This document shows, piece after piece, positions 1 to 64,000 of a DNA stretch of 64,000 nt. The stretch is taken from the NCBI GenBank assembly GCA_963920665.1, contig OY987271.1:17611350-17675349 (forward strand). The letters are read 5' to 3'. Under the pieces are notes generated by a model. It saw only the letters and a program-made list of their open reading frames with translations, had not been told where the DNA came from and did no database searches. Source of the stretch: Straminergon stramineum (taxonomy: Eukaryota; Streptophyta; Bryopsida; Hypnales; Calliergonaceae). Positions within the stretch are counted from its first letter, which is position 1; every line of letters starts with the position of its first letter. Made by a program: the position numbers and the translations under genes.

Positions 1-8
1 CAAGATCT

Positions 9-174
9 ATCGGGAGATCTCTCGTTGATCTTGTAGTGCAAGCCCGTAGTACGATGAAACTGAGGAATCCCAACTTCATCAAAGACGACTAGAAATCCGA
101 AGGCATCCAAAGATCTTCAGCTAGCAAGACATCGGGAGATCTCCCAATGCTGAGATATCGGGAGATCTCCTGAT
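9..174. repeat. Palindrome cluster, left edge of window (3 copies)
   Basis: Three copies of the 18-bp palindrome family ATCGGGAGATCTCCCGAT start at 9, 131 and 157, each with one to three substitutions. They lie just beyond the 3' end of the readable minus-strand coding sequence at 190-1551, so they may sit in its next intron or its 3' flank. The array continues off the left end of the window. Confidence 0.85.
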
Positions 175-189
175 GGCTGTGCATAGGCA

Positions 190-1551
190 ACAAAAAAAGA
201 AGGGCCAATGATTCGACATTTTGTTAGGGACGCTTACATTGTACTCGGTGGAGTGTGTTCGACCTCCATACACTGGCATCGGGTTGCCCATATCCTTCCA
301 CTTTATTCGAGCGTGCGCAAGTTGCTTAGAGAAACTCTGCTCCTTCTGTTCCCCAACAATATTCTAGTTCAACGCCTTGGAGAGATGCATTATATCATTC
401 TTCTTGGTGGAGTACGGTTCCCAGATCAGAATTATGTTGAACGTTGAGGCCAACTGCTTATGAGCTTCTGAGATATGTCTTGCCTCAACCAACTCCCGAT
501 GCGCTTGCACTGTATGCTGACCGCCAATAATGTAGTAATGGGATTTGGCGGTCAGGCTTTCCTTCTTCGGATACGAATGCCAGAATTCCACGACATTGTC
601 TATCCTGTATGGTCCTCTCTTTAGAGGTAGGACAATAATGTATCGGTTCTCAGAATGATAGTCGGCATCAAGGAGAATCCGATTCTTGATTCCCTTGAGG
701 TGTTGGGGCTAAATGCCTCTGTACACCAGTACGCCAAGAGGACCTTGTGAAGGTTCTTGTAGTACACTCGTAGTAGTTCACCTTTTGCATTGGCGAGTGG
801 TTTCTTCTCCCATTTGTATATTGGCCTAAATACCTAGTTGTACAGCTTGTTGATTTCTTGAATCTCATCGGGCTCGAGCTTCTCGACCTCAGCGTCCGTC
901 ATGTTCACGGCGCGATGCAATGTGAATTTTACAACCTTCGGCTTCTTTTTGCCCTTGCCCTTGCCCACTAGCTCCTCCACCACTTCATCTCCCGGTCCAC
1001 CGACATTGGCTTTCTGCTTCTTTCCCTTCTTACTGGGAGATGGCTTTGCAGGTGCGGGTGCAACAGTTGGCTTCGGTTGTTGCCTGGTCTCATCCAGAAT
1101 GTCCCACTCATTCTTCATCTCCTGAGGAGTCCAAAAGTGGGTTCTGTCTCGTTTCTCTAAAAACCCCTTCCGTGTAATACTCTCATACATGTCAAGATCC
1201 ATAGTGGCATAGTCTAGGATCAAACCATATTTCCTTTGCTCATCAGTCTTGGGAACCATTTCTTCGACAATGACGAGGACTGTGGCGTTATCCAGACCTT
1301 GTAGCTCTAAAACAGCTAACCCCTTTGTCATGTGACCTTTATCGTTGAAGGTAAGCTTCGGGCATATGATGACTGTTCCATCTTCCTCCTCAATCCAGTC
1401 AAGGCCCCAAGCTAAGACTTTCCGATCGCATCGGAACACTGCTCCTGGGAAGTTCTCGCCATGATACCGATACGAATGCACCCCGCTATCTCAAAATTTG
1501 AACAGTTTTATAGGTGAAAGGCTCGCAGGGAGTTCCTTTTTACCATTCATT
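190..1551 (-). pseudogene. Decayed element gene with ParB-like IIGGQHT motif
   Basis: A minus-strand coding sequence can be read from a likely splice acceptor (TTGCGCAG, ending at 1552) down to about position 190, but it is broken. In-frame stops are TGA at 1491-1493, TAG at 834-836 and TAG at 364-366, and the frame shifts once near 690-705. Coding sense resumes after each break, so one gene of at least 430 codons is likely. The middle is basic and proline-rich (Lys-Gly runs, about 920-1080). The C-terminal part (about 300-600) reads YYIIGGQHTVQAHREL, then a hydrophobic strand, then LSKALN before the last stop. This resembles the ParB/sulfiredoxin-fold pattern (IxGGQHTxxA ... LSxxxN); that assignment is by eye. 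Arrays of an 18-bp palindrome lie on both sides, in probable introns. The gene is probably part of the same mobile element as the DUF7869-type gene at 9578-13374. The function is unknown. Confidence 0.6.
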
Positions 1552-1624
1552 CTGCGCAAGAAGATAAAAATATATTAGATTGACTGGATCACGAGGAATC
1601 GAGTGTAAACTGAACACCTTCTAC

Positions 1625-2632
1625 ATCGGGAGATCTCCCGATGATCCTCTATATTTTCCTCATACTCGACTAGTGGTAATTCTATTCGGGAATTTATACT
1701 ACAAAAAATCGCACCAAGCTATCAAATTAAAAGAAGATACCGCGAGACATGCCCTTGCATTCAAATTCGAGATAAGTCGAATATGGCATTGGGAAATCTC
1801 CCGTTGCATTCACATCCTTCATTAATCAAAACCTACCATCGGGAGATCTCCTGTTGCAATCATATCCTTCATAAATCAAAGCTTGCATTGAGAGATCTCC
1901 CATTGCATTCACCTCATTCATAATTCAAAGCTGGCATCGGGAGATCTCCCGTTGCATTCTCATCCGTCATAATTCAAAGCTGGCATTGGGAGATCTCGTG
2001 TTGCATTTTCATTCGTCATAATTCAAAGATGGCATCGGGAGATCTCCTAATGCAATCACATCCTTGATTTTTCAAACCACGCATCAGGAGATCTCCGATC
2101 GCATTGACATCCCTCATAATTCAAAGCTGGCATCAGGAGATCTCCCGTTGTAGCGGCCTTCTTAATTAATCACAGCTGGCATTGAGAGATCTTCCGATAT
2201 ATCGGTCTTGACCAGATGAGTAATGATGACCCTAAATTCGTTTCGCAGTTTTAGGATGCCTATGTGCTGAGGAAGGAGTCACTATAACTGGAGTGTTTTC
2301 CATTGGGAGATCTCTTGATGGTTTCTTCAGTTGATCTTCTTTAAAAATTTTATTCACTTGTTTCTCTGTAGATTTTTTATCTCGTGAGGTAAAACCACCT
2401 ATAATCTATCGAGAGATCTCTTGATAATATTCATGTTGACTGAGTTTCATCACTTACTCTTGCTTTTTTTTTATCGGGAGATCTCCCGATGGTCTACTTG
2501 CGAAATAGTTGTCAGCAGCAGTTCGAATACCAATCTCATAATGACGGTTCAAGGTTATTTCTCCACAAAGTGAACTTGTACTGACAATGTACTGCATTTT
2601 CTTAGTCGACTTTCATCGGGAGTTCTCCCGAT
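1625..2632. repeat. Palindrome array A, 49-bp pitch
   Basis: Fourteen copies of the 18-bp palindrome family. Nine are in strict register, starting at 1788, 1838, 1887, 1936, 1985, 2034, 2083, 2132 and 2181 (49 bp apart, the first step 50). Their spacers are a diverged common sequence, roughly GCATTCACATCCTTCATAAT followed by TCAAAGCTGGC. Perfect copies stand at 1625 and 2473. Looser copies start at 2302, 2408 and 2615. The array lies 5' of the minus-strand exon whose acceptor is at 1552, so it is probably in that gene's intron. Confidence 0.9.
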
Positions 2633-2649
2633 GAACGGTTATAGGGGAA

Positions 2650-3101
2650 ATTTGACTATTTCAAATTAAACTACATTACTTGGGAACTCATGGTTCAGTA
2701 TTCCAGGGCATCGGAAATGGCATGCGGGCGTGCACTTTGGTGCCTAATCTTCAACAAACCAACTCCGACCTAATCCATGAGCTTTGTTTGAATGCGTATG
2801 TCCAACTGATGGATCATACTAAGAAGGAAATCTTGGAGCCATTTCCTTGCCAATACATATTACAAATGCAAATACCGTGATGGAGGGAAGAACTTACAGG
2901 TTGGTCCAATCATCTAGGTTTTCAGGTGCTGGTGAGGATGTTGACATTACTATGCACTCTTCCTGTTGCCACTCCAAATTTCGTGCGGATGGCCGACACC
3001 CTCTTCTCCCAAAAATACAAGCACGCAACAAAAATAACCTTGCCTCCTACAATCAACAAGAACGCATTGTCATAGGACTGTTGTTGTGGAAGCAAGACTA
3101 G
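2650..3101 (+). pseudogene. Decayed plus-strand coding block, unknown family
   Basis: A reading frame of about 150 codons runs from near 2650 to a TAG at 3099-3101, interrupted by TGA at 2878-2880. It has a protein-like composition (for example GNGMRACTLVPNLQ, then LPVATPNFVRMADTLFSQKY after the break) and is GC-richer than the DNA beyond 3840. I do not recognise the family. It lies between palindrome arrays and may belong to the same element as its neighbours. The opposite strand is also open for 64 codons at 2922-3116, so the strand is not certain. Confidence 0.35.
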
Positions 3102-3840
3102 TGCAATTGAAGACAATGGTATTCATGTTTCCCTAACAACAATGAAGCAGGTGCAATAGACCTGTCCAAACAAATGCAGTTTATCATGCTTTCCCTACTG
3201 TGGATTCAGTGCATTTTAAGACTATCAGAAAACTCCTTGCATACATGGTTCTTACTGCGGAGGACCTTGCGCAACTTCCAACTCCCTCAATGCAGCCAAA
3301 AAAAATGTAATCAATGCTGCAAAGAAAGATAGAAACGAAGTCAGGAAAAGCAAACTTACACTAACTGCGCATCTCCTCTGGAACTTTCTCCCGATGAAGG
3401 CGCCTCCACGTATCCTAGATCCAAGGTGCGCAGCAAACACAACTCGAGAGATGAAGGCGCAGACAATTGCAACGAGCCACAACGCAAACAACTGGAACTA
3501 GCCAAGGCACGACTATCAACTCTCCTCACGGACGGACGTCAAAAGCTGAAACACAAGTCACTGAAGCTGAAACATTGAAATGCACAACGAAACTAAGTCA
3601 CTCCCAACGCTGAAATGCAAAAGTGAACCACGCGCATGGGAGTGCAAGGAAGAGAGGAACGGGAGGAAGACGGAGGCTAAAAAAAATAGCTCCAACACAC
3701 ATGAGAGGAGACCCCACATTGCCAATTGCAGCAGGAGAAAAACGGATCGCACTGGAATGCGATCCTGACGTGGATCCCTCCACTCATGGCGCCGCTGATT
3801 GGGAGGGCAGACTGACTATCTATCAGAATGAATAGACCCC
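3102..3840. other. Mixed-composition stretch, no clear gene
   Basis: This stretch has balanced base composition like the neighbouring decayed coding blocks. It carries only short frames on both strands (60-80 codons) that overlap each other. It may be further decayed exons of the palindrome-bearing element. No palindrome copies are seen. The composition turns sharply AT-rich near 3840. Confidence 0.4.
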
Positions 3841-4645
3841 CAGTGGATGAGTCATGATGACTTCACCCATGGTAAGAATGAGTGGGGGAGGGATTAATTT
3901 GTTACCACTCCCTTGCAATTAGTAAGGGGGACATTAGTGAGTTATCCCTTGCTTACAACTCAGAGGGGGGATTAATTCGCTTAGAATTTCAAACTCCTTC
4001 ATCATTTCCTTAGTTATGGAGGAATAATGGTCAAGGGTTTGAAATTACTAGACACTACCACATAAAATGATCACAAAAATTGAAGTACTCATAAGATGAA
4101 GTACTCACTTGTGCAACAAGTGGGAGCAAGGTTATCCCATTGTGGCCCAAATTATGATGATTGTTTGCATTGAACTTCAAAAATGTACACAAGCATTATA
4201 TTTCTATGCTCAAAAGCCTTGCTCTCATTTTCCCATAATTTTTGTGTACATCATTTTTTTCCATTTTCAAAGCTCATCTCCTAGTAATTAACCCTCACAA
4301 AGACTTTATATACAAGTCATTAAATAATCAAGTGACTCTCACGAATTTCAAAATAAGACCACTAGAGTGATCTACATATACTTTGTTAAAGGTGATTGAG
4401 TTCTTGGACAAATAATAACCTATAAAAATAAACCCATGTATGTACCCTAAACTTCTACATGAAATGCTATTACATTTTAGGACCTCAAAGAATGATACAA
4501 AACATCATTACCAAAGTACATGAGGTCCGTAAATCAAATATTAATTATCCTAAATCAAAAAGATATGCATAGTACATATTCGAAATTAATTATTTTGTGA
4601 TGCGATTTCGACATCATATTGTATGATGAAAGCCCAAAATGATGA

Positions 4646-4662
4646 CCCTAAACCCTAAACCC
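4646..4662. repeat. Telomere-like (CCCTAAA)n tract
   Basis: Two and a half units of the plant-type telomere heptamer lie in AT-rich DNA. Short tracts like this are common in plant intergenic DNA and near promoters; nothing here shows a function. Confidence 0.8.
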
Positions 4663-5499
4663 TTGGAATTCATCATCACCAAATATATTGTACTTATTAC
4701 TAAAAATTTGATAACATAAGAAAATTAAAATTGTTATGATGAATTAAGGACTGTCATACCTAGCTAATACTATTCATTCTAATTGTAAATGACACATTAC
4801 AATCGCTTATACAAAAACAACATTACTAAATAACTAATATGATTGTTTCATCAATTTCCAAATCACTTCTTCTATAGGGAAGCCATATGAACAACGAAAA
4901 TGTACTTTTACAAGATGTACCAACTTCACATGACCCTAAACTCTAAAGAAACAAAATAACAGAAGAAGTAATACCCAAAATCATTATAAATTTGAAGAGA
5001 AGTAATGAAGAAGGTTAGCCCTAAAACTACATAAAGTTATAGTTGAAAAAAATGGTGGAATAGGGGGTAAAACTAATATGGGTTAGGGGATAAACAATAG
5101 GGGGGAAACAAATATAGACTGACAATTCAACATAAAGTACATGGAAAATTATGTAGTGGGTGGCAAAAAAAAGAAACATTGGGAAAAAATGTAGATGGTG
5201 GAATAAAAAAATATGAAATATGGGAATAAATTAGAACTTAGTTACTTATATGAATTGTACCTTGTTCAAATCTACCACCCTAATCTTTATTTGAGTAAGG
5301 CATATAATTATGAATATGTTATTCTTTTTCCACTCATTTTCTACCCCTATGTTTTTCCATTTTTTAAACTTTTGCATATTAGTTACTCTTTTAAAATAAT
5401 TCCATTATGTGCTCCTTCATTTTTGTATGTGCTTAGGATTATTTTCTTTTAATTGTACTTTCATTATGGTTTTCCTTTCTCATTTTGGGGGTTTCAATC

Positions 5500-5763
5500 C
5501 CCAATCATTTCTTATCTTTCCCATTTTTTTTCAGTCCCCATTTTTTTTCATAGTTTCCCCACTTTATTTTCTTTCCCCAATTCTTCCATTTCCTTTTTTT
5601 TTCTTTCCCCACTTTCTTTTTCTTTCCCCATTTTTTTTCCTTCCCCATTTTTTTCCTTTCGGACCCCATATTTTTTCTTTCCCCACTTTTTTTTCTTTTG
5701 GACCCCATTTTTTTCCCCCATTTTTTTCCTTTGATTCCCCATTTTTTTTCCTTCATCCATTTT
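5500..5763. repeat. Polypyrimidine tract of CCCCA(T)n units
   Basis: About 260 bases are almost entirely pyrimidine on the plus strand. They are built from irregular units of 13-20 bases, CCCCA followed by a run of T and then C or CTTT. Translation gives only low-complexity Pro/Phe or Lys/Gly-rich peptides, so I do not call a gene. Such a strand-asymmetric tract could form triplex (H-DNA) structures. Confidence 0.85.
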
Positions 5764-7177
5764 AATGACATTTGTCTAGTGTACTTACAACGTTTGGCTT
5801 TTTTTCTTGTTCTACTTATTGAACTAAGTGCTCGAACTTGTCAACACAATTTGAAGTTCTTTTCCTGTAGAAATGAAAAAATCTCAAGACAATTAAAAGG
5901 ACTAGAACAATTCATGGTTATAGGTGATACGGTCATAGTTCACAATAGTCACTATAATTAGAAACTTCTTTTCTATTGTTAGGAAAAGAAGTTAACAAAG
6001 GAAATTGGTGTGCAAAAAATTCCCCCCAAAAGTTTTGGGGGCTTTAGGCTCACAAGTTCCACACTCAAAGTTCACAGGTGCACGGCTCTAACCTCGCATG
6101 CTAGCATCATTGGTAGTAGGGTTAAATTAGAACACAAACTTTGTTGAAGAGTGACTCACTTTTGTATTTTGCATACACTTGCAAGAATAAACTATTTGAA
6201 AGGAGATTGTCGAACTTGTAGAACTCATTGAAGGACATGTTACTTACATATTTCTTCAAAATCAAGGGAAGAGGATCGGTGGTGATCAACAACATTGTTA
6301 TGGTACTTATAATATTTTGGGGGGCACGTTTTGAACTAGCCAGAGTGTATTACTTAGTTTACATTAGAGAAGTTTCAATCTAGTTTTCTGGTATGTTATA
6401 TGCCTAATTCATCATAAATACTTATCCCATTCATAAACCCTAATTTCTTGTTGGAATATACAATTCATATGCTTTGATTTTAAATATCACATGGACAAAT
6501 TCTTGAAGTATATTAGGCTTCAATGATTAAGTATTAGACATTGAATGCCCATGTTTTTAAATAAGCCAAATCGGAGAAGTCATCATTTTATTACCCTAAA
6601 CCTAAGCATATATCATATGAAATACTAATTATATGATTGGTCATTTATTTACATTCAACTTTCGGGTCTACAAATTTAAAAAAACACACACTGTGATAAG
6701 CATTAGAAGGAAAACCCTAGATTGAGGTTTCCCAAAGTTCTCCCATTGAAGATTAAAAAGAACAAGCAAACATCCTTCGCTCAATTCCATAGAAGGATCG
6801 CACACCCATAGATAGGGTATGATATATTTGGTCTCGACACACAATTATTTACTCTATAAAAATTCAATCAATAAAAAACAAGAGAATGTGAAAAATGATA
6901 ACATCAAATTAGAATATAAAATGCATTTCAAAACATTCAACTTACTCTATCCTCTAAGAAAGATTTCAAAAACTGAAATCCATCCTTCCAATCCATAAAA
7001 CGGCACTAGAACCTTCCAAATGTACTCTTAAAAAAAAGAATATATCTTCTAGAAGGGTCTCAAGCAAAGAGAGATCTTCAACAATATAGATTAAAGAAAA
7101 TGTCCCCCAAGGAATTAAATCATGACCCGAAATTTAGAACCACATAATTATGGAAGATATTCCAAAATGAATGTATG

Positions 7178-7285
7178 CCTAAACCCTAAACCCTGAAATC
7201 TTATACCTTGAAACCCTGGACTCTATTCTGATTTTTGTTTCCTTCTTTGTCTTTTTCCCTAAACCCTAAAACCCTAAAACCCTGA
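7178..7285. repeat. Telomere-like CCCTAAA tracts
   Basis: Two short runs of CCCTAAA and CCCTAAAA units (7178-7197 and 7258-7285) are separated by about 60 bases of AT-rich DNA. They lie near the right edge of the AT-rich block. Confidence 0.75.
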
Positions 7286-7484
7286 AGTAAGTCATGGAAC
7301 TTTAAGTAACTGGGGTGAAGTAATTGAAAACGTGCATGAAGGGACCAGTACTTTGGGCAACTTAATGATTATGAGTACGACTTTTTCATAACAATAAAAT
7401 ACACGTGTGTGGATGTGTTTTAAATGGCTTGAACTCTTCTGCTAGATCGTACGCAATAATAGTCAAATAAAGTTAGTAACTTAC

Positions 7485-8511
7485 AATAGGTAGATGCCGA
7501 ACCCAAGAATATTCAGTCGTAGAGGGAGACCTAACGGACTAGAAGCAGCACATTGAAAGCAGGCCCTTCGAAGAATCAGTGGAAGATTCGACTTCAAGAC
7601 CCACACAGACACTGTTCGCCTTTGTATATTTGAGCCGTTATCGAAGTCTGACGAACTCATCTGTAGCATTTAAGCTAGCAAGCCGGCACATCCTCCAAGA
7701 CTGCAGTCAACAATCTCAAAGAAGACCGCATCTTTAGATTCGGCCTGCACACAGTTGCGCACGACCATTAAGAGTGCTCAGAGAATCCGAAATGCAAGAA
7801 CATAGCGCCCTTATGAAATTTAGGTGGGAAGTACGAATTCTAGATTTGAGGTTTGTGATGACGCCTAACGACCACAGTCTTTCTCTCTTTTGCAGACATG
7901 AACGAAGTAGTGGAATGAAGGTGAGAAGAGTAGGAAATTGTAACTTCAAGTTCATTGGCACAAGAGGTTTAAGTCGATTGATTTTCGTAGCCCCTCACTG
8001 TAGGCATCATTCTCTTTTCTTCGCAGTGGTTCACTAAGTTGCAGAATTCCAGAATGACGACAATGTAGTGATGGACTGATGATGCCCGGAGTGACAATGC
8101 AGTGGAATCGCAGACTGAGTGAGTAGGAAGATGTGATGAGTATCAATGTCGTCTTTGTCGGAATGTGGAACCTGTGCATGTCTAGGGGGCGCCGATGGAT
8201 TTTTGATTGATTCACCTAGAAGTCAGTCTTCATAGATGAGAGTGAATGCGCGCATTTGTGAACAATTACAAAGTACACCGATTCCACGTCGCTAGTTTGT
8301 GGCCTATGTAGGATGGCGAGATCATAGATTTGGAACTCTGTATCACTGAAGCGGAATGATTGTTTTCCAAAGTAAAACTTTGATGCAAGTGTTTGTAGCA
8401 TAGAGTACAAACCCGACGTCGAGAGCAAGGAGGAAGTACTGTAGTCTTCACCCATCAGACAGTTCGTACAGTCATATATTACGCGTATAGATGACCCTAC
8501 GAATCACATTT
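7485..8511. pseudogene. Decayed coding block, strand and frame unresolved
   Basis: GC-richer DNA with protein-like frames that are all interrupted. On the plus strand one frame runs from about 7486 to 8037 broken only by two TAG codons. Another frame is protein-like from 8281 to 8511 with several TAG/TGA stops. On the minus strand a 79-codon frame (8455-8216) is open, and a frame ending near 7484 meets a GTAAGT donor. A plus-strand donor-like GTATTG at 8513 and an acceptor at 9577 bracket palindrome array B, so this block may be an upstream exon of the DUF7869-type gene. I cannot decide between the readings. Confidence 0.35.
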
Positions 8512-8541
8512 GGTATTGTACGGATGTCTTGGATTCGCGCC

Positions 8542-9493
8542 ATCGGGAGATCTCCTGTTGATTCTTTGGCGGACTTTTAGTGAATTACTTTATTATCGGG
8601 AGATCTCCCGATGTCTCTACAGTGCCATAATTCTGGAACTTGATTTCAAAGATGACCAGTGGAGTTCTTCTAGGTCAATCGGATGACATCCTTGGACAAT
8701 CTGGAAGGAGAACATCGGGAGATCTCCCGATGACTTCTGAACACAGAGATTCTACAAGATCAACGAGAGATCTCCTGTTGATTTCAGTGATCTAAATTTC
8801 TGCATTATCATTGCGAGATCTCCAGATGATCTTGGGAAACATTAATTTAGCATTCTCAACAGGAGATATCCCGATGAAAGAAGTGTACAGAAATTTTCCA
8901 ATATCATTGAGAGATATTCTGATGACTTCAGTCCATCCATATACGAGAAGATCATGAAGAGATCGCTTTATGATTTGAGTGTGGAAGCAGTCCGATTCGC
9001 TATCATCGGGAGATCTCCCGATGATTTCTTTCAGGAATCATTCCGCTTGGGAATGGGGACCTCATTTTTATTTTGAATGTTGAGATTTGCCATTGAATTG
9101 TTTCATACTTTCGGGCTGTGTGCATAGGGAGATCTCTCGATGAAGTGTTATACACTGTGGTTGTTCTGTCCATCGGGAGATCTCCCGATGCAATGTTACG
9201 GTCTGTGGTTGTTCTGTCCATCGGGAGATCTCCCGATGCAATGTTACGGTCTATGGTTGTCGGGTCTATCGGGAGATCTCCCGATGGTCATGTGTTATTC
9301 AGAGATGGGAGAGGTCTGTCTAGACATCTGCCACTCTCGGGTTCTCTTGGGCATTCATATTGTGAGATTGTTTGATGTTCGGATGACTTTATTGAAGTGG
9401 TGGGATCGAATATTTGTAATTCATTATATTACTACTTTCTTCGACTACAAATATTTTCTGCTACACAGTCCTTCAATCGGGAGATCTCCCAAT
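8542..9493. repeat. Palindrome array B, 48-bp pitch
   Basis: Thirteen clear copies of the 18-bp palindrome plus one very degenerate copy at 8954. Runs at exact 48-bp pitch start at 8714, 8762, 8810, 8858, 8906 and (degenerate) 8954, and again at 9124, 9172, 9220 and 9268. Perfect copies start at 8595, 8714, 9005, 9172, 9220 and 9268. The spacer of the second run (AATGTTACGGTCTGTGGTTG and following bases) is unrelated to that of array A. The array lies just upstream of the acceptor at 9577 that opens the DUF7869-type coding sequence, so it is probably intronic. Confidence 0.92.
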
Positions 9494-9577
9494 GAATTTG
9501 TAGTGACTGACCCTAACTTGTTGTGGACAGTGTCATTGACTTTTTCTAACTTCAGCATTGGGTCCTTTATTTTGCAG

Positions 9578-12500
9578 ATATAGAGATTCAGAACCTATGC
9601 GAGATATGGTTTCTATCGACAGTGGGGAAGAGTCAATGGATTCAATCTCAAAGTCGATGGATTATGCAATTACGCCATATATTGGCGATGATGCTGACGA
9701 GGGCGAGTCACAGGAGTCTTGCACCTGGACTTCGCCATTGAATGTAGGGGACATGGTTAAGCTTTATCATCGAGGATTTGGTGAAGTCGGAGTAGGGTTT
9801 GTAGTGGAGGCAAGACCTCAAGGCGAGTGGCTTGGAGTTCCTATTCCATTCGAGCCGTGGATATTTGTTCTCATACACCCGTCATCGTTTGTCGTTGAAG
9901 CTCAATATTTTAGGGTCACACCTTGCCATACGGGTTTTACAACGCTCTCACATGTCCTAAACCGGACGGTGTTGTGGAGTGTCGCAGACGTTGTTAAATG
10001 TATTGAAGATCCCCATTTCGATTCAAGTCCATTTATTTGGCAGTAGCAATGGATTGGGCTGGAGGTTCATCGGAATGATGCGGTGGGTGTGTTACTGTCA
10101 TCCGGACAAATAAATTGTTGGAGTTTGGATGATAGTTTTCAGAATACTACCCTTGGTGAGGGACACGTAGGTGTGACCGTCCTTGACATTTTTGTGGGTG
10201 ATCATGATGTAATCATGACCCACACTTGCTGGCCAATTTCAGAGTGTTGGTTCCCTAATGGTCGAAGTTTGAAAGACATGATGGAGCACTTTTGTGCCTT
10301 TTCTGATGTACAGGATCCCCTTGCCTATCTAGGTGGAAGAGAGAAGGCGCCGTATCGATTCATAGTTCGTCGACCCTCCTTTTGTCATACGGAGACACAA
10401 TTCACACGTAAAACTAGCGACGATGAAATTCAGAAGGTCAATTCAGAGAAATGCTGCGACAGTCATTGCTGCCAGTTTTTTCCCCAAGCAAAATCATTGA
10501 TGGTCAGACAAAGATATTTTTCGAAGTCTTTTGAAGAGCATCGAGATTATGGAATCGCTGCTGGCGGGCAATTGCATAGTGTGGATTGGACGCGGAAGCG
10601 GAAATATATTACTTTGGAAGGATCAGAAGTTTGTGCCACTAAATGGTACATTATTCACGGAGTACCGAAGTCCACCTACCACAATTACATGGATTTGTAC
10701 AAGCAAGGTGTGGTTTCCTCGACCCACGGGAACAAAGGGATCAAGCGTCCTCGACTTCGAACAGTGCAGGTCACTGGTACAATAAAAGCCATCATCGACA
10801 ACAGTGGTGACCAAATGCTGCACCAAATGCGGTCCATAGGGAATGGGAGAGTAGATACATTGAAGTTCTTGCATGCGGGAAACAAGTAGAAGCGCGTTCA
10901 TGCTAATGCTAATGAAGTATTCCAGTGAACCTTTTATATGATTGGATAGAATTATTATGTGTTTCTTTCGGAGTTGAGTGCATCGGGACATCTTCCAATA
11001 CATTTTTCTTTACAAACTTCAATTTAGTCTGCCCTTATCGGGAGATCTCCCGATACATGTCTCCGAATGGACTTCTTTCCATTGCTACCTCATCGGGAGA
11101 TCTCCCGATAAATGTTTCCCGATGGACTTCTTTTCATTCCTTCCTCATCGGGAGATCTCCCGATACATGTCTCCCAATGGACTTCTTTCCATTGCTACCT
11201 CATCGGGAGATCTCCCAATAAATGTTTCCCGATGGACTTCTTTTCATTCCTTCCTCATCGGGAGATCTCCCGATACATGTCTCCCAATGGACTTGATTTT
11301 ATTTCTATCCCATCCAAAATTCTCCAAACTGTTGTTTTGCGAAATCATTTGTCAACACTATTGCTATTGTGATTGTTGTTTACGGTCCTTTAGAATTCCA
11401 TACCCTGACTGAATCTGATGTGTAGTTCTGGTTTTCTACTTGCAGTTGAATGAGGAGTGTGGCCTTTGTACAGTCAGCCAGTCCACGAATAGTAGAATAA
11501 AAAAGGAACACTTCAATAACATTTCCATTAAGCCTATAGGCAGCTCTTTTGCCAAGTGTACGAAGTGCCATGAACTGCAACAATTCATTCTAAAATCACC
11601 AAAAGGAAGCTTGGACTTTGTGGAGTTCATGAAGCAACGAGGTGAACATCTGAATCATCAAGCATCCTGCCATCGATTGTATGCCACATGGCCTGAAGAA
11701 TCTAAGAAGAACCCTCAGGAGATACTGTGCATCATTCACGACAAAATGGATACAAGGAAGACGGCTCTTCCAAGAATGCGGGTGACAACAAAGGCCACAC
11801 AAGGTTTGGGTCAACTTCCTATGAGTGTAACTGGTATGGTCGCTCATAGTCATGCCGACGGTGCATATGCCCATTATGGACCAGCGTGTTGGCCAAGCGA
11901 CTCGAACTTCACTATCTCATTGTTGGCTAAGTTGTTTCGTTGACTTGAAGGTCCACCGATTTGGGAGACTGGCAACCTCTTCCCCTATCCGCTTGCGAAT
12001 ACATTGTTTGAGGCATTACTTAGAGGAAAATCTAAGTGTATGGACGCCTTGAAATTGATTCCAGAGGATGCTCAACATGGAGCTCGCCCTCTTCCTAAGA
12101 AGCTCTATCTTCAGCTTGACAACTCCGTTAAAGATAACAAGAACCAGTATTTCATGGCGTTCTTACCCTTGCTTACTGTAGGAGGAGTATTCCAGGAAAT
12201 TCAGGTGGGTTTTCTACTAGTAGGACATACTCACGAGGACATTGATGCATATTTTAGCCACCTGTCCAAGGCTTTGAAGAGCAAGAATACATTTGTCGTC
12301 GCGGACCTTATGAAAGCCTTCATGGAGTCCCAAGAACTGTCATTTATGCCAAAATTCATCCAAGAGGTGGCAGATTTCAAGTCATTTGTCAAGGGTTACC
12401 TGTACAGCGGCACTACTAAACTGATTGGTTTAGGGGAGATGCACCTCTTCTGGTTCTATGTGGATTGTCATAGAGTCCCTGTCATGAAATATAAGAAGTC

Positions 12501-13374
12501 AGCAGTTGATTCACAGTGGCTACGATCTGATGGACCTTCGCGATGCTTGTGGAAGAAAGACCGAAGCAATCAGTCGAAGCTACCTCCGAGTTGCCCTAAA
12601 CCTGTTCCTTTCAAGCCCATGTGGGGTAGCGAAGTTCCCTCAGCATCCGGAAATCAAGAGAAGGCAGTGGAAGCGGCACGGAAAGCGACTTTGAACAAGG
12701 GTTTGATTATGTTAGGACTAGAGAAGTACATTGACTTTTGGGAAGATGGAATGACCAAATGCAAGGGATTTGCGACCGCCTTTTCTCCATATGTGGAGTA
12801 TTGGAAGCGTGTGTTACACGAGGTGAAGGAGCTACTTCCGGACTGTCCTACGAAATTGGTTGAAGGCTTCTAGCCAAAGTACGATTGGAGGGTGCAAAAA
12901 TCATCTTCCCAGGAGCCGACAGTTAATCCTATCGACATCCTTCCAGAGGAAGAGGAATTGGAACCTTATTGCGGACCCGCAAATGAGGTGCCAAGGGAAA
13001 GCTTCAATCCTTGGGTTGATATTCGTCCAAGTTTGTGGGTTCTGCTCCGACCCGAAGACCCCTCAATTTGTATTGTCTGGCAAGGAAGAGCATTGTGCAA
13101 GGTTTGCAGAGAGGAAGGCCATGTCAACAACGAGAAGTTCTTGCTCCAATATTGGAGACCGGATAATTCTAAAAGTTCGATGAAATTGAGGTACCAAAAT
13201 TGTTGGTACGGGAAGTGGGTTGTTGAGAATACACCTCCCGCTTGGGTGGATGCATCTTCTGTAGTATACGTGACTTGGTTCAAGAAAGTTAACCCGAAAT
13301 CACGGACCATTCCTAGGAAAAGTAGAGAAGCTGCCCTTGCAAATTTGAATAGGGCAAACGAGGTGGACCCTTGA
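9578..13374 (+). pseudogene. DUF7869-type mobile-element protein gene, decayed
   Basis: Two exons, 9578-10925 and 11446-13374 (TGA stop), read in one direction and encode about 1,090 codons. I recognise the family from recalled plant proteins annotated DUF7869. Exon 1 ends with the recurrent IHGVPKSTYHNYMDLYKQG region. Exon 2 holds IIHDKMDTRKTA, then the core YLQLDNSVKDNKNQ and VGHTHEDIDAYFS (about 12094-12270), then a C-terminal CKVCREEGHVNNEKFLLQYW segment. The acidic repeats of the core suggest a nuclease or transposase fold, which is not proven. Breaks are in-frame TAG at 10044-10046 and 10887-10889, TGA at 11941-11943 and TAG at 12871-12873. The expected donor at 10925 reads CAG|TGAACC, as if one G of GTGAAC were lost. 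The acceptor CTTGCAG at 11445 is good. The intron contains a six-unit palindrome array. The gene looks inactivated but not old enough to have lost its frame. Confidence 0.75.
10982..11274. repeat. Palindrome array C, 55-bp pitch, inside an intron
   Basis: Six copies of the 18-bp palindrome start at 10982, 11037, 11092, 11147, 11202 and 11257, exactly 55 bp apart. Those at 11037, 11092, 11147 and 11257 are perfect. The spacers alternate between two related versions (ACATGTCTCC... and AAATGTTTCC...), giving a 110-bp higher-order unit. The array fills the middle of the intron (10926-11445) of the DUF7869-type gene. Confidence 0.95.
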
Positions 13375-13403
13375 TCGACTATTGTGTCCTAATCTTTACG
13401 GCC

Positions 13404-14441
13404 ATTAGGAGATCTCCCAATTCGCTTCTTTATCTGTCGTAACTATGGCAGGCCTTTCGGCAGATCTCCCGATGCTTCATTTTGCTTGACGTGGTATTGG
13501 CAGGGCCATCGGGAGATCTCCTGATGTTTCTTTCTGACCGACGCGAAAGTGGGAGCCTCCGTGTCCACATATGGTTTCTTGTCTTTCAAGGTTTAGTTAG
13601 GGACTACGAGTTCTTGTAAAATCTTCTGTGGTGTGAATGCCTTCACTTTATTCATGAAGACCGGAATGTGTTCTTTTTATTCCTTCAGTGCAACCTCCAA
13701 ATTCCATTTCTTAGTCATAGTAGGTGCTGGCACTCCATTGGCTTTGTTTTTCAATATTTTCTTGTACTTGATCTCTTAAGCGATTATTAAAATGTTGCAA
13801 GACAATTTCCTTCTTTCTTGCACTGTAAGTTACTATTTCCAATATTCATTTTCATTCGTTCTATTCCATTTTAAATGACTTGGTCTTGTCATTCTTTGGA
13901 ATCTTCTACCTCTCTGCTTTCAAATGTTTATGTTTCAAACGACTTTGTTAATATCAATTAAGGCTAAGTTTTTACATTCATTGTTCATGCCCGGAATACT
14001 TTAGGAGGGCATAAGATGCATAAGACCACAATGTTCTGGTATACAAAATGATCACGCTAGCCTTACAAGGCTTGCACTGTATTGGGAGATTTCCAGGTAA
14101 CTTACTCCCCACCTCCATTCCAAGTGGTAGCAATTACTTCATCATTCAGAGTTTCAATCTTCCCTGACATGTATGTTCGTGTGCGTATGGGGCCTGGCAC
14201 CACCCTCAAAGAAACCTAAACTTTTGTGTATCTGGATATCTCCCGATGTATTGCCTAAAATGAATCCATGCGAGTCCTATTTACTTCATCATTCACAATT
14301 AATGTATATCCTAAGATGCACATTCATGTGCTTCAATTGACCTATCGGGAGCCGTGCAACACACTTACAAAAATTAACTTCACAGTATCTGGAAATCTCC
14401 CGTTGTAATGCCTCACACCATGCATCGGGAGATTTTTGCGT
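13404..14441. repeat. Palindrome array D and scattered degenerate copies
   Basis: Three copies at exact 52-bp pitch start at 13404, 13456 and 13508, immediately 3' of the DUF7869-type coding sequence. More degenerate copies start at 14081, 14230, 14387 and 14424. None is perfect. The 500 bases between the two groups show nothing else recognisable. Beyond 14441 no further copies are seen, so this is the likely right limit of the palindrome-bearing element. Confidence 0.85.
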
Positions 14442-17400
14442 TTTCTTAATTTTGGACTTTCAATAGTCCAAAAGTAGTTAAATATGGCATCCATATGATT
14501 TTCTCTATTTTCAAATAATCATCTTATTCATGAAGTATTTACCACAATAATCTCATAATACAAAATTAAAAGCAAGGGATTTAAATTAGAACTTTCCCTT
14601 TTCATTTTTGCATTTGTTAAATAATCCTTCCACCAATGTATTGGTTTTCAAGTCGATTTTCATAGTAGAAAAGAAAGGGTGGATATATCTTAGTATGAAC
14701 TTCCCTATTTTTTGGCAAGTTTTCTCCTTGTTCAAGGAGATTTTCTCTTTTGTCTCCTACAAACACTTCTCATGTGGTTGTTTAGGGGTGCATGCAAGTT
14801 GGGCGACCTTGGATAGAGGTGAATATGAGTGGAAAAAGAGAGCAATTCTTTTTTGATCAAACTAAACACTTAGGTTGTAGAGGCCGATGCAGATAGGGCA
14901 AACGCAATTTTAGGGCAACCACGGGTGCAAGAGGTAGCTAGCCCCTTCTCATTCTTCTCCAAAATGCCATGCTTTGTATGTTTTGGGCAACCTCTTGTCT
15001 TAGGCACCATTGGGTGGACAAGTGAATCAACCCCTCTTCTTTTCGAAACCCCCTTCTTTTCCTTGGGCAACCTCTAGCCCTAGGCAACATCTTATCTAGG
15101 GTGATCTCTAATGGAGGAAGGAGATACTACTTTCTCCTTCTCCAAAAAAATGCCATGCTTTGTGTTCATTGGGTGACCTCTTGTCTAAGGCAACCTTAGA
15201 TAAAAGAGGGAGTCAACACCTTCTCCTTCTCTAAAACATGCCATGCTTTGTATTCTTTGAGCAACCTCTAGTCTAGGATGACCTTAAATTAGTGGCATCT
15301 TCACCATTGCAACCTCAACTGGTCCCTAACTAAGTTGGAATACTAATGCTCATTAGATGAGGAAAGTGTGACAATTTCTTTCTTTTATGCTAAGATGGCA
15401 TTGAACCTTGTTAAGTTTTTAAAACATGTAAATAACCTTCATATGGAATGGCATCTCATTTCAATATTCTCAATTACTATTGAAGTAGAATAATTACCCT
15501 TTCAAGAATTACCCCTTTAGTATAATAGGTTTGATCCTAGGGAGACTATCAAGTAGGATCAAGGAACTAATAGGTTTGATTTCCAAATTGAATAGCACAA
15601 TTCAAAGGCAAAGAGATTTCAATCTGACAACAAATTTGGAATGTTGGCATAACACCCAACTAGATCAACTAAACTCCAACAACCAAATGTTCATAAAACC
15701 AAATTAGAAATTTTTACATTATGCTTCAAAGGATTCACAAATAATTTAAATTACAATGACTCAACCAAATCAACTACACAATTTTAACAACTTCAGCATT
15801 TACAATGATTCCAATTTGGTAGACCCATGGATCGCAAGGCAATATTTAACTAAACTTAACACAACTACAATAGTTTTCAACTTAGGCTACACCACATAAT
15901 TCAATCACTCTAATGACACACACAAGCAAACACTCAAATTCAATGATTCTTGTGCTTCCAATTAGGCAAACACACTCACATCATAACACATGCGTTCTAC
16001 ATTCCACATGCATCAATTATACAATCATATCCCTTATACAATTCCACAAAGTAGAACACAATCACAATCCATTAGACAATTTAACTTCTAATTTGTATTA
16101 ATTATAAGAAAAAATTACAAGAAAGACAACCAAATTGATTTAGACTTGTCCGATGTGGGTCCTAGAAAAATGAACTACACTGCACCTAATAGGAATCCAC
16201 AGATAGGTGCCGAATCATCCAACAAACCTACCCTTCCACTTATCACCTAGCCCTTTGAATTCTATGAGAAACTACTTAGAGTTAACATTCATACCACAAA
16301 ATTGGATTATCGTGCCAACTAACATTATTTAACACTTGATTATCTACTTGACATCCAAAATGAGATGAAAAAGCACCCAAAAATTGAAAATTAGTATTTC
16401 AAAACTTAACCAATAAGTCTACAATTATGGAGTTTCTTTATGGATGTGCATAGAATAATATTTATGTCATTTCTTAGAGTGTATAATTGTGCAATACTAC
16501 ATTTATAGCATTGTTTAAGGAAATTTATAAAAAAAATGATTCTTTATTTTGATATGTATATAAATTGGACTCAAATCCACTCATAGTGAAAGAGCTTTAA
16601 ATAGAGCAAGCAAAGAAAATTAGCCTCGTGTGAAGGCACAATTCATTGTTGGTGTAGACCAAGGATTATGTTGCAAGTCTCATACCCAAGACATTGGTAC
16701 CAATGACTTGTTCCCCATAAAAATATAGGACAAAAATTTTAATAAGGGAATATTTTCTATTATTTATTGCAGATCTCAAAGATACATACTAATTGTGAAA
16801 TATTTGTCACATTGATTACAAAAGTAAAGAAACAAAGGGTGGAGATTTATGTAAGAACTTCCCCTTCCAAATTTTGCAATTCTCCAAGACTCTTCCTAAT
16901 AATGAAAAATTATTCCTGTTTTTTATAGATAAAAACCAAAAAGTAGAGGTTTAGTTAGAACATCTCCATTTTATTTTGTAAATTTTTATCAATTAGAAGG
17001 AGATTACAAATTCCTTCACCCTTTTTCCTTTCCACTTGAAAATTTATTTATTAATGATTTTTGGCTCTTAGGATCCTTATACGATATAAAGACCCTAGAA
17101 TAAATTATTTTTTGAGTTTTTGAAAATCATTTTCTACTTATTTCTCCTCAATTTTTTCCATAGGGTTTTGGGAGCCCAAATGCCTTTTTCCTTTTTTCTT
17201 TTCTCTTGGAAAGATTTAAAATAATTCTTTTGGGTTGTTAGGGTCCTTATAAGGTAGGGGGTCCCAAAATTTTTGTTATTTATTGAATCGCCCATATACA
17301 TAATGCAAATTTTTTTTGATTTGCAAACTCCTTGTAATTATGACATTGAAATTAAACAATTTGGTTTTCCAACTAACACTTTTGATGTCATTTAAGAATG

Positions 17401-17960
17401 AGTAAGAAAGAACTTGAAAAAGGGACACATTAGGAAACTATGTACATTCACTTTTAGGTGCCTTGATAACATTTTTGAGTCTTCCATGATTCATTATAGG
17501 TACACTTTTAAGGAAAAAAATTGGAGAACATGAAGAAACATTGGTAGATGGCTCTAGAGTTGTTCTATGTGTATGGACTACAACATTCAAAGAGGAGTAT
17601 AGAAAATATACAAGCAAAACATAAACATATGATGGAACTTAACTCATACCCTATCAAAAAATTAGCCTAATTGATGAATTAATAATATGGAGGAATACAA
17701 CAATGAAATATTTAGAAATATATTGGAAATGAGGTACTTCATGAGGAATTTAAGTGAACTCACTAAGCCTAATCCAAAGAAGTGATTTGACATATAGACA
17801 AGTTAGTGGCAAACTTGCTCATCGATAAACCATACTTAGTTGATGAAGTCTCCCAAAGCAGTTTTCTACACTAATGTTTTGAAATAGGACATGATGATAC
17901 TATGCTAGCACAAATAGAAAAATTGTCCACATTGTGTGCCTCAAAACCTTGAAGAGTGAT
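14442..17960. other. AT-rich intergenic DNA
   Basis: No coding sequence is supported. The stretch contains a diverged tandem repeat (14934-15290) and, at 15531-15562, a small inverted repeat TTGATCCTA / TAGGATCAA around a 14-base loop. The rest is AT-rich with many short stops. Confidence 0.6.
14934..15290. repeat. Diverged repeat with ATGCCATGCTTTGT core
   Basis: Three imperfect copies of a unit of about 80 bases share the core ATGCCATGCTTTGT, then a variable stretch, then a segment like GCAACCTCTTGTCTAGG. They begin near 14950, 15135 and 15220. The spacing is uneven (about 185 and 82 bases), so one unit may have been lost between the first two. No function is evident. Confidence 0.6.
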
Positions 17961-19597
17961 GTAAACATATTAACCCCTAAAGGTTTTTTACTATGTTTTC
18001 ACCAACAATGTTCCAAAACTGCTATTTCTAATACAAGTAACAAATTTTAGAAAATAAGAAAATTTGGACACATGGAACCGTAGGATCTTCTAGTACACTA
18101 GTTTGAGAAGATGTGGAAAAAATTTCAGAAATTTCCGCTGTGCAGATTGCAAGATATTAGTGTTTGAATGGACAAAAATCCTTTTTTGGCCCTACAAAAA
18201 GCCACGCATGCACTTCACAAGGTCCCATTTGTATGAAGAGATGTCCCAAATGGTGGTGCTTCTTTCGATTCATTCTTCAAGTCAAGTTCACTTGGCTACA
18301 TACTTGAAAAAATTCAGACCATTTGGAATTGTACAACATATAGGAAAAAATAGTAAATAGAAAGAAGTAGCGAATGATTCAAAATACAAAATTGTTAAGA
18401 ATTTTGTTATGGAATTGAAAAATGCCAATCCATCAATGGTTTTAATGTTTTAATAAACAATCTGCACTCCTATAAACTTATTTTTTCCCGAAATAGTAAA
18501 ATTTGAGATAAATAAAGGACTTCAAAGTTTATTTTAGAGTAGAGAATCCATATTTGCCCGCAAACTAAAACCCTTCATAACTTTCATCTTAGTAATCAAA
18601 ATGGAATGATTCAAAGATTTCTACGTATATATAAATCTAGAAAACCAATTTCAAATTTTTATTTCTTGAAAACGTGATTTTTTTGATATTTTTTTTGAAT
18701 TTCCTAGGCTACATGCCGAGGTATGAAAATGACATATCATCCAATAACTTTTTAACCATGTAGTCAAGAAATATGAAAATTATTGCACATTAACCCCTTA
18801 AGGTCCTTGACTATGTTTCCACTAAAAAAAAGCTCCAAAACTGCCATTTCTAGTACAAGTACCAAATTTTTGCAAAAAAACTTTCTTTGACACATGTAAC
18901 TATAGGATCCTGTAGGATGCTGACTTGAGAACATGTGGTAAAAATTTCAGAAATTTCCACCACGTGGATTGCAAGATATAAGCATTCAAATTCACTAAAA
19001 TCATTTTTTAGGCCCTGCGAAAAACCGGGCAGCTGCACTTCACAAGCTCACTTTTCTATGAAAAAATGTCCAAAATGGTGGTGCTTCTTTGGATTCTTTT
19101 TCCTAGACAAGTTATCTGTATTCTTGAGAAATTTCACATCATTTGGAATTGTACAACATATAGGAAAAAAATAGTAAGTAGAAAAAAGTAAAGAATGATT
19201 CAAATTACAAAATTGTTAAGAATTTTGTTATGAAATTGAAAAATGCCAATCCCAATGGTTGCAATGTTTTAATAAACAACCTACATCCTATGAATTTATT
19301 TTTTTCAAAAAATATTGAAAATTGAGTAAGATAAAGGACTTCAAAGTTTATTTTAGAGTAGATAATCCATAACTGCCCACAAACTAAAATTCCTTGTAAC
19401 TTTTGACTCACAGATCAAAATGGAATGATTCAAAGCTTTCCACATATATAAAGCTCTAGTTACCCAATTTCAAATTTTTGTTTATGAAAAAAGTGATTTT
19501 TTCTGATCTACCCAGACTGCCCGCCCAAGGAAAAAAGTAACATATTAGGCCATAACTTTTGACTCATTTTCCAAATGTCATGAAATTTTGTGCATAT
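17961..19597. repeat. Diverged direct duplication of about 820 bp
   Basis: The segments 17961-18780 and 18781-19597 are diverged direct copies. Matching landmarks lie 820-822 bases apart: TAACCCCT at 17971 and 18791, GTGG(A/T)AAAAATTTCAG at 18113 and 18935, and a block beginning CATTTGGAATTGTACAACAT in the second half. Short open frames in both copies are interrupted at different places, so they are not convincing genes. This is probably a duplicated piece of an AT-rich transposon. Confidence 0.75.
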
Positions 19598-22130
19598 GAA
19601 AGATATTCCTCGTCCCCATCTTCTATCAAAATTTCAGACTAAAATGTGCAAATCTCTAGTCACATGTACCTGCCCAAAATTTCTATGTTGCCAAAAAACA
19701 CATGTTGGTCCTTCAAGGGTTAAAGCTATCCCTTGGGCACATGTTGTCTAATAATTTTAAAGAAAAAGAATTAACAATCTATTCATAATGAGTTACCCCA
19801 AATCACTATGAGTTGCCAAAAATGTAGTTTGGTGCTTTACGGGTTAACTACTTTTTATATGATGTGCCATTTGAAAAAAAGATCTGGAATATCTTGAATG
19901 CAAGGTGCAAAGGTCCATGTATTGAATGTCAAATTTGAATTCTCTTGTGCAAATATTTTGTAATTTTGTCAAACAATTATTATAGATTTTTTCTTAAACT
20001 ATTGTGTGAACAAATTCACAAAAATGAAGTGGAATTTCAAAATGAGAATGATTTTCATAGTGAAAATGAAAATTGCCCTATAAGAAGTTGTCCCTACAAA
20101 AGTTTGCCCTTTACTGCCCTCCTATAGTCACCATATTTGTAGACCCTCTAAACCTACAGTCGCCCTTCCAAGTCAAAACCACATGTGCCTTCTAAAGTGC
20201 CACGTAGGTACCATAATTATTCTTCCCAAAAATGAATTCTCCAAAAAACATTAAAATCTTGCTAATGTAATTGCTTTTATTTGGACATTCTCTCAACACA
20301 AATTTTGGCTGTATGTTAGATACCTCTATTATATTTGAAACTTGTCATGAAAATAACTAACATTATTGCCTATCTAGTAGTTCGAGTTTCCAAAGTTGGA
20401 TACTGCGTCTTTTGCCACAAAATAGAGTCAAACTATGTTGACCATACAAGGCATGGCCCAAAACTTCTTTTCTTCTAACTTCAAATGTTGTAATTTTGCC
20501 ATCTGTGTGGTCAAAAAGTCTAATTTTTTTCCACAAATTCTCATAGTAGTCTAGTACAATTTTTTTTTGGTTAAAATTTTGAAAAATGTTTTACATTTTA
20601 ATTTGTGCTCATTGCACTAGAAAGTGACAATTTTGGACACTTTTTGTGAAAAATAGTCAAAGAACTTTAGGGGGGGAAATACTTTGCAATGTTAGTTGAG
20701 GACATTGGTTATAGCTTATTTAATAGGAATCAACTCATACAAGTTTATTGTTTGTGTATATTATCTATATTCAATACTACTACTCATGTACTATTTGCAA
20801 CAATACCCTCCTTCCATGAAGAAGTATCCATTTTCCTTTAGTTTGCCAAAACTAGATTTTGAATTGAAGAATATTTCCAAATTTTGGATGAAAATGTAAA
20901 AGAATGATTACATAACCATCTAAGTGGATGAAATCATGATATAAAGTCAGAACACTATGCATTTAGTATAATAGAAGATATAAACAACTTCCTCCCTTCA
21001 AACGTAGTCAAAAAAGTTTAGATTTGTCACATCAACTTGTTTTCATGGAAAAAATGTCTTTAATACTAAAAGGTATAGGAAGTCCAATTTGAATTGTAAC
21101 ATGGTGTTTTGTGTGTATTTGATAAAGAAGGTGCAAGAATTGAAGTGCAAGGTAGTGACGTTAGTTTGTATTCATATTGTGTTNNNNNNNNNNNNNNNNN
21201 NNNNNNNNNNNNNNNNNNNNNNNNNNNNNNNNNNNNNNNNNNNNNNNNNNNNNNNNNNNNNNNNNNNNNNNNNNNNNNNNNNNNNNNNNNNNNNNNNNNN
21301 NNNNNNNNNNNNNNNNNNNNNNNNNNNNNNNNNNNNNNNNNNNNNNNNNNNNNNNNNNNNNNNNNNNNNNNNNNNNNNNNNNNGGACGTTCGGATTTATC
21401 AACCCTGTCATTATTACACCTCCTATATGTCCAAGAAGTTACAAAATGGTCACATATTCTACTTATATGATGTTTATTTGAGCATAGTAAAGCATATTTG
21501 CTAAAATGATATCCAAATGAAATGTGTTAATTGTTGAATTTTCATTCCAATGATACATGCACTACCATATTTTTGTGTATAAGTTGTGTTTTATATGTCA
21601 AATATGGTACCATTTATATGGTTCCTATAAACTTTTAAAGTTAATTCCTAAACAAGACTCAAGGAGTTTGAACATAGCTCTTGTTTTCTTGACTACTCTT
21701 GTCACAAACATAATTCCTCATTCATGTGGAATAATTTTGATGATTGCCATGGTTGAAATGAAAGAAGATTTATATAGCTCTCCTATGAAAAAAAAAGATC
21801 AAGCAAAATTGTACAATATTTGAGAAAATGCCACCGTTGACAATGTTGATGTAAGATGTTCCATAAGGTTGCACTTTGTATATACTTTGAAATTGGAGGG
21901 TTGAAATCAAAATGTTCAAAAGTGTTGTCCAAACTCTAATTTTTCTTTTGTGGGTACACATCATCATGGTATTGATGATTAATTTTTTTCAAATTATTTT
22001 GAGATGTGGAAAAAAAGATATGAAGATGTGAAGTGATGCCCTAGAGTACCTTCACCATTTTCAAAAAATTCATCAAAAATTGCACTCTTGATAATTTCTT
22101 AATCCAGTAAGGACACTGCAGACCAGAGTG
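19598..22130. other. AT-rich intergenic DNA with assembly gap
   Basis: No gene is supported on either side of the gap at 21184-21383. Frames that cross the gap consist of undetermined bases and are artefacts. The phrase AAGGGTTAA and its variants recur here (about 19715 and 19848) as elsewhere in the repeats of this window. Confidence 0.6.
21184..21383. other. Assembly gap of 200 N
   Basis: Exactly 200 undetermined bases, a conventional placeholder length, so the true distance is unknown. Confidence 0.98.
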
Positions 22131-22330
22131 GTCCGATGGATGACAAAGAACTCTCGCATGTAAGATAGAAGTGCCATTGTTCATCTTCAGAATTTCGTGC
22201 AAAAAGGGGACGTCTTGCACAGTTGTATGACCTCCAATGATTACTTTTGAGTTTTTTTAAAGTAGATGATTTACACTGTTTCAAAAAAGAAGATTTCTAC
22301 AGTGACCAACCCGTCTTTATAGGGTCAATT
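22131..22330. repeat. Dispersed repeat, copy 1 (GATGGATGACAAAGAA family)
   Basis: One of three clear copies of a repeat about 195 bases long in this window (others at 52621-52800 and 61636-61830). All begin with a GATG(G/A)ATGACAAAGAA motif. They share an inner CAAAAAG or GAAAAGTG block and a (G/C)AATGA(G/T)(T/A) block, and run into a ...GATTTC...GTGAC... end. It is probably a non-autonomous transposable element. This copy is GC-richer than the other two. Confidence 0.7.
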
Positions 22331-23364
22331 TGATTGCAGCGATGAATTCGGTAGCGAAAAAGTCATCAAGGGTTCACGGACTGATAAGATACTGAGGTTC
22401 ACATTTCGAATTTTCTGCAAATATAGTTGCAGAAGCCATGTGGTGGCCCTAGAATGGTCCTGTACGGGTTAAAGGCTGGAAATCAGGTCAATGCATGTGG
22501 ACGGAAATTCCCACTGATCCAACAAGTCAAGTCGTAGAACGAAAACCTTGACGAACGCGGGTACTGCGAAAATATGATAAGCCTAACTAATACCCACAAA
22601 CAAGCACTTTTGCGTCGAGACCTGGCCAGATTCCGACATTTCGACACTCGAGCTGCTTTCATAACAAGCCATCTTGCACTGGCCCATCCTGCACGAGGTG
22701 TACGTCAAGGTGCAAGATGACTTCATTGTTCGATGTAGAAGCAAAGAATGCATCAATTGGTCCAGTGATCGGAGTATTTGGTGACTACCTTGATCATCGG
22801 GCCACGTACGTCCTTCAAGGGTTCTTGAAAAAAATTTCAGTAAATTTTCTTGAAAGACAAATTTTTCTGCACGGAGTGCAATGTAGTTTGTAGTCCACTC
22901 CTGTCTCAAGGCCGGCGCGAAAATCACATGTCGAAGAAAACCCGAAAACACGGCCATCGATCGAGCTCAAAGGAAGCTAAAAAATGCAGTCAGCTGGGTG
23001 GGTGGAAATTTTGTTTGCCTTGTATCAATAGATTTTGGATGTCTCTACTCCGTACAGTACTGCACAACACGCCCTCACCACCCTCAATTCACGCAGCGTG
23101 TGAGTTGTGCTTGAATTCTTTGCTTGGAGATCTAGAGAGAGAACTAATTCCGTTTCCTTTTGTTAGATTGGGCGTACATGAAGAGTCTATTCGTACATGA
23201 TGAATTGCCTCTCCACTTTCTTTTACGACTTCGATTTCGATCAATTGGCGAAAATCCACGACATTGGCACTTGAAACGTAAGTAGATTTATAGATCAGTG
23301 GCAAGTTTTGGGCGCCAGAACAAATCCAATTGAACGAAATTGACGATCTTTGTACACGCTGGAA
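22331..23364. other. Upstream region of the receptor kinase gene
   Basis: The base composition is more balanced than in the AT-rich DNA to the left. A minus-strand frame of 124 codons (22957-22583) has no recognisable domain and I do not call it. The proximal part is the likely promoter of the kinase gene. No clear TATA element is assigned. Confidence 0.45.
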
Positions 23365-23459
23365 GTATCTGAAGCAAGCAAGGAAGCAAGGAAGAAAGCA
23401 AGGAATCAAGAAAGCAAACAAAGAAGCAAGTTCGGAAGCAAATATTGGCCAAACGTTCA
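23365..23459 (+). promoter_or_regulatory. Purine-rich leader with GAAGCAAG repeats
   Basis: Directly before the ATG at 23460, a purine-rich stretch repeats AAGCAAG-like units (about 23371-23432). It is probably the 5' untranslated leader of the receptor kinase mRNA. It has no ATG. Confidence 0.5.
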
Positions 23460-28892
<5,433 letters not shown>

Positions 28893-30139
28893 TACTTTTA
28901 GATATGTTGGTTGAAACAATAGAATAGTAGAAGCCAATTTATTTCTATAGGGATGTCAAAGCTTAGTCTTGTTTTCTTTCATTTCTAGATACTGAAAGTC
29001 GTTTTTGTATATTATAGGTGGAAAGTTGAACAAAAAATTCAAGATTACTTTAGATCCTTTTCTACATTGTTTTTTAGCTTTGCAATGAATTGCAATGAAT
29101 TCAAATAGATTTCAACAGCGTAAAACCAAAATCCATTTTTGTGTTGTCTATAGGTCTGTTGGTTCATGAATTACAATTTCACCATTTTCACATGTTGCTT
29201 GGCCCATTCAATACAAGGCATAAAATTATGGTGCAAGCTTGTAACGTGGACCTTGCACTGAGCAAAAAATGCATTTGTAAACTTCGCAATTCAACAATAA
29301 ATGGAGGAAATTTTAATCGTTTTCACACAGTCACGTTAGGAAGGTTGGAATGACTAAGTTCACATCCAGGTTTGCCTCTATACAAAAATTCATTGTGCTC
29401 TGTGGATGTCTGAGATCATTAGATGCACAAAACTCCCCAACATCTCAAATGTTTTGGAATGTTGAAATACATTTTGCTATGAAGTCCACCATCATATGTT
29501 TCAAGTTTTACCATCGTACAATCAAATTGACTTCTATGCTTAGAACTCCATGTTTTCATAAATAGCAAAACTTTAGAGATAAGTTTCACTGTTACACGGA
29601 ATGGCATTTCTCTTTGAGAAAAAAAAGGTCTGGGATCTAAAGGGTTAAACCCATGGAGAATTGTGACAAAGTCAACTAATGCTTGGGTAGAAGTCAACAA
29701 AAATTCATTTACCTTGAGATCTATCAAAAGAGAACGAAAATAAGACTCCTTAAAGCATGTAGCTCCAACTATTTTAGTGCAAGACTAGACTTCAAAGATG
29801 TTTAAGGAAGTAAAACTATTAATGCTTCAAGAATTGGAATAGGAGGATCACTAGAAGAAGATAAAAATTGCGGATATCACAATACCCATCTCCAAATTTT
29901 CTAATTGGAAGGCAAGCCTTCCCATCAAAAACATATTATTAGTCACCAACCACAAAGCATGACGATATGTTTTCAATATTGACAACCATCAACTTGGGCA
30001 GTCTTAGAACATCAGTAGAGTTGGTGAAGAAGGAAAGTGCACCACGTGGCAAGTTCTACACAATGATGAGAACCTCCAAGATAGTGGCTACTGAGAAACA
30101 CACTACCGGTAGTATATTCATGCCTACATACTAACCCTA
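28893..30139. other. Intergenic DNA between kinase and threonine dehydratase genes
   Basis: The first 200 or so bases are probably the kinase 3' untranslated region. The rest is AT-rich. Short frames at 29141-29565 (+) and 29727-29419 (-) have no recognisable domain and are not called. An AAAGGGTTAAA phrase occurs near 29637. Confidence 0.55.
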
Positions 30140-30441
30140 AATCTAAACCCTGTGAACATAGACATCATAATGTAATGCTGAGAGACAAAATTGAACACGA
30201 ATTTTAAAGATTCATGTTTCATCGCAGTATTAGTTAAAACGCCGTATTGTTGGGGTCATCTTGAAACTCATACCCCAGCGCATTGGCAAAGTCCTGATCA
30301 TATTCCTGAGCAATCTGCAAAGCAACCAGCACATTGGCACCGATCCTTGGGATAGTAGTGGAACCGTGATTTTCCAGCAAGGAAGAACGCCTCCAGAAAC
30401 TTCACGAAAGCACCTTGTCGCCCCAGAAACACGAAACTCGT
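30140..30441 (-). pseudogene. Truncated copy of the threonine dehydratase 3' end
   Basis: On the minus strand this segment repeats the last 70 or so codons and the 3' flank of the threonine dehydratase gene next to it (30455-30776), with many differences. Recognisable pieces are GANVLVALQIA, then ANALGYEFQDD and NNTAF. The frame shifts upstream of GANVL, and a TAA (CAA in the intact gene) cuts the end before LILR. It lacks the rest of the enzyme and is not functional. It arose as a tandem duplication of the gene's 3' end. Confidence 0.85.
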
Positions 30442-30534
30442 AGACTTATGTCTAAACCCTAACCCTAAACCTAAACCCGTTGTACATATATATCATAATA
30501 CAAAAATGGGCAAGAATTAAAAAGATTTCAAGTT

Positions 30535-32883
30535 TCATCGCAGTATCAGTTGAAACGCCGTATTGTTGCGCTCGTCTTGGAATTCATATCCAAGCGCATT
30601 CGCACGATCCACAAACTCCGCTTCATCTTCCTCAGCGATCTGCAAGGCCACCAGCACATTGGCTCCCATCTCGCCCTGGGAGCGGTAGTGGAATAGTGAG
30701 ATATTCCAGCAAGGGGAGAACGCGTCCAGAAACTTCATGAGAGCACCTTGTCGCTCCGGAAACACAAATCTGTAGAGCAACTCATGCTCGACATGGGCAC
30801 GCCCTCCCATCAGATGCCGCAGATGGTCTTTCGCCAGATCGTTGTCGGTCAAGTCCACAGTTCGCATACCAGCACCTTCCACCCGCTCCTTCAAAGCTGA
30901 AAGCTCCTCCTCCTGATGCAAGCCCACACTATATAGCACAAGCGCTTCCTGGTTGCCGGTATACCGATACTTGAACTCGGTGATACTAATAGGTCCCACC
31001 ATTTGTTGGAACTTCTTGAAGGAGCCTGGCTCTTCGGGCATGAAGGTCGCCAGGACGGCTTCCTTGCGAGCACCGACGGCGGCGAGCTCCGTCACTACTC
31101 GCAGACGATCGAAATTCATGTTGGCACCACTTGAGATGGCAACCACCGCCTCGTCTTTGATGTTGTAGTATTGGCAATACGCTTTGGCTCCTGCCAATGC
31201 TAAAGCGCCAGCAGGCTCCAAGATGCTCCGCGTTTCCTCGAACATGTCCTTGATGGCTGCGCAAATGGAGTCACGGCTCACGAGCACCACTCCGTCGATG
31301 AGGTTCCGGGAGAGGCGAAATGTCTCCTCCCCGACCATTTTCACGGCAACTCCGTCCGCGAAGCCGCCCACTTGCTCAAGGACGATGCGCTTTCCGTGAT
31401 GAAGTGACAAAGCCATCGCATTTGCGTCTGCAGGTTCCACACCAATGATTTTCACCTGCAAAGCAAGAACAGTCCTCCAGCGTAAGCTAAAACCCTAAAC
31501 CCTAAACCCAATCCTCAAAATATGCAAACCGTTCTTGAAAGTAGCTGCGAACACCTTGGGCCAAACTACAAATTCAATGAAACATCATGTAATGCAGATC
31601 TTTCAAATTCTCTGAAATCTTCGTCTCTTTGCCACAAATCTTCTCACATCCTGAGTTCGAGAATGAAAGCATTGCTACTCCGCCAAGTATTAGGGCTAAC
31701 CATAGCGCATGCGGTCAACACTGCTCGAGAATGTCATGTCCACATCCCAACCTTAACAAAACAGTCCACATCAAAAACAATTCTTCCAAAACAGTTGCAC
31801 ACAATTCCAATTTAGGTTTAGGATTCAGTCTCAAGCCTCTACCTCCGGCCGCACTTGCTTCATGTAGGCCGCAATCCCCGCAATCAGCCCGCCTCCCCCG
31901 ACCGGCACAAATACCGCATGCAACGCCCCCGGATGCTGCCTCACAATCTCCATCCCAATCGTACCTTGCCCCGCAATCACTTCCGGCTCATCAAACGGCG
32001 GCACAAACACCCTCCCTTCCTCCACCCCCCTCTGTTTCGCATACGCCTGCGTCTCATCGTAACTCTCCCCCACCAACACCACCGTCGCCCCCAACCGTTT
32101 CACCGACTTCCACTTAATCTCGGGCGTCGTCACCGGCATAGCAATAACCGCATCGCACCCGAGCTTCCTCGCAGCTAGGGCTACCCCCTGAGCGTGGTTC
32201 CCAGCCGAGGAGCAGATAACTCCTTTCTCTAATTGCGCCCGAGGTAGCTTCGCCATCATGTTGTAGGCGCCACGGAGCTTGAACGAGAACACGGGTTGCA
32301 TGTCCTCGCGCTTGAGAAGTATCTGGACGCCAAGGCGCTCACTGAGCTTCTTAGCGGGCTCGAGGGGGGATTCGATCGCGACATCGTACACCTTCGCGGT
32401 GAGAATGCGGGTTAAGTAGGAAACGGCTGTGGGAGATTGGTTCAGGGTTTCTAAGTCTTGGGTGCGGGATGTGATGCCACCTAATTTGCCCGCCTCGTAC
32501 TGTAATGAGCTTGACGCGACGCGGAGGTAGTCAGTTGTGGTTGGGAGCGGCTTCGGAGGGGGATCCACCACGAGGTCGACATTGGCGGGATCCTCCAGCA
32601 CGGGGGCTGCTATTTGAGAAGACGACACTGATTGGAAAGATGTGCCATTGTTGAAGGAGCCGTCTGCGGAAGCGCGCACGGCAACAGCGAGCTTGTTTGA
32701 GTTGCGCCATTGCGGAAGCGCTGGGGGCGCGGCTATGAAGGTGCGAAAGCTTGGTCGTGCGCCGGTTAAGAATCGGCTTGCGAGATGGCCAGCTGCTTGC
32801 GGACGGGCTTCCACGGACTGGTGGGACGCGCAGGAGGGGTCGGGAGCGCAGGGTAGGACGACGCGCGAGCAGAGACTGGCCAT
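30535..32883 (-). CDS. Threonine dehydratase (biosynthetic), plastid
   Basis: Two exons, 32883-31843 and 31455-30535 (TGA), give 653 aa. The enzyme deaminates threonine to 2-oxobutanoate with pyridoxal phosphate, the first committed step to isoleucine, in the plastid stroma. Residues 1 to about 90 are Ser/Ala/Arg-rich and look like a transit peptide. The PLP lysine is K202 in FSFKLRGAYNMM. SSAGNHAQG (about 225-233) and GGGGLIAG (about 330-337) are the cofactor-binding loops. The second exon finishes the catalytic domain and adds two ACT-like regulatory domains (EEPGSFKKF... and PERQGALMKF...), the site of feedback by isoleucine in this family. The length fits plant OMR1 proteins (about 590 aa) plus a longer N-terminus. 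The donor GAG|GTAGAGG and acceptor TTTGCAG are good. The intron holds a telomere-like tract. A decayed copy of the 3' end lies just downstream. Confidence 0.95.
31489..31509. repeat. Telomere-like CCCTAAA tract in the threonine dehydratase intron
   Basis: Nearly three CCCTAAA units lie close to the branch-point end of the only intron. Similar but less regular tracts lie 3' of the gene at 30452-30479 and, at the matching place of the decayed duplicate, near 30131-30150. Confidence 0.85.
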
Positions 32884-33079
32884 GGCGCCGGCGGCGCGGC
32901 GGCAGCAGGAACTTCACCTCGCAATGACGACAACAACCACTTCTGGGTTCCTCAATGCAGAGCCCGATAGAAATATCGCATATATCAGCACTTTCAGCAC
33001 TTCGGAAATTCGTAGTTTATTCCTGCGGTGTTAGAATCCTACTTTAGTTTTATTCAGGTAGGAGGCTCGAAATCCGCAC

Positions 33080-33195
33080 AGGTTCTGAAACTGCCCACCT
33101 CTTCAAGATGTACATTTTTTGTACATGGGTTTTTTTCATCTTTACAGGGATGTACCAACAGTGTACATTTGAGGAGGTGGGCAATTTTAGAGCCC
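33080..33195. repeat. 35-bp inverted repeat, hairpin or MITE-like
   Basis: The left arm (33080-33114) and right arm (33162-33195) are imperfect inverted copies, with TGCCCACCTC(T/C)TCAA and TGTACA shared. The loop is 47 bases and itself contains GTACAT words. The whole lies about 200 bases upstream of the threonine dehydratase start codon. It could be a small inverted-repeat transposon remnant or a cruciform-forming promoter element. Confidence 0.8.
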
Positions 33196-33199
33196 TATG

Positions 33200-36100
33200 C
33201 CATTTCAACTTCAAAAATCCATAATTGATTCCACAAAGCTCCAAAAATTATGAAACGACTCAAATTAAATGTCAATTCCACTTGTCTTTCAAGGAAAATT
33301 TACTGGAAAATATTTCAATAAGTTTCACCTCTCCAAAATTTTGTTTCAGCTCTAAGATGGGCGCTTTATGGACCTCCTACTTTAACAACAATTAACCTTG
33401 GAACGTCTAGACTCATCTCCAAAATCGATGATTTGAGAAAAATCATTATAAAGTGCCATTTAGAAGCATATTTTGAAATTGGCATACCAACAAAAGTTGT
33501 AAATTGAGAGTTTTAGATTCCATCCATCCGGTTAGATTCAACAGTGTTATCATATATTTTTTTTTACAAATTTGGAAAGGAAAATTTCAGAATTCCTTCT
33601 TAATTCAATTACAAGCAAAATATTATCACTTTTTGAGTAAAAATTGTTGGAATAGAAATGAAATGAGGTTCTCTTCACATAGTGATTTTTGAAATTTTTG
33701 AGCTCTCAAAATCTATAACCTCATTTTGGCAAATCCCATTTTGAACTTGAGTCAATGCAATTTGACTACTTGACATACTTGCACATTTGTATTTTAGAAA
33801 AAATATGTATTCTAGTAACACCAAATCCAACCCTTGGATAGGACAACAACTTGGTACAGTATCTCCACAAATTAGGATGACGTTCATGCAAGCAATCATG
33901 AGAAGATACAACAATTTCAATCTATTCGTCATCCACTTTTTGAACGTTGGAGTGTTCTAGGGTTAAAGTAGAACAATCCATCACGGGCAAAATTAGCATT
34001 TTGCTCTCATGCCATCGTTGAAATTTTTTAATTTTTTTCCCACATACAAACAAGTATGAGAAATAGCAAGGGCAATTGAAATTATATTATTTCGACAAAG
34101 TATGAATTTGTTATGAATTTTTTAAGTGTGCTACCCATCATGGACCAAAAGAGTCTCTACACTACACCCAAAACAACAAAAAGTGTATCCACAATGGTCA
34201 TCTTACACATCTAAACCAATCACAATATTCACTAACATGGTCACAACATGAAGGCCTCAAAAAATCACTTCCTACTTGAATGAATTTGCACTCAAAAGGT
34301 AGAAGTTCCTATTATAGTCACTAATCATTCCATTACCATCACCTGAGACATTGATTATGGCCCAAATCTCATTTATTGAAAAAAAATTGTAATGAGTCAT
34401 TCTCTAGGTGTTTGGAATAGGTCTTTTGTCCATAATGGATTGTTCTACCTTAGTTTAAGCTTATTTTCGATGGATTTTCCCCCAAAGAACTGTATGTGGC
34501 TAAAAATGTGATTCACAAATGATTTTTAGAGAAATTGGAAGAACAAAGAATCATTCACCCATTTGTTTAAGAGTTTGATGATGGTTGTCCTATTACCGTG
34601 GTGATAGTCCTTATACTTCAAGGGTTATAGTTTTTTGTTCCCTAAACAAAGCCCAATAGAAATATAGCAAATACCAACAATTTTGGTACTTTTCAACGGT
34701 TTGGAAATTCCTAGTTTTTTCATACAATGTAAAAATGCATTGTGAGAAAATTTAGAATCCTTGTTTCACTTTATGATATATTCCAATGACTAATGTATTT
34801 ATAAGGTTTTTTACCATGAAATGCTAGCACAACCAAACAAATAGCTAATCAATGACTTTTAGAGTAACTATAGCAAAGAATCATGCACCTATTCATCTAG
34901 GGATCTAATGATTTTTTGGGTGACTATCTTAGTGATAGACATCATCCTTGTCGAATTCAGAGTTTCTATTAGTTAGTGATAAGAAAATCCATCATGTAGC
35001 CATTTTAGGATAGATGTCATTTTCATCTACATAACTCTACTTTGCTCAATCAATTTTAATGATTTCATTTGTGTTTAAATGATTTTTATTCGTCTTTTCA
35101 ATTTTTGCATCCAAAAATGACTTTTGAAATAAAGAATCAGTAGAATTTTGTTTGAAAAAATTCTTTGCCTACAAAAGAAAATTCTCAAATATGGAAGTTG
35201 AGGGATCCTACTATATTATCCTTGTGTACCAATCATTATTTTTTTTCCTATGAATCATGATTCAAGAACAATGTTCAATTCAAGATTTTCTAATGTGAGA
35301 GAAGCTTCAATTCATGAGAAGCAAAGAATCCCTTGCCCAAAGTTCAAGAATATTATGAAGATTCTACAATAGTCCTTTATAGAATAAGAGGAATTAAAGC
35401 CAAAAAACTTATTTTGATGATTTTAGGTGTTGTTACCATATTATAACATTTAAGGTGGAATGCATAGTTTATTAAAGGCTTCAATTGTGCTTTGAAATTC
35501 AATATTATCAAATGTGACTTTCATAAATAATTCAAGTTGCTATAAATATTTCTAAGGTAGGATGGCCTAAAATTACCCCAAATCTCATTATGCCCCCATA
35601 GTTGAATCCAATTTCAATTTGTGCTATCCCTATGTCATCAAAATTGTACTTAGTTTCATATAAAAGTAAGCTAAGTGTAGAGTAGAGGCTAAAAGGGTTA
35701 AAATTAGAGTGCAAGATGACACTTTCATGAATTCAATGGGCAAAGCCAAGGAATTTTTGCACACATCAAAGAACCCACTCATTTTTCACAATTTTCAAGG
35801 ACACTTTTAGATTCTCATTGCAATGGCATAGGGAATTAAGAGAGTTACATTAGCATCCAAAGTACCCTCTTTGATCTCAATTCTTGGAACCCTCCCTCTC
35901 TCTTAGGTGATCTTAATTCTTGAAAGATATTTTTTCAAAATATAGTAAAAATTGAGCCATAAGGTTAGGTAGAACCTTTAAGGATTGAACTACCATAAGG
36001 ATTGAGTTTATTGAAATTGACTAGACTCATGGAAGTATATGTAAACCAATGCAATCATGAAGAAATAGAAACTCTCTCCAATGGAACAAATTTTGTCTCT

Positions 36101-37113
36101 ATTCAATTACATCTTGCAATTTTTATATACTTGATACATATAAATTTTTGAAGGTAATTTTAATTTAACCTTGTTTGAAATCAAATAATATAATAATTTA
36201 ATGAAAACATTTTAGGATATGATTTCTTCTTCCCATTGATATATTTTTAAACTTCCCATTGTAAATAATGTATAGTAATACCTACAAGTATTGAAGTAGC
36301 TAATTTTGACCATTAATATTACATCTAAGTAAGTGCCTATATAGCCCAAAGTGGAAGCTTTAGTATCTACAAAATTTGAAATTGTTAACCATTGAAGAAA
36401 TTGTAAACTAAGGAGTATAAATATACTACTTAAAAAAAAGATCGAATACAACATATTTGAATAGAAAGTTATTATAATTGACTACTGTAGGTCTATAGCT
36501 TAAGGTCACCCTCAACACATTTTTGCCAAATAATTATTTAAAATTGGAAAGGCTAGTTCGTCAATTCATTTTTTATTAATATATAATTTATAAATTATTA
36601 AATAGTTTGTAATGGCAATTGATAATTAGTAATTTGGAAGTTGAATGATTTTCTTCATTGCATAGGAAAATGATAGTCATTACTTTCAATGTACTCATTA
36701 CTTTTTAGAGTGTCCCTATTTAGATGTGAAGTTAGAAGAATGATTTTGGATTCTACTTAATTTTGTAGACATGTCCTAAGATCAAATTATACAAGCTGCA
36801 ATATAAAAATTCATGAAATAAATTCTCAATTGAACTTATTGTTAATTCAACCACTTATAGAAAAACAAGTTGATATAGAGCACATTCTTGATTGGTCATA
36901 TTCATTAAAGCATATTTTGAAGACATAGTATGGTAGATAATCAAGCAGTCAAGACTAAAAATTCTTAACTTAAAAATTAATCTATTCTTTTACAAAAGGT
37001 TATATGTCTATGCATACCATCCAATTACATTCAAGGGAAGATAAATACATTTTTCAGCATGTTAAAATTCAATGTGCATAGAAAAAAAATTCAATTTATT
37101 GATTCAAACATAG
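33200..37113. other. AT-rich intergenic DNA
   Basis: I see no gene in this stretch between the threonine dehydratase promoter and the 3' end of the PI31-like gene. It is AT-rich with frequent stops on both strands and no recognisable domain or repeat. The part next to 37113 should hold the PI31-like 3' untranslated region. Confidence 0.55.
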
Positions 37114-40100
37114 TTAGAAATGTTCTAAATCAGGATGTCTTTCCGGGGGCCTATTTGTATTCCTACATGCCAAAATAAATTATTCTTGCGTTTAGATCAT
37201 AATACATTACATGATATTGCACATGAAGGTCAAATTTAGAAGAGAGGTGCTAAAAGGGAATTTCTACATCAAATTTTGATAAGTCCATGTCACCTTGCAC
37301 CAATCACTAGATGTCATGTGGCACTTTTATACAAAAACAAGTTAATTTAAAGTTGAGTGTGACCTTCACATACTAGAATAATTTGATTAAAATTTTGAAA
37401 ATAATATTGGCATATATCAATACTTTAATGTCTAACATTATTATATACCTGTCATCAATGTCCAAAACACCAGGTGGTCGAATGGGATCATATCTTACAT
37501 TTGATAGTACGTTTCTACAAAATATTTTGTTCATTAAAATTTATTCCAATTAGTACATACAAAGATAGTATTTAGTAATTATAGCATCTACTATATAATT
37601 GATTTATTATTTTATATTACAATGATCATTTTATCCCTTAATAAAAAGCAAACTATATTAATATTTTCCAATTTTGGGGCATGTCATTGCAAAGCCAAAA
37701 TTTCATATATATTTGTAAAGAATCTTTTGTATGAATATTTGCTCAATTTCAAATTTTTATTACATTTATTTGTATCCTACTTGATTAAGTGGTTGTAGAA
37801 TTATCAAGTGAAACAAATTTTACATCTCAATATTGGTAATTCGGCAACAAATTGAAATTTCATTTCAAAAGTATTTTTGAAATCCAACTATAACATCATT
37901 GTGTAACTCTTTGAAATATGACCTAAAAAATTTCAAAGTGAAATATTCTATCAATTGTAAGATAGTTATATATGACTTTTAGAAAAGATCTTTTACAAAT
38001 ATTTTTACAAGCTTTCCAAATGTATAGTTGATCTTTCAAAGTTTTTATAGTAAAACAAATTTGTCTCAAATTGGTAAGTTTTTTTGCAATTTTGTTGGGA
38101 ATCTATAATAAAAGTTTTTGTGGAAAAGAACTTAAAATTTTAAGTGTTTTCTTTGTTCAACATTCCCAAGTTGAAACTCTACCCCCTTCAGAACCAATGT
38201 ATGGTCTAGATTTTCAAAATTATGAAGATGTATTGTAAAATGCTATTTAGAATAATAATTTTAACAACAATTCTGAAAAAATAGTTGTAAAATATGATCC
38301 ATAGATCATATCCCTATGGTTAGATCAACTAGTGCAGAAATTGGTATTTTTCAATAAGATTTGGAGTCCAAAAATGAAAATTCCTTCTAAAATTGATTGT
38401 AGATTAAATATTTGTGATTTTCATAAGATTTTTCTTCCTTTGAATTCAAATGTTCAGTTTTAATCATTTTGATTTTTTCAAATGTATATTTTACTTTCCA
38501 TTCAAGTATTTTTTGAAGGGTTATTTTTGAACTAAAAAGAATTTTTTTCTGATGCCAAATCTACAAATATCCTTTCTTGAGACTATAGAATGTTTGCAAA
38601 AAAAAAATTTCAAAATTTGTACCACACAAATGTTATAGAATCAACACAAAAAATTTCAAAAAATCGATAAATGAAAAATGCATTTTTTTGTGTGTTTGGG
38701 ATGTGTTTGCATTCATCCAATGTTCCAAATTTCAGCATTTGTTCTTCAAGGGATTAAAGACAAAATTGGACATGATTTTATAGTCTGTAATCCAAAATTT
38801 TAGAAAATTTGGCTTGCACTGAAACCTTGATTCAAGGCAATTCTTTTATCCATCTACATAAATAATATCGCAAATAGGATTGAACATTTGCCAATGCAAT
38901 TATTTGTTCAAAAAATTTAAAGTCCAAAATTGGTCTTGAGTAATTTAGTAGTCACTTAAATATGGATTTGATCAAGATATTCTTTTATTGCCATGTATAT
39001 CTATATATTGTTAAAAAAATTACAATGACAAGCTAAATAGAATCCTTACGAGTCATCCAAATCTGAAATTTGTTGTTGAATGCCATTGTTAGGTTGATGC
39101 CACCGAACATCATTTGGACCTTATTATTCCAAGTTTAAAATTTTACTTTTGAGTATATTCAACCTTAGAATATGTAGTACTAAATAATTTTTTATCTCTG
39201 TTAAAATTTATTTTTCTAATTTAACATCAAGTATTTAAAGGATTACCTATTAGCATTCCATCAGAGCCAAATTCTCTTCTGCACGAAGTATTTGATATTC
39301 AACAATATAAATGATTTATCACCAACATATTGAATAAAAATTTTATATGCATTTAACAAAGTTCATTCTCCTACCATTGTAAGATTTGACCCTAAAATTG
39401 TGAAGACTTCATTTAATCAATAGGCTCAAATAAATTCAATAAAACATATTATATATGCTAATAAGATTTTGATTATTTAGAATATAAAAATATATATTTG
39501 AGGATATAAATACAACTAAAACATTTATGAAGTGAATAATCCAAGAAATGGTTTTATAGAAAATTCAAACATTGAAATTATGAACCTTGGTGCAAAAATC
39601 CCTCCACCTCCCCTTGGAAATAGATCACTATTGCCTCCCATAAAAATTGGTGGAAGCATGTAACTACAATAACATGCATTAGATGGAATATTAAATTTTA
39701 CAAATAATCACCTATGTGAATAATAAAAAATAGAAGACTTAATTATTTATTTCAAATTATATTTTAAATTTTTTATAAATTTTTTATTAGAAGATTAAAT
39801 ATTTTTTTTATTGTAATTTCATGAAAATAATAACAGAAATCATTACAAATTTTTTTTTATGAAAATATCCATGATAAATATGTAAGAATATAATGATGTC
39901 TTAAAATGAAAATAATCATGATATTTAAATATAAATAAATAAATTTGATAAATGCAAGAATAAAACTATTAACTAACAATTTGCAGCATACAAAGTATAA
40001 AATAATAAGCTATCATTTTACTCAAATAAAACATTTTTATAAAAGAATTTTTTAGAGTGGAGATAAATTAAAGACATTTTTCAAGAATGATTTAATTTAC

Positions 40101-41441
40101 ATGGGATTACTAATTGAACGTCGAGTGTCATAAATGAGAGGCAAAGAAGATGTACGTCTTGTATCAGCTAAATTATCATTTTGTCTAATAATTTCCATTA
40201 AATATCATGTCAGTATAATTATATTCATTTATTATTAATACATTGTAATCTTTAATACATTTCAATTGTTTCTTCAATTTTTGGTACTTTCATTGATCTA
40301 TTTTATTGCCAATAGTTATTTTTATTCTAATCATTTTCAATTTTTATATATTGCAAAAATTTAAATATACATAAATATACACCATAATGTATAGAAGTAA
40401 AAGTATACATACAACAAGGTTGAAGAAGTAGAATTTGAATTTAAAGGTGTCATTGTTCTTGAGGGAGATATTTTTGCCAATAAAGAATCATTGATTTGTT
40501 TGATCAAACCACCCAAATTGCTAAATTGTTGTGCATAGTTTCCAGTGAGCTCACCTTCTTTTGCAAAATCATTTGCTCTATTCTTCAAAAAAATTTAAAG
40601 TTTTTCATGTTACTAAAGATCTATTTGATTACAATTGCAAAACAAATAACTTTTAAAGCATTGATGATAGAATTTTTTGAAGCATTGATGATAGAATTTC
40701 TTGAAGCTTTGATGATAGAATTTCTTAAAGCATCACTAACCTAATTTTCAAGTGATGTAAGGCTTCAGAGTTAGTTGTGGCAACATCAATCATAAGAGAA
40801 TCCGCCATGACAACAAGTTTGAGAGTGATTGACTTGCATAAGTCAGATTGGTCAACTCCACTATAACGAAAGGCATACGCCCCTTCTAATGTGTTCCATC
40901 CTTCAAATCCTATCTCCAGTTCTTCTATTCCATCTACTATAATTTCAAGAAAACAATCAAATCTTACAAACTATTTAGTAATTTCCATGTTAAATTTAGA
41001 AATGAAATTAAACTTCTTTTAGAAAGCAATATGAATTGGAAATTTAATGAAAGATCTTCTAAATTTTCACATATTAGATTTAATTTTTAATAAAAAAATT
41101 ATTTATTCTTTTATATTTTCAAAAGTGTGCTTTCAAATCTTCACTTGGTTGAAAAAATACCTATGTTACTCTATAATTCCTAAGAACCATAGTGTGACAA
41201 AGAATAGATTAGAAATATTTATATAAGTGGGCCAATTTGATATTGCACTTCACATCTTTGTGGAATCAAAGAATCTAATCATACCATGTACACTAGCATT
41301 GGCATTTGCTCCTACAGCAACAAGGGAGTATCCAATTGCAAGAAAAGTTGCATGAATAGCAAATGCCACCCTTTCCATTGCAGTATGTAATGTTGGTCGA
41401 GATGCCCTAATTACACCTAAAACAGCCCCTATAGTTGCCAT
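37114..41441 (-). CDS. PI31-like proteasome regulator (PTRE1 type)
   Basis: Seven small exons on the minus strand keep phase throughout and encode 253 aa: 41441-41285, 40936-40741, 40577-40413, 40184-40101, 39663-39586, 37493-37449, 37150-37114 (TAA). The N-terminal FP domain is recognisable: MATIGAVLGVIRASRPTLHT, then VAFAIHATFLAIGYSLVAVG, GFEGWN, AYAFRY, and NYAQQFSNLGGLIKQINDSLL. The C-terminal tail is Gly/Pro-rich as in PI31 proteins (GGGGIFAPR, RYDPIRPPG) and ends RHPDLEHF. Plant PTRE1 binds the 20S proteasome and promotes its activity; the protein is cytosolic or nuclear. Introns are AT-rich and one is about 2.1 kb, so no long open frame reveals the gene. Acceptors for exons 2 and 3 (TTATAG, GAATAG) are non-ideal but give the family sequence. 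The tail lacks the HbYX ending that I recall for animal PI31. Confidence 0.87.
40656..40727. repeat. Three 24-bp tandem units in a PI31-like intron
   Basis: AAGCATTGATGATAGAATTT plus four bases is repeated at 40656, 40680 and 40704 with one or two changes. It lies in the intron between exons 2 and 3. It is a simple minisatellite. Confidence 0.9.
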
Positions 41442-44400
41442 TTTTTATTCTTCAAATACAAATCTTTGATCAATGCAAAATGAATTTTTCACCAAATGAT
41501 TTGCAAAGTCATGTCATTTCCATATTCAATTTGATACATTTCAAGCACATCACCTCCTCTGGAGATTTGCATGGCTTACAATAATGGTTACGATGAATTT
41601 TTTTCAAAGTTGTAAAGAGTCATGGATCTAAAAACCCATCTATATGTTAGACTTGATTTTGATACATTTGACACAATTAGAATCTCCTTCATGAAAATGA
41701 TTTAAGAAAAAATATGCATTGAAGTAATTTAAGATAAAGTTTGTTTGAAAGTGATATATCAAAACAAGAAAGGATTCTATATGAAATTTAGATTTTATCT
41801 CTATCTATATACGCAATTTTAACATAAGATTCAATGTAGATTTTGAAAATAGAATAGATTTGTTTATATAATCATTGTTGGCATCTCTATTATCTCATAA
41901 AAATATAAAGCAACTTCATAATCTAGAGAAAAAATTGAACCTTCAAAAAACCTAAATCTCTCATTCTTTTTAAATCTATGAAACAAGGTTTGAATCTACA
42001 AAAAATCCTTACTTAACTTATGAAAAACCTTTGGGATCTTTGAAACATCTATAATTAATCTATAACTAAAACAATAGAAATCATACATCAAATGTAAGGA
42101 TTACAACTTAGATTTAGACATAGAGTACATTAGACAAGCAAGATTAAATTGATAAATGACTTCTTAGAACAAAACAATGTCAAATACAAATCTGAGAAAC
42201 AAAAAAGTCTAGGAAATATACTATCTTTGAAGATGTGTGTAGTATATAGGTTTACCTTTTGACAACACAAAATATCCAACCAATAAAGACAACCACAAAT
42301 AAATTCAACAAAAAGGAATAAGACAAGATGATTCCAAAAAATTAATTGTGATTTCATCAGTGAAGTAGTAAACACTACCAACATAATGAATTTTGAGCCC
42401 TAAATCTACCTAAAATTGACCAACAATGAAAACTTTAGGCATGTAGAAAACTAGAAATACATCTACCATCCAAAGTCTTTAATTTAGTTTGACAAGTGAC
42501 ATTTCTAGAATTAATAAGAATCCATTGCAATAAAGACTTGGGGCAAGTACCCTAATTTGCAAGTTCAAAATTGTCAATTAAGTGGTGAACTTAGTGAAAA
42601 CAAGGCAGAAGAAATGAAATACACATTGAGAGATGATAGAAAAGGAGAGATCCTAAATAGAGTTGTAATTTAAAATACAAATACAAAAGTGCCTAGAAGT
42701 TAGAGATTGTAATAAGCAAGAGGCCAATAATGATTCAAACAACAAAACTTTTGTGTATCCCTTTAAAATCCCTTATTTCAGAGGAATTTTTTAAGAATGT
42801 TATTTTAATGAAGATTCTTCAATAATTGGGAATTATATATAATTTGAATTTGTGAAATTGTTATGGCAGTGTCTTAGAACGATTTTGGATCACTTTATGA
42901 AGTCATCATTTTGGATAGAAATTTGGCACATATATGTCCAACTTCATGCTATTCAACATTTTCAAATTGCACAAGCACTTCTTATAGTAAAGGTTTTTGT
43001 TTTGAATCACTCAATTTTTTTTGATAGTACATGCAAATCCAAAACAAAATTTTATACCTTCTTTGGTCACTATAATCTCAACAAATATGCAAAATTATAG
43101 TTTGAAATCTTAGAGTCATATACAAGAATAAATGTAACACAATATTTAATGGTCAAATGAACAAAAAGTGATTTTAGTTGTATTGTATAATTTATTTTAT
43201 CATAAAACTCAACACAAAAAAATAAAAAACACATAGATATGGTTGCCCACACATATAAATGACAACCCACATTCTTCTTCTAGAAGAAATGTCTCATCCC
43301 TTATTAGTCTCATTCTTATTAGAATAAGGCCACACTTTTGGAATCTTAGGCCAACCAAAACACCCACAACCACTTCTTCATTGTTGTGCACCATTTAATC
43401 GGTCACATTACAAGGAGAGCACATTTAATGATTGGATATTATGACTCTATTTGGGTATGAAATGCAATTTTCACATACTGATCTTTAGTGAAAAAGAATA
43501 TTCTCTAATATGTAGTAGTTCCAAACAAATGAATAGTAGTTATATGGTGGATTTTTATGTTCCCAATGGCAAATTTTCAAAGCAATTTGAGAACTCCTTT
43601 GGAATTCCGATGACATTTTGAAATTTGTGATTGTTTAGTCATCTTTCCTTTTTGGTGGCAATCATAAGCACTTCTAAAGAATATAGTCCTTCACTTCTAG
43701 TGGTAATGTAAGTCAAATCAATTTAATTATGACTAAGTGTCACCATCTACAACTTCAAGGTTGATTACACTCATTCATATTTTAGCGGGATATAGTCACT
43801 ACCACTTGTCTTTATTTTTGGCTTGTATTGCCATATTTATACTATCTACAATCATATAACTAGGGCAACCTCAATGATTCATAATTCTCACTACCATGAA
43901 GGTTGGATTGCCTATTCCCAACCAAAGATCCATATTCAAGCTATAGGGTGCAACTATTTCCAACCAAGGTTGGAATGGATTTCCAATTGAAGCTTGGAAT
44001 GCTTTTTTCTCCTTTTCAAGGTTGGCTCTAATAAGGTCATGATACATGTCCCAAAGTGCATAGGAAGTAGTGAGCAAGAAAGTAGGAAGTAGTGACCAGG
44101 AAAAGTAGTTCTTGAATGATTGGAATTAGAAATATTTGGCCATTGGCTATGAGTTTAGAGCACTTTTTGGCTCCCAAAATTCATAGGTATTTCAATTTTG
44201 GAAATAAAATTAAAAAAAATTTGCAATCCCCATTTCTAATCTTTCTACATGGAAAAAATTTGCATAGCTTCATACTACTCATGATGTGTAGCAAAATCAC
44301 TCAAGTGATTGGCTATGGGTGGTTCTACCTTAGTCATATCCAAAGGTAGGTACTTTGTATATGGCAAAGGAAAATTTGAACACCATCAGGATGGAGTCAT

Positions 44401-45060
44401 ATACAAAGTAATTGTCATTGTTTACAATTACTTTGATGCATAAAACCAGGTTCATCATGCATTGTCTTTTCATAACTAAGGAGTGATATCATGATGTTCA
44501 ATTCAGTAGTCACAAACATTAGCTTTACAGAAAATTTTTACTTCAAATTTTGAAACGGACAAAAGTTTAACCTAATCTTTGGATTTGGCTTGGAAAACCT
44601 ACAATTTACTACTGAACTCATAATTGACAAGTGGCGACATATTTGCATGAAATGAACTTAAAACAAAACAAAGAAAGGTTGAGAATTACAGAACAAGTTA
44701 TGACTCTTTAAGAAGCAAATACGAAGTATAATTTTTTGTAAGTTTGAGTGGTATTTGCTCAAACCGTCGCGTTTTTGTTTTTTTTGAAATACATGGACAA
44801 TTTCCATTGATAAAGGAACCCGTCACGGTTTGAACATATTCGAGGTCAAAATTGTCTCCAATGTCGACATTTTTATTAATATTTTGTACTTTCGGGGGTC
44901 AGGTCAGAAGAGGAGAGAAACCGGGTTGAATCGTCGGCAGCTGTATAGTCATTCCTACTCAAAATTGCTGCGTCTCGGATTCTCTTGAAAGTAATTGAAG
45001 GCCAGATATGCAAACTCACGCATTTCGGATCCTATTATTGAAAGTTCAAAATTGTCATGT
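41442..45060. other. AT-rich intergenic DNA between PI31-like and CDC48C genes
   Basis: No further gene is supported. The left end should hold the PI31-like promoter. A minus-strand frame at 44077-43871 (68 codons) lies in a stretch of repeated TTGGAATG/TTTCCAA words and is not called. The last 300 bases are GC-richer and are probably the 3' untranslated region of CDC48C. The word GGACAATTTCCATTGAT at 44795-44811 recurs at 51998-52014, on the far side of that gene. Confidence 0.55.
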
Positions 45061-51074
<6,014 letters not shown>

Positions 51075-51167
51075 TCCAGTGTCGCTTTCCTCAATTCTCA
51101 CTTCGATGCATTGACAACCCGTGTCGCCAATGCCAACTGCATCACAATGTGCAAGTAACGCCACCAC

Positions 51168-51700
51168 ATTCTAATCATACGAACCAAAGTTCGACTTGTG
51201 CTCACCAGAAGATTAATCAAATGTGGTACTGCTCTTCAAAAACAAAATAATAAACCCCTAATTCCAGACACGAAAACCTCAAAAGCCCGCACGAAATCAA
51301 GTCGCCGAAAGGAATTACGAACCTTGAGATTCTAATCATACACACGAAGATTTGAGCGCACCAGGATGATCCAATGTGGACCAGCTCTTAAGAAATTTTG
51401 TCAAACTCGAGAGATTATACAAAATTTTAAACCCCTAATTCAAGACAAGAAAACCTCAAAGCTTGCACAAAATCAAGTCACCGAAAGGAACTACAAACCT
51501 TGAAATTCTAATCATACACACGAAGTTCGGTTAGCGTGCCCCAGAAAATTGATCAAATGTGGAGCTGCTCTTCACTCCACGTCCTCGAGAAAATTTACAG
51601 CAGTCTTCAGTGATTGCACGAAATTTCAAAGCCCTAATGCTCGACACCAAAACCTCGAAGCTTGCACAATCGAACCAATAAAAGAACTGCAGACCTTGGA
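51168..51700. repeat. Three-copy tandem repeat upstream of CDC48C
   Basis: Three diverged units begin ATTCTAATCATAC at 51168, 51329 and 51505 (steps of 161 and 176 bases). They share a GAT(C/T)(A/C)AA(A)TGTGG core, an AAACCCCTAAT-like segment, and CGAAAGGAA(C/T)TAC(G/A)AACCTTGA at the end. They lie 5' of the CDC48C start codon, in the promoter or untranslated leader. The third unit is the most changed. Confidence 0.85.
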
Positions 51701-54700
51701 AACAAGAATCCCGGTTGCGAGAGACAACACGGAACTCAAGATTTCAAGGTTTCAAGGTTTAGGGTTTAAGACTTGCATATATGACAGCCAAGGTTGTTAC
51801 GCTAGGTTGTTAACTAATTTTGTTACCGGTAACTTACATAACATTCCGAGTAGCCTTCATGCCCACTGCTTTTTCCCAAATAGAATGATGTGGAATATTT
51901 CACATCTCATTAGCACTTATGGGGGCACGTGGCATTAACCATTAACCCCGAGATGCCCAAGGCACCAAATTTTATTTTATTTTTTCTTGAAACAGGTGGA
52001 CAATTTCCATTGATTAGGAAAATAGTACACAGAACTAGAGGACAAGGTCCAAGGCACCCAATTTTGGTGTTGGCAATATTTTGAAGTAAGATAAAACCTA
52101 AAGCAAGTTGCTATTTTTAGTAGTTTATATTTTTGTAAAATTCTTTTTGAAGTCAAGTTTCACCATCAAATATCCAATTTTGAAAATGATTGATTATGAT
52201 TTTTCTATTCAAGATTTTGGGCAAGGGTATCCATTGCAATCTTGACTTTCCACAGTGTTGGGGACTCTTCGAAATGAGCCTAAAGAAAATACACTATATC
52301 TTGGAGGAAAAATGACATTTTAAATTCATTGAAAAAAATTGTAGAGTAGATTTTCAAAAGCCATAAAATGATTGGGGTTATGCATGTTAGGCCCTTTTGC
52401 TTCATATTTTTTTTGGTGACCAACTTTTTAGATTTGACATGCGAAAAGAGGACTAGATCAAAAGACTTCACTTTTGCAGGTTTAATATCCTTGTGATCAA
52501 ACATTATAATATTTCAATCCATAAGTGATATTGTTGTGTTTTCTTTCCTATGTGATCCTTAACATGTCTAGTTTGAATTTGTATAGTTGCAAATTTCAAA
52601 AATTAATACAATTTTTTGTCCAATGGATGACAAAGAATTTTCCTCTATAGGACAAAAGTGCAATTATTTGTCTTTGAAACTTTGTGCAAAAAGAAGAGAT
52701 GTTGCATAGTATTTTGACCTTCAATGAGTATTTTTGAGTTTTTTAAGGTAGATGATGTCACATATTTCCAAAAGGGATGATTTCCACAATCACCAGTCAC
52801 TTTTCACCAACCCAACATTTAAAGGTTGAGAAGGAGAGTAGTGAATTTTTTTTGCAAAAGTCAGTAAAAAACAATAATTATAAGCAATAATAAAAAAAAA
52901 TAGTTAGTAAAAAAAGCTATAATTAAAAGCAATCAATACTGCTAAATGAAAACTCATAGAGAGGCCTCAAGACAACCTCTTTGAAGGCTATAGAATGTAA
53001 TGTAGTTGAAGGCTTACTTGTTACCACTCACAAAATAAGAAACAACAAAAAAGAGACCTTTTGGTTTACCTTTGAACATTTTATATTGACCTTTAGATTT
53101 AGCTCATTGTAGATTAACCCTTGAGCGCCCAACGCAAATTCCAAAAACAAGCTACAAATAGCCACTCAAGTTGATCCTATCGATTAAAAAATAAGATCTA
53201 AGAGACATGACCGTTGAGATTGCAAGAGAGGTAGAGAGGGCATCTTTGGAGGAAATTTATAGAAGTTTTCACCGTACAACCTAGAATATTATAATGGTCA
53301 AACCTCTCATAGTAGGAGGCCAGATTCAAGGTACTGGAGCATTTAGGGGTTGATAAACAAAAACTCCATTATAAACCTTTAGTTGATTAAGGGTAGGACC
53401 TAGTATGAACATGCCTTTAACCCTAGAACAATGTTAAGGACTGAAATTGTCCAATGAATGACAAAGGATATTTCTGTAGTAGACAAAGAAGCAATTCTTC
53501 ATCTACTATTTTTATGGTGGGAGGTGGGGGCATGCAGAGTCTTCTTAGGCAAGAGTCATCCCTCATTGAAGGCCTTTCTTTTTTCAGAAGTGCAAAGTTT
53601 CAATTATAGTAGAAACCAAGAGCCCCCCCACATCATTCTAGGGTTCATTCATGACAACTTGAAAACAAGTTGGAATTATTCCTCTTAACTAAGGATGTCC
53701 TCTATCAAAAACCTTTAACCATAAACTTAAGGTTGATGGGGCCTAGGTTGAGAATTAATTCCATAACCCAATGCATATATTAGTTCTATTGGGATCTTTA
53801 CAATTTCATCATTTTTTTTCTCAAAGCCAAAACTCAAATTAACTTTAAAAAGTTTGATGCATAGCATGCTCAATTTGCACTAGTTTTGCATTAGAATTCC
53901 TTTTATTTGCACTAAAATCTATACTATCATATTTCTTCTTTTTTCCACAATAATTCATGACCTTCAACAAAAACTTCAAGATGAATTTGACCTCACAATT
54001 TGTATAAAATAAACATTGAAAAAAAGAATAAAATGTGTACTTTTTTTACACCTTAAAATTGAATGTAAGATTTTGACCTTCAAAATTGAATATAAAAATT
54101 CGAAAATTACTAAAATAGCATGAATTTAAAAATTACAATTCTACATACTAAGACATCATATACCAATATTAGAAAAGAGTTTGTTTTTTAACAAAATATA
54201 TAGTATAAATATCACTTGTATTGACTCTTCAAAGTCAATTGGAGAATCACAAATTGACTACGATGGATGCCAAACACTTATTGGTTGGAGTTCCTCTCTC
54301 TTTAACTACTAAAGTTCAAAATACTCTTTGGCAAAGTAAGGCTAAAATCTTCATTATTTCTTATTTTTGTATGAATAAAACAACAAGATCTTTTTTTTAA
54401 CTTGTTCAAGGATATGTTCCCAAAATTTCAGAGTGCAAATCCCTAATAATTGCAAGATTATATTGCTTAATCTTCAAAAACTAGTTTTTTCTAGCCCTTC
54501 CTAAAGATGAAGTTTTGTCTTTCAATATTTTTTGAAAAAAACATGTGTGTCACATGACTTCTGCAAATTAAACTACATAATGGAAATGGATTGAAAACAA
54601 GTGAAATTTTTTAAAGAGAAAATAATCTCATATTCATCTTAAAATAAATTACTAAGTAGAAGGTTTGTAACTGATGAAAGATAAATCCTAAATCACTAAT

Positions 54701-55664
54701 AATTTTGGAATGCAATTAAAATTTGTCAATCCCAATGGTGAAAATGTTGGAGTAAGCAATACATATCCATTTTTTATTTTATTTTTCATTTGAATTTTTT
54801 ATAAATGGATTCAAAAAGTGACTTGTAACATAAAACTATGATATTTTTTCCATCATTCTCCATAAAATAAAATTCCTCATAACCTTGATCTCATCAATTC
54901 AAATAGGATTTATAGAACATAATCTTTTGGGCCTAGGTATTAGTCGGTTTAATTAAATGAATTTTTTTAAATGCATATTTTTAACTTCCCACTTTGACAT
55001 TAATTTCACATAAGTCCTTATAACTTTGGCATTATTTATTGAAATGATGTGGATAAAGCTTCCCATGTAGAGCATGATGATAAGGAGATATCTTAAAAAT
55101 TTCACACAAAAATTTCAAAATTTGAAGTCCAAAGGGCCTCCTAAGTTCTCAAAAAGCTGAAAGTGGGCTTCTATATACTAAGTACTTTAAAGGTTAATTC
55201 TGTGCACATGATCTGTGAGTCATTGTATTACAAATTTTATTACATAATCAATAAACTTCTTCTTCTAAGTCACACTTTATAACACATCTTCATAATTTAA
55301 CAAAGTGAACTTCCTCAAGGACCTTCAGGGGTTGGGGGATGTAAGTGAATTGGATGAGAATCATTCATCCAGAGGAAATCAACAAACGAGACCATCCGTT
55401 ATCTTCATCCATCAGTATGGATAGTGATTCCAAAATGGCTTGCGGTAAATTTAGGGCTCACTTCTTCCAGTTGAGCAAATTAGGGTTTTGGCAATTGCAG
55501 AGAGAGTGCATGGCTATGACGTTCCGAGCTCCGGTGGCGCCTGCAGGCTTGCGGTGCTCGAGGGTTGTGCGAATGGAGTGTTCTGGAGGCTAATTTCAAA
55601 ATGGAGCCAAAGTGAGAATTTTTTCCCTTGTAGCAGACTTGGATTTTCAGGTCTCGCGGAGGCG
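51701..55664. other. Intergenic DNA between CDC48C and SCY2 genes
   Basis: Two divergently transcribed genes flank this stretch. It is mostly AT-rich and holds a clear dispersed-repeat copy (52621-52800) and a poorer one starting near 53450. No gene is supported. A telomere-like word lies near 51759. The last 300 bases are GC-richer and likely hold the SCY2 promoter and leader. A GTAAGT at 55342 and an acceptor TTTTCAG at 55650 could border a leader intron. Confidence 0.5.
52621..52800. repeat. Dispersed repeat, copy 2
   Basis: The same family as 22131-22330 and 61636-61830. It begins CAATGGATGACAAAGAA, continues with GACAAAAGTGCAATTATT and ends with a GATTTCCACAATCACC segment. It is AT-richer than copy 1. 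Confidence 0.7.
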
Positions 55665-58600
55665 ATGGCAATTTCCGTCGGCCCTACGCTTTGTGTGGCC
55701 GCAATGGGAGTCGCAAATGCGCAAGCGAAATTCGTTTCCTCCCCCTGCAATATCAAGCTTGTAAATTTTGGTCGAGGGAATTTGACGAGGTTACGTAGAT
55801 TCCAGGGGCATTCGGGTTTGCGAGGGTTTGCCAGAATTGTAGTTGGAAGGAGCATTAATGGACTATCCGGTAGAGAACGTGTTGGCAGACTCAGTGTTCG
55901 AGCTTCAAGAAGCGAGGATGAGAGGGATTTGAGGTTTGCGCAGCAGGTTCGGGAGCGCAGTGATTCCGAAGGTGAAGAGGAGCGAATTGGAGAAGCATCT
56001 GTTTCCGCGACGTCTGTTTCTGCTTTGCAGGAAGAGCGTTTTGTTGTGCCAGAGGTAGGCTCTCGGAAACGATTTCGAAACCGGTTTCTGGGACTGGTGA
56101 AGCTGCGAACGAACATCGCCGAGGCTGCAGAAGGGATTTTCAAGAGTGAAATTCGGAGGCGCGTCTTTGTGACGATAGTGCTTCTCATGGCCAGCCGTGC
56201 AGGATATTTCGTCCCTTTGCCTGGATTTGATCGACGGTCTATGCCTGGAGACTATTTGGGCTTCGTGTCTGGAGCTGTAGGTACGAGCCTTGCGAAATCT
56301 TCGCTCATTTTCTGAAATCTTCAGCGCGTTTCTTAGCGACAAGTTAATCGTACTCTTGGATTGAACCTCATACTATTTGCGTCACTTTAAGCATTTTAAC
56401 GATTAGGTCGTGGTGTGTTTTCATTGGGATGTCACTGAATTGAGACCTCTGAAGATATTACTTTGGGTACGGGAGGCGATCTCTCTTGGGGCCAAATTTA
56501 TATCACTTTGTATGTATTTCTTGTGCAATTATTCGGAGCGGCAGGTTGTAGATCACTACTGTATCTACAGTAGACAACCCCATGTCCACGCATAGACAAT
56601 TAGCTAAGTCATGCTTTCACCCAACTTGCTAATTGGAGGCTTATTGAAAGAGATGAGTGTCTGCTGGTAATAGGGGTCAGTGTCGGAGACGGAATCTGGT
56701 CCCTAACGGTTTCAGTATCCTCTACCTTATCTCCTATTGGCAACAATGTCCATTCCTGTTACCTTGTAGCAAAGGGTTTATGCAAATTGTGCATCATAAG
56801 GTAAGGTGTAGCCTATTCTATTCTAGATTCTTGAACTATTTTAGCATATTCATAGTTGAGTGAGTACAATAAGCAACCTCAATGTCTACATGAAGCGCCA
56901 CTTTGTTTGGAATAGAAGGAAATTTAAGGAATTTCTATGGGACCCTAACCCTTTTAGGCTCCTCTACCTTCTACCTTACATATAATCCTTTTTAGAAAGA
57001 GAACTTCTAGATAAAGTTTCCCACTGGCACCCTAATCAATCTTTAGTGGGTGCTTTGTGAATACAGAGGAGCTTGGAGATGCTGTTTCAGAATTGAAGCT
57101 GTCAGTGTTTCAACTGGGTATCAGTCCCTACATTCTTTCGTCAATTGTCATGCAGGTCTGCAACCTTCTGAAAAGAGTAAATCTATGCTATTACTGTCAA
57201 GGCACTATTAGCAAACCCCTATTAGAATCAACTTTCTTGGATGGTTCAATAGTTTAAGACTTTGATGATGCGTTAAGAATTTGAGACCTCTGGCTTTTGT
57301 GCATAGGTGTCTTGTCACCTAGTTCCAGCGCTCGTGAAGCTTCGCAAGGAAGGTATCGATGGGAACGAGAAAATCAAGAAATACACGTTTGTATCTTACC
57401 CATTCTCTCTTGTTTCTTTCACGTCTGCGCAGTAGAAAGATCCCAGCTAAAGACTTTAGCGTGCTTGGAGCTTGCCCCTTATCGCTCATGCTCAAAAATA
57501 GAAATTTCACTGTAGACGTTAATAGTCGATTATAGTAACTTTCAAAACATTTTTCTATTGTTAATCAATTTTAGGTTTGATTTCTTCATTCTATTGATAC
57601 TTTTCATCACCTGTCTTGAAGTTTGCTAAATTATTCATTTCTACTCCTAAAGATATTGGAGCCGACACTTTTGGCCATTTAGGGACATAGGAGTGAACTC
57701 TTCTGTCCCCTCTGTTTACAATCCGAGTTTTGATAATATTCTCGGTTCAATTTAATGGCCAGCTTTTGAAAAGACCTTTGAATCAGTTGAGTGACGTGGG
57801 CAGTTTCTTTCGACAACTGATAGGGATTCTTGTGTTGGTACAGCTGGTGGCTAGCTTTCGGAGTTGCAGTTGTGGAATCATTGGGAATAGCTATACATTC
57901 CATTCCCTATTCAGTTTATGCTGCTGAAAGCAGGTATTGTGTGATTTCTCTGATTCTGGCTTCTACAAGTTCGAACATTGTCATTCTAGACTGGATGGGT
58001 ACTGTGCCTAGTTGTCTCGGTGAACTTCTTTAAGTAGTGCGTTGCAATTTGTCCTTTGATATTGAGTCCGACGTGTGGATTGACTGTTCAGGTTTAGTTA
58101 TCTCGTTGTGACTGCTGGTCTTCTTACCCTTGGTGCTGTGACATTAAATTGGATATGCGACAAAATAACGGAAGCTGGATTTGGTAAGTCTTTGTTAATC
58201 TTTGAGATTATAGTTTTGACCTGCGGATCGAGCAGACTAAGTGACATGTCAGTTTCTGGCTTTTCTGTTACTGCAATCGTTTTCAAGCATTTTGTGATTC
58301 AGCACCTGACATCGTGGCTGTTTCTGTGCTTCAGGTCAAGGATCCTCACTAATTATTTGCATTGGCATACTGAAGGGGTATTCAGAGACTCTGCTTAAGA
58401 TGCTAATGAATCTCCAACGTAGGTTCTCGCTCACATATGATCTATAGGTTTCACCAGTTTAGAAGGCAATGTATTGTTTTTTGAAATCGAGCAAGTTTAA
58501 GTTGGAATTTTACTGTACATGGGTTACTCCTTACACTCGATTGCTTTGTTATGATGATGTTTTTATGATATTTTTGAGTCTGGTCTCTGAGTCACGATTT

Positions 58601-60535
58601 TGTGTCATTGCAGGCGGTTCCACGGGTTGGGGTCCTTCAATTTTTGTTTTCCTGGGTGTCTTCTTCGTCATCACCATGTGGGCAGTGCTTGTTACGGAAG
58701 GCCGTCGAAAAATAAAAATGGTGTACTACAATTTTGAGTTAGCACCCACCAAGGCGTATGTCTTCATCCGTCATCCTATACGTCCACCGTTCTTCTTAAG
58801 TGCATAGATATCCGCTTTCACGGTGGACGTTCCCTTGTCCTCTGCTTCTCTTTGGTTGAACATGTTGCGTCACAGGGGACGACCAAGAGTGCATAGAAGA
58901 GACTGGTTCTTTGCAGTTCACTAAGTTAAATGGTTACTAATTGATTGGTGCCCTGGTTGGTGTTTCCATTTACAGCAAGGCGGATGTAGGATTGCAGGAA
59001 GTGGAGCCGTATATTCCTTTCAACATAAATCCTACAGGGATGCAGCCTGTACTTACTACGACTTATCTTATGGCAGTGCCGTCTCTTATTGCCAAGTAAG
59101 ATTCCCCCTTCAACTAGCAACTAGTTTTTTTTCCGAATTATATAGTTCATGTTTACTGCTGACGCTTTTGCTACTGCTTTGACTCATTAGTGGCCAATGA
59201 TTTTGACAGCTTCACACGCGCTGGAGGTTTCTGGCACCAACTACGGAGCACATTAAATCCAGCATGGCCTCCTGCCCCTGGAGCAAGTCCTTTGATCTAC
59301 TATGGACTCAATGCTTTGTTTATTTTTATTTTCAACATTTTAGATATAGTAAGTGGAACTTCGAGCCTGGGAAACATTGGAATCTGAACTTGTGTATTTA
59401 AAGAGCGTTAGAATGAATTAAGTATTCATGGATCAGTGGTAATCATATCTGTGCATATATTCTGGAATTATTTTTGCCTCTATTTATTGTGCGTAGTGTA
59501 AGGTATGGGCACCCAGAATCGCCATTTGAAATGAATGAAATCTGAATATTTGAGGTGGCGATTTTTGGTGCACATAGCTTACCTAATGTTAATGGATGGC
59601 GCCTCTAAGAGGTAGTTCAGGATATTGGTTTCAGTGTACCTTCTGGGAGTAGAGCTTTCGATTTGCTAATTATTGTATATATGCTGTTTTTTCAGTGCTT
59701 CTGGAAGTTGTGGTGAAATACTTTTGAATTGTGCATGGGGACTTTATAATAGAGGAAGCTTACCGACTGCTTTCAAACTCTTGCAGGTGGATACGCCAAA
59801 AGAAATTACTGAGTACTTGATGAAGATTGGTGCTAGAGTGCCTCAAATAAAGCCCGGTCGTCAAACTATTGAGTATTTAACTAAAGTCCAAAAATCGACA
59901 CGTTTTTGGGGTGTGTTTCTCCCACCTTGATTTTTGCACCAACGTATATCTCAAACGTCCAAAGAGTGTTTTTTTTGTACTATCTAACGCTTAATATTCT
60001 GATATAGATTTCTGCTAGTGGTTGGGGGTTGACCTTGTATGGTTGCTGCAAACGTGGGGGAGAATAGTTTCTAGTACAGTGCCATGATGCTCTGGTGCTT
60101 GTTCTCCTTGCTGTGACAGGAGGTATTTTGTTAGCGATGTTGGTGACAGTATCAACAATAGTGGACAACAGATTCAGAGCTATACACCAGGGTGGCAGCA
60201 TTGGTTTCACATCTATGCTCATAATTGTGCGTCTCCCTGCGTTTTTAAAATTTTATCTTTCTGTAACGCTCAGACATATCAGCTGTCCATTATCTTGGAT
60301 GATCACTCCATGAAGTGCAGGAAGGGCATGTTTTGCAGTGCCGGAATTTGCAATGGTGCTGTCAGATAATTTCTGCTAAAGAAGGATGCCGAGGCCAATT
60401 CCATTCTTCGAATCTGTATGCTGACTTTAGTGATTTGTGTATCAGGTGGGCTCAATAATTGAGTTAAGGAGGTCATATATGGCCTATAATGTGATGCCAG
60501 AGCTTAGCAAGGTCTTGAAGCGTTATGGAGCTTAA
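55665..60535 (+). CDS. SCY2: Plastid SecY translocase, SCY2 type
   Basis: Twelve exons keep phase and encode 590 aa: 55665-56280, 57067-57155, 57307-57386, 57844-57933, 58092-58183, 58335-58418, 58614-58755, 58976-59095, 59210-59348, 59787-59910, 60120-60226, 60446-60535 (TAA). The first 80 or so residues are Ser/Arg-rich and look like a transit peptide. The rest is a SecY membrane channel: VFVTIVLLMASRAGYFVPLP (helix 1), LKLSVFQLGISPYILSSIVM, VPALVKLRKEG, GQGSSLIICIGIL, VEPYIPFNINPTGMQPVLTT, TRFWG and the C-terminal SMLIIVGSIIELRRSY. It should form a protein-translocation channel in a plastid membrane; SCY2 of Arabidopsis is essential and acts at the envelope with SECE2. The SCY2 rather than SCY1 assignment rests on recalled similarity of the C-terminus (YNVMPELSKVLKRYGA). 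The exon-7 donor was placed at GC|GTATGT to fit the family. The ATG at 55665 is the first in frame. Confidence 0.92.
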
Positions 60536-61635
60536 AGTTAGACGTACTAGCATGGAGCCGACATTGTTACCCAAATACATGCAGATTCGGCACTCCTATC
60601 ATGAGCATACATACTTGGTAATTTCCTCTTTCCTTTGAGCATCAACTCTTACAAAGTCTCAATGGCTTCCTTTTGGTGGCGTAGTCTGTAGGTGGATGTT
60701 TTTGTCAAATGCTTGCTCTCATTTTATAACTCAGATACTTGTACTCTGTAGGGAAGAAGGAAGCTTGGACAAAAGGGTTTTATATCATGGTATTGATAAT
60801 GATTCAACAAATACAACATTTTCTTTTTAAGGTGAATAACCCAGTGTTGTACTCTTTCAACTAAGTTTTGCTCATGACCTTCAACAAATTTAAGGACGGG
60901 GAGAAACATGTTTTCTTGTCAATTCGAGTGCGTGTTTAGGCGTTGATGCCTTGCTGTTAGTGACACTCATATATAGATGATCCAGATTCGGAAGCCGAAT
61001 ATGAGGATTGGAATGATTGGCTATGTGAATCCAATAAAAAAGCGAGAGCCTCCACTTGCTCTGATACTTCTATTGTCCTCTCCGTGAAGAGGCCGGCTAT
61101 TTCTGTGATGGTGATTCTATTTCTCTCACTCTTTACCATGCCCTATACATGGTGTACTGATGTTATTTCTCAGATTTTTTACGGTGTCCTTTGCTAGATA
61201 GAGTTATAGCAATGAGTATCTGAAGGTTGGCATTAGCTGGGAGGTATGTTTTAAGATTTAAAGTAACGGCACCTAAAATTGTCCAGTGAAAAAGAGATTG
61301 AGCATGGTACCTACGAGTGACCTAAGAAACTTTATGTTGGATCTTGTTGGTAGTCAAAAGGGAATTCTAGATTTTCTTAAAATGCATTTTTGGACATTGA
61401 ATAAATTGTGAATTTTCAAAGTGCTATAGATAGATGTACCTGAAATCAACAGGAGGCTCTCAGAAGGGCTTACATTTTTTAGGCATGAATCTAGATTAAC
61501 TTAATAGGTTCAATCTTTTTGACTTGAGCTTGTTTATAACTTTTAAGCAAAAGACAATTTGAAACATACATGAAACAAAGTACAACTTACAAAATTGTAC
61601 ACAAATTAACGTTTAAATGACCACAACCATTTTTG
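60536..61635. other. SCY2 downstream region with a possible short exon
   Basis: The first part is the likely 3' untranslated region of SCY2. At 60961-61200 a plus-strand frame of about 75 codons with a strongly acidic start (DDPDSEAEYEDWNDW) lies after an in-frame TGA at 60957-60959. It has no ATG near its start and no recognisable domain, so it may be an exon of an unknown gene or a transposon fragment. I see nothing else. Confidence 0.3.
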
Positions 61636-61830
61636 AGTTGATGAATGACAAAGAATCTCTCCATGCAGCATAGAAGTGTAACTATTCATCCTCCCAATTT
61701 TGTGTGAAAAGTGACATCTTCTACAATAGTTTGACTTCCAATGAGTGCTTTTGCAATTTATTAATCCAACAATTTACATGGTATAAAAATAGATGATTTC
61801 TATGGTGACTAGCTTGTCTTTTTAGGGTTA
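61636..61830. repeat. Dispersed repeat, copy 3
   Basis: The same family as 22131-22330 and 52621-52800. It starts GATGAATGACAAAGAA and ends GATTTCTATGGTGACTAGC followed by TTGTC and TTTTTAGGGTTAA. The end matches copy 1 well (GATTTCTACAGTGACCAACC). Confidence 0.7.
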
Positions 61831-64000
61831 AGCTTTAGTCACCTCTTAATTTTGGAAGGATGCACTCCAATCATGAAGGTAATCAATGAAAAATTATGAT
61901 TTTTGATTGGATATGTTTTTGTGCTACTTGATTCAAAATATTGAAGATCTATTCTATCTAAGGTTGATGAATGTAAAAGTTCCAATTTTCTAATTTTGTC
62001 AACTATTTTTGAAATGTGGGATGGAAGAAGCTTGTACACCATTAGAGGTCTAATCATTTCTTGCTTGAAGGGTAGCTGTTTAAAAGGGAGTTGAATGGCA
62101 TGAATAGGTATCCCATACTATCAACTTGAAAATGCATAAAATATTGTGCAAGAGTCAAAAATTTACATAACACCTAGGGTTGAATTCCTCTCAAGAATTC
62201 TTAATATTCTTTTGATTGAAAAACATTGTTTGGACCATCTATCTAGAAGGAACAAAAAAAGGTAGCTGTTTTATATTAAGCCTACCTTATGTTAGTTTTA
62301 TATTTTTCTATCTACATTCAATCTACTTCCTCTCTATGGGCCATATTCCAATCAAACCATATAGATACATATCAAGTAGACCTCAAATATGCCCTTGAGG
62401 CATATATATGTCAGAGTATGACCACCCTTATTCTCCAAATCTAATGCGTGAAGTATTTCTTGTCAAATACCAATCATTATTTTATCCCTTGTTCATGCCC
62501 CATTTTTGCTTTCCATTTCCCAAAATCCAAGGTACTATTCAAGCACTATTTATGTACTATTCAAGGAAGTGACTTCACTAAAAGAAACCTATTTTATTAA
62601 CCCCTAAAGGACCATTTGTCCCCTCAGGGGACAATTTGGGTCTGGACAAGTTCCTACTATCTTAATTTTTAGTGATATTTTTTGGAATTTCTTGAGGTTG
62701 TGTGTTTTCACAAGAGCTTTGTGAAAATATATTTTTTATTTTAATCAATGCTTGGGAATAGAAGTTATGGCATAATAAGCAAAAATGGAGTTTGGCAAGT
62801 AGCACAAAAAAAATCATAGAAAGTCAAAATAATTTTTTTTTCAAATTTTTTTCTCAAAGATTATATTTTTTTTTCTAAATGCGAAGCTTTGTTTCATTCA
62901 AATTGGACTAATAATGATAAAGTTATGGAAAATCTTAGTTTTTTGTGCAATCTCAGCATTTTCTTGAAAAAATAACTTGTGGAATTCATTTTTGAATGCA
63001 ATTTTTAGAATTTTTCTAAAACAAATGCTAGACAAGGGTAGATTCTCTTGCTAGAGGAATCTCAATGTTGGGATTATTGTGATTGAATTCCATCTAAAAA
63101 CTATTAACAATTTAGTTTTTTCTTCAATCTTGAACCCACTTCTTCTTAACAATTTTTTAATGAGTGAAAATGAAGTTTTTTTTTCCAAATTTCTTTTGGT
63201 AGATTCTCAACTCAACTACTTAACATAAATAAGTAGAAAATCAAAATTCGTAGTGAAAAAAATTTGAACTAAAAAGATTCAAAGCCAAAAAATCTAGTCA
63301 AGCAAGGTGCAAAAAAACTTGTTTTCTTCACTTTCAATGCATATATCTTGCAATTTGCATGGTCAAAGTTTCTGAAATTTCTTCCATATATTCATATACT
63401 AGTCAAGTATAAGATCTTACGGTTGGATATGTAGAAAAGAAAATTTTTTAATGTACTTTCCTCTTTGCAATAGAAATGACAGTTTTGAGTGTTTTTTGAT
63501 AGTAAAATCACCTTGGTCCTTTAGGGATTAATATCCGGAATTTGCTTTTGGATGTTGTGAGTGACATCCATTGATGTCAATAGTAATGTTCAAAAAATCT
63601 TGTCAAGATTGACATAGTAAAAACATATTGCATCACATCGTAACATTAGATGTTTAGCATCCAATGTCCACAAAAACATTGGTTCTACATTGTAAAGAAA
63701 TTGTGCCATGTGGTTGCCAACTCTTTGCCACATAGGTGAGGAGAGCCAGGTAGGAATTTTTTTCATCTAATCCACCCATGACATGGTTGTGGAAAAAATG
63801 ACATGGCTGTGGAAAAAATGACATGGCAACTAGTGAGGATGATGTGGCATGCTTAGTCAATACACTTTTATGCTATCTTAGAATTTTAATATTTTTCTTT
63901 TAGACATCAACTTAGATGTCAAGACTGTTTTTTGAGACATCAATTGGTGCATATTGTACCCATAGAGTAAGGTGGATGGACAATAATTATTTAAAATAAA
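61831..64000. other. AT-rich DNA at the right edge
   Basis: No gene is supported. The phrases TTAACCCCTAAAGG (about 62599) and CCTTTAGGGATTAA (about 63519) are near-inverse words about 920 bases apart and could be the ends of a transposon. A two-copy 24-bp unit (ATGACATGG(T/C)TGTGGAAAAA) lies at 63778-63825. Confidence 0.45.

What the first reader, a model, noticed from the sequence alone, without database searches (positions are those of the whole stretch)
1..14441. Regularly spaced arrays of one 18-bp palindrome, each with its own spacer
About 43 copies of ATCGGGAGATCTCCCGAT (12 perfect) occur in the first 14.4 kb and, as far as I could read, nowhere in the other 50 kb. Arrays have pitches of 49, 48, 55 and 52 bp, yet their spacers are unrelated. 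If these were ordinary minisatellites the whole unit would be shared. Instead only the palindrome is shared, so it is either the thing copied (a tiny palindromic mobile sequence) or a site kept by selection. A perfect two-fold site at roughly five helical turns fits a homodimeric DNA-binding protein loaded along one face. A known parallel is the short motif arrays bound by VANC anti-silencing proteins in VANDAL elements of Arabidopsis.
Basis: partly seen in the sequence, partly recalled or inferred. Interest (0 to 1): 0.92.

Follow-up and report, generated by a model that had tools for sequence, protein, structure and literature searches.

The report
Transposon with co-evolving palindromic protein-binding arrays
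A large plant jumping gene carries dozens of copies of one mirror-symmetric 20-letter DNA site in its control regions, and a related lineage carries a version changed symmetrically in both halves, which suggests that the element's own protein recognises them, perhaps to escape being silenced by the host.

Summary
The window holds the right 14.49 kb of a 20.9-kb DNA transposon in an unnamed 326-Mb plant genome, probably a moss. It has 26-bp inverted ends, 4-bp target duplications and a DUF7869 protein whose predicted fold resembles DDE transposases. It carries 57 sites of a 20-bp palindrome, CATCGGGAGATCTCCCGATG, none in the mapped exons of the two window genes. Within arrays, spacers are diverged tandem duplicates; between arrays and element families they are unrelated.

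The strongest result: a second subfamily (B) carries CATCTGGAGATCTCCAGATG, a symmetric change in both half-sites. Upstream of gene 1, 9 of 9 A loci have the A type; of 15 B-side loci, 14 have the B type and one decayed locus has no site. Hybrid sites are rare (23 places). Gene 1 and the transposase N-terminus diverge fast between A and B; the DUF7869 exon stays 71-75% identical.

Best reading: arrays of binding sites for an element-encoded, two-fold-symmetric DNA-binding protein, working like VANC/VANDAL anti-silencing or CACTA TnpA. Anti-silencing itself is inferred. Membership in VANDAL or CACTA is not supported, nor are the "one face of the helix" and "tiny mobile palindrome" ideas.

The parts
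1..14490 (.). Right 14.49 kb of a 20,881-bp DNA transposon (whole element G000:C9:17604959-17625839)
   Evidence: long blastn matches of mostly 89-97% identity to three other copies; ends
14465..14490 (-). Right terminal inverted repeat (26 bp, ATGCCATATTTAACTACTTTTGGACT read inward)
   Evidence: identical to the left end of the same copy; same ends in other copies
14491..14494 (.). 4-bp target-site duplication CCAT, also found at the left end
   Evidence: duplications match in 5 of 5 copies with the A palindrome and both ends seen (own, e23, e28, e33, e6); B1 3 of 4 bases
241..1550 (-). Gene 1, first coding exon (limits inferred); no Pfam family; broken in this copy by in-frame stops and a frame shift
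   Evidence: 102 matches of the relative P0121 in this genome
8..175 (.). 3 palindrome sites in the intron that follows the gene-1 exon
   Evidence: splice position inferred from relatives
1624..2633 (.). 14 palindrome sites just upstream of gene 1 (main pitch 49 bp)
2634..8540 (.). Central part of the element without palindrome sites; present in the other copies
8541..9494 (.). 13 palindrome sites just upstream of gene 2, two runs at 48 bp
9597..10915 (+). Gene 2, N-terminal exon (52-56% identical between subfamilies A and B; limits inferred); two in-frame stops in this copy
10981..11275 (.). 6 palindrome sites at 55-bp pitch in the gene-2 intron
11446..13374 (+). Gene 2, C-terminal exon with DUF7869 (PF25273), RNase H/DDE-like fold in prediction; two in-frame stops in this copy
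13403..13526 (.). 3 palindrome sites at 52-bp pitch just after gene 2
14229..14405 (.). 2 palindrome sites near the right end of the element

Best explanation
The palindromes are arrays of binding sites, inside a large DUF7869-type DNA transposon, for a two-fold-symmetric (probably homodimeric) DNA-binding protein that the element itself encodes. Shown: in the places examined the sites lie in this element and its relatives, mostly outside the mapped coding parts (promoter regions, introns, 3' ends); they change by transversion 2.4-4 times less often than their flanks; and two subfamilies carry versions that differ by one symmetric base pair while their array spacers are unrelated. Inferred: the protein is gene 1 or the N-terminal part of gene 2, the two parts that diverge fastest between the subfamilies among those compared. 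Inferred and least certain: binding keeps the element's chromatin open against host DNA methylation (VANC-like anti-silencing), perhaps with auto-regulation and help in transposition.
For: Genome-wide counts: 2332 places with up to 2 mismatches for the 18-mer against 3 for the reversed control; 257 exact A 20-mers, control 0; 425 B sites with up to 1 mismatch, control 0; hybrid half-sites 23; the symmetric variant C5/G16 0. Upstream of gene 1, 9 of 9 A loci hold G5/C16 (55 of 79 sites, no T/A). Of 15 B-side loci, 14 hold T5/A16 (124 of 126 sites, no G/C), and one old decayed locus has no site at the cut-off. Spacers are 0.60 identical within A, 0.58 within B and 0.250 between (null 0.252; 56 spacers from 9 A loci and 93 from 11 B loci). 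A-B protein identity is 71-75% for the DUF7869 exon, 52-56% for the gene-2 N exon and 39-49% for gene 1. Transversion rates at sites are 0.24-0.41 of the flanks, with all four intervals below 1. Conservation is two-fold symmetric, left-right r = 0.85. 49 of 57 sites lie outside the seven ORFs and exons mapped. A gene-less family with unrelated inner sequence shares the ends and the palindrome. Two intron read-through proteins from other sources fit the motif at 19 of 20 bases, a top score reached by 0 of 300 control palindromes (tails chosen by hand). For anti-silencing: dead copies show C>T at CG 8.3% and CHG 7.8% against CHH 1.2%, while the four-copy majority sequence keeps CpG o/e 0.77, like the gene-rich part of the window (0.79) and unlike two intergenic stretches (0.22, 0.25).
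Against: No binding, expression or methylation data. A and B are two lineages, so the symmetric switch is one evolutionary event however many loci show it. All-change divergence of sites equals that of flanks (0.071 against 0.072), and transitions are somewhat higher at sites, because CG and CHG decay dominates; only transversions show constraint. In the 49-bp array the palindrome is only the 8th best of 49 windows. No recognised DNA-binding domain was found in either candidate. Gene-like CpG content could also mean recent arrival, and the central part of the window's own copy is lower, 0.55. One array lies in an open frame (7 of 57 sites), so sites are not strictly non-coding. In pieces of one B element only 13 of 21 sites are T/A.
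Confidence: 0.66

Rival explanations
1. The sites are operators and transposition sites only: an element-encoded protein binds them to repress or time its own genes and to pair the ends (as TNPA does in CACTA), with no role against silencing.
For: The nearest site lies 113 bp (window) and 95 bp (B1) upstream of the start of the gene-1 match, and spacings of 163 bp (A, 9 times) and 154 bp (B, 10 times) recur there. Weak sites (5 mismatches on the left, 4 on the right) also lie within about 130 bp of both ends. TNPA binding to subterminal repeats is described in PMC2613891 (passages).
Against: Most of the 57 sites are kilobases from the ends, in introns and across 20 kb, which is more than end pairing or one promoter needs.
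Confidence: 0.3
2. Structural role: the palindromes act as hairpins in RNA or extruded DNA; the symmetric A/B change is then base-pair covariation.
For: Self-complementary consensus; G5-C16 to T5-A16 is a paired change.
Against: The would-be loop and its neighbours (AGATCT) are among the most conserved positions, and decay at paired positions is often one-sided (G/T or A/C at 5/16). Sites occur in introns, upstream DNA and an open frame alike. No Rfam match in window 1-16000. No pair-count test was run.
Confidence: 0.06
3. Ordinary minisatellites whose palindrome survives by chance or by exchange between copies.
For: Arrays do arise by tandem duplication of whole units; one 24-nt inverted match links an intron site and an upstream site.
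Against: The same 20 bp recurs in arrays with unrelated spacers, in unrelated elements, and in a symmetric alternative form. Transversions are depleted at sites.
Confidence: 0.04
4. The palindrome is itself a tiny mobile sequence.
For: Many copies with different flanks.
Against: No flanking target duplications beyond shuffles for lengths 2-10; in 19 of the 20 clusters listed and grouped, sites lie in or beside elements, one cluster unchecked.
Confidence: 0.02

Closest known systems
VANDAL transposons with VANC anti-silencing proteins (Arabidopsis; PMC5735166 and PMC10398659, passages read)
   Same: Short motif in tandem repeats in introns, intergenic and terminal non-coding parts; motif differs between related families; target repeats diverge rapidly.
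   Different: VANC motifs are 8-9 bp and not palindromic as printed; here 20 bp with two-fold symmetry and a symmetric switch. Different transposase family, 4-bp duplication and inverted ends; no Pfam match for gene 1; no binding or methylation data here.
CACTA (En/Spm, Tgmt*) transposons with TNPA (PMC2613891, passages read)
   Same: Element-encoded protein recognises repeated motifs that diverge between subfamilies while the transposase stays more conserved; TnpA is linked to demethylation (passage in PMC10398659). Large element (20.5 kb in soybean).
   Different: CACTA motifs are subterminal (12 bp in En-1, 17-20 bp in Tgm1); ends begin CACTA; 3-bp duplication. Here the sites fill promoter regions and introns, ends begin ATGCCA, 4-bp duplication.
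Pfam DUF7869 (PF25273) proteins
   Same: Gene 2 is a clear member (E 1.7e-36 for one ORF of the exon); named relatives in Physcomitrium, Ceratodon, Riccia and Montipora.
   Different: No paper in the library searched holds the term DUF7869, so I found no description of such elements.

Membership tests
DUF7869 (PF25273) | Score above the family's curated cut-off | tested here: met
   126 bits against 26
Cut-and-paste DNA transposon | Terminal inverted repeats and target duplications | tested here: met
   26-bp ends; 4-bp duplication in 5 of 5 copies with the A palindrome and both ends seen, 3 of 4 bases in the one B copy
Cut-and-paste DNA transposon | DDE/RNase H transposase | tested here: inconclusive
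VANDAL/VANC | Mutator-type (MULE) transposase and VANC-family protein (recalled) | tested here: not met
   No MULE or other transposase domain above cut-off in the ORFs scanned; gene 2 is DUF7869; gene 1 has no Pfam family. Not every ORF of the element was scanned
VANDAL/VANC | Short motif in tandem repeats in non-coding parts, differing between related families | tested here: met
   (8 of 57 sites lie in ORFs)
VANDAL/VANC | Encoded protein binds the motif and removes methylation | not testable with these tools
   needs binding and bisulfite data
CACTA (En/Spm) | Ends beginning CACTA and 3-bp duplication | tested here: not met
   ends begin ATGCCA, 4-bp duplication
CACTA (En/Spm) | TNP2-type transposase | tested here: not met
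   none above cut-off in the ORFs scanned; a weak Transposase_23 match (E 0.023, below cut-off) in the relative P0038 only
Other superfamilies with 4-bp duplications (Sola, Ginger, Academ; recalled) | Their transposase families | not tested
   no library of these was on hand; Pfam gave DUF7869 only

The most novel reading that the evidence does not exclude
A plant DNA transposon group unrelated to VANDALs has independently evolved sequence-specific anti-silencing: a homodimeric element protein reads a 20-bp palindrome spread over promoters and introns, and lineages escape one another by switching a single base pair symmetrically in both half-sites while rebuilding their arrays.
Probability: 0.42. 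Interest if true: 0.9.

Novelty: new variant of a known kind. Interest (0 to 1): 0.77.

Why it matters
How transposons evade plant silencing is known in detail for few systems (my recollection). This group offers a clean natural experiment: two subfamilies in one genome, a target that differs by one symmetric base pair, a better conserved DUF7869 exon, and two fast-diverging coding parts as candidates. Which part reads the site, and whether it removes methylation, can be tested directly. It also gives a function to look for in the uncharacterised DUF7869 family, found here in named mosses, a liverwort and a coral.

Tried and rejected
Site as a mobile unit: no flanking duplications. Helical phasing: pitches do not share a phase, and the phase test is dominated by arrays. 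Inter-array flank homology: 6 pairs at score 6 or more against 3.1 expected (maximum 8 in 200 shuffles); the best pair scores 9, equal to the highest of the shuffles (mean 6.8), though it also shares changes inside the palindrome. A fold for gene 1: the model is poor (pTM 0.43), no PDB match at E 0.001 or better, no convincing profile match. I had recalled a ParB-like 'GGQHT' motif; nothing tested supports it. DUF6551 is hit by 3 of 31 members at best E 0.011 only.

Relatives in viral and prokaryote collections: 0 found. The first peptide test for the motif in 160 relatives was weak: over all residues, 4 windows at 18 or more against 0.9 expected per shuffle and 13 at 17 or more against 11.3. 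In the stretches not covered by other relatives, 3 hits at 17 or more against 0.60 expected, 2.5% of controls as good; one of the three (P0117) is probably chance. The second test used 13 hand-picked read-through tails and the symmetric rule, so it is post hoc; P0069 fits C5 or A5 and could be a decayed A site. P0029 scored 19, but I judged it coding and did not count it. Codon-position test of the left array: uninformative, 43/42/45. Exact counts for B and for A5/T16 did not complete. The spacer comparison left out 5 of the 25 upstream stretches (L025, L026, L042, L051, L052). The VANC and CACTA papers were read as passages only; other papers were seen as listings. Searches for prior reports; the library is partial, so none of this shows that the element is unpublished.
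Full report
WHAT IS THERE. The palindrome is real: 36 matches with up to 3 mismatches, all in the first 14.4 kb, with 0.01 expected. The conserved unit is the 20-bp CATCGGGAGATCTCCCGATG with sharp edges. When the host genome became searchable (326 Mb, 59 contigs, window at C9:17611350-17675349), 2332 places matched the 18-mer with up to 2 mismatches, against 3 for the reversed control. Three other loci align with the window's element, in long blastn matches of mostly 89-97% identity. The element has 26-bp inverted ends ATGCCATATTTAACTACTTTTGGACT, and 4-bp target duplications match in 5 of 5 copies with the A palindrome and both ends seen (own, e23, e28, e33 and the gene-less e6). In the one B copy examined, 3 of the 4 bases match. 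The window's copy is 20,881 bp, 14.49 kb of it in the window. The four copies carry 57, 65, 68 and 61 sites; of the 57, 41 are in the window.

WHERE THE SITES ARE. In the window's element 49 of 57 sites lie outside the seven exons and ORFs mapped. They are upstream of gene 1, upstream of gene 2, in an intron of each, after gene 2 and near the ends. Eight lie in ORFs to the left, seven of them in one open frame where the spacings are multiples of 3 in the window's copy; one spacing in e33 (88 bp) and one in e28 (91 bp) are not. None lies in the gene-1 exon or the gene-2 exons. The central 5.9 kb has none.

TANDEM DUPLICATES THAT DIVERGED. Within arrays, spacers are 0.48-0.73 identical against 0.26-0.31 for shuffles, and palindromes 0.73-0.93. 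In 4 of 5 arrays the palindrome is the best-conserved 20-bp window of the unit; in the 49-bp array it ranks 8th of 49. Between arrays the flanks are unrelated, apart from one 24-nt inverted match. So each array grew by duplication of a unit with its own spacer.

CONSTRAINT. Among four copies the total divergence of sites equals that of flanks (0.071 and 0.072). With sites defined in one copy and measured in the other three, transversions at sites are 0.24 to 0.41 of the flank rate, with all four 95% intervals below 1. Transitions are not lower; they are somewhat higher at sites, because the copies decay by C>T at CG (8.3%) and CHG (7.8%) against 1.2% at CHH and 0.4% for other kinds of change. 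I read this as the mark of host methylation. The four-copy majority sequence nevertheless keeps CpG o/e 0.77, close to the gene-rich part of the window (0.79), while two intergenic stretches have 0.22 and 0.25; the window's own copy has 0.77, 0.55 and 0.70 in its left, central and right parts. The conservation profile is two-fold symmetric, r = 0.85 over 251 sites of four related copies.

THE SYMMETRIC SWITCH. Gene 1 falls into a subfamily close to the query P0121 (63-75% for the long matches) and one at 44-50%, with a few lower ones. I fetched the stretch upstream of gene 1 at 24 loci besides the window. All 9 A loci carry G5/C16 (55 of 79 sites; the rest mostly transition products; none T/A). 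Of 15 loci at or below 50%, 14 carry T5/A16 (124 of 126 sites, 2 C/A, none G/C), and one old locus (38%) has no site at the cut-off. The spacers are 0.60 identical within A, 0.58 within B and 0.250 between, equal to the null of 0.252; the commonest pitches are 49 and 51 bp (9 A loci with the window and 11 B loci). Exact A sites number 257, B sites with up to one mismatch 425, exact hybrid sites 23 and C5/G16 sites 0. In pieces of one B element, 13 of 21 sites are T/A, and in pieces of another 19 of 21. A and B proteins are 71-75% identical in the DUF7869 exon, 52-56% in the gene-2 N exon and 39-49% in gene 1. This is one switch between two lineages, not many independent ones.

OTHER ELEMENTS AND OTHER GENOMES. 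Two loci without matches to either gene (C1:6.07 Mb, both ends seen; C1:0.69 Mb, one end seen) share the end sequence and the A palindrome; blastn found no match of 150 bp or more to the window's element. Of the 20 clusters that I grouped from the listings (the first 50 places of each), 13 lie within 17 kb of a gene-1 or gene-2 match, 2 have element ends, 4 proved to hold sequence of B elements but no ends in the stretches fetched, and 1 (C2:13.74 Mb) was not checked. Among 13 read-through tails of relatives from other sources, two fit the motif at 19 of 20 bases and one at 17; 0 of 300 control palindromes reached the top score. The tails were chosen by hand, so this is suggestive.

MECHANISM. 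A symmetric site, symmetric constraint and a symmetric switch fit a dimer of identical subunits. The switch runs with two element-encoded coding parts, so the reader of the site is probably one of them. Dispersion over promoter regions, introns, 3' ends and termini, array turnover and subfamily-specific motifs are what is described for VANC targets (PMC5735166, passages). TnpA of Spm is the other precedent: it binds repeats and is linked to demethylation (PMC2613891 and PMC10398659, passages). I put recognition by an element-encoded symmetric protein at about 0.85, and anti-silencing as its main purpose at about 0.45. Auto-regulation and end pairing are compatible with it and cannot be separated here.

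WHAT IT IS NOT. It is not a VANDAL or a CACTA element by the features tested, not a free palindromic mobile unit, and not an array phased on one helix face.

Noticed in passing
L006:5779-6360 (minus), G000:C9 about 17607128-17607709, left of the window: Open frame inside the same transposon matching NIF (NLI interacting factor-like) phosphatase, E 1.3e-15.
   Followed up: partly
L006:6854-7573 (minus), left of the window: A palindrome array with pitches of 84, 87 and 153 bp, all multiples of 3 in the window's copy, lies in a 240-aa open frame and is read as repeated (A)SGDLPM-like words.
   Followed up: partly
G000:C1:6072567-6090951 (L016-L018): Gene-less relative with 6.4-kb inverted arms 99.9% identical and a 4-bp duplication GGTA: a very recent giant palindrome.
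   Followed up: partly
G000:C11 (17.4 Mb): This contig holds 33 of 82 listed gene-2 matches though it is about 5% of the genome, and many of them are rich in stops; perhaps a non-recombining (sex) chromosome.
   Followed up: no
B elements, e.g. G000:C4:10361719-10361738: 9 of the 23 hybrid A/B sites lie 31 bp (7) or 86 bp (2) after the gene-2 match: a conserved hybrid site.
   Followed up: no
window 13-36 and 8752-8775: 24-nt perfect inverted match joining part of a palindrome plus flank in the gene-1 intron and in the gene-2 upstream array; hints at exchange through the palindrome.
   Followed up: partly
window 27489-27818 and 30535-32913: Host genes: a protein kinase exon (probably of a receptor kinase) and a threonine dehydratase.
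   Followed up: no
window 21184-21383: A run of 200 N, an assembly gap or withheld stretch.
   Followed up: no
18-mer in literature: The 18-mer occurs in three unrelated papers (listing only); I recall it as a cloning-vector sequence around a BglII site, a coincidence.
   Followed up: no
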